A DNA stretch of 64,000 nt, from contig JAGAIM010000124.1 in the NCBI GenBank assembly GCA_017626555.1, positions 1-64,000 on the forward strand, in the 5' to 3' direction. The translations under genes were made by a program, and so were the position numbers. Shown here in pieces: positions 1 to 64,000 of the stretch; positions within the stretch are counted from its first letter, which is position 1, and each line of letters opens with the position of its first letter. Origin of the DNA: Bacteroidales bacterium. GTDB lineage: Bacteria; Bacteroidota; Bacteroidia; Bacteroidales; UBA932. The notes under the pieces are model-generated. The model was not told where the DNA came from and made no database searches. It saw nothing but the letters and a program-made list of their open reading frames with translations.

Positions 1-147
1 GTTTACGTGATATTCAGCATTTTCAGTAGTCTCCCAGATAAGCTTATCCGACACACTGTCGGTCGGAGACATATCAAGGTATGATGTGCACGAGAAAGCT
101 CCCAATGAAAATCCAAGTGCAACTATTGCTTTATATATTTTCTTCAT
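1..147 (-). CDS. SusD-like outer-membrane lipoprotein, N-terminal part
   Basis: Only the first 49 codons are in the window; the gene continues past the left edge. Translating the minus strand from the ATG at 147 gives a basic N-terminus, a hydrophobic stretch and a lipobox (GAFSC, Cys20). A YLDMSPTD segment follows, typical of the start of mature SusD/RagB proteins. SusD homologues are lipoproteins that cap a SusC channel and bind glycan at the cell surface. The gene lies just downstream of susC on the same strand, the standard susCD order. Family assignment rests on the N-terminus and context only. Confidence 0.8.
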   Translation of the reverse strand, partial: MKKIYKAIVALGFSLGAFSCTSYLDMSPTDSVSDKLIWETTENAEYHVN

Positions 148-160
148 AATATTCCTATTT

Positions 161-188
161 AGATCCTTCTACTTCGCTCAGGATGACA
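161..188. repeat. Short dispersed repeat of the Bacteroidota GATGACA type
   Basis: The susC-susD gap contains CTTCGCTCAGGATGACA. This resembles a short repeat often seen in Bacteroidota intergenic regions. It shares the ATGACA end with the GGTCGAAATGACAG repeats at 61.9 kb and inside rfbD at 62.3 kb. I recognise it by pattern only. Confidence 0.55.
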
Positions 189-194
189 ACGAAA

Positions 195-3100
195 TTAGAA
201 TGTAAGTGTTATACCACCCATAAGCAGACGCTGCTGTGGGTAATATCCATTGTTTACTCCAGGAGACTCTGGGTCGATTCCTTCTGGAAGAGAATCAAGA
301 GTAAAGATATTCTGACCCTCCACAAAGAATCTCAAAGCCTCGATATTGACTTTCTGTGTCCACTTTTGTGGAATTGTATATCCGATCTGTGCTGACTTGA
401 GACGGAGATATGTTCCGTCACGGAGCCAGAATGTAGATGCAAGACCATTATCACCACCGTGTCCAGGAGTACCGAGAGTAAGTCGTGGGAAAGTTCCTTC
501 CGGATTATAAATGCTATATGCATTTTCTACCAGGAAGAGAGGAGAGTTCGCATTCTCCTTGAATGTCTGAGTCCAGATGGTATTGTCATCATTACCATTG
601 TAATATGTACCTGTGAGGGATACGTCGAAGAGGGCACCACCTGTAAACTGTGCATTGAAGTCGATTCCGTTCCAAGCGAAATCCAGGTTGAGACCGTATG
701 TAAGTTCAGGACGATTGGTTCTTCCGATGAATCCCTTGTCTGTCCAGTCGATCTTACCGTCACCGTTGATGTCAACATATTTGATATCACCGACATTTGG
801 ACGGGTACCATACCAAGCAGAGTTATCAATTTCCTCCTCAGAACGATACAGACCATCAGCTGTCCAAGCCATCATCGCGCCAAGCGGCTTACCGACAACC
901 TTCTGATTCTCAGGAATATTAGGCTGATCTGTATATTTGATCCAACGGCTGCGCGCATATGTCATAGTCGCACTCACTCCATACTGGAACGGCTTGCCGC
1001 CAGCCATAAAATGATTCCTGTGTGAAATCATCACATCAATACCCTTGGTATCATATGCATTATGGTTTGTCGCAGCCATATAGTATCCTCCCATTGAAGG
1101 CGGATAATCCGAACCCATATATGTGAGAAGGTCGAAGTTGTAGCGATAGAATGCGTCTGCCTCCAGAGCAAGTTTTCCACCCCACATCTTGAAGTCGACA
1201 CCGACATTGTACGAAAGACTCTTCTCCCACGTAAGGTCAGGGTTGGCAAGTCCTGAGTCAGCATAACCTGGAGTCACAACTGTTCCACCATTGGCATTGC
1301 CGTAGATGATCTGCTGCCAATACTTGCTGTATGTATTGAGGAACATATATGCACCGATCGAGTCATTACCAAGAAGGGCAACCGAACCTCTGATCTTCAA
1401 ATCATCCAGTCCGTTGACACTCTGCATCCAAGGTTCCTTCGCGAGATTCCAAGCCACCGATGCTGATGGGAAGAATCCCCAACGTGTATCACGCATACCG
1501 GCAAACTTATATGATCCATCGTATCGACCTGTCACCTCAGCAAGATATCTCTCATCCCAGTTGTAACGGGCACGGAACACGTATCCAGCCTGACGGGAAG
1601 CGCCGCTCCAACCGCTGATCGGGCTGTTTGCAGGCTGACCGTATGAAAGTTCAGGAAGAGCTGCGAATGGAATGAGCTTGGCATATGCTGAATGTGCATT
1701 TGACTTATTGTCACGGATTTCGGCAAGTGCCATCACTTCCACAAAGTTCTTTCCGAAAGTATTGATATATGTAACACCCGCCTGACCTGTCAGATACTGG
1801 TAGTAAGATGTTCCCTCGCCAAGATTCACACCGTCTCCCTTACCACGTGGATCAGCCACCTCTGACCAGGATCCAGCAGAATACATCATCAGGTCGAATG
1901 GGGTATTGAGATTCTTGTTCATTGAAGCACCATAGTCAAATGATCCTGATACTTTGAACTGAAGACCTTTAAGCCAGGACGCATCATATATGAGAGACGC
2001 ATTCGCAGATATATCCATACCACGGGTCTTCTTATAACCTGACTCATAGATAGCAGCGAGAGGGCTCTGTGGAAGACCTGTGTTCTTCTTCTGTGATGCA
2101 GTCCAGTAACCGTTGTATTTTTCCGGAAGATATGGATGCATCTGGATAGTCTGGTTGGCAATTGAGAGCCATCCGGTCTCGGAACCCATATCTGAACCAC
2201 CTGTACCAAAACCAGGAGTGCGACGATTTGAAAGCACTCCGGAAAGACCTACCGTAAACTTGAAGTCCCTGGCAAGCTGAGACTCAACATTTGCACGGAC
2301 ATTGTATCTGTTGTAGTTGTAGTTATCAATATTACCCTTCTGTCCCAGATATCCGAAAGACACAAAGTACTTCGACTTTTCACTACCTGCCTGAACAGTG
2401 ATGTTGTGCTTCTGGGTAAAACCTGTACCGAAGACCTTGTCGATATAATTCACATTGTCCCAACCGTCTGTCGGGTCTCCGTTTGTCATCATCTCAACCT
2501 GTTCCTTGGTAAAATAAGGAACGTAGTCTGATTCTGAAGCAATCGCACCTGAAGACAACTGATCCATCATCTGAGCCACATTATAGTAGTACGCAAACTG
2601 AGGGCCATCCATAAATTCAGGGAAATTAGCATTCATAGAGGCACCGAAAGTTGCATTGTAAGTAATCTTCGGCTTGCCTGAAGAACCCTTCTTTGTTGTG
2701 ACGATAATTATACCGTTTGAAGCCTGGAGACCATATACGGCAGCAGAAGCACCGTCCTTGAGGACTGAGATACTCTCTATATCAAATGGGTCGATATCAT
2801 TGATATTGTCTACAGGGAAACCATCAACGACATATTTTACGGCGCCCTGCGAACCACGGATACGGATTGAAGCCTGGTCGAGGCCCGGCTCTCCCGACTC
2901 CTGTACTGAAGACACACCGGTAAGCTTACCGGCAAGGAGCTGTGAGACATTTGTCGAAGGAGCCTTAAGGAGTTCATCTCCCTTCATTGCAGACACGGCA
3001 GAGGTCATCGAAGACTTCTTCTGTGTACCGTAACCGACAACGATTGTCTCTTCGAGGAAGGTTGCATCTTCCTTCATTGTCACATTGAGTCTGGTAAGCG

Positions 3101-3368
3101 ATCCGTCACAATTGAAAGTCTGGTCTCCCATACCAAGACTTGTGAAAAGGATCACATCACCTGTCTTCAGACCGGAAAGGCTATAATTTCCGTCTTCATC
3201 CGTCATCGTACCGTTGGAGGTACCGCTGACAAGGACAGCAACACCCGGAAGCGGCTGTCCGTACGTGTCGGTCACCTTACCTCTTACAGAAGGCTGTGCA
3301 GACAATATTTCTGCCCCCCCCAAGAGGAAAATGAACGCGACAAGCAGATTTCTATAAATCGCTTTCAT
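195..3368 (-). CDS. SusC/RagA-family TonB-linked outer-membrane transporter
   Basis: This is a TonB-dependent outer-membrane channel that imports oligosaccharides with its SusD partner. From the ATG at 3368 the protein is 1057 aa: signal peptide (1-24, ending SAQ), carboxypeptidase-regulatory-like beta domain (about 26-100), then a plug (about 115-230) with the family signature around VLKDGASAAVYG and NGIIIVTTKKG. The rest is a C-terminal 22-strand-type barrel. A longer reading from 3404 would overlap the upstream gene, and 3368 starts directly at the signal peptide, so 3368 is preferred. The upstream GHL10-like gene ends 22 bp away, suggesting one operon. A run of eight Gs encodes part of the signal peptide. 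The substrate cannot be read from sequence. Confidence 0.95.
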   Translation of the reverse strand: MKAIYRNLLVAFIFLLGGAEILSAQPSVRGKVTDTYGQPLPGVAVLVSGTSNGTMTDEDGNYSLSGLKTGDVILFTSLGMGDQTFNCDGSLTRLNVTMKEDATFLEETIVVGYGTQKKSSMTSAVSAMKGDELLKAPSTNVSQLLAGKLTGVSSVQESGEPGLDQASIRIRGSQGAVKYVVDGFPVDNINDIDPFDIESISVLKDGASAAVYGLQASNGIIIVTTKKGSSGKPKITYNATFGASMNANFPEFMDGPQFAYYYNVAQMMDQLSSGAIASESDYVPYFTKEQVEMMTNGDPTDGWDNVNYIDKVFGTGFTQKHNITVQAGSEKSKYFVSFGYLGQKGNIDNYNYNRYNVRANVESQLARDFKFTVGLSGVLSNRRTPGFGTGGSDMGSETGWLSIANQTIQMHPYLPEKYNGYWTASQKKNTGLPQSPLAAIYESGYKKTRGMDISANASLIYDASWLKGLQFKVSGSFDYGASMNKNLNTPFDLMMYSAGSWSEVADPRGKGDGVNLGEGTSYYQYLTGQAGVTYINTFGKNFVEVMALAEIRDNKSNAHSAYAKLIPFAALPELSYGQPANSPISGWSGASRQAGYVFRARYNWDERYLAEVTGRYDGSYKFAGMRDTRWGFFPSASVAWNLAKEPWMQSVNGLDDLKIRGSVALLGNDSIGAYMFLNTYSKYWQQIIYGNANGGTVVTPGYADSGLANPDLTWEKSLSYNVGVDFKMWGGKLALEADAFYRYNFDLLTYMGSDYPPSMGGYYMAATNHNAYDTKGIDVMISHRNHFMAGGKPFQYGVSATMTYARSRWIKYTDQPNIPENQKVVGKPLGAMMAWTADGLYRSEEEIDNSAWYGTRPNVGDIKYVDINGDGKIDWTDKGFIGRTNRPELTYGLNLDFAWNGIDFNAQFTGGALFDVSLTGTYYNGNDDNTIWTQTFKENANSPLFLVENAYSIYNPEGTFPRLTLGTPGHGGDNGLASTFWLRDGTYLRLKSAQIGYTIPQKWTQKVNIEALRFFVEGQNIFTLDSLPEGIDPESPGVNNGYYPQQRLLMGGITLTF
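3314..3321 (-). repeat. G8 homopolymer in the susC signal-peptide codons
   Basis: Eight consecutive Cs on the plus strand (Gs in the coding sense) lie in codons 16-19 of susC. The frame is intact here. A gain or loss of one base by slippage would abort translation. It has the same length as the tract that disrupts the acyltransferase at 49.89 kb. Confidence 0.9.
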
Positions 3369-3390
3369 TGAGTTATATTGATTAGATTGG

Positions 3391-4728
3391 TTAGTTTTCG
3401 ACAATTTCTGCAGCCTTCATCGCAGCCTCGAGTTCATCCCAAAGTCCGTGTTTGTTCAGATGGACTATATCAAAGATCATCACACCGTCAGTGCTCTTAA
3501 GTGCCTGGGTGACAGCAGGTCCGAACGGAGTGAAGTCTCCAAGATACTGCTCCACATAGATCGAACCGATTACAGGAACCACTCCCTTCGTAATCTGCTT
3601 TGCGATCTCAGCACCGCCCTCGACGCTGTAGCAGTATGTAAGACTGTTGTCCATACCAGCCTCGCTGCGCTGTCCTACGACGCCAGTAGCCTTGTCCACG
3701 TCATCCTTGGTGATGAATGAGTAATAGAGGCCTGTCATATATACGTCAAGCATCTCTGCATAGCCCGACTTATGATAGTCTTCAGTAGCCCAATACTGGT
3801 ACTCAGGCACCTGATAAGGATCGTAATCCTTGCTTGCCCAGTTCACTCCGAGTTGCCAGTATGTAGGATACCACGCACCGGTATAGTCTCCGATGATAAG
3901 GTCGGGATTGATTTCCTTGAGAGCCTTATGCGCCTTCTCAACGAAATCGTGGATGACCATTGCGCGCCACTCGACCCACTTCTTGCCATACTTGCCGGGC
4001 ACCCAGTTATAGCGGAGATTGCCGTTCTCGTCATACCAACTGAGAATGTCCTCAGGGAAGTTCTCCACTGTGACGCCTGCATACTCCTCGAACTGCTTCT
4101 TTGAGAGTTCGCTGAAGTCTGCTGTAATGCCGTCGTAACGTACGCGGTCAAAGATAAGTCCGTCCACCTCAGGATATTTGCGAGCAAACTCCTTCAGGAT
4201 TTCGATCTGATATTCCTGAACCTCAGGGTTTGACGGGTTCATCATACAGTTGTAATTAGACTTGATCTCTGAGATCGGAGTCAGCACACCTTTGTGATAG
4301 CAGATAGACTGCCAGGCTGCCTTATCCATATATACGACACCGCGGTCGAAATAATTATGACCGCCTGCAAAGACATTGAGGGATCCGAATACCTTAAGTC
4401 CCATTTCGTGTCCATACTCGATGAAGTATCCGAGCATATCATAGTCACGCGGTCTCTCGACACCTTCCCAGTCCCCCATATATGGAGCGATTTCACTGTC
4501 ATAGAGTACCTCACCCATAATGGACTTTACATCGACAACGACATTGCCGAATCCGAGATCCTTACATTTATGGAGATAAAACTGAATTGAATCAGGATGC
4601 GAAAGTGTCGCATAGTTTGCCTCACAGTCGAACCACATATAATTATGGTTGTCCGAGGCTTCATTTGTCGCTGATTGACAAGATATTACAGCAATTACTG
4701 CAGTCAGTGTGGCCAGTATAAGACGCAT
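3391..4728 (-). CDS. GHL10-like (glycoside hydrolase-like) lipoprotein
   Basis: This is a 445-aa lipoprotein with lipobox Cys17 (AVISC). It resembles the GHL10/YngK-type TIM-barrel family: an N-terminal MWFDCEAN segment, a VVDVKS strand, and FDRVRYDG followed by DFS, matching the family's DRVRYP...DFS core around residues 193-208. Members are presumed glycosidases of the periplasm or outer membrane, but activities are poorly defined. It is the first gene of the unit leading into susC and susD, so it probably acts on the glycan imported by that pair. The promoter is in the divergent gap to the gene at 4971. Confidence 0.75.
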   Translation of the reverse strand: MRLILATLTAVIAVISCQSATNEASDNHNYMWFDCEANYATLSHPDSIQFYLHKCKDLGFGNVVVDVKSIMGEVLYDSEIAPYMGDWEGVERPRDYDMLGYFIEYGHEMGLKVFGSLNVFAGGHNYFDRGVVYMDKAAWQSICYHKGVLTPISEIKSNYNCMMNPSNPEVQEYQIEILKEFARKYPEVDGLIFDRVRYDGITADFSELSKKQFEEYAGVTVENFPEDILSWYDENGNLRYNWVPGKYGKKWVEWRAMVIHDFVEKAHKALKEINPDLIIGDYTGAWYPTYWQLGVNWASKDYDPYQVPEYQYWATEDYHKSGYAEMLDVYMTGLYYSFITKDDVDKATGVVGQRSEAGMDNSLTYCYSVEGGAEIAKQITKGVVPVIGSIYVEQYLGDFTPFGPAVTQALKSTDGVMIFDIVHLNKHGLWDELEAAMKAAEIVEN

Positions 4729-4757
4729 TTTAGTTTATTTTGGGTTATAATATTCGA

Positions 4758-4765
4758 CAAAAATA
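4758..4765 (-). promoter_or_regulatory. -7 promoter box for the GHL10/susCD unit
   Basis: CAAAAATA on the plus strand is TATTTTTG on the minus strand and fits the Bacteroides -7 consensus TAnnTTTG, about 30 bp before the ATG at 4728. No convincing -33 box was seen. The whole 4729-4970 gap is AT-rich and holds the two divergent promoters and nothing else I can identify. Confidence 0.5.
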
Positions 4766-4924
4766 TAAAGTTTTTTACAACCCGCAATGAATTTCCCTAC
4801 AATAATTAAATATTTTTAAAAATTCACCCCTTATTATTAAAAATACCACACCACACCCCAGCACAGAATTACAGTTTGTAAGAAAACTAAGGAAAAGATT
4901 TAATTCGTATTATGGAAAATTGCG

Positions 4925-4932
4925 TATATTTG
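4925..4932 (+). promoter_or_regulatory. -7 promoter box for the DUF4434/MFS/ROK unit
   Basis: TATATTTG matches TAnnTTTG and lies 38 bp before the ATG at 4971, in the divergent gap with the GHL10/susCD unit. A single intergenic region may therefore co-regulate both halves of the glycan locus. Confidence 0.55.
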
Positions 4933-4970
4933 TCGAGTTCATTCTTAAAAATAATTAAAAACAACATAAT

Positions 4971-6062
4971 ATGGCTGACCGCAGAGAATTTTTAAAGACG
5001 ATGGCGATCGGAGGTGCATCTGCCCTCATCGCCCCATCTGTTCTATCATCCTGCACTTCCGACGGATCGACACAGGACATAGGATATGAAACAACCGAAG
5101 GAGGACTGATAGTTCCTAAGGACAACGGACTCCGCATCACAGGAACATTTCTCGATGAGATATCACACGACATTCCTCATCAGAACTGGGGTGAAAAGGA
5201 GTGGGATCAGGACTTCGCATATATGAAGGCCATCGGCATAGACACAGTGATCGACATCCGATGCGGATACCGCAAGTTCATCACCTATCCATCTCCTTAT
5301 CTTCTGAAGAAAGGCTGCTATATGCCTTCCGTTGACCTTATAGATATGTTCTGCCGTCTGGCACAGAAGCACGGAATGAAGTTCTACCTCGGTCTCTACG
5401 ACTCAGGCGTATATTGGGATACCAAGGATATGAGCCACGAAATCGAAGACAATAAATTTGTCATCGACGAAGTCTGGAAGATGTATGGAGAAAAGTATGA
5501 CAGTTTCGGAGGATGGTACCTCAGCACTGAAATCAGCCGCGACACAATCGGAGCGGTCGATGCATTCCACGCAATGGGAGCACAGTGCAAGGAGGTTTCC
5601 GGAGGCCTGCCTGTCTTCATATCACCTTGGATCGACGGAAAGAAGGCCGTGAGCGCAGCAGGAGCAGCGTTGACGAAGGAGGATGCAGTGTCGATCGCTG
5701 ACCACGAGAGGGAGTGGAGCCAGATATTCCAGGGTATCCACGACGTTGTCGATGCCGTAGCCTTCCAGGACGGACACATCGACTATGACGAACTGGACGC
5801 ATTCTTCAGCGTCAACAAGAAGATGGCAGACAAGTACGGAATGCAGTGCTGGACCAATGCAGAGACATTCGACCGCGATATGCCAATCAAGTTCCTCCCT
5901 ATAAAGTTCGACAAACTGCGTCTGAAACTTGAAGCAGCGAAGAGATGCGGATACGACAAGGCCATAACCTTCGAGTTCCCTCACTTCCTGAGTCCTCAGT
6001 CAGTTTATGGCGCTGCAGGCAATTTATATAATAGGTATAAGGAGTATTTCAATATTAAATAA
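4971..6062 (+). CDS. DUF4434-type TIM-barrel protein, Tat lipoprotein
   Basis: This 363-aa protein starts with a twin-arginine motif (RREFLK, residues 4-9), a hydrophobic stretch, and a lipobox Cys28 (LSSC), so it is probably exported folded and lipidated. The body resembles the DUF4434 glycosidase-like barrel: GTFLDEI near the start, FYLGLYDSG, GWYLSTEI and a C-terminal AITFEFPHF. Members sit in glycan-use loci but no activity is firmly assigned. It is followed after 18 bp by an MFS sugar transporter and then a ROK protein, so it likely releases or trims a sugar imported by that transporter. Confidence 0.7.
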   Translation: MADRREFLKTMAIGGASALIAPSVLSSCTSDGSTQDIGYETTEGGLIVPKDNGLRITGTFLDEISHDIPHQNWGEKEWDQDFAYMKAIGIDTVIDIRCGYRKFITYPSPYLLKKGCYMPSVDLIDMFCRLAQKHGMKFYLGLYDSGVYWDTKDMSHEIEDNKFVIDEVWKMYGEKYDSFGGWYLSTEISRDTIGAVDAFHAMGAQCKEVSGGLPVFISPWIDGKKAVSAAGAALTKEDAVSIADHEREWSQIFQGIHDVVDAVAFQDGHIDYDELDAFFSVNKKMADKYGMQCWTNAETFDRDMPIKFLPIKFDKLRLKLEAAKRCGYDKAITFEFPHFLSPQSVYGAAGNLYNRYKEYFNIK

Positions 6063-6080
6063 AGATTCTTTGCTGAAGTT

Positions 6081-7472
6081 ATGAAACAGAAAAACACACT
6101 GGGATATGTAATTTTTATGGCTGTAGTCGCAGCCATCGGAGGAATCCTCTTCGGATATGACACCGCTGTCATTTCAGGCACGACAGCAATCGTAAAGAAC
6201 CAGTTCGCCCTCACAGATATGCTGGAAGGCTGGTACGTTGGTTGCGCCCTCATCGGTTCGATCTGCGGAGTACTTGTAGCAGGTTCGCTCAGCGACTACC
6301 TCGGACGCAAACTCACGATGCTCATCTCGGCAGCACTTTTCAGCATTTCTGCCATCGGATGTGCCGTATGCGGAAGTTTTGACAGCCTGGTGGCATATAG
6401 AATCATCGGTGGAGTCGGCATCGGTATCGTATCCATCGTTTCGCCTATATATATATCAGAGGTATCTCCAGCAAAGATACGCGGAACCCTCGTGTCGCTT
6501 TACCAACTCGCAGTGACTGTAGGATTCCTTCTTGCATATCTTATGAACTGGGTTATCGATGTAAACGGCGATCTTGCCGTATCCGGTGAACTTTGGACAA
6601 ATATGTGGAACTGTGAAATGTGGAGAGGAATGCTCGGAAGCGAAACTATCCCTGCCCTGCTCTTCTTCACTATCATATTCTTCATACCAGAGAGCCCTAA
6701 GTGGCTGATAGTAAATGGCAAACTTGATAAAGCATCGCTGGTGCTCAGCAAAATCTACTCTACAGCCGAAGAGGTCAAGGAGGAAATCGATGTAACAAAT
6801 GCATCACTCAAGGGAGAGACAAAAGGCAAATGGTCAGACCTCCTCAAGCCGGGCATCCTGCTTGCTGTCATCACAGGTAGCGCCATCGCCATCCTCGGAC
6901 AGTTTATGGGTGTGAACGCAGTACTTTACTATGGTCCTAAGATCTTTGCTGACGCAGGTTTCGACAACCCAATGTTCTCGACAGTACTTGTAGGCGTAGT
7001 AAACTGCGTGACAACAATACTTGCAGTGTTCATCATCGACCGCGTAGGACGTAAGCAACTGATTTACTGGGGCGTAAGCGGAATGATCATCTGCCTCGTA
7101 GCCATCGGCATCTATTTCGCGTGGGGAGCACAGATCGGACTCGGCAACGGATTTATGCTCACATTCTTCCTTGCATACGTATTCTGCTGCGCTATCTCGA
7201 TTTCAGCCATCGTATTCGTACTCCTCTCTGAAATGTACCCTAACAGCGTACGTGGACGCGCGATGTCAATCGCCGGCTTCGCCCTCTGGATCGGAACATA
7301 CCTCATCGGACAACTTACCCCTGTCCTTCTCGGCTGGAGCCAGGCAGGAACATTCTTCATCTTCGCATTTATGTGCATCCCTTATATGCTCATTATGTGG
7401 AAAGTAGTGCCTGAGACCACAGGAAAGACCCTTGAGGAGATCGAGGCATATTGGGTAAACAGAAAAAAATAA
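6081..7472 (+). CDS. MFS sugar-porter family symporter
   Basis: This 463-aa inner-membrane transporter has about 12 hydrophobic segments. It has sugar-porter signatures in order: GGILFGYDTAVISG near the N-terminus, SDYLGRKLTM after TM2, PESPKWL at the end of the first half, DRVGRKQLIYWG after TM8, and PETTGKTLEEIE at the C-terminus. This is the XylE/GLUT-type family, moving a monosaccharide with protons. The exact sugar is not predictable. It lies in a tight unit with the DUF4434 gene upstream and the ROK gene 16 bp downstream. Confidence 0.92.
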   Translation: MKQKNTLGYVIFMAVVAAIGGILFGYDTAVISGTTAIVKNQFALTDMLEGWYVGCALIGSICGVLVAGSLSDYLGRKLTMLISAALFSISAIGCAVCGSFDSLVAYRIIGGVGIGIVSIVSPIYISEVSPAKIRGTLVSLYQLAVTVGFLLAYLMNWVIDVNGDLAVSGELWTNMWNCEMWRGMLGSETIPALLFFTIIFFIPESPKWLIVNGKLDKASLVLSKIYSTAEEVKEEIDVTNASLKGETKGKWSDLLKPGILLAVITGSAIAILGQFMGVNAVLYYGPKIFADAGFDNPMFSTVLVGVVNCVTTILAVFIIDRVGRKQLIYWGVSGMIICLVAIGIYFAWGAQIGLGNGFMLTFFLAYVFCCAISISAIVFVLLSEMYPNSVRGRAMSIAGFALWIGTYLIGQLTPVLLGWSQAGTFFIFAFMCIPYMLIMWKVVPETTGKTLEEIEAYWVNRKK

Positions 7473-7488
7473 AGAAACCGACTGAACT

Positions 7489-8691
7489 ATGAAAAGATCA
7501 TTTCTCCGCAACATTGACGGGAAAAACTCAATACTTAAGAAAAAGATAATAGCCCTCTGCATAAACGAAGGAGACTATAGCCTTGCAGACTTGAGCAAGG
7601 AACTCAACACCAGTATCCCGACCATTACAAAACTGGTCGGGGAACTGATGGATGAGGGATTTCTCGTCGATATGGGCAAATTAGGTACGAACGGAGGACG
7701 AAGACCAAGCATTTACGGTCTGAACCCGTCTGCAGGCTATTTTGTAGGAGTCGATGTCAGAAGACAAAGCGTAAGCATAGCGGTGACTGACTTCAAAGGC
7801 CAGATGATAGATTATCTTCAGGAGTTTACCTTCATTGTCGAAAATTCAGAACTCTCATTCAGAAAACTTTGCGCAACCATCCGCAAGCATATTGCTGACA
7901 TAGGGATAGATCCTTCGATGGTACTTGCATACGGAGTGAATCTATCTGGAAGAGTGAACAACGAGACAGGATACTGCTTCACATATTTCATCGGAGAGGA
8001 CAGACCTATCGGAGAGTTCCTCGAGGAAGAACTGGATGCCCCTGTATTCATCGAAAACGATTCAAGGGCAATGACTTACGGAGAGTATATATGCGGAGTG
8101 GCCAACAGCGAAAAGAATATGCTTTTCATCAATGTCACCTGGGGACTCGGAATGGGAATGATCATAGACGGGAAACTGTCGTACGGCAAATCGGGCTTTT
8201 CCGGTGAAATCGGCCATTTCCCTCTTCTGGATAACGATCAGATCTGTCACTGCGGAAAGACCGGTTGTCTGGAGACAGGTGCGTCCGGCTCTGCAATACA
8301 TAGGATATTTATAGAGAAACTGCGCGAAGGCAGGGCGTCTCTTCTGAGCGAAAAGTTCGGGAAAGGCGAGGAAATCAGGCTGGTAGATATTCTGAATGCT
8401 GTCAATGAGGAGGATGTGCTCGCCATTGAGGTGGTAGAAGAAATCGGCACTGTTCTCGGCAGGGCGCTCGCCGGACTGATCAACATATTCAATCCGGAAC
8501 TGGTCGTGATCGGAGGAGTTGTTGCAAGGGCTAAGGAGTATCTTCTTCTTCCAGTGAAGAGTGCCATCCAGAAGCATTCTCTGAATATGGTGAACAAGGA
8601 CACTACGATCAAGTTCTCCAAGTTAGGAGAGAAGGCAGGTCCTGTGGGTGCCTGTATGCTTTCTCGAAGCAAACTGCTCGGCCTGATGTAA
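7489..8691 (+). CDS. ROK-family transcriptional regulator/sugar kinase-like protein
   Basis: This 400-aa protein has an N-terminal winged helix-turn-helix (about residues 15-65) followed by a ROK ATPase-fold domain. The ROK zinc motif CHCGKTGC is at 253-260, with the upstream GHF histidine at 243. Glycine-rich GGRRPS and FIENDSRA segments are also typical. The HTH points to a NagC/XylR-type regulator that senses a sugar or sugar phosphate, more than to a pure kinase. As the last gene of the DUF4434-MFS unit it is the likely local regulator of the glycan locus. Confidence 0.88.
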   Translation: MKRSFLRNIDGKNSILKKKIIALCINEGDYSLADLSKELNTSIPTITKLVGELMDEGFLVDMGKLGTNGGRRPSIYGLNPSAGYFVGVDVRRQSVSIAVTDFKGQMIDYLQEFTFIVENSELSFRKLCATIRKHIADIGIDPSMVLAYGVNLSGRVNNETGYCFTYFIGEDRPIGEFLEEELDAPVFIENDSRAMTYGEYICGVANSEKNMLFINVTWGLGMGMIIDGKLSYGKSGFSGEIGHFPLLDNDQICHCGKTGCLETGASGSAIHRIFIEKLREGRASLLSEKFGKGEEIRLVDILNAVNEEDVLAIEVVEEIGTVLGRALAGLINIFNPELVVIGGVVARAKEYLLLPVKSAIQKHSLNMVNKDTTIKFSKLGEKAGPVGACMLSRSKLLGLM

Positions 8692-8699
8692 GGTCAATC

Positions 8700-8800
8700 A
8701 AAATCTGACGGTAGATATTCCGGCGACCCCCGCCCTCCCGAAGGTCGGGCACCCCCTAGCCGGGGGTGGCACGTCGCCTATATATCTACCGTCAGATTTT
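8700..8800. repeat. Nested palindromic repeat, copy 1 (between convergent genes)
   Basis: Perfect 19-nt inverted arms (8700-8718 and 8782-8800) enclose a GC-rich core. The core begins CGACCCCCGCC, has a small variable hairpin, then GCACCCCCTAGCCGGGGG and TGGCACGTCG. The core recurs at 20.0 and 22.7 kb; the arms do not. It separates two convergent genes. A- and T-runs at the outer ends would allow it to work as a two-way terminator. Confidence 0.9.
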
Positions 8801-8816
8801 GCTATATGACACCCTG

Positions 8817-10547
8817 CTAAGGGAAAAGGAGGAACATATCACGGTCCATCGCCTTGGAGACAAGTGATTCCGGAACGAACTTCCACTCTCCGATCACCTC
8901 GCGGTCACCGATCTTTTCCGGATCAATTTCACCGTTCTTGAGAAGATAATCATACAGGATATCCCTTATTTCAGGGTAGTACTCCACTACCCTGTCGGAG
9001 ATCCTGTCAGTGTCGATGCCGGCTCCCTTTCTCATTATGCCTCCACCACCGCTGGCACGGTACGATGTCATAGCCACATTATATTCGGCTGATTCTTCAA
9101 AAGGATTCCCATCAGCAAGCGACTCTATAAGTACACGTTCCCCCTTCGGTCTGGTCACATCCACCTTATAGACAAGTCCGCCGGCCGAATCAAAATTATA
9201 TGAACGGTTGATGAAAGACCATTGCTGCTGACCGGTACGAGGATCGGGATCATTCACGATCTTGAGCAGACGGTCGTCCGCAGAATCGATAGTATTGATC
9301 CACATATCGTACGAATATTCCAGATAATCCTTGATTTCCTCGCCCGTCATTTTTACAACAAACAACTGATTCTCAAAAGGATATATCGTAAACAGATCAT
9401 TATACACCAACGTCCCTGCATTGACGGATCCATTGAAAGTCAGAGGAGCAGCGAAAGAAATCTGAGCAGGAGTACATCCCAGTGAAATGGTGTGGAGAAG
9501 ATTCAGGTAGTCCGACATTCCCCGGTATGCATCACGCGTACGAAGATCGGTTCTGAGTTCGCCCACTTCCTTAAGTGTAAACGCCTTTACCGCCTCATAA
9601 TCATTCCGGAACATTTCCCTCATCTGCATATCCACCTTCTCCTTGTCAAGCGGAATAAGTCCGGCATCCAATGTCTTCGAGACAACTTTTCCATCCTCAA
9701 CCCTTACAGTGACAGTACCGGAGCCTAGATTGCGGCAATGACTTCCGGCATTTATCAGGCAAATGCTGTCATTCTTGTGCACCACAGGACTATGGTCGTG
9801 AGCACATATAATGAAATCCACTCCTCTGAGGCTCTTGAAAAGATCAAGCCCCTGGCTCTCCAACTGGCTGCCATCACCGTCTCCGGTTCCGGAATGTGTC
9901 AGCACTATGACCACATCTGACTTTTCCTCTTCCTTAACCCGGTCAACGACCTCTTGTGCCATTGGAAGAAGAGACTCGAATGTCATCCCCTCCCACAGAA
10001 GCGGAGACAGCCAACTCTTGATATTCGGATTGGTGAATCCAATGACAGTAATCCTGATTCCGTGCCTTTTCAATGTGACATATTCCTGAAAATACGGACG
10101 TCCATCATCAGTACGCAAGGCATTTGCAGCCAGAAACGGCACCTCCATCGTCTCAACCATACGGTCATACACTTTATGTCCTGTCTCTATATCGTGGTTG
10201 CCGACCGCTATGGCATCGTAGCCCATATACTCCACCATACGTGCGAAAATATGCTTGGAAACAGTGTCGGCGTAATTGAAATAATATGCTGCATTATCTC
10301 CCTGAAGGCAGTCACCGGCATCAAGAAGTATCACATTCTCCTCACCGGCTGCAGTACGGATACTGTCAGCATACCAAGAAACATTAGTCAAGGCATTGAT
10401 TGTCCCGTCAGTCACATAGAGCGAATCGAAATATCGTCCGTGCACATCATTGGTTGTGAGAATCCTGAAAGTATATTCTCCATCCTTGGGTCCGCAGCAG
10501 GCAGACATCAAGACTGCCGCCAAGATTGCATATATTACTCTTTTCAT
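8817..10547 (-). CDS. 5'-nucleotidase/UshA-type metallophosphoesterase lipoprotein
   Basis: This 576-aa protein has a lipobox at Cys17. The N-terminal calcineurin-like phosphoesterase domain shows TTNDVHG (31-37), GDCLQGDN, GNHDIE, THSGTGDG and AHDHSP, the metal-ligand motifs of the family. The C-terminal half is the 5'-nucleotidase substrate domain, with INAGSHCRNLG and RASGGGG-type segments. It should hydrolyse nucleotides or cyclic 2',3'-nucleotides in the periplasm to salvage nucleosides and phosphate. It follows the barrel gene with a 4-bp overlap (10544-10547), so the two are translationally coupled. Confidence 0.9.
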   Translation of the reverse strand: MKRVIYAILAAVLMSACCGPKDGEYTFRILTTNDVHGRYFDSLYVTDGTINALTNVSWYADSIRTAAGEENVILLDAGDCLQGDNAAYYFNYADTVSKHIFARMVEYMGYDAIAVGNHDIETGHKVYDRMVETMEVPFLAANALRTDDGRPYFQEYVTLKRHGIRITVIGFTNPNIKSWLSPLLWEGMTFESLLPMAQEVVDRVKEEEKSDVVIVLTHSGTGDGDGSQLESQGLDLFKSLRGVDFIICAHDHSPVVHKNDSICLINAGSHCRNLGSGTVTVRVEDGKVVSKTLDAGLIPLDKEKVDMQMREMFRNDYEAVKAFTLKEVGELRTDLRTRDAYRGMSDYLNLLHTISLGCTPAQISFAAPLTFNGSVNAGTLVYNDLFTIYPFENQLFVVKMTGEEIKDYLEYSYDMWINTIDSADDRLLKIVNDPDPRTGQQQWSFINRSYNFDSAGGLVYKVDVTRPKGERVLIESLADGNPFEESAEYNVAMTSYRASGGGGIMRKGAGIDTDRISDRVVEYYPEIRDILYDYLLKNGEIDPEKIGDREVIGEWKFVPESLVSKAMDRDMFLLFP

Positions 10548-11731
10548 TTCCTTTTCAAGATTTCATTTATATTGAATTTCACTCCCACCACCTGCTGGCA
10601 TCCGGAATAACGGAAGCCGTGGAAATGGAAGCGCGCCGAAATCATAATCGACAGATATCTCCCGATATGTGGCTCGTAACTGATATCAAGTCTGTCATAC
10701 GCACCGAAGCCGGTACTTCCATCATCGTGGATTCTATAGAAAGGGTCACCCATATACAGTCTGGTGCCGTACTTATCGCCTCCGGCATCAAGACTATTGT
10801 AATATGGCATCATATCAGTACCGTAGAAGAGGTGATTGCGCAAGACTACATTCCATTTCTTGAAAGCGAGATCGAACTCTCCTCCGCAAGGAAGTACATA
10901 ATGTCCGACAAAAACCCTGTCGTGCTGCATTCCCTGAAGCCATCCAAGGCGCAATGAGAACTCCTGGAACCCTAGTCTATTACCGAAATCGAATCTGATA
11001 TATGGATTCAGGAGAATATTGTCAACCACTCCCCTCGCCTTCTCCGATCCGGCAAAATGATACATATAAGCGGAATACCCTACATCAAAGAAAGACGTTA
11101 TATGGCTGCGTCCTGATGAAAAGATCATAAATCTCTCCTTCCTCGCCTGGCCGAACTGCCCCATCCAGTCACAACCTACCTCCCAATAAGCCTTAGGCTG
11201 GCGTATCTTCAAAAGAATACCCTCAAGATTATTGTCATAGAATCTGAGTGAATCGGAGAAGAAGGCTTCCGAATATGAGCCTTCCGATGCCCTCCGTGGG
11301 AATATTCCGGCATAGAGTTCAAGCCCTGTACGGGCAGTAGCCTTGTTCATACGATAATAAAGAACAATTTCCCTGAACAATGCTGTGTTGACAAGAGACG
11401 GAGAAGTTTCATCCGTAGCCACCCCGCCGGCTATCAGTGACGATATCGGCGATGCCCCGAAGTCTTTCATAACATCCGCCCCAAACATCACCCTATGCTC
11501 CATATTTTTCTCTCTCTGAGGCACATAGAGCCCGACTGAAGGAGTCAGACGTGCCCCGAAAACAGTCATTGAACTGGAAAACGCACTCTTGTAATACTCA
11601 CGGTTGTCGAAGCGCATCTCGAAATCAACATCGTATGTAACACGCACCTTATCATCGTCCTTCTGACGCGCATACAGCGGCATTGAAAGAGCCAGAAGGC
11701 ATAAAAGCGCACAATTCTTAAGTATATTCAT
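10544..11731 (-). CDS. Putative outer-membrane beta-barrel protein, unknown function
   Basis: The 395-aa product has a signal peptide (about 1-21, ending PLYARQ) and many short alternating segments rich in Tyr, Phe and Gly, ending in a basic tail. This pattern suggests an outer-membrane barrel. I do not recognise a named family. It overlaps the 5'-nucleotidase gene by 4 bp, so it may be a porin-like partner for nucleotide or phosphate use. The promoter box lies at 11755-11762. Confidence 0.7.
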   Translation of the reverse strand: MNILKNCALLCLLALSMPLYARQKDDDKVRVTYDVDFEMRFDNREYYKSAFSSSMTVFGARLTPSVGLYVPQREKNMEHRVMFGADVMKDFGASPISSLIAGGVATDETSPSLVNTALFREIVLYYRMNKATARTGLELYAGIFPRRASEGSYSEAFFSDSLRFYDNNLEGILLKIRQPKAYWEVGCDWMGQFGQARKERFMIFSSGRSHITSFFDVGYSAYMYHFAGSEKARGVVDNILLNPYIRFDFGNRLGFQEFSLRLGWLQGMQHDRVFVGHYVLPCGGEFDLAFKKWNVVLRNHLFYGTDMMPYYNSLDAGGDKYGTRLYMGDPFYRIHDDGSTGFGAYDRLDISYEPHIGRYLSIMISARFHFHGFRYSGCQQVVGVKFNINEILKRK

Positions 11732-11754
11732 AGCGACATAAATACAAAATCAGC

Positions 11755-11762
11755 CAAAGATA
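11755..11762 (-). promoter_or_regulatory. -7 promoter box for the barrel/5'-nucleotidase operon
   Basis: CAAAGATA on the plus strand reads TATCTTTG on the minus strand, a perfect TAnnTTTG match, 24 bp before the ATG at 11731. Confidence 0.55.
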
Positions 11763-11817
11763 GCAAACAATTTCATCGTCTCAAGAACAAAATCAAGCAT
11801 TTTTGTGCTTTAAAGAC

Positions 11818-11825
11818 TATCTTTG
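11818..11825 (+). promoter_or_regulatory. -7 promoter box for the GSCFA gene
   Basis: TATCTTTG is a perfect TAnnTTTG match. It gives a leader of about 110 nt before the preferred ATG at 11939. That leader contains an 11-bp inverted repeat (11869-11879 with 11912-11922). Confidence 0.55.
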
Positions 11826-11868
11826 CGTCCAAAGGAAACGTAAAGAAAAAGAAAGTGCGGTGGGGAAA

Positions 11869-11922
11869 GTTTCGCAAGTCTCACCAATCTTCAATCAGTC
11901 AACAACTTATAACTTGCGAAAC
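11869..11922 (+). promoter_or_regulatory. Inverted repeat in the 5' leader of the GSCFA gene
   Basis: GTTTCGCAAGT (11869-11879) pairs perfectly with ACTTGCGAAAC (11912-11922) across a 32-nt loop, ending 16 nt before the ATG. It could be an mRNA hairpin affecting translation or a protein-binding palindrome. Confidence 0.5.
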
Positions 11923-11938
11923 AGAAGTATATAAGACT

Positions 11939-12853
11939 ATGCTGAAACTACAGACACCGGTAGCCGACCAGCCCTGCAATGTCGGCATCTCATACAGCGA
12001 CAAGATAATGATGCTGGGAAGTTGCTTTTCCGACAATATAGGCAGACAACTTGCCGACTTCGGGTTTGACGTATGCATAAACCCGTTCGGAACCTTGTAC
12101 AATCCCATCTCCATTCTGCACACCGTACAAAGAATGCTCGAAGGCCGCCCATTCACTGAAGCAGACTGCGTGCAGATCGGTGCCGGAGATAGCCGTTGGT
12201 GTTCATTCTGCCATCACACATCATTCGCCGCACCTTCAGCCGAAGAATTCCTCCTCAAAGTGAATGCCGCTCTGGAGACTGCCAGAGAAGCATTTCTCAA
12301 TGCCGACAAAGTCATCATCACGCTAGGGACAAGTTGGTGCTTCAAGCATATAGAAAAAGATTTCATAGTTTCAAACTGCCTCAAACATCCGGCTGCAGAA
12401 TTTGTCCGTGTAAGACTCACGTCAGGAGAAATCACATCGGCACTTCGCCGGATCATAGACCTATGCCTTGAAACACAAGGATGCCGCAGAAAGCAGTTTA
12501 TATTCACAGTCAGCCCGATACGTCACTTCAAGGACGGGGCGCACGGCAACCAGATCAGCAAATCTGCCCTGCTGCTTGGTATAGATGACCTCCTGGCCGG
12601 TCTGCCTGTCGATCTGAGTTTGGATCCGTTCTACCCGGCTGATTATTTTCCGGCCTACGAAATAGTGATGGACGAACTGAGGGACTACCGCTTCTATGCA
12701 GAAGATATGTGTCACCCTTCTGAGCAGACCGTCAATTATATCCGCGAAAGATTCCTCGAATGGGCTCTACCGGCATCAGAACACGGAAGGCTGCAGGAAA
12801 ACATCCGTGAATTCAAGCAAAACAGCCACAATCAATCGAAACCAGCCCGCTGA
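11939..12853 (+). CDS. GSCFA-domain protein
   Basis: From the ATG at 11939 the protein is 304 aa. The defining motif LGSCFSDNIG lies near residue 25, followed by the conserved NPFGTLYNP and VITLGTSW segments. C-terminal PIRHFKDG and DMCHPSEQTV match the family. GSCFA proteins are SGNH-hydrolase-like and possibly act on acyl or glycan esters; no activity is established. An in-frame start at 11855 exists but lies inside the predicted leader and encodes a Ser/Gln-rich extension, so it was rejected. Confidence 0.88.
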   Translation: MLKLQTPVADQPCNVGISYSDKIMMLGSCFSDNIGRQLADFGFDVCINPFGTLYNPISILHTVQRMLEGRPFTEADCVQIGAGDSRWCSFCHHTSFAAPSAEEFLLKVNAALETAREAFLNADKVIITLGTSWCFKHIEKDFIVSNCLKHPAAEFVRVRLTSGEITSALRRIIDLCLETQGCRRKQFIFTVSPIRHFKDGAHGNQISKSALLLGIDDLLAGLPVDLSLDPFYPADYFPAYEIVMDELRDYRFYAEDMCHPSEQTVNYIRERFLEWALPASEHGRLQENIREFKQNSHNQSKPAR

Positions 12854-12873
12854 TAGCAGCAGTGCCGTCAGAA

Positions 12874-12994
12874 CCGTGGCACATAAAGCACTATCAATCA
12901 GCGTATTACCTAAAATGCCTGCTGCGCGGATGCAGCAGGCATTTTAGGTAATACGCTGATATTCTGAATGTTACGTGCCACGGAGATTTTTTTT
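12874..12994 (+). terminator. Terminator with a 29-bp perfect hairpin nested inside
   Basis: An outer stem CCGTGGCAC (12874-12882) pairs with GTGCCACGG (12975-12983) and is followed by a run of eight Ts, like a plus-strand terminator for the GSCFA gene. Its loop carries a second perfect inverted repeat: 29-nt arms (12897-12925 and 12932-12960) around a 6-nt loop. The rest of the 12854-13114 gap holds the ABC operon promoter and operator. Confidence 0.7.
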
Positions 12995-13027
12995 GGCAAA
13001 AAGTATTGCAGAAATAAAAATTATGCC

Positions 13028-13035
13028 TACCTTTG
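13028..13035 (+). promoter_or_regulatory. -7 promoter box of the ABC/GntR operon
   Basis: TACCTTTG is a perfect TAnnTTTG match about 80 bp before the ATG at 13115. The predicted start of transcription lies in the operator immediately downstream. Confidence 0.65.
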
Positions 13036-13036
13036 C

Positions 13037-13060
13037 AGTGTACTACTTCACTAATACACT
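13037..13060 (+). promoter_or_regulatory. YtrA-type GntR operator
   Basis: AGTGTACTA and TAATACACT form a near-perfect palindrome (8 of 9 positions) around a 6-bp centre. This fits the AGTGTA...TACACT operator known for YtrA-subfamily GntR repressors. It sits directly after the -7 box, where a bound repressor would block initiation. The operon's third gene encodes a YtrA-like GntR protein. Confidence 0.75.
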
Positions 13061-13114
13061 ATAAAGAATATCCCGAAAGGGAACTTAACAATAGACATTA
13101 AAACATAAAGTATT

Positions 13115-14002
13115 ATGATCACAATCAATGATCTTGGTTTCACATACGGTGAGACCGGCGGACTGGGTAGCATCAGTCTCGACAAAACCAAGGGGCATAT
13201 TCTGCCAGCCGACAGATATGTCCTGAAGAATATCTCTATGAATCTCGAAGAGGGCAGGATTTACGGTCTTCTCGGAGAAAACGGAGTGGGCAAGACCACA
13301 TTCCTGACACTCCTCAGCGGACTGAAGAAGCCTCAGCACGGGGAAATCGACATCGATGGCAGGAAGCCCTACGACAGAGAGCCATCCTTCCTTTCTGACC
13401 TGTACTACTTGAGCGATGAAGTAGCACCGATGAATATGAAGGCTATCGACTACGCAATGAACTACGGTAAATTCTGGACAGGATTCGACATCGACAGATT
13501 CAATGAGGTGATGAATGTGCTCGAAGTGGATGCACAACAGAAGATGAACAAGATGTCATCCGGTCAGTTGAAGAAGACATACATCGCATTCGCCCTCGCC
13601 TGCAACACTAAGTACCTCTTTATGGACGAACCGACCAACGGCCTTGACATCCCCTCCAAGGCACAGTTCAGAAAAGCCGTGACAAAATACACCCGGGAGG
13701 ACTCAGTCATATTGATCTCAACCCATCAGGTGCGCGACCTGGAGAATATAATCGACCCGATCATCATCCTTGACCGCCAGGATGTGCTCCTGAACGCCAG
13801 CATCGCAGAAATATCTGAAAAACTGTATTTCGATTACAGCAGCGAACCGATGGAAAACGCTCTATATCGCGAAATGATACCGGGAGGAAACATTCAGGTA
13901 TGCCTCAACCAATACGGAGAGGACAGCAAGGTGAACCTCGAAGCACTGTTCAACACGGTGCATCAGCACAAGGAACTTATCAAAGGAATATTCAACAAAT
14001 AG
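13115..14002 (+). CDS. ABC transporter ATP-binding protein
   Basis: This 295-aa ATPase has Walker A GENGVGKT (54-61), the signature SSGQLKK (148-154), Walker B YLFMDEPTNGLD (166-177) and the switch His204 (STHQ). The GQLKK form of the signature is common in YtrB-like and export-type ATPases. It forms a unit with an integral membrane protein (ATG 5 bp after this stop) and a GntR regulator. The transported substrate is unknown; related YtrA-controlled exporters respond to envelope stress or peptide antibiotics, so that role is an inference. Confidence 0.92.
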   Translation: MITINDLGFTYGETGGLGSISLDKTKGHILPADRYVLKNISMNLEEGRIYGLLGENGVGKTTFLTLLSGLKKPQHGEIDIDGRKPYDREPSFLSDLYYLSDEVAPMNMKAIDYAMNYGKFWTGFDIDRFNEVMNVLEVDAQQKMNKMSSGQLKKTYIAFALACNTKYLFMDEPTNGLDIPSKAQFRKAVTKYTREDSVILISTHQVRDLENIIDPIIILDRQDVLLNASIAEISEKLYFDYSSEPMENALYREMIPGGNIQVCLNQYGEDSKVNLEALFNTVHQHKELIKGIFNK

Positions 14003-14007
14003 ACACT

Positions 14008-14892
14008 ATGAAAAAAGATATATTCAATTTCCGGAGATTCGGAAAATATTTTTCTACAGACTTCAGAACGTGCTGCGCAAACTATGGGCTCAGCCTTCTC
14101 ACCATTTCCCTGCTATCACCTGTGGCACTGTATTTCATTACAGCAGCATTCAATATGATGCTGAGAAACGGCTGGGATGGCCCGGATATGGGACTTCGAG
14201 TATTTGTATTCGTAGTTGCAATGATATGTCTGGTTGTGACTATGCCGGTAAAATGCTACGGCAGGATCACTGAAAAGCAGTACGGCTCATTCTGGCTTAC
14301 TCTACCCGCATCCAGATTGGAGAAATTCGCAAGTATGATTCTGATGACCTGCATCATCGTTCCGATATCGGGAGCATTGCTGTATCTTGGTCTGGATGCT
14401 GCGATATGCGCATTGGACAGCACCTGCGGCCAGAATCTGGTAGCCGGCGGTATGGAACTTCTGCAGAAAATGGGAGAAGCCCAGGATGTCACATTCAACT
14501 TCATTGACGAGAACATTACAATAGAGGATGCTACGCTGGCTCAGGAAATCATCAGGCAGGTAAACAATCCTTGGATGTATCTGGACGAAATATTCTGCAT
14601 AACTCTGCCATTCCTGCTTGGAGCGATCTTCTTCAAGAATGGCAAGACGGTAAAGACAATTCTGGCACTCTTTGCAATCAGCACAGCCACCAGCATAATA
14701 TGCTCACCTATTCTGACCAATTGGGCTCTGGAAATAGTCAATACCGCCAATGAAGACCCTATGGCAATATTGCAGATGTTCAACAACAAGTTATTCAAGA
14801 ATCTTGTTCTCATCGACACCCTAACGGACACGGTGACAAATCTTGCCCTTCTGGCCGGAGTCTGGTTCAGGATCAAGACCTTAAAGCATTAG
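14008..14892 (+). CDS. Membrane permease partner of the ABC ATPase
   Basis: From the ATG at 14008 the protein is 294 aa with roughly six hydrophobic segments and no periplasmic signal. An upstream in-frame reading from 13900 runs inside the ATPase gene and is rejected. The position between the ATPase and the GntR regulator marks it as the transmembrane subunit. Sequence outside the membrane segments is not recognisable. Confidence 0.8.
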   Translation: MKKDIFNFRRFGKYFSTDFRTCCANYGLSLLTISLLSPVALYFITAAFNMMLRNGWDGPDMGLRVFVFVVAMICLVVTMPVKCYGRITEKQYGSFWLTLPASRLEKFASMILMTCIIVPISGALLYLGLDAAICALDSTCGQNLVAGGMELLQKMGEAQDVTFNFIDENITIEDATLAQEIIRQVNNPWMYLDEIFCITLPFLLGAIFFKNGKTVKTILALFAISTATSIICSPILTNWALEIVNTANEDPMAILQMFNNKLFKNLVLIDTLTDTVTNLALLAGVWFRIKTLKH

Positions 14893-14896
14893 GATT

Positions 14897-15232
14897 ATGG
14901 AATTCAACAGCAATAAATCAATTTACCTCCAGATATGCGACAATATCTGTGAGCGTATTCTGAGCGGGGATCTCAAGCCTGATGCCAGGATTCCATCAGT
15001 ACGAGAATATGGGGCAGACATAGGAGTGAATCCGAATACGGTAATGCGGTCATACGAGAAACTGACAGGAGAAGGAATCATATACAACCGCAGAGGAATA
15101 GGCTATTTCATTGCTCCCGACGCCAAAGATGTGGTACTCAGCACTTTGAGAAAAGAATTCATTGAAAACGAAGTGCCTCAGATAGTCAAGAGAATGAATC
15201 TTCTCGGAATCAGACCCGAAGATGTATTCTGA
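14897..15232 (+). CDS. YtrA-like GntR-family regulator
   Basis: This 111-aa protein is almost only a winged helix: IYLQICDNI, RIPSVREYG and GVNPNTVMRSYEKL are the GntR landmarks, with a short C-terminal tail. The missing effector domain is typical of the YtrA subfamily. It starts 4 bp after the permease gene and most likely represses its own operon through the palindrome at 13037-13060. Confidence 0.9.
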   Translation: MEFNSNKSIYLQICDNICERILSGDLKPDARIPSVREYGADIGVNPNTVMRSYEKLTGEGIIYNRRGIGYFIAPDAKDVVLSTLRKEFIENEVPQIVKRMNLLGIRPEDVF

Positions 15233-15241
15233 CAGCACATT

Positions 15242-15273
15242 TTTTGCAATATCACAGAAATTGTATAAATTTG
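15242..15273 (+). promoter_or_regulatory. Complete -33/-7 promoter for the lipoprotein pair
   Basis: TTTG at 15242-15245 and TAAATTTG at 15266-15273 are separated by 20 bp, the spacing of Bacteroides sigma-ABfr promoters. The ATG is at 15313. Confidence 0.7.
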
Positions 15274-15312
15274 CGACGTATCTGAAACCTATGCCGGTGT
15301 AAAAGACCCGGA

Positions 15313-15750
15313 ATGAAACAATTTGTAATAAATACAATAATGCTGCTATCGTTGGCGATGGCAGCATTGTCGTGCTCTATGGCGCCTCTTGATCCCGGCA
15401 GATATGACGGGATATATACAGTCGTGGTTTCCGGGGCCGTATCGGACAAAGAATCGACCCTTCCTCTTGAAGGCATCAAGATAACCCTTAATGCATCGGA
15501 ACCATTCCAAATCAGGGAGACAATACGGACTATGACCGTATATACCGACAACAGGGGTCGTTTCACTCTCACTGCAGAGGGCTTCACCGAAAAGATTTTC
15601 TGCACATTGACCGCAGAAGATGTAAATAGCGAATACGAGTCTGTAAAACAGGAACTTAACATATCCTGGAACGGTTCCTCATTCGATGAACATACAGGCA
15701 CATTCTATGTCAATGACTGCGATTTCTATCTCGAAAAGAAAGACGAATGA
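15313..15750 (+). CDS. Small lipoprotein with a carboxypeptidase-regulatory-like fold
   Basis: The 145-aa product has a lipobox (AALSC, Cys21) and a mature part built like a beta-sandwich regulatory domain: VSGAVSDKES, LEGIKITL and a YTDNRGRFTL segment. It resembles the short lipoproteins found with radical-SAM partners in Bacteroidetes, but no radical-SAM gene is nearby. It overlaps the next, similar gene by 4 bp, so the two are coupled and probably arose by duplication. Confidence 0.7.
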   Translation: MKQFVINTIMLLSLAMAALSCSMAPLDPGRYDGIYTVVVSGAVSDKESTLPLEGIKITLNASEPFQIRETIRTMTVYTDNRGRFTLTAEGFTEKIFCTLTAEDVNSEYESVKQELNISWNGSSFDEHTGTFYVNDCDFYLEKKDE

Positions 15751-16190
15751 AAAAAACAAGAATAATATCTGCCCTGACGTCAGCCGCCATATTGATGTCT
15801 TCCTGCTCCGTAGGATTACCACGTCCTGAGCCGGGTGACCTTATGCTGGGAATGGAAGCGGCGATGCTCTCAGGCAAAATAACAGACACAGAGGGTAATC
15901 CGATAGAACATCTGAAAGTGACACTTGAATGGAACGGCGGGAGTTATCAGGACATAAAATACACGTCAAGCATAGGTCAGTTCGAGGCAGGTGTAAAGGA
16001 CAATCCCGAAAGCGAAGTGATAACTCTGGAAATAATCATCGAAGATATAGACAATGAAGAGAACGGCGGCCTTTTCGAGACCTATACAGAGACCGTCAGT
16101 TTCATCAAAAATGATATTACTGAACCTGTCCTGACGCTGAATTACCGTCTGAATCACGCCACTGCTTCGGAGAGCAGCCCACAATCTTGA
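15747..16190 (+). CDS. Small lipoprotein, paralogue of the preceding one
   Basis: This 147-aa protein has a lipobox near ILMSSC and a regulatory-like domain with LSGKITDTEGNPIEHLKV and a SSIGQFEAG turn. The SGKITDTEGNPI segment resembles the N-terminal domain of SusC proteins. Its last 74 bp run antisense to the end of the AraC-type membrane regulator gene on the other strand. Confidence 0.7.
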   Translation: MKKTRIISALTSAAILMSSCSVGLPRPEPGDLMLGMEAAMLSGKITDTEGNPIEHLKVTLEWNGGSYQDIKYTSSIGQFEAGVKDNPESEVITLEIIIEDIDNEENGGLFETYTETVSFIKNDITEPVLTLNYRLNHATASESSPQS

Positions 16191-17331
16191 CAAACTGACG
16201 GTGGAAATTCGAACGGTCACTGAAGCCGGAAGCCTCAGCAATGATATTTGTCGAAGCGTTCTTGTCCTCAAGCAAGAGACGCTTCGCTTCATTTATACGC
16301 AATTCAGTCCTCCAGGTCTTGAAATCAACCCCTTTTTTAGTTATGAAATAATAATGCAGGATTTCTTTCGTAGTATTGAGTTCACGTGCAATATCCTCCC
16401 TGCTTTTGTCATATTCACGGAAACGTTTCTGTTCTACCCACTCTTCCAGAGTCTTTTCCAGTTTTCTGAATTCTGCCTCATTGATTGACGAAGAAGCAGT
16501 TGCCTTTCCGCTCTGTCTTCCTCTTCTCCTCTTGCCCTGATTGATCATCTGGATTATATCCTCACCGCTCAAAGCCTTATGCGCAAAGGCATCAAGGACA
16601 AGTTTGTGACTGCCGAGGAAAGAAATGAAATTGGAAGAAAGATAAAGCATATAAATGAGATACCAGATGGTATATAACGAAGCCACCTCCAACTTATAAT
16701 CAAGAAACCAGTAAAGGCACAGATACACAAGGATAAAAAGGTTGGTGAGCATCGATATCACATAACAGAAGCGCACCCACTTGATCTTGTGGCTCTCATC
16801 CTCATCATAATAATTTTCGAGTTCTCGGATGGAATTCTTATATGCCCTGTCGAAATGAACTATATAGGTCACAGACTGTATCAGGAAGGCTATCAGAGCC
16901 ACAGCACAGACAAACCAGAAATAATTCATATTACCCGACTTGTACGATTCCAGAAGAAGGAAGGCAACAATGGCGGAAACGAACAATCCGGGGACAAACA
17001 GGCTCTGCCATTTATTTCTCTCTGTCTTAAGCAGGGCTATCATCGAATATGAAATGATGGAAGTCGAGAAATGCACCACGATGTATATGGTCAGCATAAG
17101 AAACATATCCCAGTCCTTGATATCGGGCTGGCCATACTCGTTCATCGCATAGAACATCATAAAACTGCAGATAAGGAAACTCACCACGATAGCCAATTTG
17201 GAATTGGTCAGTTTGAAACTGTAATCGGAATGCGGTATCTTGATGAGCATCAGCAGGAGAGCGAGGATGGTCGAACCTACCCCCACGATCAACGGCACTG
17301 CTGTCTGCGGATTTATATTAATCGATATCAT
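16117..17331 (-). CDS. Membrane-anchored AraC-family regulator
   Basis: The 404-aa protein has about seven transmembrane segments in residues 1-265, then a basic linker (KRRRGRQ) and an AraC/XylS DNA-binding domain at about 300-395. The domain includes LRINEAKRLLL, IIAEASGFSDRSNFHRQF and GCSPKQWR. This architecture suggests a regulator that senses a membrane or envelope signal and binds DNA from the membrane. Its end overlaps the facing lipoprotein gene by 74 bp. Confidence 0.85.
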   Translation of the reverse strand: MISININPQTAVPLIVGVGSTILALLLMLIKIPHSDYSFKLTNSKLAIVVSFLICSFMMFYAMNEYGQPDIKDWDMFLMLTIYIVVHFSTSIISYSMIALLKTERNKWQSLFVPGLFVSAIVAFLLLESYKSGNMNYFWFVCAVALIAFLIQSVTYIVHFDRAYKNSIRELENYYDEDESHKIKWVRFCYVISMLTNLFILVYLCLYWFLDYKLEVASLYTIWYLIYMLYLSSNFISFLGSHKLVLDAFAHKALSGEDIIQMINQGKRRRGRQSGKATASSSINEAEFRKLEKTLEEWVEQKRFREYDKSREDIARELNTTKEILHYYFITKKGVDFKTWRTELRINEAKRLLLEDKNASTNIIAEASGFSDRSNFHRQFVKIVGCSPKQWRDSDGNSASGQVQ

Positions 17332-17356
17332 TCTGCGAAAATACGGATTTTTTCGT

Positions 17357-17364
17357 TATTTTTG
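17357..17364 (+). promoter_or_regulatory. -7 promoter box for lysA
   Basis: TATTTTTG matches TAnnTTTG and lies 60 bp before the lysA ATG, in the divergent gap with the AraC-type gene. Confidence 0.55.
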
Positions 17365-17424
17365 CAACCGTTTTCCCCGTTTTTCGAGCGTCTTGAGACA
17401 TTCGAAAGCAACAAATAGAATAAT

Positions 17425-18645
17425 ATGCTGGATATCAATACAATAGAGCAACTGGACAAGATCGCTACACCATTCTATTATTATGATATGGATTTGTTCC
17501 ATAAGACTGTTGACTATGTAGCCGACCTTGCCCGGGAGCACGATATAAAAGTACATTACGCCATCAAGGCCAATGTCGAGAGAAGGCTTCTTGAATATAT
17601 CAGTTCAAAAGGCTTCGGAGCGGATTGCGTCAGTGGCAACGAAGTACTCCACGCACATAGTTGCGGTTTCCCTGCAGACAAGATCGTGTATGCCGGAGTC
17701 GGTAAAAGCGACAGAGAGATATATGACGCGATGATGCTAGGCATCGAAGCCTTCAACTGCGAGTCCCTTCAGGAAATCTTCGTCATCAACGAAATGGCCC
17801 ACCTGCACGGAGTCAAGGCAAATATTTCCGTCAGAATAAACCCTGACATCGATGCACATACGCATAAATACGTGACCACAGGACTCTACGAGAACAAATT
17901 CGGAATATCCAACCACGAATTTGACAAACTCATCGAGTTCATCCAGAAAAGCGGACACATCAACTTCATAGGTCTGCATTTCCACATCGGATCGCAGATC
18001 ACACGAGTCGATGAGGTATTCTCTCTCGAATGCAAAAGAGTGAACGAAATCGTCAGATACTTCGAGAGCAAAGGGCTTACAGTGCGTAACATCAATCTCG
18101 GAGGAGGACTCGGAGTCGATTACGACGACCCTGACGGCAATCCTATTGCGGATTTCGGCACCTGGTTCAACGCCATATCCACCAACATCATACGCAGGAA
18201 CGACCAGGCGGTACACGTTGAGCCTGGACGTTCACTTGTGGCACAATGCGCATCCCTGATATCAAGAGTGCTTTTCGTAAAAAGCGGAGAGACCAAGAAC
18301 TTCCTGATTATGGATGCAGGTATGAATGACCTCATCAGGCCTGCCCTTTATGGAGCATATCACAAGATCGAGAATCTTTCTGCTGCACAGAGATCGTTCT
18401 TCCCTACATTCCAGGCATACGACATCGTCGGCCCCGTATGCGAATCGAGTGACGTATGGGGAGCAGGAAGGCTTCTCCCTCTTAGCGTACGAGGCGACCT
18501 TATGGCCATCCGCAGCACCGGAGCATACGGACAGGTTATGGCCAGCAGATACAATATGAAGGATCTTGCACCATCCGTTTTCAGTGACAGACTGGATGAG
18601 GCTCCTTTGGCGAAAGACTATTTCGCGTCATCCCGAGAGCAGTAA
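17425..18645 (+). CDS. lysA: Diaminopimelate decarboxylase
   Basis: LysA converts meso-diaminopimelate to L-lysine with PLP in the cytoplasm. The 406-aa protein has the PLP lysine at Lys48 (VHYAIKAN), the glycine loop NLGGGLGVDY, VEPGRSLVA, and the C-terminal GPVCESSDVWG with the active-site Cys. These are the fold-type III decarboxylase landmarks, and the length is normal. It is followed by ffh on the same strand. Confidence 0.96.
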   Translation: MLDINTIEQLDKIATPFYYYDMDLFHKTVDYVADLAREHDIKVHYAIKANVERRLLEYISSKGFGADCVSGNEVLHAHSCGFPADKIVYAGVGKSDREIYDAMMLGIEAFNCESLQEIFVINEMAHLHGVKANISVRINPDIDAHTHKYVTTGLYENKFGISNHEFDKLIEFIQKSGHINFIGLHFHIGSQITRVDEVFSLECKRVNEIVRYFESKGLTVRNINLGGGLGVDYDDPDGNPIADFGTWFNAISTNIIRRNDQAVHVEPGRSLVAQCASLISRVLFVKSGETKNFLIMDAGMNDLIRPALYGAYHKIENLSAAQRSFFPTFQAYDIVGPVCESSDVWGAGRLLPLSVRGDLMAIRSTGAYGQVMASRYNMKDLAPSVFSDRLDEAPLAKDYFASSREQ

Positions 18646-18679
18646 AGGGATCAAAACTGAAAATAAAAGATAAAGATAT

Positions 18680-20011
18680 ATGTTTGAGAATTTAAGTGAA
18701 AGACTTGAGAGATCGTTCAAGATCCTCAAAGGAGAAGGCAAGATCACCGAGGTAAACATCTCGGAAGCGATGAAGGACATACGCCGTGCCCTTCTGGATG
18801 CCGATGTAAGTTACAAGATTGCGAAGCAGTTCTGTGATGAAGTAAAGAAAAAGGCTATAGGCCAGAACGTGCTTACGGCAGTGAAACCGCAGCAGATGAT
18901 TGTGAAGATCGTCCACGACGAACTTGCGGCACTTATGGGAAGCAATGCATCCGACATCAATCTCAAGGGTTCTCCAGCAGTTGTTCTCGTAGCCGGTCTC
19001 AACGGTTCCGGTAAGACCACTTTCTCCGGCAAACTCGCTCTGAACATAAAGAGCAAGAGAGGAATGAAGGTGCTCCTTGCAGCCTGCGACTATTTCCGTC
19101 CTGCCGCTATCGACCAGTTGAAGGTGCTCGGTGAGCAGATCGGAGTGGAAGTTTATTCGGAAGAAGGAGTGAAGGATCCTATCCAGATCGCCCAGAACGC
19201 CATAAAGAAGGCAAAGTCCGAAGGTTATTCAGTAGTGATTGTCGATACTGCCGGACGACTTGCTGTGGATCAGGAACTTATGGACGAGATTTCGGCGCTC
19301 CATTCGGCTGTCCAGCCTACAGAGACCCTCTTCGTAGTGGATGCGATGACAGGTCAGGATGCTGTGGAAACAGCGAAGGCATTCAACGACAGGCTTGATT
19401 TTGACGGAGTAGTACTCACCAAGATGGATGGTGACACCAGAGGCGGTGCGGCTCTTTCCATCAAGGCTGTAGTGGGCAAACCTATCAAGTTTGTGAGCAC
19501 CGGTGAGAAAATGGAGGCTTTGGATGTGTTCCATCCTTCACGTATCGCCGATCGTATCCTCGGTATGGGTGACGTTGTTTCCCTCGTGGAGAAGGCTCAG
19601 GAGCAGTTTGACGAGGCTCAGGCACGCGAACTGAAGAAGAAACTTGCCAAGGATCAGTTCACTCTCTGGGATTTCTACAATCAGATTCAGCAGATCAAGA
19701 AGATGGGTAACATCAAGGATCTTGCTTCTATGATTCCTGGTATGGGCAAGGCTCTCAAGGATGTGGATATGGACAATAGTTCGTTCAAGGGTATCGAGGC
19801 TATCATTCTTTCGATGACTCCATACGAGCGTGAGCATCCGGAGTGCATCAATGGAAGCCGCCGTAAGAGGATTGCCGACGGATCGGGTACGTCTCTTCCT
19901 GAGGTGAATAAACTTTTGAAGCAGTTTGAGGGTACTCGTAAGATGATGAAGACTGTGATGGGTGCCAATATGGGAAATATGATGAAGGGTGCGATGAGAC
20001 GTCGCAGATAG
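18680..20011 (+). CDS. ffh: Signal recognition particle protein Ffh
   Basis: Ffh binds 4.5S RNA and signal sequences and delivers nascent chains to FtsY. The 443-aa protein has the N domain, the GTPase P-loop GLNGSGKT (106-113), DTAGRLAVD, TKMDGDTRGGAA and a Met-rich M domain, ending in MMKGAMRRRR. The P-loop has Asn where GLQGSGKT is more usual, a minor variation. Length is normal. Confidence 0.97.
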   Translation: MFENLSERLERSFKILKGEGKITEVNISEAMKDIRRALLDADVSYKIAKQFCDEVKKKAIGQNVLTAVKPQQMIVKIVHDELAALMGSNASDINLKGSPAVVLVAGLNGSGKTTFSGKLALNIKSKRGMKVLLAACDYFRPAAIDQLKVLGEQIGVEVYSEEGVKDPIQIAQNAIKKAKSEGYSVVIVDTAGRLAVDQELMDEISALHSAVQPTETLFVVDAMTGQDAVETAKAFNDRLDFDGVVLTKMDGDTRGGAALSIKAVVGKPIKFVSTGEKMEALDVFHPSRIADRILGMGDVVSLVEKAQEQFDEAQARELKKKLAKDQFTLWDFYNQIQQIKKMGNIKDLASMIPGMGKALKDVDMDNSSFKGIEAIILSMTPYEREHPECINGSRRKRIADGSGTSLPEVNKLLKQFEGTRKMMKTVMGANMGNMMKGAMRRRR

Positions 20012-20027
20012 TCCTTGCTTCCATATA

Positions 20028-20123
20028 CAAAACAGAACCGATATACCGGTGACCCCCGCCTCCCTTTCGGGAGGCACCCCCTAGCCGGGGGTGGCACGTC
20101 ACCTATATATCGGTTATGTTTTG
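20028..20123. repeat. Nested palindromic repeat, copy 2
   Basis: Arms 20028-20045 and 20106-20123 are inverted with one mismatch. They enclose the same core as copy 1: GGTGACCCCCGCC, a variable hairpin, GCACCCCCTAGCCGGGGG, TGGCACGTCACC. The right half of this element is then repeated in tandem to its right. It lies between convergent ffh and the DPP-IV gene. Confidence 0.9.
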
Positions 20124-20367
20124 TCAGCCGCAAGTATATTTGCGGGAAATGCTTCGCTCCCTCACGTGGCGGATGTTTTTAATGGTGGCACGTCACCTAT
20201 ATATCGGTTCTGTTTTGTTTACCACAAGTATATCTGCGGGAAATGCTTCGCTCCTTCACGGGGCGGATGTTTTTAATGGTGGCACGTCACCTATATATCG
20301 GTTCTGTTTTGTTTGCCGCAAGTATATCTGCGGGAAATGCTTCGCTCCTTCACGGGGCGGATGTTTT
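20091..20367. repeat. Three tandem 94-bp units derived from the palindromic repeat
   Basis: GTGGCACGTC starts at 20091, 20185 and 20279, an exact 94-bp period. Each unit contains the right half of the palindrome core, the right arm, a CCGCA/TGCGG-type mini-hairpin and GCTTCGCTCC. Units 2 and 3 carry a right arm that pairs perfectly with the left arm at 20028, while unit 1 has a mismatch. The third unit stops at the stop codon of the DPP-IV gene. With copy 2 this explains the whole 20012-20365 gap. Confidence 0.9.
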
Positions 20368-22693
20368 ACTCTGATTTGAGGTATTTGAGCCAGAATTCGT
20401 TGTTGGCGTTCTGGAAATGAGTGCCTTGGTAGCCGCGGTAGCCGTGCATTCCGTCAGGATAGATCATAAAGTCGAATTTCTTGCCTTCCTTGTGGAGGGC
20501 ATCGAGGAGTTGAAGGGTGTTCTGGTGGTGGACATTGTCGTCGCCGGTGCCGTGGGTCAGTTTCAGCATTACCGGTTCTATAGCACAACACCGAAACTGT
20601 GCGGCTCGCTCAGCAGAAGCACCGGTATATGCTTCGCTCTCCTGCACAGTTCTTGTGAGATACTCTGTCGGGTAGCCTTTCACATAGTTCAGAACCTTCG
20701 AGATTTCATAGCCTTCCGGATTGTTCTGTGGGGTGTCCATATAGCGTTCGGTGTAATGAGAGTCGTAGAGTGCCCAGTCATAGACTCCGCCGCCTGCAAT
20801 TCCGTAGTGGAACTTGTCCGGAGCCTGCATCAGGAGCATCGAGGTCATTGTTCCTCCGAATGAGAAGCCCTCAACACCGATCTTGTCGCCGTCCACGTAT
20901 GGAAGCCTCTGGAGAACCTCCGCCCACTCGCAGAAATCCTTCACCTCCCAGACTGTCAACTGCCTGTAGATCATATCCAGACCGGCACGACCGTTATGTC
21001 CTGCCGCACGAGGATCGACTGTTATCTGGATGATTCCGTTTTCAGAATACCACTGATTGGCTGCATTAGGAGTCACCCAACGGTCTCGTACCATAGGAGT
21101 GTTCGGGCCGCCATATATATCGACGTGAACAGGATATTTCTTTGATTCATCGAAGTTCTTCGGATATGCGATCATTCCCGGGAGCCAGAAGCCATCTCTT
21201 GTGACAAGATACACCATTTCCGGAAGTGCATATTCTGACGGATCGAAATCAGGACCAGCCATATCAGCGACAAGCCTTCCCCTTAAGTCAGAGGTGAACG
21301 GATCCGGCATCAAGGCACTGTGAGGAATCAAGTAATTGTCAGATTCTTCTTCAGATGCAGTCTTCCGGTAAATCAAACAGTCAGCACATACATTATATTC
21401 ATAATTAGAGACCTGACCTTTGGAACTGTTGAAGATTTCAATCTTTACAGGAGTGGTCATATTCGACAAAGATGCCACAAAATACTTTCCGTCCGGCGAG
21501 AATGATATGCCTGTGGCATTATAAGCCGGATCGGTCAGAGTCTTGATGACACCCTTCTTATCTACCTTATACAGAGCCTGTTTCGCAACAGCGTCACGCT
21601 TCGCAGTAAAATATACGTCACCTTTCTTCTCATCAACACGAACGATCGCGACATTCCAGTTAGTACCGTCCGTAAGGCGGCGGAATTCGGAGCCGTCGTA
21701 TGAAAGGAAATATATCTGCTGCCAGCCGGTCTCGAATTCACGGGCCATATATAGGCCTTTGTCCGTGAATACCACACCGTCAAACCAATTGAGCCAGGTC
21801 TTGTAGGTCTCATTATAAACGTGGCGCTTGCTGCCGTCGGTCACATTCACAGCATAAAGATCGATGGTGTTCTGAAGACGAGGCATACGGGCAATAAAGA
21901 ACTCCCTGCTATCAGGCCCCCAGAACGGAATACCGAAGTATTGGTCGAGGGTCGGGTCGAAGTCTGCCCAGACTATCTCTGGAGCACACTCCGCGGAATT
22001 GCTGAATGGACAGCCTGCACATTTTCCGAGATCCACGACACCGATACGTACTTGTGGATTTGTCTGTCCGGCCTTCGGGTATCGGGTCTCGCTGAGAGAT
22101 CCTCCGAGAGCCAGGTCTGTCACGCGAGGGCTCTGCGACTGTGAAGCCGCAGCGGCAGGATTCGCGAATGCCGAGTAAATCGGGAACATCGGCACCTGGC
22201 TGTTGTCGAAGCGGTAGAAGCCGATCTTCCTGCTGTCAGGCGACCACCAGAATGCCCTGTAACGCGACGGACGGCCGAAAATTTCCTCATAATAAACCCA
22301 GGAAGCATAGCCGTTGAGAATAACATCCGAACCGTCAAAAGTCAGACGAGTCTCCTTTCCGCTTGCTATATCCAGGACATAGAGGTCGTTGTCACGCGTA
22401 AAGGCCAGTTTGGTGGAATCCGGAGAATATGTCAGGTTCACAGCACCTACGGGTTTCACAGGGAAATCCGAGAATTTTGCCGGAGCGGTCACTCCTTCTT
22501 TGCGCTTGCCGTTGCGTGCATTAAGGACAAATGCGGACGAGTCGGCGAATGAGCCGTCATAACTGAATATAACTTCTTCATTTCCAAGCCATTTCCAGGC
22601 GCGGGGGATCGGGTTGAATTCCTGCGCTGATGCAGATGCCGCTGCAATCAGCATAACAATAACCAAAACTATTCTCCTCATATTCTTTTGCAT
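20366..22693 (-). CDS. Dipeptidyl-peptidase IV (S9B prolyl peptidase)
   Basis: This exported serine peptidase removes X-Pro dipeptides. The 775-aa protein has a signal peptide (ending ASASAQ), an N-terminal beta-propeller domain (about 30-500) and a C-terminal alpha/beta hydrolase. The nucleophile is Ser611 (GFSFGG), Asp is in HGTGDDNVHH (about 718), and His750 is in PDGMHGY. A second start at 22681 is possible. It appears longer than usual: residues just before HGTGDD include a stretch encoded by a 57-bp palindrome (20595-20651), and a CAGCPFSNSAEC insert lies in the propeller. Both look like in-frame insertions. Confidence 0.92.
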   Translation of the reverse strand: MQKNMRRIVLVIVMLIAAASASAQEFNPIPRAWKWLGNEEVIFSYDGSFADSSAFVLNARNGKRKEGVTAPAKFSDFPVKPVGAVNLTYSPDSTKLAFTRDNDLYVLDIASGKETRLTFDGSDVILNGYASWVYYEEIFGRPSRYRAFWWSPDSRKIGFYRFDNSQVPMFPIYSAFANPAAAASQSQSPRVTDLALGGSLSETRYPKAGQTNPQVRIGVVDLGKCAGCPFSNSAECAPEIVWADFDPTLDQYFGIPFWGPDSREFFIARMPRLQNTIDLYAVNVTDGSKRHVYNETYKTWLNWFDGVVFTDKGLYMAREFETGWQQIYFLSYDGSEFRRLTDGTNWNVAIVRVDEKKGDVYFTAKRDAVAKQALYKVDKKGVIKTLTDPAYNATGISFSPDGKYFVASLSNMTTPVKIEIFNSSKGQVSNYEYNVCADCLIYRKTASEEESDNYLIPHSALMPDPFTSDLRGRLVADMAGPDFDPSEYALPEMVYLVTRDGFWLPGMIAYPKNFDESKKYPVHVDIYGGPNTPMVRDRWVTPNAANQWYSENGIIQITVDPRAAGHNGRAGLDMIYRQLTVWEVKDFCEWAEVLQRLPYVDGDKIGVEGFSFGGTMTSMLLMQAPDKFHYGIAGGGVYDWALYDSHYTERYMDTPQNNPEGYEISKVLNYVKGYPTEYLTRTVQESEAYTGASAERAAQFRCCAIEPVMLKLTHGTGDDNVHHQNTLQLLDALHKEGKKFDFMIYPDGMHGYRGYQGTHFQNANNEFWLKYLKSE
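20595..20651 (-). repeat. Palindromic element inside the DPP-IV coding sequence
   Basis: AACTGTGC (20595-20602) pairs with GCACAGTT (20644-20651), with an inner GAAGC/GCTTC pairing. The inner GCTTCGCTC resembles part of the 94-bp units next to the gene. The frame stays open across it. Confidence 0.6.
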
Positions 22694-22717
22694 TTAAACT
22701 CAGCGTAATATCTTCTT

Positions 22718-22822
22718 TTGATTGACATATAGTAATATAGAGGTGACGTGCCACCCCCGGCTAGGGGGTGCCTGAGCGCAGCGAAGGCGGGGGTCACCGG
22801 CATATTACTATATGTCAATCAA
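22718..22822. repeat. Nested palindromic repeat, copy 3 (inverted orientation)
   Basis: Perfect 21-nt arms (22718-22738 and 22802-22822) enclose the shared core in reverse: GGTGACGTGCCA, CCCCCGGCTAGGGGGTGC, a variable hairpin, GGCGGGGGTCACC. The right arm contains the stop codon of the helicase gene, so at least one arm derives from local sequence. Confidence 0.9.
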
Positions 22823-24267
22823 TCAGTAAACAATTCATCTTTAAAGTTGACCAGATAGACTTTTTCGGTCGCTCTGGTGATGGCCGTATAGAGCCATTTA
22901 AGGTCATCCACCGTAAGCCCCTCCTGCCAGAAAGGATTGTCGATGAACACGCATCTCCACTGTCCTCCCTGCGACTTATGGCAGGTGATGGCGTTGGCAT
23001 ATTTCAACTGGAGGGCGTTGTAATATTTATCTTCACGCACCGCCTCATACCTCTTCTTCTTAGTGGTGATATGAGCATAATCCTCATTCACCCCCTGATA
23101 CAGCAAGTTGGACTGCTCGTAGGTCAGGGAGGCGCTTTCCGAGTCCAGAGTATCCAGGATTACCTTCGCCACAATCTCCTGATCGTCATAATCAGGGAAG
23201 GATATGCGAGCCTCAGCGAAATGAAGTCCATACCTCTCTTCAAAGCGGGAAATCTTCTGAAGTTTCGCAATGTCACCGTTGGCAATATAATCCATACCCT
23301 CAATGCCCTCCAGAAACTGATAACAGTTCTTCACGATCATCAGTTTATCGTCACGCACCAGTTTCTCCTCTTTGAACTGCACAGTCGCACGTATGCCCAT
23401 ATTGTATTTTATAGCCCTCTTATTGGAACGGCACAAGACTATCGTATCATCCTCCCCATAAGCCGAATACGCATCGGAAATCTTCTCTATCAGATCGCCT
23501 CCGCCTATCCTCTCCACATCATCAAAGCCCTCTGTCTGGAGCCCCAGATCGCAAAGATCCATCACACCGAGGCCAGACTCAAGTTCACTCTGCAACTGGC
23601 GTATCATAGTGGCATTGAAAAGTATCCCCGATTCACTCTGCTGGCGCACCACCGTGGAAAGTCCTGCAAACGAGACCCCTCCCATCATCTTCATATACTC
23701 CGGAAGAAGAGCAGGACTTGCATCCAACCCAACCGGCGGAAGTTGGGCCGCATCGCCTATCAGTATGACCTTGCACTCAACCCCGCTGCGGACAAAGGAA
23801 ATGAGGTCTTCCAGAAGATTGCCCGAACCGAAAGCCGCAGAGGACTGCTGCTGGCCGGAATCAATCCCGATCAGAGACACCTCATCAACTATGAATAGAG
23901 CCTCCTTATCCTTATTAGGCGAAAGCGTGAACTGCCCGAAACCGTCTCCACCGACCGATTTCTGGCGATAGATATGCTTATGAATAGTGAATGCAGGCTG
24001 CCCGGCATACGACGAAAGCACCTTGGCAGCACGTCCGGTAGGAGCAAGCAGTATGCACTTGGTCCCGAACTCCTTCATCACTGAAATCACGGACGACATA
24101 GCCGTTGTCTTTCCCGTACCGGCATAGCCATTGACCACCAGGATATCCCCATCATCACCGCTAACGAAAGAAGCGACCTTCCTCAACAACGAATCCTGAC
24201 AGGATGTAGGCTGGTATGAAAGTCTGTCAACAAATGCGGAATACAGAAAATCAGCCTTTCCCATCAT
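22819..24267 (-). CDS. RecD-like ATP-dependent DNA helicase (SF1)
   Basis: The 482-aa protein has Walker A GYAGTGKTT (47-55), APTGRAAKVL (motif Ia), Walker B LFIVDEVSLI, a GDAAQLPPVG motif III, and C-terminal TCHKSQGGQW and YTAITRATEKVYLV motifs. These fit the compact RecD2/UvrD_C_2-type helicases. Its start codon overlaps the trkH stop. Its stop codon lies inside the right arm of palindromic repeat copy 3. The role is probably DNA repair or recombination. Confidence 0.88.
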   Translation of the reverse strand: MMGKADFLYSAFVDRLSYQPTSCQDSLLRKVASFVSGDDGDILVVNGYAGTGKTTAMSSVISVMKEFGTKCILLAPTGRAAKVLSSYAGQPAFTIHKHIYRQKSVGGDGFGQFTLSPNKDKEALFIVDEVSLIGIDSGQQQSSAAFGSGNLLEDLISFVRSGVECKVILIGDAAQLPPVGLDASPALLPEYMKMMGGVSFAGLSTVVRQQSESGILFNATMIRQLQSELESGLGVMDLCDLGLQTEGFDDVERIGGGDLIEKISDAYSAYGEDDTIVLCRSNKRAIKYNMGIRATVQFKEEKLVRDDKLMIVKNCYQFLEGIEGMDYIANGDIAKLQKISRFEERYGLHFAEARISFPDYDDQEIVAKVILDTLDSESASLTYEQSNLLYQGVNEDYAHITTKKKRYEAVREDKYYNALQLKYANAITCHKSQGGQWRCVFIDNPFWQEGLTVDDLKWLYTAITRATEKVYLVNFKDELFTD

Positions 24268-25715
24268 CGGTTCCTCCTGAATATCATAGATATAGCGACA
24301 AGGACAGGATAGATTTCCACACGACCGAGGAACATATCGAATGTGTAGATGAACTTGGCCATTGCCGGCTGAGCGGAATAATTGTCAAGACATCCCAGTT
24401 CGCCAAGACCCGGGCCGACACTGCCCACAGAAGCGATCACTCCGGACACAGCCTCAGTGGCATCACATCCGCAAAGCATAACCGCGACTATCGACACAAA
24501 TATCACAAGAAAATAGACAACGATATACATCATCACGGCATTCACAGCACTGTCCGGCAGATGATGTCCGCTCAGACGCGCCCTGGACACCGACGTCGGG
24601 TGAAGCCTGTGTTTGATTTCATTAGAAAAAGCCTTGAACGCAATGAGAATCCTATCGACCTTTATTCCTCCAGTCGTCGAACCGGCGCATCCGCACTGGA
24701 ATGAAGCGAAGAGAAGCACGACTCCGGCAAGCCAAGGCCACATAGCATTGTCGCATATCGCGAATCCTGCCGTGGACATATAACTCACCACAGTGAATGT
24801 GGAATCCATCATTGCCCTGCCCCAGGAGTCATAACCCCCTTCAGTCATAAGAGAGAACATAATGAGCAGAGACATCACTGCAATGGATCCGAAATAATAT
24901 GCAGTGACCGAATTCCGGAACGGCTTGAATGAACGCGTCGCAAAGACTGCATAAATGAGTCCGAAATGCATTGCGCATAAAGCCATAAATATCAAGACGA
25001 TGAAATTGATAAGATCGGATCCGAACGCTCCGACCGAAAGATTCTTCGTACTGAAACCGCCCGTAGCCGCTATGCTGAAAGCGTGGTTCAAAGCATCGAA
25101 GAACGGCATCCCGGCAGCCCAGAGGGAAAGCAGAGCAGCCAGAGTAAGCGACACATAGACTGTCGTAATGATCCAAACCACCTTGGAAGACTTATACTTA
25201 TATCCCTCCTTGGAAAGGGACGACATCTCCATATTCGTGAGTTTCAGGCGATACGGACTGGCGGAAGGAATGACCAGAAGCAGAAAGACAACTACTCCCA
25301 ATCCTCCGATATAATGAGTGGAAGAACGCCAGAAAAGCAGACTTTTCGGAAGCGCCTCTATATCATTCAGGATGGTGGATCCGGTGGTCGTGAAGCCGGA
25401 AACACTTTCAAACCAGGCATTTATCAACGTGAACTCTCCCCCATACAGCACGTATGGAAGCATTCCGAATATGAAAGACAGAAGCCAGGACAGGACAATG
25501 GTCAGGTATCCGTCCTTAAGCGACAAAGATTGCTTTCCTCGGACAAAGATGAACGGGAAGGCTCCCACGATGAGAGTTATGATGCAACTTATAAGCAAAG
25601 GACCGAACGCAGCATCGCGCCCGTATATGACCGACACGATCATAGACAGGAACATAAAGAGGGCACTTACAAGAAGTGCCTTCCCGACATTGACCGATAT
25701 CGCCTTGATATTCAT
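24264..25715 (-). CDS. trkH: TrkH-family potassium uptake protein
   Basis: This is the inner-membrane K+ channel subunit of a Trk/Ktr system. The 483-aa protein has repeated helix-pore-helix units; filter-like segments include SGFTTTGSTI, AATGGFSTKN, MSTAGFAI and SVGSVGPGLGELG. The ATG at 25715 shares a base with the TGA of the upstream gene and is preferred to the GTG at 25718. No trkA is in the window. Confidence 0.93.
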   Translation of the reverse strand: MNIKAISVNVGKALLVSALFMFLSMIVSVIYGRDAAFGPLLISCIITLIVGAFPFIFVRGKQSLSLKDGYLTIVLSWLLSFIFGMLPYVLYGGEFTLINAWFESVSGFTTTGSTILNDIEALPKSLLFWRSSTHYIGGLGVVVFLLLVIPSASPYRLKLTNMEMSSLSKEGYKYKSSKVVWIITTVYVSLTLAALLSLWAAGMPFFDALNHAFSIAATGGFSTKNLSVGAFGSDLINFIVLIFMALCAMHFGLIYAVFATRSFKPFRNSVTAYYFGSIAVMSLLIMFSLMTEGGYDSWGRAMMDSTFTVVSYMSTAGFAICDNAMWPWLAGVVLLFASFQCGCAGSTTGGIKVDRILIAFKAFSNEIKHRLHPTSVSRARLSGHHLPDSAVNAVMMYIVVYFLVIFVSIVAVMLCGCDATEAVSGVIASVGSVGPGLGELGCLDNYSAQPAMAKFIYTFDMFLGRVEIYPVLVAISMIFRRNR

Positions 25716-26578
25716 CACTCTGCTGTCAGATCAGAAATATTCTCGAGCAGCCTCTCGCGCTCGTCCCTGAGATTCTTCACTCTTCGCTTCATCTCGACAT
25801 TCTCGTCAATCAGTTCGGTAAGCCCGGAATTGATGTTGGCAAGTTGGTCGTCCCCGTCAAACTCATACACATACCTGCGGCCGGAAAGTCTGTATCCGTC
25901 TATGCCGTCGGACATACGGTAGATCGGCTTCACATAATAAACCATCGTGAAATACAGAAGGAGAAGGATCAGAAGAAGACCGGCTCCCACAGAGACCACA
26001 CCCGGAATGATGCTTCGGTAGAATCCGGCATCGAAATCGGCGGAATTGCTTCTGAGTTCATCGTGAATGACCTCATTGAGAGAGCCAAGATCCTGACGAA
26101 GTTTGGTATAGCGTGGCTGAAGGCTTCCGAAGAACCATTCTCCCGTATCGACACTGTCGGCCAGGAAAACCTCGTCAAATTTGAGGGAAGTCTTCATAAA
26201 GGCATCGAATGCATTCACCACCGAATCCACCTTCGGAAGCATCTTCTGCGATGTGAAGGAACTTCTGAGCGAATCCGACTGAGCATTGAAATACGCCAGA
26301 TTGAAGTCGGGCATAAGCGAGATGTCGTTCTGCACCACCACAGCAAGCATCTGGTCGTTGTACTCCTGCGTAATGTCGGCAAGTTTCTGCGACAGATTGA
26401 TACTCTTTATATTGGAAGCGATGAGTTCGGACACATAGTCGCTCATCCTGCGGTATTCGAGGATGGAAATCACACCCGAAAGCAACAGGATCATCGCCAG
26501 CGAGCCGAGACTGAAGAAGAGTTTCTTCTTGATGGACGGCTTCTTTTCTTTCTTTCTTCTAAATATTCCAAGTGCCAT
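25715..26578 (-). CDS. Two-TM sensor-like membrane protein, unknown function
   Basis: From the ATG at 26578 the protein is 287 aa: a very basic start (RRKKEKKPSIKKK), TM1 near residue 30, an extracytoplasmic four-helix-like domain of about 160 aa, TM2 near residue 200, and a C-terminal coiled coil resembling a HAMP-plus-linker. No kinase or methyl-accepting domain follows. Coupling to trkH suggests a role linked to potassium or osmotic sensing, which is inference. An earlier start at 26602 would lie at or above the predicted transcription start. Confidence 0.6.
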   Translation of the reverse strand: MALGIFRRKKEKKPSIKKKLFFSLGSLAMILLLSGVISILEYRRMSDYVSELIASNIKSINLSQKLADITQEYNDQMLAVVVQNDISLMPDFNLAYFNAQSDSLRSSFTSQKMLPKVDSVVNAFDAFMKTSLKFDEVFLADSVDTGEWFFGSLQPRYTKLRQDLGSLNEVIHDELRSNSADFDAGFYRSIIPGVVSVGAGLLLILLLLYFTMVYYVKPIYRMSDGIDGYRLSGRRYVYEFDGDDQLANINSGLTELIDENVEMKRRVKNLRDERERLLENISDLTAE

Positions 26579-26599
26579 TGCAAGCAATTTAACAAGACA

Positions 26600-26607
26600 C
26601 AAATATA
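26600..26607 (-). promoter_or_regulatory. -7 promoter box for the sensor-like/trkH/helicase operon
   Basis: CAAATATA on the plus strand is TATATTTG on the minus strand, a perfect TAnnTTTG match 22 bp before the ATG at 26578. Confidence 0.55.
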
Positions 26608-26657
26608 AGTGATTTTTCTTATATTAGCGGTCATAAAAGAGATAATATCCCGCATAT

Positions 26658-29087
26658 ATGGACTTCAGACTGACCTTCATAACCATCGCTGCCGCTTTGT
26701 CAGCAGGATGCTCCGACAATTATGAGAAGTTTACGCCAGAGCACACCCTCTGGTATGACGAACCTGCCTCCACCTGGGAAGAGACCCTTCCTCTTGGAAA
26801 CGGAAGGCTTGGAATGATGCCCGACGGAGGGATAACGGCCGAAAGGATCGTGCTCAACGAGATATCTATGTGGAGCGGAAGCGAGGCTGACTATGCCAAT
26901 CCCGATGCAGCGGAAAGCCTTCCGGAAATCCGCAGCCTGCTGCTGGAAGGAAGGAACGCCGAAGCACAGAAGGTGATGTACGAGCGTTTCGTGCCACACA
27001 AACCCTCAGACGGAGGCACATACGGAGGATATCAGACGCTGGGCGACCTTCTGATCGAATACGAAGGGCTTCAGAACAGCACATTCCTTACGGAAAGCGG
27101 CACATATAGCAGAAGGCTGGATCTGAGAGAAGCGACTGCATACACAGAGTTCGGAAGCGAAGATGCAAGACATAGCAGAAAGTACTATGTATCAAGGGAT
27201 TGCGACGTAATGATCGTGGAGATTCAGGCAGAGGGGACCCTGGGCTTCAAAGCAAGCCTGGCAAGGGAACAGAATTGCAAAGAGGAGATTACGGAAGAGG
27301 GGCTGATGAAGATAAGCGGGACTCTGGACAGCGGCACGGATGAGCCGGGAGTGAGATACGCCGCATACGCAAAAATCATCACAGAAGGCAAGGATGCACA
27401 GACAATCCCGGACGGGAAAAGCATTACAGTCCGCAATGCGCGGAAGGCCTGGATAATCATATCTGCAGCAACAAGTTACTTTGAAGGAAAGGAATTCGAC
27501 TGCAAGGCAAGGGCTCTGCTCGACAAGGCCACGAAGGGATTCAATCCGAAGAAATTATGGGATTCGTCCGTCAAGGCACATCAGGAACTATATGCAAGAG
27601 CAAGAGTCCGCATAGCCTCATCCGCAGAAAGCGCATCACTGCCCACTGACGAAAGGCTCTACGCATACTCAGAAGGTGCAGAAGACAATGCCTTGGCCTC
27701 TTTATACTATAATTACGGCAGATATCTCCTGATCTGCAGCACACGCGAAGGAAGCCTGCCTCCAAACCTTCAGGGACTCTGGGCAAATACATATCAGACT
27801 CCGTGGAACGGCGACTATCACACCAACATCAACGTACAGATGAATCACTGGATCGCCGAGCAAGGGAATCTCAGCGAACTCCACCTCCCGCTTACCGACC
27901 TGGTGATCAATATGATACCTAGCGGAGAGAAGACAGCGAAAGACTTTTACGGAGAGAATGCGAGAGGCTGGGTGCAACATATGATGACCAACGTATGGAA
28001 CTTTACGGCACCGGGAGAGCATCCGTCCTGGGGAGCCACCAACACAGGAGGAGCCTGGCTCTGCGACCATCTGTGGGAACATTTCGCCTACACCGGAGAT
28101 ATGGAGTACCTTTCCAGAATCTATCCGGCATTGAAGGGAGCATCTGAATTCTTCCTATCGACAATGATACGGGAACCATCACACGGCTACCTTGTCACAG
28201 CGCCGTCCTCTTCTCCTGAAAATTCTTTCTACGAAGACGGACAGGCAGTCAGCATCTGCCTCGGGCCGACAATGGATACACAGTTGGTACGGGAACTCTT
28301 CCAGAACACCATCGAAGCAGGGATTCTGCTTGATTCAACATCACATCAGCCATTCTGCGACACTCTGAAAACGGCTCTGGCACAATTCCCGCCACATCAG
28401 ATAAGCAAGGACGGCTATCTTATGGAATGGCTCGAAGACTATGAAGAAACCGACATACACCACCGCCATATATCGCATCTCTATGGCCTTCATCCCGGCA
28501 ATCAGATATCACCGCGCCTGACTCCGGAACTTGCCGATGCCTGCCGGGTGACACTGAACCGACGGGGCGACGAGGCCACCGGCTGGAGCAGAGCCTGGAA
28601 AATGAATTTCTGGGCACGTCTCGGCGACGGAGACAGAGCATTGAAACTGTTCAGAAGCCTGCTGCATCCTGCCTGCGAAAACGGAAAGGCCAGCCAGCAC
28701 ATCAGCGGAACCTATCCCAACCTGTTCTGCTCACATCCTCCGTTCCAGATAGACGGCAATTTCGGAGGTGCCGCAGGCATCGGAGAAATGCTTCTGCAGA
28801 GCCACGAGGGATATATCCACATACTCCCCGCCCTCCCTGCAGAATGGGCTGAAGGCAGCATCAGAGGATTCAAGGCAAAAGGAGGAGCCGGAATCGATAT
28901 GGTGTGGAAAAAGGGGAAACCTGTGAAGATGAGCGTCACAGGAGGATGGGAAGAATGGGTGCAGATACTCATACCGGAGGGTATGACAGCCTCGGTAAAA
29001 GGCTGCGAGCACAAGTATTACGAGGATTTTGTCGATCTGCGGCTTCCGCAGGGTGAAAAAGCCGAAGTCAGGTTCAGGAGCATCTAG
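26658..29087 (+). CDS. GH95 alpha-L-fucosidase
   Basis: The 809-aa protein matches glycoside hydrolase family 95, inverting enzymes that release alpha-1,2-linked L-fucose (some act on galactose). Landmarks are [19 protein letters not shown], the [15 protein letters not shown] segment with the conserved Asn residues, [12 protein letters not shown], and [14 protein letters not shown] near the C-terminus with the catalytic-base Asp. The N-terminus has a lipobox-like SAGCS at about residue 18, so it is probably a lipoprotein. Its end overlaps the facing nucleotidyltransferase gene by 4 bp. Confidence 0.93.
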
Positions 29088-30214
29088 CGCCCGAACCTGA
29101 TCTTTGCGTCGTTCCAGACTTTGGCAAAACCGCTGGATATGGTATGCCAGATCTGTCTGAAAGAATGTCGTGGGAAAAGGGAAAGAAGACCGAACGACCG
29201 GAATATATGCGCAAACATAGCCCAGGTCTTATTCAGCAGATAAATACTTCCCCTCTTCTTATACACCGCTCTTTCCTTGCCAAAATTACCTTCATCAATG
29301 AGTCGTCTCACGATTTTTGAGACTTTCCGTTGATTTGAAGAATCATAAAATGGGAAATCTTCCGCTGGCATACCTAAATGAGAGACAAGAACGCTGCCAA
29401 AAGCCTGCCAAGGCTCAAGCATATCTAGAGATTCCAGAATCGTCCTAAGGCTTTTTCTATCAATATATTCCGCACGAGACTTCAAGAAAAACATCCAATC
29501 ACACAAATGCCTTGCTCCAAGACCATTAATGAGGAAATGATGGAAAAGATGACTAAATACATAAAACGCATTATACTCATCTGACGGAGTATTTACTGGC
29601 ATACCGGCAAACTCCACAGGCACAAGACCGCTATTCAATCCTTTGAGCGAAACCTCCTGATATATCCGGTTAAGACGGGAAGTCGGGTATTGATCCGTAT
29701 ATCTGTGTATTTCCACAGCAATTCTGCCGACAAACAGATCATAATGCTTGCCCACTTCCAGAGCCTTCCTGTCATCGATCTCCGTAGCCAAAGGCTTCAG
29801 CACGTCGTATGATGCAGCATAATTATCGAGCCCCACATAAAGGTCTATATCTCCGCACTGACGAAGTTCGGGCTTTGGATAATATTGAGCAAGCCCCTGT
29901 CCTTTCAGCAGCACAGAAGGTATGCCGGCAGCATTCAATTCCCCTACCACCTTCACAAGCACCCCGTTGAGTTTGCCGTGGGTCATCATATTCGCCATAA
30001 TGAACGTCTTGACCTTCGACTTCAATTCTGGCGAAAGTTTCGATGCGATAGTCCCGTCCGATAGCATCACATCACCGACAATTCCAAGCACAGACTGGGT
30101 CTTTGCCAACTGCACCACTTTTCCCCACTCGTCAAACCCTTCTGGAATCTCCGGGGATGTGCCCCAGAGCCCGCTTCTGAGCAGAGAGAAAAACACCTCT
30201 TCGTAGCGTTCCAT
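29084..30214 (-). CDS. NTP_transf_5-type nucleotidyltransferase-like protein
   Basis: The 376-aa protein matches the uncharacterised nucleotidyltransferase family PF14907. [10 protein letters not shown] strand-loop (about 102-109) is followed by a GDIDLYVG metal-binding motif (121-128), then a long alpha-helical C-terminal part. The ATG at 30214 is preferred to the GTG at 30217. The family is often found near surface-polysaccharide genes; substrate unknown. It is expressed after the aminotransferase gene. Confidence 0.8.
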
Positions 30215-30216
30215 CA

Positions 30217-31416
30217 CTATTTCTTTAATGAATTATATTTCTCCAATGCCTTCTCCAGCACCACAAGAGCCCTCTTGAGATCGGTCTGATTGAGCACGTA
30301 AGCGATCCTGACCTCATTCCGCCCAAGTCCCGGAGTCGAATAGAAGCCGCTGGCCGGAGCCATCATCACGGTCTCCCCCTCATAATCGAAGTCGCTCAGA
30401 CACCAGGCACAGAAATCGTCCGCATCCTCCACCGGAAGCCTCGCCACGGTATAGAACGCACCCATCGGAATCGGAGAATATACTCCAGGAATCCTGTTCA
30501 AACCATCCACAAGACACTTCCTTCGTGCCACATATTCCTCATATATCTCAGCAGAATACTCCGCAGTGTCCTCTATTGAAGCCTCAGCAATGATCTGGCC
30601 GATGAGCGGCGGGCTGAGACGTGCCTGACAGAATTTCATCACTGCATCACGTACCCTCCTGTTCTTTGTCACCAGAGCACCTATCCTGATTCCGCACTCC
30701 GAATATCTCTTCGACACAGAATCGATCAAAACGACATTCTCCTCTATCCCCTCAAGGTGACAGGCTGAAATATAAGGCGACCCCGTATAGATGAACTCCC
30801 TATAGACCTCATCTGAAAAGAGATACAGATCGTACTTCTTCACGATATCGCGTATCTGATTCATCTCTGCACGTGTATAAAGATAGCCTGTCGGATTGTT
30901 GGGGTTGCAGATAAGGATGGCCTTGGTCCTCTCTGTGATGAGCCTCTCGAATTCCTCCACCGGAGGCAGGGCGAAGCCTGTCTCTATGGAAGAAGGCACC
31001 GACTTTATCACAGCACCTGCCGAGACAGCGAAAGCCATATAATTGGCGTATGCCGGCTCCGGAACGATGATCTCATCTCCCGGATTCAGACAAGACAGAA
31101 AGGCGAACAGAACGGCCTCAGAGCCACCTGTAGTGACGATTATGTCATCCGGAGTCAGCGAGATATTGTATCTGCTGTAATAATTGGCAAGTTTCTCCCT
31201 CAACGAAAGGAAACCGGAACTGGGGCTATACTCCAGCACACTCCTGTCGATGCTCTTCATAACGTCGAGAGCCTTCTGCGGAGTGGGAAGATCCGGCTGT
31301 CCGATGTTGAGATGATATACTTTCACTCCCCGAGCCTTCGCATCATTGGCCAGCGGAGTAAGTTTTCTGATCGGCGAAGAGGGCATCTCACACCCTCTGA
31401 CTGAAATATCAGGCAT
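30217..31416 (-). CDS. Class I/II PLP-dependent aminotransferase
   Basis: This 399-aa fold-type I aminotransferase has a HLNIGQPDLPTP start, ICNPNNPTG (169-177), SDEVYREF (201-208), PLP Lys236 (DSVSKRYS) and a C-terminal RIAYVLN segment. These fit the aspartate-aminotransferase Ib-like group. The amino-acid substrate is not clear. It forms a unit with manC 8 bp upstream. Confidence 0.9.
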   Translation of the reverse strand: MPDISVRGCEMPSSPIRKLTPLANDAKARGVKVYHLNIGQPDLPTPQKALDVMKSIDRSVLEYSPSSGFLSLREKLANYYSRYNISLTPDDIIVTTGGSEAVLFAFLSCLNPGDEIIVPEPAYANYMAFAVSAGAVIKSVPSSIETGFALPPVEEFERLITERTKAILICNPNNPTGYLYTRAEMNQIRDIVKKYDLYLFSDEVYREFIYTGSPYISACHLEGIEENVVLIDSVSKRYSECGIRIGALVTKNRRVRDAVMKFCQARLSPPLIGQIIAEASIEDTAEYSAEIYEEYVARRKCLVDGLNRIPGVYSPIPMGAFYTVARLPVEDADDFCAWCLSDFDYEGETVMMAPASGFYSTPGLGRNEVRIAYVLNQTDLKRALVVLEKALEKYNSLKK

Positions 31417-31424
31417 ACACTACT

Positions 31425-32474
31425 TTATTTCTTGAATTCCTTTATTCTCTGTTCCTCGCTAAGGCGACAGACCAGGATACGTCCTGCGCGCTCCACAACG
31501 ATGCTGTCCTCGATGCCCTCCAGAACCACGCTAGAGGCATCCGGAGCGTGGACAATACATCCCCTGCACTCATACAGATGAACATTTTCCCCCACCACGG
31601 CATTACCGTTATCATCGTGAGGAAGAAGCGTCCACAGAGAGCCCCAGGTACCCACATCGCTCCATCCGAAATCCGACGGATAGGTATATATATAGTCCGC
31701 TTTCTCCATCACTGCATAGTCGATGGAAATCTTCTCACAGGTCGGGAAAATCTCCTCCACCACCTTTTTCTCATCCAACGTATAGAAGGACTCAGCCATC
31801 CTGTCCATCCTGGAAGCAAGATCAGGAGTAAAACGGCGGATCGAGGAAACAATCGTTTCCACGTTCCACACAAATATTCCCGCATTCCAGAAATAATTTC
31901 CTGCCTCAAGGTATCTGCGAGCCGTCTCCAGATCGGGTTTTTCCCTGAACGACTCAACGGCACATATCTCCGAGCCATCCACCCTTCCCGAAGCAGCGAT
32001 ATAGCCATATCCTGTCTCAGGACGAGTCGGCTTGACTCCAAGAGTCACGACCCTCTCCCCCTCTGAAGCAAAGGCAAGTGCATTGCGGATTATACGTCTG
32101 AACTCCTCCACATCCGTCACCAGAGCATCTGAAGGGGTCACGACTATATTTGCAGAAGGATGCCGTAGCATTATCTTCCAGCAGGCGTATGCGATGCAAG
32201 GAGCAGTATTACGAGCACAAGGCTCAGCAAGAATATTGCTTTCCGGGATCTGCGGAATCTGCGACTTGACAATATCGACATAGTCCTCGCTCGTCACCAC
32301 CCACACATTCTCCAGAGGGCACAAAGGCGCAAAACGCTCGACAGTCATCTGGATCATAGTCCTACCACGCCCAAGCACGTCCACGAACTGCTTCGGGAAC
32401 TCCGGCGTACTCATCGGCCAGAACCTGCTGCCGATCCCTCCGGCCATAATAACTACATTTGTGTTGGTGTTCAT
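31425..32474 (-). CDS. manC: Mannose-1-phosphate guanylyltransferase
   Basis: The enzyme makes GDP-mannose from mannose-1-phosphate and GTP. The 349-aa protein has the nucleotide-binding motif MAGGIGSRFWPMS (10-22), FPKQF, AEPCARNTAP, TPSDALV and GYGYI, and lacks the C-terminal isomerase cupin of long ManC forms. GDP-mannose is a precursor for surface glycans, consistent with the polysaccharide locus that follows. A complete promoter precedes it. Confidence 0.92.
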   Translation of the reverse strand: MNTNTNVVIMAGGIGSRFWPMSTPEFPKQFVDVLGRGRTMIQMTVERFAPLCPLENVWVVTSEDYVDIVKSQIPQIPESNILAEPCARNTAPCIAYACWKIMLRHPSANIVVTPSDALVTDVEEFRRIIRNALAFASEGERVVTLGVKPTRPETGYGYIAASGRVDGSEICAVESFREKPDLETARRYLEAGNYFWNAGIFVWNVETIVSSIRRFTPDLASRMDRMAESFYTLDEKKVVEEIFPTCEKISIDYAVMEKADYIYTYPSDFGWSDVGTWGSLWTLLPHDDNGNAVVGENVHLYECRGCIVHAPDASSVVLEGIEDSIVVERAGRILVCRLSEEQRIKEFKK

Positions 32475-32509
32475 ATAAATGACAATCTTACAATACGGAC
32501 TAATTCAAG

Positions 32510-32541
32510 CAAAAATACAATCTTTATGCAAAACGGCCAAA
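32510..32541 (-). promoter_or_regulatory. Complete -33/-7 promoter for manC
   Basis: On the minus strand TTTG (plus 32538-32541) is followed after 20 bp by TATTTTTG (plus 32510-32517), the Bacteroides promoter layout, about 36 bp before the ATG. The rest of the 32475-32646 gap shows nothing else. Confidence 0.65.
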
Positions 32542-32646
32542 TATTCCTGCAAGCATAAAAAAGGAGGAACCTTATTACAAAGTTCTTTCCAATCCTCACA
32601 ATGCGAGTGATGACGAGCAGCAGTTTCTCACAATCAGGAATCAAAA

Positions 32647-33702
32647 TTATTGATAGAACAGATTCAGGGGAATCTCATAATCCAATATTCCAGACAATTT
32701 TCGGATACCAAGATAACAGCCGACAGGATTCAGGTTCAAGGAATTGATATGAGGATTATCCAACTTCACCAAAGCTTCTTTCCACTCAGGCACCAAGTCA
32801 TAGATATACGCCTCCTTTTCATCCTGCGACATTGTCTCAGCACACGAGACAAGATCATCGAAAACCGGCTTCAGATGTGTCTTTCCAATTTCCTGCATTG
32901 CATTCTCCACCTGACGGGAACTGATATACCTGAACATCAAATCCGGCTCAGGATGCCCGAACAAAGAAATCAGAAACATAAAGTCATGAGTATCACCTAT
33001 TTTATGGCTCTGAACCACAGAGTTGAACATATCCAAGGAGACAGATTTCTTATAAAACAGATCATAAGAGTTGAACAACAGTGTTTTAACACTCCGTCTG
33101 GATAGCAAGCCTCTGAAACCCATACAGCATCCGATCTGTTGCAGATATGCGGAATCCAACGGTGTGGATTCAGAAGCCTTAACCACTGTTTCAGTCATCT
33201 TCTGAAGCATCTGCTTGAAGTTCGCACGGTCACACGGAAAATTAAGTTGGGAAAAAACAATCATCGCCAATAACGACAAAGTGTTTTCCGTTAATTTGGG
33301 AACAATCTGTATAGCCTCATCTATAACAGACGAAAGAGTGGTCGAAGTTGCATCCTCACTCAATCTTTCTATAAGAAGATCAATCAGATTCTCCCCCGTG
33401 AATTCATTTCCAGATCGTATATATTCCTTTGTCGCCTCACGAAAAGACATCTGAACTGAAGGCTCCTCAAAACGATTTAGTAACTTTCCATCAATCGCCC
33501 CCAAGCGCTGAAGTACACTGTCAGTGAATGCGTCGAAACGCTTTTCTGCCTCAGCATAGGCCTTGGAAGCATACTTTTCCATCTCAGTCCTAAGGATATC
33601 GCTGCATATCTCCTTGACATCGGAATAGCCAAGACCACTATGGATCATTCCAATCTGAATCTGGGTCGAATTATCACCCGCCCTCTGCTTATTTGCTTCC
33701 AT
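32647..33702 (-). CDS. AGDN-motif protein, LPO_1073/Vpar_1526-like
   Basis: The 351-aa protein starts KQRAGDNSTQIQIG, then GLGYSDVKEICSDIL, a charged helix and a long alpha-helical body. The N-terminus looks like the uncharacterised LPO_1073/Vpar_1526 family, recognised from memory with moderate certainty. The neighbouring small membrane protein ends with nearly the same AGDN segment, implying that the two share a partner or assemble together. The ATG at 33702 lies inside the end of the neighbour's gene, so the two are translationally coupled. Function unknown. Confidence 0.65.
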   Translation of the reverse strand: MEANKQRAGDNSTQIQIGMIHSGLGYSDVKEICSDILRTEMEKYASKAYAEAEKRFDAFTDSVLQRLGAIDGKLLNRFEEPSVQMSFREATKEYIRSGNEFTGENLIDLLIERLSEDATSTTLSSVIDEAIQIVPKLTENTLSLLAMIVFSQLNFPCDRANFKQMLQKMTETVVKASESTPLDSAYLQQIGCCMGFRGLLSRRSVKTLLFNSYDLFYKKSVSLDMFNSVVQSHKIGDTHDFMFLISLFGHPEPDLMFRYISSRQVENAMQEIGKTHLKPVFDDLVSCAETMSQDEKEAYIYDLVPEWKEALVKLDNPHINSLNLNPVGCYLGIRKLSGILDYEIPLNLFYQ

Positions 33703-33874
33703 TATGTTCACTGTTTATATTGCCCACCTGCACCTGAATGGCATTATCTCCTGCTTTCTGTTTCATCTTGGATTTCTGCCTCATACCGGCACGAAATCCC
33801 ACTCTACCACCTATCAGCCCACCAACCAAAAGCATTATCAGTTCTGTCCCTAATCCTTCGAACAATCCTATCAT
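33689..33874 (-). CDS. Small membrane protein with a C-terminal AGDN motif
   Basis: From the ATG at 33874 this is a 61-aa protein: a glycine-rich transmembrane helix (IMLLVGGLIGGRVGF), a basic linker, and KQKAGDNAIQVQVGNIN. The tail mirrors the N-terminus of the next gene's product. Its gene overlaps that gene by 14 bp. It may tether the larger protein to the membrane. Confidence 0.6.
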   Translation of the reverse strand: MIGLFEGLGTELIMLLVGGLIGGRVGFRAGMRQKSKMKQKAGDNAIQVQVGNINSEHNGSK

Positions 33875-33960
33875 AAGCACTACTATATCAGTTTTAATCC
33901 CTCATTAGTTTATAAAGTCAAGAATATGCTTTGAAATGGTTTGTATCCAAGCATACATTC

Positions 33961-34473
33961 TCATAGCAAAGCGTGTGGCACGTATGTAGAAAGATCAACA
34001 TCAGGCAAGATACTACCTTTGCGTCTGACCTCAGTAACGAAATCTTTTGCTTCCTCTAATGTTATCAATCTTCTGCGGATAGCATAATAAATAAAATCAA
34101 TCGTGGTCAAATACACGATACCATATCTACTACAATATTCAGTTGTATCTTTTAAATTACTGCTACCGATGACATTATTTGTAAATCGACAATATGCAAG
34201 ACAAGCACTCTCTCCCTTACCCTTATTCTCCATCAATCTGAAATACTCACACATCATATCCCCAGATGCCTTAAAAGAAAATAATTCAATATTTTTCAGA
34301 AATTCCATCTGGTTATCAAGTTGCATTTTAACATCGCCCTTCAATTCTCCATAAACTATATCCAGAACAATAAAATCATATTCAACAAGAATTTCAGGCA
34401 ACATACTCAGATATCCTCCCTTAGCGAAATGAATGATCACATCCGCATCCAACACCACTTTTACCTTGCTCAT
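33961..34473 (-). CDS. PIN-domain-like protein of an XRE/ImmA-like cassette
   Basis: The 170-aa protein begins KVVLDADVIIHFAKGG, with a PIN-type first acidic residue, and keeps further acidic positions (IVLDIVYGELKG; GKGESACLAYC) and a final YLTTIDF near residue 125. This fits the PIN ribonuclease fold seen in toxins. The gene is 4 bp after the ImmA/IrrE-like gene, itself coupled to an XRE regulator. Together they look like a three-gene toxin-antitoxin-type or phage-like regulatory cassette. Confidence 0.7.
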   Translation of the reverse strand: MSKVKVVLDADVIIHFAKGGYLSMLPEILVEYDFIVLDIVYGELKGDVKMQLDNQMEFLKNIELFSFKASGDMMCEYFRLMENKGKGESACLAYCRFTNNVIGSSNLKDTTEYCSRYGIVYLTTIDFIYYAIRRRLITLEEAKDFVTEVRRKGSILPDVDLSTYVPHALL

Positions 34474-34477
34474 TATA

Positions 34478-35170
34478 TTATATCATATTCATTAATTCAA
34501 CATAATGTCCTTCTGATATTTTACCCTTTTCAAACAATTCTCTCGCTATGGCTCCAAAATCGCCAATTATCAGACCATCATTTCCCGGTAAATACAACGA
34601 GATATCATAACCATATTCTTTCGCCGTTTCCACTTTAGGCATCTTTAAAAGCACTTGAAGTTTCTTCTCATCAATGACACCTATGGATTTTAACCTATAG
34701 AGCATTGATTCCCTTGACACCCCGTAAAGTTGCTCCAAGCGTAAAACTGTGGCAATGCTTAAAGCATTCCCAATACTTTCCTTTGAATGAATCTGTTGAA
34801 GTACAGATTCCTGAGGCATCAACAGAGCCGAAGCAAACATATTTGCATTTTTTTCCGCCACGCCGTCTGGATCCATACCACAGATATGCGGTCTGGGGTT
34901 TTCATCATAAAAGAGATGATATAATTCGTGTGCGATTGTAAAATGTTGGCGCCCGAGGGTTCTGGTGCTGTTTATCAGCACAAATTTATCACCCGATCTG
35001 GCCTTCAACGACATCCCATAGGCATTTTCCGAAAGCGGCCTATAGAGAGTCAGGATATTACATTTTCGCAAAACTGTCTTCATATCCAAAGGTTCGGTAT
35101 GGCTAAATCCATTTTCAGCCCTGAACTTAGCAGCCAACACCTCAGCATCTCTCACATTAATCCTTCTCAT
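34478..35170 (-). CDS. ImmA/IrrE-family metallopeptidase
   Basis: The zinc motif HELYH (81-85, in FTIAHELYHLFYDE) identifies an ImmA/IrrE (COG2856) peptidase. It is 231 aa from the ATG at 35170, which overlaps the XRE gene end by 14 bp. ImmA-type proteases cleave XRE repressors encoded next to them, releasing the operon from repression. Here the partner repressor would be the XRE protein at 35157-35501. Confidence 0.88.
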   Translation of the reverse strand: MRRINVRDAEVLAAKFRAENGFSHTEPLDMKTVLRKCNILTLYRPLSENAYGMSLKARSGDKFVLINSTRTLGRQHFTIAHELYHLFYDENPRPHICGMDPDGVAEKNANMFASALLMPQESVLQQIHSKESIGNALSIATVLRLEQLYGVSRESMLYRLKSIGVIDEKKLQVLLKMPKVETAKEYGYDISLYLPGNDGLIIGDFGAIARELFEKGKISEGHYVELMNMI

Positions 35171-35501
35171 CTTCAAGCAACCTTTTGATCTTCAAATAAT
35201 TCTTAACAATTCTTTTGAAATACGATATCTCATTCATATCCTCAGCAGACAACTCATCTACGCGAAACGCGCATACCAGCATATTATCCACAACATCCTT
35301 ATTTTCTTCAAGCAGTAAATGTACGTCACATCCGAACAAGTCTGCAGACCTCAAAAGAACTTCCATCGGAGCCTCGCGCGCACCATCTTCATAATTAGAG
35401 TACGCCGACCGGGTAATACCCAGATAATCAGCCACCTGCTGTTGAGTAAGGTTATTCGCTCCTCTCAGCATTGAGAGATTTTTTCCAATAATCGCTTTCA
35501 T
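35157..35501 (-). CDS. XRE-family HTH repressor
   Basis: The 114-aa protein (ATG at 35501) has a Cro/CI-type HTH at about residues 4-60: LTQQQVADYLGITRSAYSNY. A start at 35516 is possible but lies almost at the predicted transcription start. It heads an operon with an ImmA/IrrE peptidase and a PIN protein, and probably binds the palindrome just upstream. Confidence 0.88.
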   Translation of the reverse strand: MKAIIGKNLSMLRGANNLTQQQVADYLGITRSAYSNYEDGAREAPMEVLLRSADLFGCDVHLLLEENKDVVDNMLVCAFRVDELSAEDMNEISYFKRIVKNYLKIKRLLEDEKD

Positions 35502-35518
35502 ATACACCCATATCATTC

Positions 35519-35565
35519 TGTGGCAAAACTACACATTTTATTCCACAAATACAATATTTGCCACA
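35519..35565 (-). promoter_or_regulatory. Operator/promoter of the XRE/ImmA/PIN operon
   Basis: TGTGGCAAA (35519-35527) and TTTGCCACA (35557-35565) form a perfect 9-bp inverted repeat with 29 bp between. A minus-strand -7 box TAGTTTTG (plus 35524-35531) overlaps the proximal arm. A bound repressor at both arms would cover the promoter, as for autoregulated XRE genes. Confidence 0.65.
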
Positions 35566-35650
35566 TTAAAATCTAAAAACAATCGCGACTAAAATATTTC
35601 CATCTTCCATTAAGTTTTCAACCCGCGTGGAAATGCACGTCACCAGATAC

Positions 35651-35678
35651 AAAAAGAGGGACCATAAAAGTCCCTCTT
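35651..35678 (-). terminator. Intrinsic terminator after the UDP-sugar dehydrogenase gene
   Basis: AAGAGGGAC (35654-35662) pairs with GTCCCTCTT (35670-35678); on the minus strand the stem is followed by a run of Ts. It lies directly after the stop codon at 35682. Confidence 0.8.
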
Positions 35679-35681
35679 AAA

Positions 35682-37004
35682 TCAGTCCCTCCTGAAAACG
35701 TCTCTTGTATAGACCTTGTCCGCCACATCGTCCAGGCAAGGATCATAGCGGTTGGCAATAATGGCATCGCATTGAGCCTTGAAAACGGCCAGATCGTTCA
35801 CCACCCGGCTGCCGAAGAACGTGGTTCCATCCTCGAGAGTCGGCTCATAAATCACCACCGTCGCGCCCTTTGCCTTGATACGCTTCATCACGCCCTGGAT
35901 CGCACTCTGACGGAAATTATCACTGTTCGCCTTCATCGTCAAGCGATACACGCCCACAACACACTCACGCTCGTGCTCCGAAGAAAAGGCATTCTGTTCG
36001 GAATAATTGTAATACCCGGCCTTGGCCAGCACCTGATCCGCAATGAAATCCTTACGCGTACGGTTGCTCTCCACGATGGCAGTCATCATATTCTGAGGCA
36101 CATCATCATAGTTCGCAAGCAACTGTTTCGTATCCTTTGGAAGGCAATACCCGCCATATCCGAACGACGGATTGTTGTAATGGCTGCCGATTCGAGGATC
36201 GAGGCCGACTCCATTAATAATAGCCTGAGTGTCAAGACCCTTCATTTCAGCGTACGTATCCAACTCATTGAAATACGACACACGGAGAGCCAGATAGGTA
36301 TTCGCGAACAACTTCACCGCTTCAGCCTCCTTCAAACCCATAAAGAGAGTAGGAATATCCTCTTTAATCGCGCCTTCCTGAAGCAGACCGGCAAATGTCC
36401 TTGCTGCTGCATTCATACGGTCAAAATCCGCAATCATTGCAATCGCACGGTTTTCGTCATCAAAATTGTTGATTAACTTTGGAGTACCCACAATGATTCT
36501 TGAAGGATAGAGATTGTCATACAACGCCTTGGACTCACGAAGGAACTCCGGAGAGAAAAGAAGATTGAACTTCTTGCCACGAAGATTATCTGAATAAGCA
36601 AAACGAAGAGCATACTTGACATAAAGACTGCGGCAATATCCCACCGGAATGGTCGATTTGATGACCATAACCGCATCCGGATTAACCTCAAGAACAAGGT
36701 CAATCACAGCCTCAACCGCAGAAGTGTCAAAGAAATTCTTCTTTGCATCATAGTTGGTCGGAGCCGCAATCACCACAAACTCAGCATCACGATAGGCTGC
36801 TGCGCCGTCAAGAGTCGCCGTCAGATCCAACTCCTTCTCCGCAAAAAACTTCTCAATATATTCATCCTGGATAGGGCTTATCCTGCGATTGATCTTCTCC
36901 ACCTTCTCCGGAACCACATCCACAGCCGTAACTGTATGATTCTGCGCCAGAAGCGTGGCCATCGACAAACCCACATATCCCGTACCTGCTACTGCTATTT
37001 TCAT
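35682..37004 (-). CDS. UDP-glucose/nucleotide-sugar 6-dehydrogenase
   Basis: The enzyme oxidises a UDP-sugar at C6, most likely UDP-glucose to UDP-glucuronate, using NAD+. From the ATG at 37004 it is 440 aa: Rossmann motif AGTGYVGLS (6-14), FSPEFLRE, and the catalytic Cys near residue 287 in [14 protein letters not shown]. An open reading 50 codons longer begins in the ncRNA region and is rejected. The epimerase at 37965 would convert its product to UDP-galacturonate. Confidence 0.92.
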
Positions 37005-37034
37005 AAATATATTTTTATTTTTCTTTAAATAAAC

Positions 37035-37042
37035 TATCTTTG
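37035..37042 (+). promoter_or_regulatory. -7 promoter box of candidate small RNA A
   Basis: TATCTTTG, a perfect TAnnTTTG match, lies at the same distance from the conserved RNA core as the weaker box of copy B. It points away from the dehydrogenase gene. Confidence 0.6.
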
Positions 37043-37047
37043 CACTT

Positions 37048-37182
37048 AAGGAAATAAAACGTGGCCTGGAAGGGGGAATAAGTCCTAGTGCAAAGTCCCT
37101 CCATCTGCCCCCGCAAAAGCAATTCCACCACGATTCCCTGGGCATCTCATACAAGCAGTCTCAATCGAGGCTGCTTGTTTTT
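37048..37182 (+). ncRNA. Candidate small RNA, copy A
   Basis: A transcript of about 135 nt is predicted from a TATCTTTG box to a hairpin (37152-37162 with 37167-37177) plus T5. It shares with copy B at 45.4 kb the core GTGCAAAGTCCC and a downstream CG(A/T)ATTCC-like block, in the same order and spacing. Stems CGTGG/CCACG and GGGGG/CCCCC are possible. No plus-strand gene follows within the polysaccharide locus, so it would act in trans or as an antisense/divergent RNA. It could alternatively be the minus-strand leader of the dehydrogenase gene. Confidence 0.6.
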
Positions 37183-37870
37183 AAGAATGAACATCAATCG
37201 CTGTAATACAATATTGTACATTCGTACCATCACTCCCCTTCTGACCGACAGTCAATCTCACCAAGCCGATAGCCGGACAATTATATTCCATAATAAGCAT
37301 ACGTTTAAATCCTCTCTGATTCTTGGTTTTAGGGTTTATCGGCTTACTTTCTTTCAAAACAGCATTAGGCAAAATCGCATCCAACTGTAAAACCGCAAGA
37401 GTTGAAAGATATCGTAATGATGCGTGACCTGCCGTCTCATTAACGGATATATACTTTATGTGAATATAGTCGTTCAACGACTTATTGAAAATTCTTCTTT
37501 CCTCGTGTCTGATCATCCACTGAAAATAGAACTTCCTGATTATACGATTCCTACTCCTTCTATCCTCGACAGCATCACCAGTTGGCACATCCTCCGGATG
37601 AATCTCTAAATTTTCATCAATTTGCTCTCCAGCATCTGATTCAAGAATCGGCAAATCAAAGACATCAGGCTCATCAACATAGCCTACCAGCATCTCCAAC
37701 GGGACTCCCAGCACCTCTGCAGCACGCGAAATAGTCTCCAGATTATTTGTTTTAAAGAGCACATTCACGTTCTGCCTCTGAATCCCCATCCTTCTGGCGA
37801 ATTCAGCCTTGGTCATTCCCACCTGTTCAAGAAGCATCGCCCCCCTTTCCTCAAAATAAATTCCTTTCAT
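37181..37870 (-). CDS. XRE HTH protein with an uncharacterised C-terminal domain
   Basis: This 229-aa protein has an N-terminal HTH (MTKAEFARRMGIQRQNVNVL, about 19-38), an acidic linker, and a C-terminal domain of about 125 aa starting near NKSLNDYIHIKYISV. The C-terminus is conserved-looking but I do not recognise it; a nuclease-like (BECR-type) fold is only a guess. The promoter at 37875 places the transcription start at the ATG, so the mRNA may be leaderless, or translation may start at Met12 (37837), which has a GGAAAGGGGGG stretch before it. Confidence 0.7.
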   Translation of the reverse strand: MKGIYFEERGAMLLEQVGMTKAEFARRMGIQRQNVNVLFKTNNLETISRAAEVLGVPLEMLVGYVDEPDVFDLPILESDAGEQIDENLEIHPEDVPTGDAVEDRRSRNRIIRKFYFQWMIRHEERRIFNKSLNDYIHIKYISVNETAGHASLRYLSTLAVLQLDAILPNAVLKESKPINPKTKNQRGFKRMLIMEYNCPAIGLVRLTVGQKGSDGTNVQYCITAIDVHS

Positions 37871-37874
37871 AAAG

Positions 37875-37905
37875 CAAAGGTAATGTAATATTTAATTATT
37901 ACAAA
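37875..37905 (-). promoter_or_regulatory. Complete -33/-7 promoter giving a near-leaderless mRNA
   Basis: Minus-strand TTTG (plus 37902-37905) and TACCTTTG (plus 37875-37882) are 19 bp apart. The expected start site coincides with the ATG at 37870. Confidence 0.6.
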
Positions 37906-37964
37906 ACTCTGCAGGAATAATTGAATCAGGGATTATTACCAGAGTACCTGCAAGGGTCAATGTC

Positions 37965-39005
37965 TTACTTATAATATTCCTTATACCACCTGGCAAAGGC
38001 TCTAAGACCGTCGCGAAGAGATGTGGACGGTTTAAAACCGAAATCGCGTTCAAGAGCCGATGTGTCTGCATACGTAACCGGAACATCACCTGGCTGCATA
38101 GGGACAAGTTCCATACGGGCCTCGAAATCGTAGTCTGCAGGAAGCACACCTGCCGCAAGAAGTTCCTCCTGAAGAATTGTAACGAAATCAAGAAGGTTCT
38201 CAGGCTGATTGTTACCGATATTATATACTGCATACGGAGGAATCGGAAGCCCGTCTTCTCCCACCTGCTTTGCCGGAGCCTTCTGCATCACACGGATGAC
38301 ACCCTCGACAATATCATCAACGTAGGTAAAATCGCGCTTGCAGTTGCCATAGTTAAATATCTGGATCTTCTCACCCTTCACAAGTTTATTCGTAAATCCG
38401 AAATAAGCCATATCAGGACGTCCTGCAGGGCCATATACAGTGAAGAAACGCAGACCTGTAGATGGAATATTATAGAGTTTGCTGTATGCGTGCGCCATCA
38501 ATTCGTTACTCTTCTTTGTGGCAGCGTAAAGAGAGACAGGATTGTCCACCTTGTCATCAGTCGAATACGGTACCTTCTTGTTTGAACCGTAAACCGACGA
38601 AGAAGAAGCATATACAAGATGCTCCACGCCACCCTCATACTGCCCGTATGAATGACGGCAAGCCTCGAGTATATTGTAGAAACCTATAAGATTGGCTTCA
38701 ATATATGCCCCTGGATTCGTAATGCTGTAACGAACTCCAGCCTGCGCAGCAAGATTAACCACCACCTGAGGTTTATAATCAGCGAACACCCTATCTATCA
38801 AATCCTTGTCTGCAATATTACCTTTAATGAAGGTAAAGTCCGGATACATCTCCAACTGAGCGAGACGTTCCTCCTTCAAGCGGACATCGTAGTAGTCATT
38901 CATATTGTCGATACCCACAACCGTAGGATTATCATATCTTTTATAGATTGCCTTCACCAGATTACTTCCTATGAATCCGGCTGCACCTGTAACTAATATT
39001 GTCAT
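37965..39005 (-). CDS. UDP-glucuronate 4-epimerase-like SDR enzyme
   Basis: This 346-aa extended SDR enzyme has GAAGFIGSN (7-15), a SSSSVYG serine loop and YAATKKSNEL (the YxxxK pair). The VNLAAQAGVRYS and RFFTVYGPAGRPDMA segments are typical of UDP-glucuronate 4-epimerases. Acting after the dehydrogenase it would give UDP-galacturonate for the polysaccharide. It is tightly followed by a nucleotidyltransferase and a GHMP kinase gene upstream in the same unit. Confidence 0.9.
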   Translation of the reverse strand: MTILVTGAAGFIGSNLVKAIYKRYDNPTVVGIDNMNDYYDVRLKEERLAQLEMYPDFTFIKGNIADKDLIDRVFADYKPQVVVNLAAQAGVRYSITNPGAYIEANLIGFYNILEACRHSYGQYEGGVEHLVYASSSSVYGSNKKVPYSTDDKVDNPVSLYAATKKSNELMAHAYSKLYNIPSTGLRFFTVYGPAGRPDMAYFGFTNKLVKGEKIQIFNYGNCKRDFTYVDDIVEGVIRVMQKAPAKQVGEDGLPIPPYAVYNIGNNQPENLLDFVTILQEELLAAGVLPADYDFEARMELVPMQPGDVPVTYADTSALERDFGFKPSTSLRDGLRAFARWYKEYYK

Positions 39006-39007
39006 AA

Positions 39008-39739
39008 TTATCCAAATAATTTCTTTGCTTCTTCGTAACTGTCAAGACTTCCTATATCAAAACGTCCGGCACTCATAGGCCAGGCATATACTGTCGTATT
39101 ATCAACCATATAATGAGCAAGATTGCCCGGAGCATCCTTGCCGCATCCGTTCTCCACACTGTGACGCACCAGATCCAGATCCTTCTTCAAATAGATATAG
39201 AAAGGAGGTACAGCCCAATGCGACTTAGGCACCTGAGGCTTCTCCTCCATATTCAGCACCTTGTTATCCTCATCAAGCACGACAACCCCCGTTCTCTGAA
39301 GTCTCTCTATGCTCGGCTGTTCGTGACACATAATGCACGAGGAATCCTTCTCCTTGGCAAAATCCACGAACTCGCGGAAACTGAACATCAGAATATTGTC
39401 AGCCGCCACCACAAGCAGATCATCATCTATCGAAAGTTTATCCATCGCAAAAAGAAGATCACACACAGCCCCAAGGCGGGTCTCATTCGTTGAAGTACCA
39501 TCATCAACGATAGTAATCGGCTTCGTATAATTCTGAGCAGCAGCCCACTCCTCGAATATATGAGCAAAACGATGATTGGTGATGATTATATGCTCGTCGA
39601 TATCCGGAATCCGGTCGATATCGTCCAGCATACGACCGAGAATGGTTGACTCCCCTATCTGCAGGAGAGGCTTAGGAAAATTTCTGGTAAGTTCGCCTAA
39701 ACGGGTCGCATATCCAGCAGCAATTACGACATTCTTCAT
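39008..39739 (-). CDS. Sugar-phosphate nucleotidyltransferase
   Basis: From the ATG at 39739 the protein is 243 aa: VVIAAGYATRLGELT is the nucleotide-binding loop (the second G of GxGxR is replaced by Ala-Thr), followed by FPKPLLQIG and a VVAADNI metal site. This is a GT-A fold NTP transferase, activating a sugar-1-phosphate. Between a GHMP kinase and an epimerase it probably makes the NDP-sugar from the kinase product. Confidence 0.85.
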   Translation of the reverse strand: MKNVVIAAGYATRLGELTRNFPKPLLQIGESTILGRMLDDIDRIPDIDEHIIITNHRFAHIFEEWAAAQNYTKPITIVDDGTSTNETRLGAVCDLLFAMDKLSIDDDLLVVAADNILMFSFREFVDFAKEKDSSCIMCHEQPSIERLQRTGVVVLDEDNKVLNMEEKPQVPKSHWAVPPFYIYLKKDLDLVRHSVENGCGKDAPGNLAHYMVDNTTVYAWPMSAGRFDIGSLDSYEEAKKLFG

Positions 39740-39830
39740 TATACCTGTAGCAGTTATATATTGTTTTTGCACTTGATACCCTCGAAAAACAGGGTACCAC
39801 GAGCATTTTCATATTGAAAGTGCGCGAGGT

Positions 39831-40973
39831 CTAAACAAATCGGGCACCGTCGTCAGTCTTGCAGAAATGGATTTCAAATGTATCTGTATATTCAGGGAAC
39901 ATACGAAGATACTCACTAGTGATCTGCTCTCGGATCTGTTCCTTCTTAGCCGGATCGACAAGAGCAATGCACGCCCCCTTGAAACCGGCACCACTGAAAC
40001 GACCGCCGTAGATACCATCACACTGACGCATAATGTTGTAGATGGCTATCAGTTCCTCGCTGCCGCACTCATAATTCTTGATTGAACTCTGACAACTGTC
40101 AAAACTCAACTGTCCGAAAAGCGCCAGATTGCCTGTCTCCCAAGCAGTCACACCCTTACGGACACGCTTGTACTCGCTATAGAAATGCTCGGCACGACGG
40201 GCAAAACGCGGAGGCATCTTCTCCTTTGTAAGATCATAAGTCTCCTTCGGAATATCACGAAGATAAGTCTTGTCAAACGACTTCAAAGGCATTCCGGTAT
40301 AAGCCATCATATTCCAGGCAGCAGTCTTGCACTCAGCCACGCGAAGATTATAATCGCTGCTCACAAGGCTGCGGGTAAGTCCTGAGAAAATGATTGCAAT
40401 CTCGAACTCCGGCATACGAGGATTCTTCTTTATGATGCGGTACTGCTCAGAATCCGTATCAAGGAAAAGAAGCGAATCCTTCTCACCCAGCACGATACAA
40501 GCCTGATCCAGAATACCGTTTGTCAGTCCGATATATTCCCTCTCAGCCTGACTTGCAGTCTTGATCACCTCCATCTTCGAAAGAGTGATATCATTAGCCT
40601 TGGCCAGAGCCATAACGTATGCCGTCAGCACAGCAGCGCTGCTGGATAGCCCCCCGACAGGCAGGCTTCCCTTAATCACTCCACTTATTCCACGCCTCAA
40701 TTCAAAGCGTTTCTTCAGAGCATATTTTGCACCACGCGCATAATCGCCCCAATTCCCTTCCTTCATCTGAACAGGCTTCGTCACATCAAAACAAACCTCA
40801 CCATCAAAAGTAAGACTTTTCAGATGCACCATACCATCTTCAGTCGGAGTGAACCAGAGATCCACACCCTTATCGAAAGCGAAACCAGTCACCAGCCCGT
40901 GCTGATGATCCACGTGAGCCCCCAAAGGACACACACGATACGGTGAAAAAATGTGGTATTTGTAATTGTTCAT
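39831..40973 (-). CDS. GHMP-family sugar kinase (galactokinase-like)
   Basis: From the ATG at 40973 this is a 380-aa kinase. The N-terminal RVCPLGAHVDHQHG motif matches galactokinases, motif 2 is LPVGGLSSSAAVLTAY, and motif 3 is GGRFSGAGFKGACIAL. With the adjacent nucleotidyltransferase it could phosphorylate and activate galactose or galacturonate. Upstream extension to 41018 is less likely, as the extra residues do not fit the family. Confidence 0.88.
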   Translation of the reverse strand: MNNYKYHIFSPYRVCPLGAHVDHQHGLVTGFAFDKGVDLWFTPTEDGMVHLKSLTFDGEVCFDVTKPVQMKEGNWGDYARGAKYALKKRFELRRGISGVIKGSLPVGGLSSSAAVLTAYVMALAKANDITLSKMEVIKTASQAEREYIGLTNGILDQACIVLGEKDSLLFLDTDSEQYRIIKKNPRMPEFEIAIIFSGLTRSLVSSDYNLRVAECKTAAWNMMAYTGMPLKSFDKTYLRDIPKETYDLTKEKMPPRFARRAEHFYSEYKRVRKGVTAWETGNLALFGQLSFDSCQSSIKNYECGSEELIAIYNIMRQCDGIYGGRFSGAGFKGACIALVDPAKKEQIREQITSEYLRMFPEYTDTFEIHFCKTDDGARFV

Positions 40974-41020
40974 AAAATATATTTGACTAACAGCGAGAAC
41001 CTTCAAGAGTGTTATCAATC

Positions 41021-41896
41021 CTATACCCCAACAGAGCCGACAATATAGTCTCTCCAGTCATAAAATGGGTCGGAGAAATTGATTTCTGGCTGAGGAAACT
41101 GATAATTCCCTCCACATTCAAGGGATGGAACATTCAAACGGCAATCCGCATCAATAACATTTAATCCTGATTCACCTTTGATAACATTAAACTCATTGAG
41201 ATCCCCGACATACAAGTAATCAGTCTTAAAATTAAGATGCATCCCATAATCCATACCAGCATCCTCGAATCCCATTTTATACATAAATGACATCCGTTCA
41301 GATTCAGTTATCAAATCTCCCACTACATAGGGTTGGGAAACAACTACGACAAAATCTCCATTACAACCTCTCGCAAAGCCGATAACCTTCAAGGTCGTCT
41401 CTGGAAACAAGGCATTATGTATAATGATTCTATCTAACGCTAGACGAAGCACTGTGTAATGCTTCAAAGAAATCAACTTATAGACAATTCTATTATAGAC
41501 ATCAAAATAGACAACACTTTCAGATCCGTTGTCTTGTAATAAACAAAGATTGTCAAGATATTCCTCCGGATTTTCAATCCACACTCCTGACAATCTCGCC
41601 CATATCTCAACTATATGTTCTTGAATAGCCGCTTCGCCGACGAGGTCATCCGTATCATAGATCTGCCTTGCCTCAGACTCTGTGCAAGGACATCCTCTAC
41701 AGATAACGGACGCAGCGCACAAGATTTCCGATCCCTTAGACAGGCCTGACTGTTGCGCATATGGAATTCGTTCAAATACTGCTGCTCCATTTTTAATATC
41801 CTCCGCTATTAATTCTAAATCCGATAAATTCTTATCTGTAAAACCTTCATTCCATACTCTTTGGTTAATGTCATTCAACCGCTCAAAATCACTCAT
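41021..41896 (-). CDS. Polyvalent-protein-kinase-like protein
   Basis: The 291-aa protein resembles the kinase-like domain known from phage and plasmid polyvalent proteins: VYFDVYNRIVYKLI with a possible ATP-binding Lys, a helical segment ending RIIIHN, hinge-like VVVSQPYVVGD, and DLNEFNVI followed by NVIDADCRLN, a DxxxxN...D pair. Identification is moderate. It is an accessory gene among sugar-activation genes, so its presence suggests a mobile or phage-derived origin. Confidence 0.55.
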   Translation of the reverse strand: MSDFERLNDINQRVWNEGFTDKNLSDLELIAEDIKNGAAVFERIPYAQQSGLSKGSEILCAASVICRGCPCTESEARQIYDTDDLVGEAAIQEHIVEIWARLSGVWIENPEEYLDNLCLLQDNGSESVVYFDVYNRIVYKLISLKHYTVLRLALDRIIIHNALFPETTLKVIGFARGCNGDFVVVVSQPYVVGDLITESERMSFMYKMGFEDAGMDYGMHLNFKTDYLYVGDLNEFNVIKGESGLNVIDADCRLNVPSLECGGNYQFPQPEINFSDPFYDWRDYIVGSVGV

Positions 41897-41934
41897 AACT
41901 CATCAATAAACATTCCAAAATTATACGACAACAA

Positions 41935-41942
41935 CAAAGTTA
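41935..41942 (-). promoter_or_regulatory. -7 promoter box for the kinase-like gene
   Basis: CAAAGTTA on the plus strand is TAACTTTG on the minus strand (TAnnTTTG), about 39 bp before the ATG at 41896. Confidence 0.5.
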
Positions 41943-42014
41943 CGAAAAGTATTTGAAATTCAAACATTTTCACATAACGAACATATTAAGTTCATATATG
42001 AAAGGCCGGCTCCA

Positions 42015-42419
42015 CTAAAGCCCCAAAACATCACAATCCTGAATAGGCTCATACGCCCCATCCTTGACCTCAAGAATCACCGTACCACTCTCAAGCGACC
42101 GAAGCGTGTGCCAAGTACCTGCCGGAATATTCAACGCAAATACAGGCCCTGAAGGAGACACCTCATAAGTAGCAACGAATCCTCTCCCCACCTCATCATA
42201 AAACTCCTCAACCACACGACCACGCAACACAACCATTGTCTCAGATGTCTTCTGATGCCTATGAACCGGTACATCAGAACCCGGCTCTATAGCATTCAAG
42301 ATTCTCTGAGAGGTATCCTCAGCGGAATTACGCAAATCAAGATTCATCCTCAACCTTGGAGATGCCTTTGCCTGAGCAGTGAGGGTATCCAAAAGGATAT
42401 TATCTATTTTTACTTCCAT
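42015..42419 (-). CDS. WbuC-family cupin
   Basis: This 134-aa single-domain cupin has VPVHRHQKTSETMVVLRG, the His/Glu metal-ligand motif, then PAGTWHTLRSLESGTVILEVKDG with the second His. It matches the WbuC family found in O-antigen clusters of many bacteria, whose role is unproven. The 42420-42525 gap holds only a 14-codon open frame (42427-42471, minus strand), possibly a remnant of a lost gene end. Confidence 0.85.
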   Translation of the reverse strand: MEVKIDNILLDTLTAQAKASPRLRMNLDLRNSAEDTSQRILNAIEPGSDVPVHRHQKTSETMVVLRGRVVEEFYDEVGRGFVATYEVSPSGPVFALNIPAGTWHTLRSLESGTVILEVKDGAYEPIQDCDVLGL

Positions 42420-42525
42420 AATAAATCAAGCGTTATTCAATGAAGCGAGATACTCCTTACCTTCCGGCATAAATGAAAGTTATACAATACTGAATGAAAA
42501 ACGACTAAGGTCTTTCTATCTGTTG

Positions 42526-43047
42526 TCAGACCACAGGCACAGGGATTGATTCTGAACGGCAGAATGCAATAAGAGCGTCCAAAGACCGGGCTATATTACT
42601 GAAAGGCTCACTGGCACAAGCGAGGCACCTGTCACGCCTGAAGACAAGTTCGTTATGTATAGGAGACAGATCAATCTGATCTTTTATTAAATTTGAAGAC
42701 AAGAAATTCAACAAAGACTTCAAATGCTTCTGACATAATGAGATTTCGAATGCCTTTGAGCCATTCTCTGCAATATAAGACAGAATCTCAAGAATCTTCC
42801 GACTCGAGTTTATAATTTTGCCATTAATCCTTCTGATGACACCAGCCTTTACTGCTGCTAACTCCGCCTTCCTGTTGATACTGTCATTCAGCCTCTTCTG
42901 AAACTCTGAAGATCCAGTATCAGGAAAATCTGAAATCCTGATATCAGAGCGGATAATCTGCGTGTTAATTTCCACCAGATCACTCATCAGGCTCATTGCA
43001 TCCAGAAGATAAGTAGCAGACTCAATATATGCACGAAAAACATCCAT
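42526..43047 (-). CDS. Helical protein, partner of the membrane coiled-coil protein
   Basis: This is a 173-aa mostly alpha-helical protein without signal peptide or membrane segment. A CLACASEP segment with two Cys lies near residue 140. It starts 2 bp after the gene for a two-TM coiled-coil protein, so the two are co-translated. I do not recognise a family. Confidence 0.55.
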   Translation of the reverse strand: MDVFRAYIESATYLLDAMSLMSDLVEINTQIIRSDIRISDFPDTGSSEFQKRLNDSINRKAELAAVKAGVIRRINGKIINSSRKILEILSYIAENGSKAFEISLCQKHLKSLLNFLSSNLIKDQIDLSPIHNELVFRRDRCLACASEPFSNIARSLDALIAFCRSESIPVPVV

Positions 43048-43049
43048 AA

Positions 43050-43886
43050 CTATGCCTCACTATTTTTATTCGTCACCCCTACAATCATTGTGCGAAGCAC
43101 TTCAATCTGACTTTTCATATAAGACATTTGGCCAGAAAGTTCATCCCAATTCATCTGATAACCATCTGTCAGAGTCTCGAGTTCTTTAATTCTCAACTTA
43201 TATGCCTCGTCAATATTATTTTTTGTTTCATCAACATATTTTTTTGCCACTTGTCCTTTCTCATCAAGCATCTTCTTAAACTTCTCAGATTTATCCTCCA
43301 ACTGCTTATCAATACGATCTAAACGTTCCTTGGACTTACGGTCCACATCATTCAATCTTTCCAGGCTCTTTACACGAAAATCCGATACCGTTTCCGAACT
43401 GAACCGTTCAAATTCTTTGATCTTGCTGTCTCCTTTTTCCTTTATAGCAGTAAGTTCCTGAAGCCCTTCCTTACCTTGCTTTACGAGATCATCAGTCTTA
43501 AACAAAGAATAAAAACTGAAAATCAGAAACACGATTGTCATTATACCAGCCCATATACCCAAGGTCTCATATTCATTCTGGATGGTCGTCATTTCGAGTT
43601 CAATCATAGATTTGGTATCAGCCTGTATCTGATTCCACCTACTCGTGCTCACCAAATCTTCAAAATCACTCCTACTCACACCTTCGATATGCGAACAAAA
43701 TTCCACCATCAATGAATCAGTAACCTGTAACTGTCTGTCCTGACACTCCAGAATAACATCAATGCTATTCTTATGACTGAGATGACAGCCATACAGCGCA
43801 AGAATCGTTAGCAAGCAAGCGATAACAACAAACACTATAAAGAAGCAATGGGTATTATATGTCCCTTCTTTGGAATTATAAACCAT
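43050..43886 (-). CDS. Two-TM protein with a long cytoplasmic coiled coil
   Basis: The 278-aa protein has TM1 near residues 15-35, an extracytoplasmic loop of about 75 aa, TM2 near 110-127 and a C-terminal coiled coil of about 140 aa rich in Lys and Glu (for example KSKERLDRIDKQLEDKSEK). The layout suits a membrane scaffold or sensor. Paired with the helical protein downstream, it may form an accessory system; none is recognised. Confidence 0.6.
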   Translation of the reverse strand: MVYNSKEGTYNTHCFFIVFVVIACLLTILALYGCHLSHKNSIDVILECQDRQLQVTDSLMVEFCSHIEGVSRSDFEDLVSTSRWNQIQADTKSMIELEMTTIQNEYETLGIWAGIMTIVFLIFSFYSLFKTDDLVKQGKEGLQELTAIKEKGDSKIKEFERFSSETVSDFRVKSLERLNDVDRKSKERLDRIDKQLEDKSEKFKKMLDEKGQVAKKYVDETKNNIDEAYKLRIKELETLTDGYQMNWDELSGQMSYMKSQIEVLRTMIVGVTNKNSEA

Positions 43887-44027
43887 AATGAACCATTAAT
43901 AGTTATTCTTAGTGACCGGTTCTGACAAACCATCTATTATCTCTCTACTGACATTTGTCTAATCGATCCAACTGGATGAAAGTGAGAGGTTTCATAAACA
44001 GCAGTGCATCAGCGTTCAACATTCTCT

Positions 44028-44041
44028 AAGGCCTCTCGGCC
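44028..44041 (-). terminator. Possible terminator hairpin after the DegT gene
   Basis: AGGCC-TCTC-GGCCT is a stable small hairpin about 18 nt beyond the DegT stop on the minus strand. The T-run after it is poor, so its termination role is weak. The rest of the 43887-44059 gap shows nothing clear. Confidence 0.35.
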
Positions 44042-44059
44042 TGAGAGTTATATAAATAA

Positions 44060-45343
44060 TTATTCTTTGATGATCGCTTCCTTGATGCAATCGACAATAT
44101 AGCGAACGTCATCATCTGTCACACAAGGTCCTGCCGGAAGACAGATGCCTACCTTGAAAATCTCCTCTGACACGCCATTCACGTATGCTGGAGCGGCAGC
44201 ATACACCGGCTGCTTATGCATAGGTTTCCATACAGGACGCGCCTCAACCTTCTTAGAAAGCATAAACATACGTAGAGCCTCCACATTTTCGTTTGGCTGG
44301 CAGTCTGTTGTAGCGCTATCCACAGCCTTGATTACTCCTGCAGCACCACCCACAGCCGAAGTAATCACCTCTTTATAAGCATTCTCCTGACCAACAATCT
44401 TCACCGACGGATCAATAGTAGCAGTACAAAGCCAGAAATTAGAATCATAACGACCGCCCTCAGGCTGATCGTGCAAAGTAATACCAGGAACATCCTTCAG
44501 CAACTGACGATACAACTCCTGGATATGCTTATGATGTGCAATATGATCATCCAGAACTGTCATCTGACCACGACCAATACCAGCACAAACATTACTCATA
44601 CGGTAATTATAACCGATAGCAGTATGCTCATAATAAGGATAAGCATCACGAGCCTGAGTCGCATACCACATAATCTGATTAGCATCTTCAGCAGAACGGC
44701 AGATAAGAGCACCACCACCCGAAGTAGTAATCATCTTATTACCATTGAATGAAAGCACACCGAAACGGCCAAAAGTGCCAAGCACCTGACCATCAAAGCG
44801 CGAGCCCATACCCTCGGCTGCATCCTCTATAACTGGAATACCATATTTCTCAGCAACTGCCATAATACGCTCGCAATCATACGGCATACCATAAAGCGCC
44901 ACTGGAATAATCGCCTTAGGATACTTACCAGTCTTCTCCTTACGATCAAGAATAGCCTTCTCAAGAAGTTCCGGATCCATATTCCAAGTATCACGCTCAC
45001 TATCGATAAAAACAGGCGTTGCACCCAAATAAGTAATAGGATGAGATGATGCACAGAAAGTAAAGCTCTGCACGCACACCTCATCTCCCGCCTGAACACC
45101 ACAAGCAATCAAAGCCAAATGCACTGCAGCAGTACCAGCCGAAAGGCAAACCACCTTACGGTCCAACTTACTGCCATCGTCCATAGCATTCGCGAAATCA
45201 GCAAGATTCTGCTCAAACGCATTCACATTCGGCCCCATTGGCACCACCCAATTGGTATCGAATGCCTCCTTTACATATTTCTGTTCAACACCCTCCTCGC
45301 TCATATGTGCAAGGCAGAGGTAAATTGTTTTTCTTTCTGACAT
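44060..45343 (-). CDS. DegT/DnrJ/EryC1-family sugar aminotransferase
   Basis: This PLP enzyme probably adds an amino group to a nucleotide-activated keto sugar. The 427-aa protein has NWVVPMGPNV, SAGTAAVHLAL, ALYGMPYDCE, IEDAAEGMGS and PLP Lys203 in LSFNGNKMITTSGGG, then the NYRMSNVCAGIG tail. This combination is typical of PglE/PseC-type sugar aminotransferases. Candidate small RNA B lies in the gap upstream. Its keto-sugar substrate would come from an enzyme not clearly seen here. Confidence 0.92.
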   Translation of the reverse strand: MSERKTIYLCLAHMSEEGVEQKYVKEAFDTNWVVPMGPNVNAFEQNLADFANAMDDGSKLDRKVVCLSAGTAAVHLALIACGVQAGDEVCVQSFTFCASSHPITYLGATPVFIDSERDTWNMDPELLEKAILDRKEKTGKYPKAIIPVALYGMPYDCERIMAVAEKYGIPVIEDAAEGMGSRFDGQVLGTFGRFGVLSFNGNKMITTSGGGALICRSAEDANQIMWYATQARDAYPYYEHTAIGYNYRMSNVCAGIGRGQMTVLDDHIAHHKHIQELYRQLLKDVPGITLHDQPEGGRYDSNFWLCTATIDPSVKIVGQENAYKEVITSAVGGAAGVIKAVDSATTDCQPNENVEALRMFMLSKKVEARPVWKPMHKQPVYAAAPAYVNGVSEEIFKVGICLPAGPCVTDDDVRYIVDCIKEAIIKE

Positions 45344-45385
45344 ATTTATGCTGTTTTGTTGATTATTTTATCTATTTTCGCAGTT

Positions 45386-45520
45386 AAGAATTAAGTCGCG
45401 TCTCGGATGAGGTAAATCGTTTCGTGCAAAGTCCCCGCCCCGAGCCTCACCATAAGGTAAACATCCGCCGCGTATTCCTGGGGCAAAGATTAAAGGATGC
45501 TCATCAGGGCATCCTTTTTC
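45386..45520 (+). ncRNA. Candidate small RNA, copy B
   Basis: The predicted length of about 135 nt equals that of copy A. A weak -7 box TATTTTCG (45373-45380) and a terminator (GGATGC/GCATCC stem, 45495-45514, then T5) bracket a core with GTGCAAAGTCCC at 45424 and CGTATTCCTGGGGCA at 45471. A CTCGG/CCGAG stem replaces copy A's GGGGG/CCCCC stem, which could be covariation. No plus-strand gene follows. Confidence 0.6.
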
Positions 45521-45528
45521 ATTAGACT

Positions 45529-45951
45529 TCATAATATCTCAATGCCATTCTTTTGGCACACATCAGCGAAATCCCCGACATTGAATGTAATCAAACCTTT
45601 AGCTGACAGAGCCTTATCGTCCAACATTAACCGGATTATATTATCAACTAGGCTGATGTTCCTTTTAGGTTCAGACAAGGTCATATCCAATGCTGCTGTT
45701 CTATAACAATCATCATACACTCGTGTTATGCGCCCGCTCTGGAACATTTGTCTTATTTCATTAAGTGCTGACTTATTCTTTACAAACTTTGTACGCAGCA
45801 ATTCATACATAGTCGGAAAAGGAACCGCAACTTCATAGGCCGCATTATCAAAATACTTTTCCAACATCCCTAGTGCTTGCTCTCGGTGACAATCTTTTTT
45901 ATCAAAGACTGCATACCAGAAACCAGTATCAACCAATATCCTATTCGCCAT
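45529..45951 (-). CDS. PIN-domain protein, probable VapC-like toxin
   Basis: The 140-aa protein begins RILVDTGFWYAVFDKKDCH with the first PIN Asp. It has a central PTMYELLRTKF with the Glu and a C-terminal segment LVDNIIRLM...ITFNVGDFAD with the last acidic residues. It is a candidate ribonuclease. It overlaps the end of the upstream small gene by 11 bp, typical of toxin-antitoxin pairs. Confidence 0.75.
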   Translation of the reverse strand: MANRILVDTGFWYAVFDKKDCHREQALGMLEKYFDNAAYEVAVPFPTMYELLRTKFVKNKSALNEIRQMFQSGRITRVYDDCYRTAALDMTLSEPKRNISLVDNIIRLMLDDKALSAKGLITFNVGDFADVCQKNGIEIL

Positions 45952-46264
45952 CTTCTACACCCTTATCAACATCACCATATCCCTCCCACGGGTTACCTTT
46001 CCTTGATCCAAATAAAAATACTCCTTTAACCTTATTCTCAACCTTTCTGATGCAATATATCCTGGTCTTATTATTTATCCTGACGTTCGTTTCTATCTCA
46101 TTTTTAAGTTCATCCAATATTCTATTCGAGTCATTCGGAAGATAGTTGAAGAAGGCAACCCCTTCTCCACACTCCACAGCCCCACGGTTAGCAAGCCAAC
46201 GGTACAAACCATCATAATCTCCACCGATCCCAAGATCATACGAAATCCAAATCGCTTTCTTCAT
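45941..46264 (-). CDS. Cas2/VapD-like small protein paired with PIN
   Basis: From the ATG at 46264 this is a 107-aa protein: KKAIWISYDLG, then GDYDGLYRWLANRGAVECGEGVAFF, then KTRIYCIRKVENKVKG. The beta-alpha-beta plan with YDLG and a late RIYCI strand resembles the ferredoxin-like Cas2/VapD fold. It precedes and overlaps the PIN gene, so it may be its antitoxin. The fold guess is inference. Confidence 0.6.
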   Translation of the reverse strand: MKKAIWISYDLGIGGDYDGLYRWLANRGAVECGEGVAFFNYLPNDSNRILDELKNEIETNVRINNKTRIYCIRKVENKVKGVFLFGSRKGNPWEGYGDVDKGVEDGE

Positions 46265-46339
46265 ATCCTTTTCTTTTATAAGTTCACTCTGCAAATATAT
46301 GCAAATAGCCCTCATTCCCGCACTCAGTTAGCATTCCAC

Positions 46340-46392
46340 CCCTCAACTTTTTCTTTTTTTTATCCTTTTTTCTTTTTTTTATCCTTTTTTAT
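46340..46392. repeat. T-rich low-complexity repeat
   Basis: Two near-identical units of about 18 bp, TCTTTTTTTTATCCTTTT, follow one another and run into ATCCTTTTTTATCC. This probably truncated the 5' part of small RNA copy C. It forms part of the 46265-46518 gap. Confidence 0.75.
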
Positions 46393-46395
46393 CCG

Positions 46396-46475
46396 CTCCT
46401 GGCCTAACCATTAAGGCCGCTGCGTATTTCTTGAGCCAAGATTAGAGGAACCATACTGAGTATCCTTCTCCTAAA
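46396..46475 (+). ncRNA. Degenerate or partial small RNA, copy C
   Basis: TGCGTATTTCTTGAGCC and the following AAGATTAGAGGA match copy B at 23 of 29 positions. The GTGCAAAGTCCC part is missing, and the final hairpin (AGGAACCATAC with GTATCCTTCT) is imperfect. It looks like a decayed relative. Confidence 0.45.
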
Positions 46476-46518
46476 TAACATATCTGACTACGGATAAGAA
46501 GGTCTCAAATTGTCAGTG

Positions 46519-47211
46519 TCAAATCACTTCTCCAGCATACTTCATCTTTTTACCAAGCACCGTGGCAAAGATCATCTGAATATCCTTCACAAAACTATAA
46601 TTGCGATAGTAGTAACAATTCAAGCGAACTTTATCAGGATAGATTACGTTGTCGTTGTACCAAACTGCTATCTCTTGATCACTCAAGACAGAAAAATCTG
46701 GCAATTCAGCAAATTTAGCCACTTGCTCATTCCTCCCAGCCTTTATCTGTTCAACAAACTCAGCAATCATCTCATCCTCAACACGGTATTTCAAAGTAGC
46801 AGGGCCGGTAATTCCTGGGCGAAGTTTCAAGACATCACGATCAGCTCCCTCCAACTTATCCGCATATCCAGGCACATCCGGACGTGGCCCCACAAAACTC
46901 ATATTGCCAATCAGCACATCCCACAACCCCGGCAGCTCATCAATCTTGTAATGACGAAGCTTGGCACCAAAAGGAGTGATACGACTATCACCTGCCACCG
47001 ACACTGTAGAGCCAGAGTGCTTCACCGTCATCGTGCGAAACTTATGACAGGTGAACAACTTACCACCCCTACCCACACGCTTCTGGCAGAAGAACGCTGG
47101 TCCACCCGGCATCTTAATCTTAATAAGTATCGCCACCAGTGGGAACACCCACCATATCAGCAGTAAGCCACACAGAGCCGCCACTCTATCGAAAATCCAT
47201 TTGAGAATCAT
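46519..47211 (-). CDS. Initiating sugar transferase (bacterial sugar-transferase family)
   Basis: This enzyme loads the first sugar-phosphate onto undecaprenyl phosphate. The 230-aa protein has one N-terminal hydrophobic segment and the family core: FCQKRVGRGGK, CHKFRTMT, KLRHYKIDELPGLWDVL, MSFVGPRPD and LRPGITGPATLKYR. It lacks the N-terminal four-TM domain of long WbaP/WcaJ forms. The ATG overlaps the stop of the GT2 gene upstream by 4 bp. Confidence 0.93.
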   Translation of the reverse strand: MILKWIFDRVAALCGLLLIWWVFPLVAILIKIKMPGGPAFFCQKRVGRGGKLFTCHKFRTMTVKHSGSTVSVAGDSRITPFGAKLRHYKIDELPGLWDVLIGNMSFVGPRPDVPGYADKLEGADRDVLKLRPGITGPATLKYRVEDEMIAEFVEQIKAGRNEQVAKFAELPDFSVLSDQEIAVWYNDNVIYPDKVRLNCYYYRNYSFVKDIQMIFATVLGKKMKYAGEVI

Positions 47212-47990
47212 ATAGTATATTTCTTTACATATTTCAATTTCTTATACACCCCGAACACCATATTCCAAGCTGTCAGCCAAAGCGAATGAATGGCATTATT
47301 ACCATTTGCCTCATGGAAAAGCTTATAGTGCCACTTCATCAAGGTAGCATATCCATGGGTAGAGATACTACCAACTCGCCCCCTACGATACTTTGCCAAT
47401 GGCTCTGCCAACAAGTAACAATCCGCCTTATGGCACACCCTCAGCCACATAGCATAGTCATTGTTCTTCTTGATGTCAGCTATCTGTAGCAAACCTACAT
47501 GTTCCCGGTCATACATCACCGTCAAGCATCCCGGCCAGCAGAAGTTATACATTCCCCTACGGCTCACATGCTTCGGCCCACTGATCAGCACCCCCGTCTC
47601 CTTGCCAATCTCATCCATCTCCACATATTCTGTATACGAGAAATGATAGCCGTTCTCCACCATGAAACGAATCTGCATCTCTAGTTTCTTTGGATGCCAC
47701 AAATCATCCGAATCCAAGAACGCGATCCACTTGCCTTGAGCCCTGCGAAGCGCATTGTTACGGGTAATAGCTGCCCCCGAGTTCTTCGGATTGCAGATAT
47801 ACTTAATACGACTATCCGCCTTCAGATAAGGCTCTATCTGCTCACGGGTGTTGTCCGTACTACAATCGTCTGAAATAATCATCTCCCAATTCTGGTACGT
47901 CTGAGCCTGTACCGAACGGATGGTCTCGCAGATAAAAGCGGCACAGTTCCATGTGGGGGTGATGACACTCACTAAGCCGTACTCATTCAT
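47208..47990 (-). CDS. Family 2 glycosyltransferase
   Basis: This 260-aa GT-A enzyme has VSVITPTWNCAAFI, ISDDCSTDNT and the DXD-type FLDSDDLWHPKKLE. It is cytoplasmic and adds one sugar to the repeat unit. Coupled by a 4-bp overlap to the sugar-transferase gene. Acceptor and donor are unknown. Confidence 0.9.
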   Translation of the reverse strand: MNEYGLVSVITPTWNCAAFICETIRSVQAQTYQNWEMIISDDCSTDNTREQIEPYLKADSRIKYICNPKNSGAAITRNNALRRAQGKWIAFLDSDDLWHPKKLEMQIRFMVENGYHFSYTEYVEMDEIGKETGVLISGPKHVSRRGMYNFCWPGCLTVMYDREHVGLLQIADIKKNNDYAMWLRVCHKADCYLLAEPLAKYRRGRVGSISTHGYATLMKWHYKLFHEANGNNAIHSLWLTAWNMVFGVYKKLKYVKKYTI

Positions 47991-48006
47991 ATATTAATTC
48001 GTTCAT

Positions 48007-48906
48007 TTACTCAGTAACCTTTACCACTCGATTATCTTTTATCTCTAAACTATAGTACTTCATCATATTTCTAATTTGCACATCATTTTGGTTTTCATGA
48101 CAATTCTGACTAGCCAAGGAGGAATGATAATGAAAGTACTGATAAAAGTTATCTAAGCCAATATAAGTATACCCATTACGTTTAAGAACAATCTGTCTTG
48201 TTCCATTAAGAACTCCCATAAAATAGAACCACACATCATCTGCTAATGGCGTAAGACTCATAAATAAGTCCTTTCTGCAGATATCCTTATATAGGTATTC
48301 TTTCTTGTATAGGCAGCCAGCTCCTCCAGTAGGGAATACCATACCTTCACGCACATCACTAATCGTGTCATCCCAGGTATTGTATTCTGCAAATTGATTA
48401 CCATCCGCATGAGGTCTATGTGCACGATGAGTGATTATACAACCTGGATTCTGCTTATGCGCTTCAATCAATCGTTCGACCATATTCCATCGACAATAGA
48501 GATCATCATCAACTGTTATGATCACATCATTTGGATATGTTTCCAAAGTTGGTATCAACTTTTTAAAAGAGCGTAAATCCTCACAATATTTGACAGTAAG
48601 AAGACCTTTCTGCTTAAGACTAGCTATACGTTTTGGTAGCTTTTCATCATTCCAATTATCGCTATCAAGCCATAGGACAATTTCGTCAGGCCTATAAGTT
48701 TGACTTAATAACGAATATATAGAATAAGCTAATACATTATTTACACGTCTCCCATAAGATGTAAGGGAAACTATAACTCTTTCCTCACCTTCTACTCTTA
48801 GCCTATTGAGAGGTTTAAAGTTGGGTGTATATAATTTATATCCCAATTTTATTAGTTCTCCCACACAAGATTCTGTAAGAGTTTTAAATTTCCTGAAATT
48901 CATCAT
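48007..48906 (-). CDS. Glycosyltransferase (GT-A type)
   Basis: The protein is 299 aa from the ATG at 48906 (the next in-frame ATG is 48903). It has VIVSLTSYGRRV, DEIVLWLDSDNWN and IITVDDDLYC, followed by PTGGAGCLYKKEYL and an ADDVWFYFMGV segment, a pattern of capsular GT-A transferases. An upstream start at 48945 would overlap the acyltransferase gene and is rejected. Confidence 0.85.
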   Translation of the reverse strand: MMNFRKFKTLTESCVGELIKLGYKLYTPNFKPLNRLRVEGEERVIVSLTSYGRRVNNVLAYSIYSLLSQTYRPDEIVLWLDSDNWNDEKLPKRIASLKQKGLLTVKYCEDLRSFKKLIPTLETYPNDVIITVDDDLYCRWNMVERLIEAHKQNPGCIITHRAHRPHADGNQFAEYNTWDDTISDVREGMVFPTGGAGCLYKKEYLYKDICRKDLFMSLTPLADDVWFYFMGVLNGTRQIVLKRNGYTYIGLDNFYQYFHYHSSLASQNCHENQNDVQIRNMMKYYSLEIKDNRVVKVTE

Positions 48907-48917
48907 GTGATATAATT

Positions 48918-49933
48918 TTATCGTTTTCCTAGTACATACCTGCACAGAACATTACTCTTGGATAACACAGTGATCACCATCAGACAAACAAGTGTACATA
49001 TTAACGAAAAAAACGCACAAATTATAAATATCGTAAAAGGATCAACATTTGAAATCCAGCCCTGTCCTCTAAAATCAGGTAAAAAGAAATACTGCAACAA
49101 GTATATTCCGAAACTATTTTTTGCTACCAGATTGATGATTTTAGCACATCTTCCATCTGATTTCACTTGCTTAGAAGATTCATAGAGAAGCATCACTACT
49201 ATATACAACCCCAAATATCTAAGTAGTATATCATTTAGGAGACGTTCTAATATATTGGGGAACAATTCTTCATATCTAAGCATGAAGAAGATTATAAAGA
49301 ACAGTCCTACACAAATTGTTCTCAGTAATTCACTATCAAGTATTCGCAAATAATACTTCGAGAAATATTTAGCAAACATTCCCAAAGTAAAGAAATGTAA
49401 ATACTTTGTCAGATGATTTAATTCAATTACTTCAAGGTATTTATCACCAGCTCCTGTGCTCAGATAGCCAATACCAGCGACAGAAAGAATGGTCATAAAA
49501 ATCAATTGCTGTTTTTCTGTTTTCGTCACCAGACAAACAATGTAATATATGATAAAGCATTCCAATAATACACATCCAAACCAGTATTTTCCGAAACCTT
49601 CTGTAAAATCTATCCCCGTCTTTCTAGACAGAGCCCATAACAACGAGAAAATAATCGTTGGTATCAATAACATCGTTATTTTCTTCCAAGCATTTATGAG
49701 ATATTCGCTTATTGCCTTACGCGACTTTAATGCTAAATATCCGCTCACAAAGAAGAACGCCGGCATATTGAATGTGTAAATCAAATCACTTACTATACTT
49801 CCACTAAGTCCAAACCCAAACAATTCAACATGACCATAAATGACACAAATAATTCCTATACACTTTATAAAGTCGAGGTAAATAACTCGCCCCCCCCGAA
49901 AGTTAAATTATTAATAGTCTGTGTATTACCCAT
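48918..49933 (-). pseudogene. Acyltransferase 3-family membrane protein, phase-off by a G8 tract
   Basis: The gene encodes an integral-membrane O-acyltransferase (acetylates sugars of surface polysaccharides). An ATG at 49933 begins MGNTQTINNLTFGGG. With the eight Gs seen (49890-49897) this frame ends at a TAA after ELFTSTL. One extra G joins it to RVIYLDFIKCIGIIC, VIYGHVELFGF and the rest of a normal acyltransferase with about 8-10 TM helices, including FNMPAFFFVSGY. In the present sequence only a TTG-initiated remnant from 49823 stays open. Everything else in the gene is intact, so this looks like a reversible switch, not decay. Confidence 0.85.
49890..49897 (-). repeat. G8 tract controlling the acyltransferase frame
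   Basis: Eight Cs on the plus strand (Gs in the coding sense). Nine would restore one continuous reading frame from the ATG at 49933; eight and seven do not. This is a typical substrate for slipped-strand mispairing. Confidence 0.9.
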
Positions 49934-49961
49934 ATTGACTAACTATTTACAGTTTTGTTTC

Positions 49962-51110
49962 TTATAATATAATCGATTCAATAATACCCTTCATATCCAC
50001 AGAATCAAAATAGTTCATTGCACCTTGCTTATATTTAGGTAAAGCATCAATTACTTTCTCAATTGTTGATATTATTTGATCAGCTCTCATTGGATACGGA
50101 ATACATTCTCCACATCCATACTCAAGATATGTATATTTTAAAGCTGGTATATCATTAGAAATCATTGGTATACCAAACTTTGCATATTCAAAGATCTTAT
50201 TCGGAGCACAATATAACGGGTTTAACGTTAAAGCGATTTGTCCTTTACGAGGGAAATAAGAAAGCACTCCTATTGAAGCTAATTTTGTTATCAACAAATG
50301 ATATGGTGGTCGTATAAAAGGTATAAATATTATTCTATCCGATTCATACTGTTTCTTCAGTCTATCATACATATCACTTCCCTTACCCATCGCTATAAAT
50401 GCATAGTCATCAGGTAATGCGCTGACAGCCTCACAGAACTCCTCCAATTTACGTTCCCCATCTAAGAAGATTCCTTGATAGAGAATCACTTTTTTGTTAG
50501 CTATTTTAGAACAAACAAATTCCACTAATTCTTTAACATCAGAGGGTATATCTATTAATTCCTCATCTTCTACAACCACCTTGTTAGGTAACACAATAGG
50601 TAGTTCTTTTAATTGAAGCATACCTTTTAAAATTTGAGCTCTATTATACTCACAGCACACGATTTTATCAGCCTTTGACATTACTGAGGCTATATCATAT
50701 GATGGATTTAATAGTCTATATTTCCAATTTAGTTTCGGCTCTACATGTTCGAATAGATGAAGTATTGTTTTATACTTACCGATAATATCACTCAACAATA
50801 CAATAGTTTCAGATTGTATAATCCACACTCTATCATCTTTGGTAATATCGGCATTTTGAAGGTATCTTTTTACTTGTGATTTAAATAGAAGTTGTTGCTT
50901 AAACTTAGTTATAAGATTAGCTTCACCATTATATGCCACAGTAGGCCAAAATTCAACACCTTCACTTTCGAATTTTTTCCTTGCAGCCACATCTGAATAT
51001 ACGCCAATATGAACAGGCCTAGTGCCCATCTGAGATAATAACCGTAGTATTGTCAATACTGGAGGATAATGCATAATATCCTCTTTAAGGATGATAAAAA
51101 CTCTTTTCAT
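49962..51110 (-). CDS. GT4-like glycosyltransferase
   Basis: This 382-aa protein has a GT-B layout: an N-terminal domain with HYPPVLTILRLLSQMGTRP, a linker with a VVEDEE segment, and a C-terminal domain with KVILYQGIF, FIAMGKGSD, NKIFEYAKFGIPMISND. The last is the donor-binding region of GT4 enzymes. It adds a sugar to the repeat unit. The gene lies 4 bp after the Wzy-like gene. Confidence 0.85.
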   Translation of the reverse strand: MKRVFIILKEDIMHYPPVLTILRLLSQMGTRPVHIGVYSDVAARKKFESEGVEFWPTVAYNGEANLITKFKQQLLFKSQVKRYLQNADITKDDRVWIIQSETIVLLSDIIGKYKTILHLFEHVEPKLNWKYRLLNPSYDIASVMSKADKIVCCEYNRAQILKGMLQLKELPIVLPNKVVVEDEELIDIPSDVKELVEFVCSKIANKKVILYQGIFLDGERKLEEFCEAVSALPDDYAFIAMGKGSDMYDRLKKQYESDRIIFIPFIRPPYHLLITKLASIGVLSYFPRKGQIALTLNPLYCAPNKIFEYAKFGIPMISNDIPALKYTYLEYGCGECIPYPMRADQIISTIEKVIDALPKYKQGAMNYFDSVDMKGIIESIIL

Positions 51111-51113
51111 TGT

Positions 51114-52352
51114 TTATGTATTATTGAACAAACATTTATTTTTCAAAGCGATCGCTGGCAATAAATACAAAGCCATAGTATTCGTAAAATAGACTGATGC
51201 GACCATAGATAAAACTATTAATGTAAATAATAAAGATTTTCCGCATAGAGTATTACCTTTCCATAAATATCTAAAAAATAAAAATATTATGAATATACCT
51301 ATGTATCCAGTATATATTAAGACATTCTGAAAGGCATTAAAGTATGTAACCATATCATTTTTGCCATACAATGCAGATATTACAGGCGAATTATACGCAC
51401 AACTCTGAATGTAGGAATCATGATCATTACCTATTATTTTGTATAAATTTGAATATTCTGAAAAAATGAAGAATCCTTGATATATTCTCATAAATGTCGA
51501 ACTTGCATAGCCTTTATCAACTGTATCTTCAACACCGACTGTACTAATTCGTTCATTCATTTCTATTCCAGCATCAGTTTTAAAATAAACAGTTAACAAT
51601 AGAACAGACAACAAAAAGCCCATGACCAAAGATGAAACCAACTTTATACCTTTTTGTTTTTTTATAATATTAATTATATAACAAATGAACAATGCCAACA
51701 AGCCGACCATACCATTCCCGGTTTTAGAGCATAATAAAGTTAAAACGAGTATGGAAATCAGCATCCAATTCTTTTTCTTATTATAGAATAATTCCAAAAT
51801 CAACAGTGGTAATAAATACTGTGCAAAAACAGCAGGTTCCTTAAAAAGTGATGCTGAACGACTCCACTCCATTGTTAACTGAATATACTCTTGACCATCT
51901 TCCATTACCGCTATTGGTAAGAAAGGAAAAACAGATGGTATATGTACACCTAAAACTCTTCCGAGTTCTTGTATATAAAAATAGATAATAACAAATCCCG
52001 CTATCTTTTTATATTTAGATATAAAATAATCCAAATCAAAAAGATCAATAAACATAATGTAAGTGATAATAATTCTTAGTATGCCTAAAGGAAGAAATTC
52101 TACTAATGATGAACTTGATAAAATATGTGATAGATACCACCATCCGAAATAGAAAATAAGAGTATGGGGAACTTTTGTATTTCTTATACCATGATTTAGC
52201 AAATGGCATAACGCCAAGAATGATATTACAATGAACGAGAAATCAAATTTTCCCCATCCGTAACATTGAAGAATTGGAGATAGTAACAACAAAACCATCA
52301 CAATTCGTGCGAATAGAGATGGCTGTTTACAATAACTATTATATATTCCCAT
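51114..52352 (-). CDS. O-antigen polymerase-like (Wzy) membrane protein
   Basis: The 412-aa protein has about 10-12 hydrophobic segments and a large extracytoplasmic loop between residues about 250 and 330, the architecture of Wzy polymerases. Sequence identity is low in this family, so the call rests on topology and place between flippase/pyruvylation genes and glycosyltransferases. It is visibly AT-richer than the flanking genes. Confidence 0.75.
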   Translation of the reverse strand: MGIYNSYCKQPSLFARIVMVLLLLSPILQCYGWGKFDFSFIVISFLALCHLLNHGIRNTKVPHTLIFYFGWWYLSHILSSSSLVEFLPLGILRIIITYIMFIDLFDLDYFISKYKKIAGFVIIYFYIQELGRVLGVHIPSVFPFLPIAVMEDGQEYIQLTMEWSRSASLFKEPAVFAQYLLPLLILELFYNKKKNWMLISILVLTLLCSKTGNGMVGLLALFICYIINIIKKQKGIKLVSSLVMGFLLSVLLLTVYFKTDAGIEMNERISTVGVEDTVDKGYASSTFMRIYQGFFIFSEYSNLYKIIGNDHDSYIQSCAYNSPVISALYGKNDMVTYFNAFQNVLIYTGYIGIFIIFLFFRYLWKGNTLCGKSLLFTLIVLSMVASVYFTNTMALYLLPAIALKNKCLFNNT

Positions 52353-52360
52353 ACGGACTA

Positions 52361-53569
52361 TTATCTCACGAATTTATTTTTAATGAAGGCAGCAAATTTC
52401 CAGATACTTTTTAGAACCGGAGTAGCCTGAATAACATTAAAGAAAGATATTCTGTTATAATAAGGAGACCTAAATTCATTACAAGCTATAGATTTATAAC
52501 CTCTAATTTTTATTTGCTCATAAATACCCTCTCTGTTCCTATTTTTTTCAGATACCTGTACTAAATTTCGATTATACTTAGCACCAGCGGCAACAGTAGA
52601 AATATAGAATTCACAATTATTCTTTACTATATTAAAGACGGTCTTTCCTCTTCGCGTATTTAGCAGCAACAGAGACACTCCATTCCTTCTATTCATTTCA
52701 GGGAAGAACTCTTTTATACCCCAATAATCTGCTAATGTAATATCTCCTTGTCGTGGAATTCTAGCAAAGGGACAATCATAACAAGAATACCGTGAAGTCA
52801 TACCATACATAAAACTATATAGGTAAGGACTAAGGTCGTATGATGAGAATTTATACCTCTTTCTCTTTCCCTCATGATTAGTAAGGTAAAAAATCTCGCA
52901 TCCTCCCCATCCTTCATTATTTCTGAATTGATAATCGGATACTTTACCCTTGTATTTTTCTTCCAAATACTTAATATGCTGATCAAATAGCCACTGGCTT
53001 GGGACTCCATGACATACAAGATCAGAGGTGAGAAGAGTGTCGTAATCCTTACGCAAAAAAGACTTCAATCCTGCTACCTGACATCCTGTTCCCACAAAAT
53101 AGCACCAACGTCCAGCCTTCAGTTCTTTCTTTATGTCGGCAAACACTTGCTGCAAGTCGCTCTGTACGTATTTTGAGCCACGAAGCAGATTAAGATCTTC
53201 GAAATTATCAACACCTATATGCTTTACCTGATGGTTTTCGTCCATGGTTGCTCCATACACCTTTCCACCTTGATTAAGAATCCAAGTGGCAATAGCATAG
53301 AACATTCCACCACTGGAACTCATCTTCCGTTGTTCTACCTCCTTCACCATAGCAGCATACACCTCAGGTGTTTCGGTATTGCTATAATTCGGATGCTCTA
53401 CAGGGCATACACGTTCGCAAAGGCCACAATCTATGCACTTATCTTTGTTAATTGTAGGATACAAGAATCCCTCCTCATCCTTTTTGAATGAGATAGCATT
53501 TACTGGACATGCCTGCTCACAGGCAGTACATGCACAACATTCCGATTTAGCTAATGTCTTGAAATACAT
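52361..53569 (-). CDS. FrhB/FdhB-type Fe-S protein of the polysaccharide locus
   Basis: The 402-aa protein starts with two 4Fe-4S motifs (CCACTACEQACPVNA and CIDCGLCERVCPVE), then a coenzyme F420 hydrogenase/dehydrogenase beta-subunit-like domain with SSGGMFYAIA, GTGCQVAGLKSFL and a YSCYDCPFAR Cys group. Such proteins regularly accompany polysaccharide pyruvyl transferases in Bacteroidetes; their reaction in these loci is unproven. The pyruvyl-transferase gene is adjacent upstream, sharing 1 bp. Confidence 0.9.
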   Translation of the reverse strand: MYFKTLAKSECCACTACEQACPVNAISFKKDEEGFLYPTINKDKCIDCGLCERVCPVEHPNYSNTETPEVYAAMVKEVEQRKMSSSGGMFYAIATWILNQGGKVYGATMDENHQVKHIGVDNFEDLNLLRGSKYVQSDLQQVFADIKKELKAGRWCYFVGTGCQVAGLKSFLRKDYDTLLTSDLVCHGVPSQWLFDQHIKYLEEKYKGKVSDYQFRNNEGWGGCEIFYLTNHEGKRKRYKFSSYDLSPYLYSFMYGMTSRYSCYDCPFARIPRQGDITLADYWGIKEFFPEMNRRNGVSLLLLNTRRGKTVFNIVKNNCEFYISTVAAGAKYNRNLVQVSEKNRNREGIYEQIKIRGYKSIACNEFRSPYYNRISFFNVIQATPVLKSIWKFAAFIKNKFVR

Positions 53570-54651
53570 TATTGCAACGCTTTAGTTAAGAAATCATATG
53601 CCTTTTGGCGTTCCTGCTGTAATACGTTATTGGTATGACTGAAGTCTGCAATTTCATTCATTTGCTCTTCTGAAATCTCCTCTTCCAAAAGACGAGAGTT
53701 CAATCCACAAAGATTGAGGATGCTTGTGATGCGAGTAGAGAAGCTGGATGGCATGTATGTCCAAAACTGCTTGTTCAAGTTAATTGAAAAAGCGGTTCCG
53801 TGGAATGAGTTGGTCATTACCACTTCCGCATGGAGAATCAACGAAAGTACCTCACCTGGGTTTACAAAGTAAATTGTCTTGTCTGCATACTTATCTTTGA
53901 TTACATTATCCGAATATGAAACCACCTTCAGATTCTTCTCCTTAGCTATCTTACGGACAGAACGATATATCAAATCCTTATCCTTGATATTGTAAGGGAG
54001 ATATACAAAGAGGTACTTATCTTTAACAAGACGTTTCGATGCAAAAGTTTTCCACTCTTCCTTATTCAGCATAAAAGTTGGATCCAACAAATGTGTTGCA
54101 TTAACTCCCATTTTTCCTAACAACTCAACTGCAGACTGTTCACGAACAGATATAGCAGCGTACTGCGATAACTGTTCTTTAACATAAGCAGCATAATCTT
54201 CCGGTAATGAAGTCATAGAAATAGAAGAAGCGTATGCAATTTTCTTCCCAACAATACCATCAAAGAAATAATGCGTATCATTACCTTCATTATGCGTATA
54301 GTTCCAAAGTTGGTCACTGCCAGATATGTATATGTCAGCCTTTGGACATCGTTTTATAAAATCATCTTCTGCATAGATTGGTTTTGAGACTTTACAATGC
54401 TTATTAAGATAGCTATCAAATTTATACCTTGTAATTACTTGTATCGGGAAAAATAAAAATCTTCTTAGAAACTTCAGAATACTAGAAAAAGAGGTTTGCC
54501 AATATCGCTTATATGTCACACGAGAGGGTACATAGTTTACACATATAGGTAAATATCCTAGTTTCTTCAAAACTTCAGAGGTAGCGATTGCTTGTAGTTT
54601 TGAGCCAAAGTTAAATCCAACATGAACTGTTATAAAAGATACTTTTATCAT
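53569..54651 (-). CDS. Polysaccharide pyruvyl transferase
   Basis: This enzyme adds a ketal-linked pyruvate from phosphoenolpyruvate to a sugar. From the ATG at 54651 it is 360 aa: VGFNFGSKLQAIA, ISGSDQLWN, IAYASSISM, SVREQSAVELL, DPTFMLNKEEW and TNSFHGTAFSI. These are family PF04230 landmarks. A longer frame from 54678 runs into the upstream gene and is rejected; 54651 gives a 4-bp overlap. Confidence 0.92.
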   Translation of the reverse strand: MIKVSFITVHVGFNFGSKLQAIATSEVLKKLGYLPICVNYVPSRVTYKRYWQTSFSSILKFLRRFLFFPIQVITRYKFDSYLNKHCKVSKPIYAEDDFIKRCPKADIYISGSDQLWNYTHNEGNDTHYFFDGIVGKKIAYASSISMTSLPEDYAAYVKEQLSQYAAISVREQSAVELLGKMGVNATHLLDPTFMLNKEEWKTFASKRLVKDKYLFVYLPYNIKDKDLIYRSVRKIAKEKNLKVVSYSDNVIKDKYADKTIYFVNPGEVLSLILHAEVVMTNSFHGTAFSINLNKQFWTYMPSSFSTRITSILNLCGLNSRLLEEEISEEQMNEIADFSHTNNVLQQERQKAYDFLTKALQ

Positions 54652-55508
54652 TTCTTTACACATCTCACTATAAAACACTTAAATTCACTCCACCAATACA
54701 GGGCATTGAGAAGTGGAACTGTTAAAGCAGCATATTTATCAAATCGTTTGTGATATAGAATTCTTCCACGATGTATCATAAGACGCTGTCTCTTATGCGA
54801 AGCTTCTAAATTAATCGTTTTAGAGTGTTCATGAAGATAAACACAATCTAATATCAAATAATTACTTAAACCTGCAAGCTGAACAATCTTTCCTGTAAAT
54901 CTTTCTTCTCCAAACAAGAAAGTACTCTCATCAAAAAAGCCTAGATCTTCAAATACTTTATAGTTAACAAAAAGAAAAGCACCGGGAACGAAACCAACCC
55001 TTTGTACATTTTTGAATTCCGTGTTCGATTGATACTTATGTTGTTTTGGCCTAAACAAATGAGTATACATTCCTATATCATAACATAAATCTGGTACTCT
55101 CATTTCTGGGAATGAAAGAATAGAACCATCAGGTAATTTCTGTAATGGAGAGATAATTGCCGGTTTCTCTAATTTTCCATAAATGCTACATAATGAGTCT
55201 ATTATATCCCAAGAAAAATGAACATCATTATTCATGATACACACAAATTCTGGACTATACTTCCTAGCATACCTTAAGCCAAAGTTATTTCCCTTTGCAT
55301 AACCACCATTTTCTGGAGAAAGAATTACGTCTACATACTCGTTATCAGCAAAAGTTTTAGAAATTTCCTCAAAGGACTCATTAGGTGAAGCATTATCAAC
55401 GATAAGTATTTTAAAATCCTTTCGGTCTGTTTGCAAAAGTTCATTAGTAACTCTTATTGTGTCAGAGTAAGTTTTGAAATTCAATATTAAATATAAAACC
55501 TTAGTCAT
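54648..55508 (-). CDS. Family 2 glycosyltransferase (WbbL/rhamnosyltransferase-like)
   Basis: The 286-aa protein has LILNFKTYSDTIRV, ILIVDNASPNES, YAKGNNFGLRYA, the DXD equivalent MNNDVHFSW, and GFVPGAFLFVNYKVF. The GNNxG motif and MNxD form are typical of rhamnosyltransferases, and the rfb dTDP-rhamnose genes nearby would supply the donor. That link is an inference. Confidence 0.88.
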   Translation of the reverse strand: MTKVLYLILNFKTYSDTIRVTNELLQTDRKDFKILIVDNASPNESFEEISKTFADNEYVDVILSPENGGYAKGNNFGLRYARKYSPEFVCIMNNDVHFSWDIIDSLCSIYGKLEKPAIISPLQKLPDGSILSFPEMRVPDLCYDIGMYTHLFRPKQHKYQSNTEFKNVQRVGFVPGAFLFVNYKVFEDLGFFDESTFLFGEERFTGKIVQLAGLSNYLILDCVYLHEHSKTINLEASHKRQRLMIHRGRILYHKRFDKYAALTVPLLNALYWWSEFKCFIVRCVKK

Positions 55509-56950
55509 TATTTATTTCTGAATTTAGACCACATTGCAATCAAATTATCTCTTAGTAATGTATTCTTGAGAACATAATACTCTAATCCTATCCAGCCTAC
55601 AAAGGATATTAAACTTATTACCACTAAACCAATCAATCCATTATCAATATGACGAACACATAAATATGATAGTAATATTATTGGAATGGCATAAATCGAC
55701 CTAATGAGAACTGCCTTAACAGGCATAGAATAACCGACATATTTATATACAAAATACTGAGCAGAAATCATTACGGCAATTTCACTTATAACCCACACGA
55801 TAGCAGTACCGGTAGAGGCTAATAATGGTACTATTATAATATTGCCTAATAAAGCGACAGATGCTCCTATTATAGAGTTACGAAGAATTGCAGTGTCCTT
55901 CTTCATTGGTGACAACATCTGCAACACCAATATCTGTTCATATCCGCAAATTAACATCAATGGCATGACTATTCTCATAGGCATAATAGCTCCTTCATAG
56001 CCATCACCTGCTACAATACGAATAATCTCTGGAGCACAAAACTCTGCGATAATAATAATAGGTATGACAAACGCAAATAATAGATCTACAGATTTATTCG
56101 TAAGCTTCTTAAATTCATCAATCTTCCCTTCGCTCAACAATGCACTCATTCTTGGCATCATAACACCAGTAAATGCAGAATAAAAAGAAAGTATTATTGC
56201 AAATAACTTAGTAGCAGTTGTATAATATCCAACCTCAACGGTATTGGTAACAAACCCTAAATATGCAACATTGAATGTTGTATACATTGAGGTAAGCAAC
56301 ATATATGTACCTAAAATAAGAAAGGATTTAACATATGGGGTAAAATTGATTTCTTTTAAAGAGACACGTACAAATTTCTTACTATATAATAGATTTACAA
56401 TAGCATTAGCCACTACCATAAATGAAGTCAAAAAGAAATAGAGCAAATAATCGTCTGCAGTCTTTACAAAAAACAATACAGAAACCACATATAAAGCTCT
56501 AATAATTATTGAGCGTGTAGTTATATATTTAAAATCCTCAAGCCCTTTGAACAACCATTCAACCAAGAGCGTGTTCGCAAGTACTTTTGCTGCTCCTATG
56601 TAGAATAAAGATTTATGTTCATATAATTGAGGTACAAACAGTATTGCTAACAGTAATAAGATAATTGCTATTATAGTAGCAGTTAGGTTGAGGAATAAAA
56701 GATTATTAAAAGTTTTTGAGAGTTTTTCTTTATCTCCTTTAACACGAGCTATTTCTCTAATGCCAATGGTAGTTATACCCATCATAGAGATATATATAAA
56801 GTACTGTACAATACTATCTACAAAGTTGCAGATACCAATATTATTCACTCCAAGTACTCTGGTAACGTACGGAAATGTAATCAAGGGAAATAGATATCCT
56901 GATACTGTAAGGATACTACTATATACTACATTCTTCTTTATTGAACTCAT
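55508..56950 (-). CDS. Wzx-type polysaccharide flippase
   Basis: The 480-aa PST/MATE-like protein has about 12-14 TM helices, an N-terminal SGYLFPLITFPYVTRVLGV with the family's PYVTRVLG motif, and IGIREIARVKGD. It would flip lipid-linked repeat units to the periplasm for Wzy. It overlaps the GT2 gene by 1 bp. The 56951-57043 gap holds nothing notable. Confidence 0.92.
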   Translation of the reverse strand: MSSIKKNVVYSSILTVSGYLFPLITFPYVTRVLGVNNIGICNFVDSIVQYFIYISMMGITTIGIREIARVKGDKEKLSKTFNNLLFLNLTATIIAIILLLLAILFVPQLYEHKSLFYIGAAKVLANTLLVEWLFKGLEDFKYITTRSIIIRALYVVSVLFFVKTADDYLLYFFLTSFMVVANAIVNLLYSKKFVRVSLKEINFTPYVKSFLILGTYMLLTSMYTTFNVAYLGFVTNTVEVGYYTTATKLFAIILSFYSAFTGVMMPRMSALLSEGKIDEFKKLTNKSVDLLFAFVIPIIIIAEFCAPEIIRIVAGDGYEGAIMPMRIVMPLMLICGYEQILVLQMLSPMKKDTAILRNSIIGASVALLGNIIIVPLLASTGTAIVWVISEIAVMISAQYFVYKYVGYSMPVKAVLIRSIYAIPIILLSYLCVRHIDNGLIGLVVISLISFVGWIGLEYYVLKNTLLRDNLIAMWSKFRNK

Positions 56951-57043
56951 TAAAAGATGTCTTGTGCATTAATTGTCAATATTCGCCGCAAGAAATTCAT
57001 TTTTTCTCATCGGGAACTAACAACAGTTCAATATTAGACAATC

Positions 57044-58189
57044 TTACTTCAACGCATCCGCAATTCTACCACAAGCCAAACCATCACCATAAGGATTAAC
57101 AGCCTGAGACATCTTAGCATAAGCCTCAGCATCCTCAAGGAGTGTGCTCACCTCATTTACAATCTTATCATAGTCAGTACCCACAAGATGTACAGTACCG
57201 CTCTCCAAAGCCTCTGGGCGCTCGGTAGTATCACGCATCACAAGCACTGGCTTGCCAAGACCTGGAGCTTCTTCCTGAATTCCGCCGGAATCTGTAAGAA
57301 CGATAGTAGCCTTAGACATCAAGTGAACGAACTCAAGATACTGGAGTGGCTCAATGAAGAAGAAGTTAGGACGAGTAAGATCTTCTCCAAACACTTCATG
57401 TATAGGCTTACGCACGTTAGGATTCAAGTGCATCGGGTAAACGAAGTCAACTTCCGGATATTTCTCAGAAAGATCCTTCATAGCAGTCACCATACGTATG
57501 AAGCCATCACCAAAGTTTTCACGTCTATGACCAGTGATAAGCACAAGCTTCTTTCCGTCTGTTAAACGTGTTACATCGTAACCAGCATTGAGAAGAACTG
57601 CATCCTGCTCCTTGGCAAGAACTTCATCATTCCTCAATTTATTAACAACCATATGCAGGGCATCAATCACTGTATTACCTGTCACGAAAATCTGTCCCAT
57701 TGCCTTCTCCTCGATGAGGTTCCTCTCTGAAAGAGGTGTTGGAGAGAAGTTGTAAGTAGCAATACGACCTGTCACCTGACGGTTCATCTCCTCTGGCCAT
57801 GGACTATAAATATTGTGTGTACGAAGACCTGCCTCTACGTGGCCTACAGGAATCTGAGCATAGAATGCTGCAAGAGCAGCTGCTGTAGAAGTAGTAGTGT
57901 CACCATGAACAAGCACTACATCAGGACGACACTCCTTGAATACGTCACGCATACCATTGAGAATACGTACTGTCACATCTGTCAAGTCCTGACCCTGCTT
58001 CATAATGTTAAGGTCAATATCAGGTGTCACCTCAAAAATCTTGAGCACCTGATCCAGCATCTCTCTGTGCTGACCGGTTACACATACGATAGTTTCAAAT
58101 TCATCAGCTCGTTTCTGAAATTCCTTCACGAGCGGGCACATTTTGATTGCTTCTGGTCTTGTGCCGAAGACTAGCATAACTTTTTTCAT
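57044..58189 (-). CDS. wecB: UDP-GlcNAc 2-epimerase (non-hydrolysing)
   Basis: WecB interconverts UDP-GlcNAc and UDP-ManNAc. From the ATG at 58189 the protein is 381 aa, normal for the family: VFGTRPEAIKMCPLV, VTGQHREML, VHGDTTTSTAAALAAF, HVEAGLRTHN, TGHRRENFG, DSGGIQEEAPGLGKPVLVMR and the final VNPYGDG. No ManNAc dehydrogenase was seen next to it, so ManNAc itself may be used. Confidence 0.95.
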   Translation of the reverse strand: MKKVMLVFGTRPEAIKMCPLVKEFQKRADEFETIVCVTGQHREMLDQVLKIFEVTPDIDLNIMKQGQDLTDVTVRILNGMRDVFKECRPDVVLVHGDTTTSTAAALAAFYAQIPVGHVEAGLRTHNIYSPWPEEMNRQVTGRIATYNFSPTPLSERNLIEEKAMGQIFVTGNTVIDALHMVVNKLRNDEVLAKEQDAVLLNAGYDVTRLTDGKKLVLITGHRRENFGDGFIRMVTAMKDLSEKYPEVDFVYPMHLNPNVRKPIHEVFGEDLTRPNFFFIEPLQYLEFVHLMSKATIVLTDSGGIQEEAPGLGKPVLVMRDTTERPEALESGTVHLVGTDYDKIVNEVSTLLEDAEAYAKMSQAVNPYGDGLACGRIADALK

Positions 58190-58231
58190 ATAGTGTATTT
58201 TAATTTTCTTTAAACATTGATCCAATACAGT

Positions 58232-59248
58232 TTACCTATACCCCTCCGGATTCCCCCTCTGCCACTTCCAACTATCTCGGACCATCTCCTCAATACCATA
58301 CTGTGCCTCCCAACCAAGCTCAATCTTAGCTTTCGCAGGATCACAATAACAAGTAGCAATGTCTCCAACTCTACGAAGCTTAATACTATATGGAACCTCA
58401 ACACCGTTAATCTTTACAAAAGCATTAACCATATCAAGCACACTATAGCCATAGCCTGTACCCATATTATAGATACCAACTCCACAAGTTCTTTCAATCG
58501 CCTTCAACGCAGCCACATGACCCCTTGCAAGATCCACAAAATGGATATAATCCCTCACACCGGTACCATCATGAGTCGGATAGTCATTACCGAACACTCC
58601 AAGTTCAGTTCTCTTACCTACAGCAACCTGAGTGATATAAGGCATGAGGTTGTTTGGAATACCGTTCGGGTTCTCACCTATTCAACCGTATGCATGAGTA
58701 CCTACAGGGTTGAAATAACGGAGTATAACTACATTCCATTCATTATCTGCCTCCTGAACATCAATTAACACCTGCCCAAGCATACTTTTAGTCCAGCCAT
58801 AAGGATTGGTACAAACACCTTTTGGACAATTCTCAGTAATTGGAATCTCAACTGGATCTCCATATACTGTAACACTACTGCTGAAGATAATGTTTTTGCA
58901 ACCATGGTTTCTCATTACCTAAACTAAAACAAGAGTTCCTGCAATGTTATTATCGTAGTACTTAAGAGGCTTCTCCACACTCTCTCCTACAACTTTGAGA
59001 CCTGCAAAATGGATACATGCATCAAACTTATGCTCAGCAAACACCCTCTCAATACCAGCACAATCCCTAATATATACCTCATAAAACGGAATCGCCTCAA
59101 CTCCAATAATTTTTGCAACCCTCCCCAAAGAAAACGGATTACTATTACTCAAGTTATCCACTACCACAGCGGAATGACCTGCATTATATAGTTCTAACAA
59201 TATATGGGAGCCTATGTATCCGGCTCAACCAGTTAATAGGATTTAAAT
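58232..59248 (-). pseudogene. galE: UDP-glucose 4-epimerase with several nonsense codons
   Basis: The reading frame is exactly 339 codons with stop, matching full-length GalE (338 aa), with no frameshift. Point changes break it: the presumed ATG is ATT, codon 2 is TAA, codon 8 is TGA (in the TGGAGYIG loop), codon 110 is TAG and codon 189 is TGA (in the HxxG-IGENP segment). The catalytic FSSSVTVYG and NPYGWTK motifs remain. UDP-galactose would need another epimerase. It lies between wecB and the DUF2589 cassette. Confidence 0.85.
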
Positions 59249-59497
59249 TTATATCAATGACATAGATAGGAACAATGTTTCTCGAACAATAAGTCTGGAT
59301 AATATCCCTTGCAGCATCCATTCAGTCTGGTAATCGAAGTCGAATTTCTCTAAATCTTCGCTGCTATACATCTTTGGCATTTTTGTCACAAAGCTATTAT
59401 AGTCATGGGCTATGCCCTTTGTCGACCACAACCTTTCTGACCATGTGATTTTGACTAAAATAAATTCTTTTATAAATCCTAAATCAGAATACAGCAC
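59249..59497 (-). CDS. Small hypothetical protein
   Basis: A possible 82-aa protein starts at a GTG that lies within the end of the upstream gene (19-bp overlap) and ends just before the galE remnant. Segments such as SSEDLEKFDFDYQTEW look protein-like, but there is no known motif. Could be a chance frame or a third member of the DUF2589 cassette. Confidence 0.35.
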   Translation of the reverse strand: MLYSDLGFIKEFILVKITWSERLWSTKGIAHDYNSFVTKMPKMYSSEDLEKFDFDYQTEWMLQGILSRLIVRETLFLSMSLI

Positions 59498-60192
59498 GAA
59501 CCGCCGCCAATTTGATCATCTGTTTCGCTTGCACTGAGATTGTCATAAAATACTCTTCCCCACGTCCAATATGATTTCCATCCTTTCTTCATTTGTTGAA
59601 AGCTTTCTTCATCATATTGATTATGTGCTAATTCTAAGATCTCTTTGTAATCTTCTACTCTCTTCTTAGTTTGTCTATGCAAATAAATACTACTGCAATT
59701 ACGAGTATTAGGGGCAGTCCTTATTGTATAACATTGTCCATTTCGGGTAATAATTCCATGACATTTTCCATTCAAAGACCCAGTTACCTCTGAACCGGGT
59801 TTGAACATTATCAGTTCATCAATAATATTCTCATTTTTAAGAACAAAATCTGCCCAAGCCTTCCTACAATCCAAGTCCTGACATCTATCAGTGTGAATAT
59901 GTGCAACATAATAAGTTTCGCAGATCCTAAAACGAGCCATGATACAACCTGAGAAATTAAAACTTATAGCATCATTCAGGACTGGATAAATAGCAATTTT
60001 TTTGGTCGCCTCATCCCAAAAAACAGCTTGGACCTTTAATCCATTAAATGTATGTGACGCACCATAGGTACAAAACTTTCCTCCAAAACAATGTTGTGTT
60101 ACAACATTATCGCGCCGTGCACGAATTGATAAATCATTCGCAAGTGTAGGGAAAAACGAGGGATCCGCATAAAGTTTATCAATTATTGTCAT
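59479..60192 (-). CDS. Uncharacterised protein paired with DUF2589
   Basis: From the ATG at 60192 this 237-aa protein shows VAHIHTDRCQDLDCRKAW (His/Cys-rich, centre), MFKPGSEVTGSLNGKCHGI, and a CYTIRTAPNTRNC segment. The HIHTD pattern plus several Cys and His could mark a peptidase or metal site, but I cannot assign a family. It follows the DUF2589 gene by 8 bp, so they act together. Confidence 0.6.
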   Translation of the reverse strand: MTIIDKLYADPSFFPTLANDLSIRARRDNVVTQHCFGGKFCTYGASHTFNGLKVQAVFWDEATKKIAIYPVLNDAISFNFSGCIMARFRICETYYVAHIHTDRCQDLDCRKAWADFVLKNENIIDELIMFKPGSEVTGSLNGKCHGIITRNGQCYTIRTAPNTRNCSSIYLHRQTKKRVEDYKEILELAHNQYDEESFQQMKKGWKSYWTWGRVFYDNLSASETDDQIGGGSCCILI

Positions 60193-60200
60193 CACCAACT

Positions 60201-60782
60201 CTACTCTTTATTCCCCGGCAACGGCTCCACACAAGAAGCCATGATATCCATCAACTTACTCAGACCTTCTGTCTGTCTCTGTTGACGCGCTGACACATAC
60301 ACCTGATATTTGGCTGTCTGGTTGGTTGAGCGTGTATTCTCACGTGAAGAAGACACCTTACCGCTTACATTCACAGAGCCACCACCAAAACAGCCAAACT
60401 TAAAATTTGCATTGGCATTAGTACTCCCCTCACTGGCAGACTTCTCTTCTGAGGTTTCAGTAGTTGTAACCTCCGTCTGAAAATCAACTTGCACATCATC
60501 AATCAGGAGATTTGGAAGCGGAACCAGTCCAAGGAACGGAACCTGAACCTTTATATCCTGAGGTTGCGATGCCCCTTGAATAGGTCTCTGAAGATTAAAC
60601 TCGACCATACGGGTCTTGCCTTCATCATTGAAACCGATCTCTGTCATAAATTCGTATGCAGACTGAGCAAGTTTCTTCTGAGAATCGCATACAGCAACCA
60701 AAGGAGCAGCCACCAATTCTTCAATTGGGATACCTACAAACTTGTTAGGCGCATTATTAGGATCTTGATTATTGTCTGCCAT
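60201..60782 (-). CDS. DUF2589-domain protein
   Basis: This 193-aa protein has the DUF2589 plan: GIPIEELVAAPLVAVCDSQ, then an FNLQRPI and VPFLGLVPLPNLLIDDVQV core, a Ser/Thr/Glu linker, and a C-terminal KYQVYVSARQQ strand with QTEGLSKLMDIM. The family is uncharacterised and tends to occur in small clusters. It sits between galE and rfbB and is unrelated to sugar synthesis. Confidence 0.8.
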   Translation of the reverse strand: MADNNQDPNNAPNKFVGIPIEELVAAPLVAVCDSQKKLAQSAYEFMTEIGFNDEGKTRMVEFNLQRPIQGASQPQDIKVQVPFLGLVPLPNLLIDDVQVDFQTEVTTTETSEEKSASEGSTNANANFKFGCFGGGSVNVSGKVSSSRENTRSTNQTAKYQVYVSARQQRQTEGLSKLMDIMASCVEPLPGNKE

Positions 60783-60790
60783 AGTAATAA

Positions 60791-61924
60791 TTAACGTCCT
60801 TTATACATCTCTTCATAGTACTTCTCATACTCCCCTGAAGTAATATGATCCATCCACTCCTGGTTATCAAGATACCATCTCACTGTTTTCTCGATACCTT
60901 CCTCAAACTGCAGGCTTGGCTCCCAACCAAGTTCTTTCTGAAGTTTGGTGCTATCGATAGCATAGCGTGCATCGTGGCCGAGACGGTCAGTGACGTATGT
61001 GATAAGGTCGAGTGAATGCCCCTCAGGATTTCCGAGAATCTTATCCACAGTCTTGATCATCACCTTGATCAGGTCGATGTTCTTCCATTCGTTGAATCCA
61101 CCTATATTATAGGTCTCTGCAATCTTGCCTTCGTGGAAGATAAGGTCGATCGCTCTTACGTGGTCCTCCACATACAGCCAGTCACGTACATTCTCGCCTT
61201 TTCCATACACCGGAAGTGGTTTACGGTTGCGGATGTTGTTGATAAACAGAGGTATCAACTTCTCCGGGAACTGGTATGGACCGTAGTTGTTGGAGCAGTT
61301 GGTGACGATGGTCGGCATTCCGTAGGTGTCGTGGTATGCACGGACGAAATGATCCGATGATGCCTTCGCTGCTGAATATGGAGAGTGCGGGTTATACTTA
61401 GTAGTCTCATAGAAGAAGTCGTCTCCGTATGCTTTGTGCCCCTCAGAGGAAGCCACTGTCTTGAATGGAGGCTCGATACCTTCCGGATGGTTCATTGTCA
61501 GAGCACCATAGACTTCGTCGGTGCTTATGTGGTAGAAACGTTTGCCTTCATATTTTTCTGGCAGAGACTCCCAATAAAGTTTTGCGGCCTGAAGGAGGGA
61601 AAGGGTTCCCATCACGTTTGTACGGGCAAATGTAAAAGGATCCTTGATCGAACGATCCACGTGCGACTCTGCTGCAAGATGAATGATTCCATCGATCTTT
61701 TCATCCTGCATCAATTGATAGAAAGCCTCAAAGTCGCAGATATCCATCTTGACGAACCTATAGTTTGGTTTATCCTCAATGTCCTTCAGATTGGCTAGGT
61801 TACCAGCGTATGTCAACTTATCGAGATTGATGATATTGTACTCAGGATATTTGTTGACGAACAGGCGAACTACGTGACTGCCGATGAAACCGGCGCCGCC
61901 GGTGATTACTATGTTTCTTTTCAT
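60791..61924 (-). CDS. rfbB: dTDP-glucose 4,6-dehydratase
   Basis: RfbB makes dTDP-4-keto-6-deoxyglucose, the second step to dTDP-rhamnose. The 377-aa SDR has GGAGFIGSHVVRLF (8-21), HLAAESHVDRSI, FYHISTDEVYG and YSAAKASSDHFVRAY. The NCSNNYGPYQFPEKLIPL segment is diagnostic. Length is slightly above usual owing to an internal MNHPEG-type loop common in Bacteroidetes. Confidence 0.96.
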   Translation of the reverse strand: MKRNIVITGGAGFIGSHVVRLFVNKYPEYNIINLDKLTYAGNLANLKDIEDKPNYRFVKMDICDFEAFYQLMQDEKIDGIIHLAAESHVDRSIKDPFTFARTNVMGTLSLLQAAKLYWESLPEKYEGKRFYHISTDEVYGALTMNHPEGIEPPFKTVASSEGHKAYGDDFFYETTKYNPHSPYSAAKASSDHFVRAYHDTYGMPTIVTNCSNNYGPYQFPEKLIPLFINNIRNRKPLPVYGKGENVRDWLYVEDHVRAIDLIFHEGKIAETYNIGGFNEWKNIDLIKVMIKTVDKILGNPEGHSLDLITYVTDRLGHDARYAIDSTKLQKELGWEPSLQFEEGIEKTVRWYLDNQEWMDHITSGEYEKYYEEMYKGR

Positions 61925-61941
61925 TGATTTCTAGTTTTATA

Positions 61942-62005
61942 GATTCCTCCACTCGCTTTGCTCGGTCGAAATGACAGAAAAAGTTTCGTTCGGTCGAAAT
62001 GACAG
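61942..62005. repeat. Dispersed GGTCGAAATGACAG repeat between rfbB and rfbD
   Basis: TCCACTCGCT, then GCTCGGTCGAAATGACAG (61942-61977), is followed by a second CGGTCGAAATGACAG (61991-62005). The same repeat occurs inside the rfbD coding sequence. Confidence 0.85.
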
Positions 62006-62012
62006 CAGACGT

Positions 62013-62945
62013 TTATTTTAAATTGTTTATACACTTTTTAAGGGAGTCTGTCCAGTATGGAACCTCAACACCAAATACTGATTTGATTTTTGCCTTATCC
62101 AAGACAGAGTATGATGGCCTTTTTACAGGGCTCGGAAAATCGCTGCTATAGCAAGGCTGAACTTTGCAGGCTGTGGTTCCGTTGTATTCTGCAATCATTT
62201 TGGTGAAGTCGAACCAGGAGCATACTCCTTCGTTGGAGTAGTGGTATATGCCTGATTTTGAGTATAAAGATTTCTCCACTCGCTGACGCTCGGTCGAAAT
62301 GACAGATTGAGAATAATCCGCCAATACAATAGTAATGGCTTTGGCAAGATCCAAGGCGTAGGTTGGGGTTCCTACCTGGTCAAAGACTACTTTCAGTTCT
62401 GGCTTGGTTGCTGTAAGGTTCATCATCGTCTTGCAGAAGTTCTTTCCGAACTCACTGTAGAGCCAGGCCGTACGGATGATCACATAGTTGCAACCCGTAG
62501 CAATTATCTTTTGTTCTCCGTGAAGTTTTGTCAATCCATAGACTCCGGTTGGAGTGCCTGTCTGATCCTCTTTGCAAGGAGTGTTGTATGATTCTGCTCC
62601 AAAAACGTAGTCAGTTGAGATATGAACCAGTAAGCCCCCGACCTCCGTCATCGCCTTAGCAAGGTTCTCTGGGGCTGTAGCATTGAGTTTTTCAACCAAC
62701 CCGTACATCTCTGGGTCTTCGGCTCCATCCACATTTGTCCACGCCGCACAATTGACAATAGTATTAACATTATGTTCCTTTACGATCGTCCTGATGGCAT
62801 CGAGGTCTGTGATATCCAGATATGTTGTTTCTACACCTTCAACCTTATTAACATCTGTAAAGATGTAATTATCTTGGCTTTCTTCAGCCAGAATACGCAT
62901 TTCGTTTCCCAACTGGCCGTTGGCACCTGTCACTAGTATGTTCAT
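62013..62945 (-). CDS. rfbD: dTDP-4-dehydrorhamnose reductase with an in-frame repeat insertion
   Basis: RfbD reduces dTDP-4-dehydrorhamnose to dTDP-L-rhamnose. The 310-aa protein has VTGANGQLGNEMR (5-17), VNCAAWTNVDGAE and STDYVFG. About 19 residues (SVISTERQRVEKSLY and flanks) sit between ADYSQ and SGIYHYSNEG and are encoded by the dispersed repeat also found next to the gene; homologues of about 285-290 aa lack such a stretch. The frame is preserved, so the enzyme may still work. Confidence 0.93.
   Translation of the reverse strand: MNILVTGANGQLGNEMRILAEESQDNYIFTDVNKVEGVETTYLDITDLDAIRTIVKEHNVNTIVNCAAWTNVDGAEDPEMYGLVEKLNATAPENLAKAMTEVGGLLVHISTDYVFGAESYNTPCKEDQTGTPTGVYGLTKLHGEQKIIATGCNYVIIRTAWLYSEFGKNFCKTMMNLTATKPELKVVFDQVGTPTYALDLAKAITIVLADYSQSVISTERQRVEKSLYSKSGIYHYSNEGVCSWFDFTKMIAEYNGTTACKVQPCYSSDFPSPVKRPSYSVLDKAKIKSVFGVEVPYWTDSLKKCINNLK
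62269..62305 (-). repeat. Dispersed repeat inserted in frame inside rfbD
   Basis: The copy at 62269-62305 matches TCCACTCGCT...GCTCGGTCGAAATGACAG of 61942-61977. It is flanked by similar GATTnGAG-like sequences, possible duplicated target ends. Confidence 0.85.
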
Positions 62946-62948
62946 ATT

Positions 62949-63854
62949 TTATCCTAAATTAGGATTACCGGTCTGTTTTACTTCATCAATTACTCTGAGA
63001 AGATACTGACCGTATTGGTTCTTGAGCATAGGCTGAGCCAATTCGCGCATTCTCTCTTCTGTTATCCATCCCTGACGGTATGCAATACCTTCGAGACAAC
63101 CCACCTTCAGTCCCTGACGTTTTTCAAGTACTTCAATATATGTGGAGGCTTCGGAGAGAGAGTCGTGCGTGCCGGTGTCAAGCCAGGCAAAGCCGCGTCC
63201 TAACGTCTGCACTTTCAGTTCTCCGTCAGCAAGGAATTGCTGGTTTACCGTGGTGATTTCATATTCTCCACGAGCGGAAGGCTTTATATTCTTTGCAATA
63301 TCGACGACTTTGTTAGGATAGAAGTAAAGTCCTACAACAGCATAATTTGATTTAGGTTGGGCAGGCTTTTCTTCTATGCTAAGGCAATTGCCGTATTGGT
63401 CAAACTCAGCAACGCCGTATCTTTCAGGATCATTTACCCAATAACCGAACACCGTCGCTTTATTTTCTTCTTCTGCAGTCCTGACGGCTTCTGTAAGCAT
63501 TTTTGTAAAACCGGCGCCGTGGAAAATGTTATCACCAAGCACCAGACAGGCGCTATCTTCGCCAATGAAATCAGCGCCTATTGTAAATGCCTGAGCCAGT
63601 CCGTCCGGAGAAGGCTGCTCAGCATAACTGAAATTAACTCCATAGTCGCTTCCGTCGCCAAGAAGCCTCTTGAAGCCTGGCAAATCGTATGGAGTGGAGA
63701 TTATCAGTATGTCGCGTATGCCCGCAAGCATCAACACCGAAATTGGGTAATAAACCATCGGTTTGTCATAAATAGGCATCAATTGCTTGGATATGCCCTT
63801 TGTAATGGGGTAAAGCCGTGTGCCGCTTCCTCCTGCCAATACGATTCCTTTCAT
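62949..63854 (-). CDS. rfbA: Glucose-1-phosphate thymidylyltransferase
   Basis: RfbA makes dTDP-glucose. The 301-aa protein has the nucleotide-binding [18 protein letters not shown] (8-25), [24 protein letters not shown] and [12 protein letters not shown]. It is 3 bp upstream of rfbD in transcription order. An rfbC (3,5-epimerase) gene is not present in this cluster. Confidence 0.96.
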
Positions 63855-64000
63855 TATTTCAGATTTTCTTTAAATTTCTTCCAGAAGTCCTCTCCGAAAA
63901 GTATCCAGGCGGCAGCACAGCAGCCGGCAAGGAATGTGAAAATGACGAGAAGTTTAGCCTTGCTTGGAGCCGCCCTCTTAAGAGGCACGGTTACGGGATC
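63854..64000 (-). CDS. Wzz-like chain-length protein, C-terminal end
   Basis: Only the last 48 codons are in the window. The C-terminus reads [13 protein letters not shown], a hydrophobic helix [15 protein letters not shown], and a short charged tail ([10 protein letters not shown]). A Pro-containing segment before a final TM helix and a place at the head of the polysaccharide locus fit Wzz/PCP co-polymerases. The stop TAA shares one base with the rfbA ATG. Confidence 0.7.

Follow-up and report, generated by a model that had tools for sequence, protein, structure and literature searches.

The AT3 gene and its G tract

The gene considered here lies on the minus strand of the window, which is the whole stretch of 64,000 nucleotides from a Bacteroidales contig (JAGAIM010000124.1) that was analysed and to which the coordinates refer unless another sequence is named. 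An ATG start codon at 49933-49931 opens a leader (MGNTQTINNLTF...) that holds a run of exactly 8 Gs (49890-49897), the proposed slippage site. In the sequence as assembled the frame from this ATG (49865-49933, minus strand) comprises 22 codons and a stop; it reads MGNTQTINNLTFGGGELFTSTL and meets the stop 7 codons past the tract, which would be the OFF state. In another register than the leader, an acyltransferase-3 (AT3, PF01757) reading frame begins with RVIYLDFIKCIG directly 3' of the tract and runs intact for 323 codons without an internal stop (48921-49889 on the minus strand, 48918-49889 with the stop codon). These findings bear out two parts of the original prediction, namely that the frame opened by the ATG stops soon after the tract and that the remainder of the gene is undamaged. 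Neither ATG, GTG nor TTG occurs in the AT3 frame from the upstream stop codon down to a TTG at 49823-49821, the first canonical start codon of this frame. As judged from the assembled sequence, the full enzyme cannot be produced from the window gene by ordinary translation. Scans for terminators and Rfam families gave no matches, and the promoter scan gave nothing specific (3 promoter-like sites versus 2.0 expected).

AT3 proteins share a fold of about ten transmembrane helices. When the gene is in frame, as in the sheep relative described below (L010), the protein matches PF01757 with 91.6 bits (cut-off 31) over profile positions 2-325 of 326, and the window frame translated from the TTG scores 75 bits over positions 41-325. 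The first helix contains a K-X10-H motif (49830-49865, minus strand; K at 49865-49863 and H at 49832-49830), and the K9 and H20 of this R/K-X10-H motif were invariant in both the 3-row and the 5-row alignment of the clade. Their counterparts in OafA, R14 and H25, are described as essential (PMC7448272), and AT3 enzymes as acylators of surface sugars (PMC9558356). No solved structure chain matched the protein by sequence.

The AT3 gene was found within a polysaccharide cluster, the core of which (47183-58278) contains, according to Pfam matches, glycosyltransferases, the AT3 gene itself, a pyruvyltransferase-like gene (PS_pyruv_trans), an FrhB-like gene and a Wzx-like gene (Polysacc_synt). A polysaccharide-export-like protein is also encoded among the neighbours, a bacterial sugar transferase (Bac_transf) lies at the left edge of the core, just outside the block that is nearly identical in the sheep relative, and a UDP-GlcNAc 2-epimerase-like gene and nucleotide-sugar genes on the right side were named by eye from their translations. 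Given its profile match and its neighbours, the gene is predicted to encode a membrane AT3 enzyme of a surface-polysaccharide biosynthesis cluster, and O-acetylation of the cluster's own polysaccharide is its likely activity.

Tract length in two close relatives and a probable exchange of the polysaccharide core

All sequences compared were assemblies, and the named relatives were metagenome assemblies. Two near relatives were the sheep-colon assembly RGIG5433 (genome G136, locus L010) and the roe-deer cecum assembly RGIG3959 (genome G123, locus L009), which were found first by protein similarity and then again by whole-genome search. Both encode the same leader peptide as the window. The tract of L010 is G9 and its gene is a single open frame of 338 codons, so that the one added G that had been predicted to give a continuous frame exists as a natural in-frame allele. 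In L009 six Gs are followed by an A and the leader is again in frame. The three related assemblies thus carry alleles of 8, 9 and 6 Gs, and in each of them the length of the homopolymer in the 5' coding part decides the frame. Related genomes have consensus lengths other than 8, and the in-frame G9 and G6 alleles support the layout of phase variation by slipped-strand mispairing that had been proposed for the window gene.

The enzyme part of L009 is split shortly after the motif by an insertion (L009 1545-3000) that encodes a 406-codon transposase of the ISAzo13 family (PF07592, 301 bits). The sequence CTTAGT flanks the insertion on both sides, as expected for a target-site duplication. Because this copy is broken by an insertion sequence, the gene appears dispensable and could be decaying. 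Substitutions within the gene were too few to reveal constraint: 0 synonymous and 2 non-synonymous codons between the window and L010, and for L009 1 synonymous and 0 non-synonymous among the 29 codons compared in the 5' part and 3 synonymous and 4 non-synonymous among the 297 compared in the 3' part.

The surrounding DNA was compared with the sheep relative (G136:C28). The core at 47183-58278, about 11.1 kb in length, differed by 23 substitutions (0.2%) and a single indel, which is the tract. The core has 14 further homopolymers of 6-7 bases, all of them A or T, and none of these had changed in length. Over the longer alignment at 46529-60771 there were 374 substitutions and again exactly one indel, the tract. 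Identity was about 84% to the left of the core (46529-47211) and roughly 90% to the right of it (58.3-60.8 kb, 244 substitutions), 92-96% in 44062-45519 and 36003-41972, and 72-80% in the parts to the left of 32.5 kb and to the right of 60.8 kb. A core that differs by 0.2% amid a mosaic of 72-96% identity suggests that the polysaccharide core was recently exchanged between species, and the tract would then be the only length change in the core since the exchange. The roe-deer relative was more diverged, being 91% identical over 49803-58201, with four indels (the tract, three bases beside the ATG, and positions 57038 and 58188), and 98% identical over 47920-49809, with two further indels at the alignment edge. 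When a sample of 31 genomes that did not include G123 and G136 was searched for the locus by DNA, one had it, namely the genome of the window.

The main caveat is that an assembly error at the longest homopolymer would produce the same single-indel pattern. Under this explanation the true tract length of the window genome differs from 8 and the gene is in frame. The one length difference does fall in the block's longest homopolymer, the kind of place in which consensus errors accumulate and an assembly error is likeliest, and the named relatives are themselves metagenome assemblies. The combination of G6 with a neighbouring base change in L009, together with a C8 and a G9 in two divergent homologues (L011 and L012, see below), cannot stem from a single error. 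We regard an error as unlikely. The probabilities given to the alternatives overlap, since an assembly error in the window is compatible with the gene being switched.

Divergent homologues and control comparisons

A protein-similarity search that made no use of the tract gave two divergent homologues, which share 36-37% of their residues with the window protein. One is from a Prevotella assembly (L011) and has a C8 six codons past its ATG, out of frame with the enzyme, and the other is from a Bacteroidales assembly (L012, genome G593) and has a G9 that separates the ATG from the conserved beginning of the enzyme, in frame. The leader of L011 is unlike that of the window. The leader of L012 is longer and shares with the window leader at most a short stretch around NNL, a likeness which makes a common origin of these two leaders possible. 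The tract is absent in 5 of the 10 clade members (L103, L106, L129, L130 and L138), in all of which the start ATG lies four or five codons upstream of a conserved R-x-x-YLD.

In a tree of 20 proteins (without L009) the tract bearers were placed around the tractless group and the minimum number of changes in tract state was two, which fits one gain and one loss as well as several gains; according to a warning of the tree program, the long branch of the window may be misplaced. Profile searches for the clade, with E-value limits of 1e-30 to 1e-50, covered genomes from the order (393), the window's own genus (400), the genus of L011 (299), that of L012 (120) and the family of L011 (399); these samples overlap and all but the 120 were subsampled from larger groups. 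No clade members beyond the window, L009-L012 and the five tractless homologues were found in them. Searches of plasmids and of viral contigs found no relatives of the gene. A distant AT3 homologue with 25% identity is present in the phage record MT835729.1 (4659-5710), an unannotated phage contig.

The homologues also bear on ordinary gene decay, in which the one-base difference in the window would be an early step towards a pseudogene and no switching would occur. Loss of the gene is evidently tolerated where the ISAzo13-type element splits the sister copy of L009. Against decay, no other damage was seen in the window gene, the 11 kb contain no indel apart from the tract, and the two divergent homologues also have tracts, one in frame and one out of frame. 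We consider this explanation to be quite improbable.

The presence of a G8 run is in itself unremarkable. The window contains two such runs versus 0.90 expected, and at least two were present in 30 of 100 shuffles. What exceeds chance at the AT3 gene is the place of the tract, its frame, the differing lengths among relatives and the reappearance of tracts in divergent homologues. In the genome, 22 runs of at least 8 Gs were identified by pattern searches, and 21 of these were tested for a position at gene starts, taken as nearness to the 5' end of an open frame (the run on C179 has no locus). A genome-wide concentration of such runs at gene starts was not supported (5/21 versus a proportion of 0.1294 at random window positions, p = 0.126; p = 0.25 when the AT3 gene was left out). 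The case rests on the AT3 locus.

AT3 genes other than clade members were examined as controls. No G or C run of at least 6 was present in 34 other AT3 genes of the genus, examined from 300 bases upstream (less where the contig ended) to the end of the match. Runs of at least 7 were absent from the 5' stretches of 40 AT3 genes of the genus (361 bases each, one of 287), one of which has a C6 well upstream. The family search identified four AT3 genes in the window's genome, the tract gene included, and neither of the two others examined has a G or C run of at least 7 near its 5' end. Finally, none of 16 distant A1/A2 homologues outside the clade has a G or C run of at least 6. The 76 control AT3 genes were not a random sample, as they were taken from the top of the family listing and from protein-search matches.

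Several other G8 tracts were noticed. The second run of the window (3314-3321, minus strand) lies in a gene at the opposite end, SusC-like as judged by eye, with a signal-peptide-like start and the tract in phase with the ATG. It was rejected as a second switch, the G8 being kept in both relatives checked at a DNA identity of 78%. Another gene that appeared SusC-like by eye (L024 1502-1509, G000:C182) has a G8 near its start that is not in phase with the ATG upstream of it. A second acetyltransferase-like gene (as judged by eye; L084 1417-2007) on the L011 contig has an in-frame G8 84 bases past the ATG. The genome of L012 (G593) gave 75 overlapping G8 matches, corresponding to about 46 separate runs in 1.9 Mb, which exceeds the density of the window's genome, with its 22 runs in 3.1 Mb.

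A proposed slippage switch and its relation to known systems

The two reading frames, the length alleles, the intact enzyme frame and the sole indel in 11 kb can be read directly from the assemblies, and it is likely that they reflect an ON/OFF switch of the AT3 gene driven by slippage, which probably controls acetylation of a surface polysaccharide. In the proposed mechanism the first 14-15 codons would serve as a leader that holds the G tract and is missing in the tractless relatives. Slippage during replication would alter the length of the tract. Leader and enzyme would share one frame (ON) at, for example, the natural lengths of 6 and 9, and at a length of 8 translation would end 7 codons after the tract (OFF). 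Selection by phage or immunity may favour switching. Within a single population, slippage is presumed to occur often and in both directions.

A slippage of RNA polymerase or the ribosome on the G tract would instead allow a minority of full-length product from the 8-G allele, so that the tract would set dosage and not an ON or OFF state. A homopolymer just past the start codon permits slippage of expression in principle, and transcriptional slippage has been described, usually on runs of A or T (PMC3711429). Against it, differences in length exist at the DNA level, which this model does not need; we give it the same low probability as gene decay. A start at a non-canonical in-frame codon (ATT 49883 or ATA 49868, both in the enzyme frame) or at the TTG at 49823, with the tract as an irrelevant 5' region, is very improbable, since L010, L009 and L012 have an ATG and a leader in frame with the enzyme, the start ATG of the tractless members precedes the conserved arginine by four or five codons, and a protein started at the TTG, which lies downstream of the K-X10-H motif, would lack its K and H and makes this codon an implausible start for an active enzyme. 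A TTG start in homologues had been named beforehand as evidence against a switch; the five tractless homologues start at an ATG instead.

The switch of the AT3 gene by changes in tract length would be of a type that is already known, and it is the host group that is unusual. The oafA gene of Haemophilus influenzae likewise encodes a phase-variable AT3 O-acetyltransferase of a surface glycan, the lipooligosaccharide (PMC9558356, PMC11868660), but phase variation of lipooligosaccharide genes in that species is controlled by tetranucleotide repeats (PMC3938747) whereas the window gene has a single-base G tract and belongs to the Bacteroidales. In Akkermansia muciniphila, also a gut commensal, Amuc_2098 has a C10 in an acyltransferase of capsule biosynthesis and was proposed to be phase variable (PMC3048395); Akkermansia is of another phylum, and the account of Amuc_2098 in that source gives no length alleles. 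Contingency genes of Campylobacter and Neisseria are similarly turned ON or OFF by G/C or other homopolymer tracts (PMC8355987, PMC5320596). Such genomes are reported to contain many genes of this kind, e.g. 115 (PMC5084427), whereas in the window's genome runs of at least 8 Gs are not significantly concentrated at gene starts.

Within the Bacteroidales, variation of surface components is described as DNA inversion (PMC12632263, PMC11868660). Surface polysaccharides of Bacteroides fragilis vary through invertible promoters of whole loci (PMC12632263), in contrast to the window gene, where the frame of one modifying enzyme would change. Acetyltransferase-related genes of the PSI/9 locus of B. 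fragilis 638R are disrupted between strains and slippage was suggested as a source of variation (PMC3090145), but the lesions described there are a point stop and an additional C within a stretch of 4 Cs and involve no long tract (PMC3090145). Among the matches listed in the open-licence literature, none reported by its title or the opening of its abstract an acyltransferase of the Bacteroidales switched by a homopolymer.

More tentatively, one acyltransferase clade of ruminant-gut Bacteroidales may have been put repeatedly under the control of slippage through an added leader, with a G tract in two lineages and a C tract in another, and the switch may move between species with the polysaccharide cassette; we think this extension doubtful. 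The state of the switch should be readable from existing metagenome reads, and a search for single indels of the kind seen here would be a simple route to more switches in recently exchanged cassettes. A modifying enzyme switched by slippage would add a finer layer of variation, in which the decoration changes and the backbone stays constant. If the extension to the whole clade holds, the Bacteroidales, known for promoter inversion, would vary their glycans by slippage as a second mechanism.
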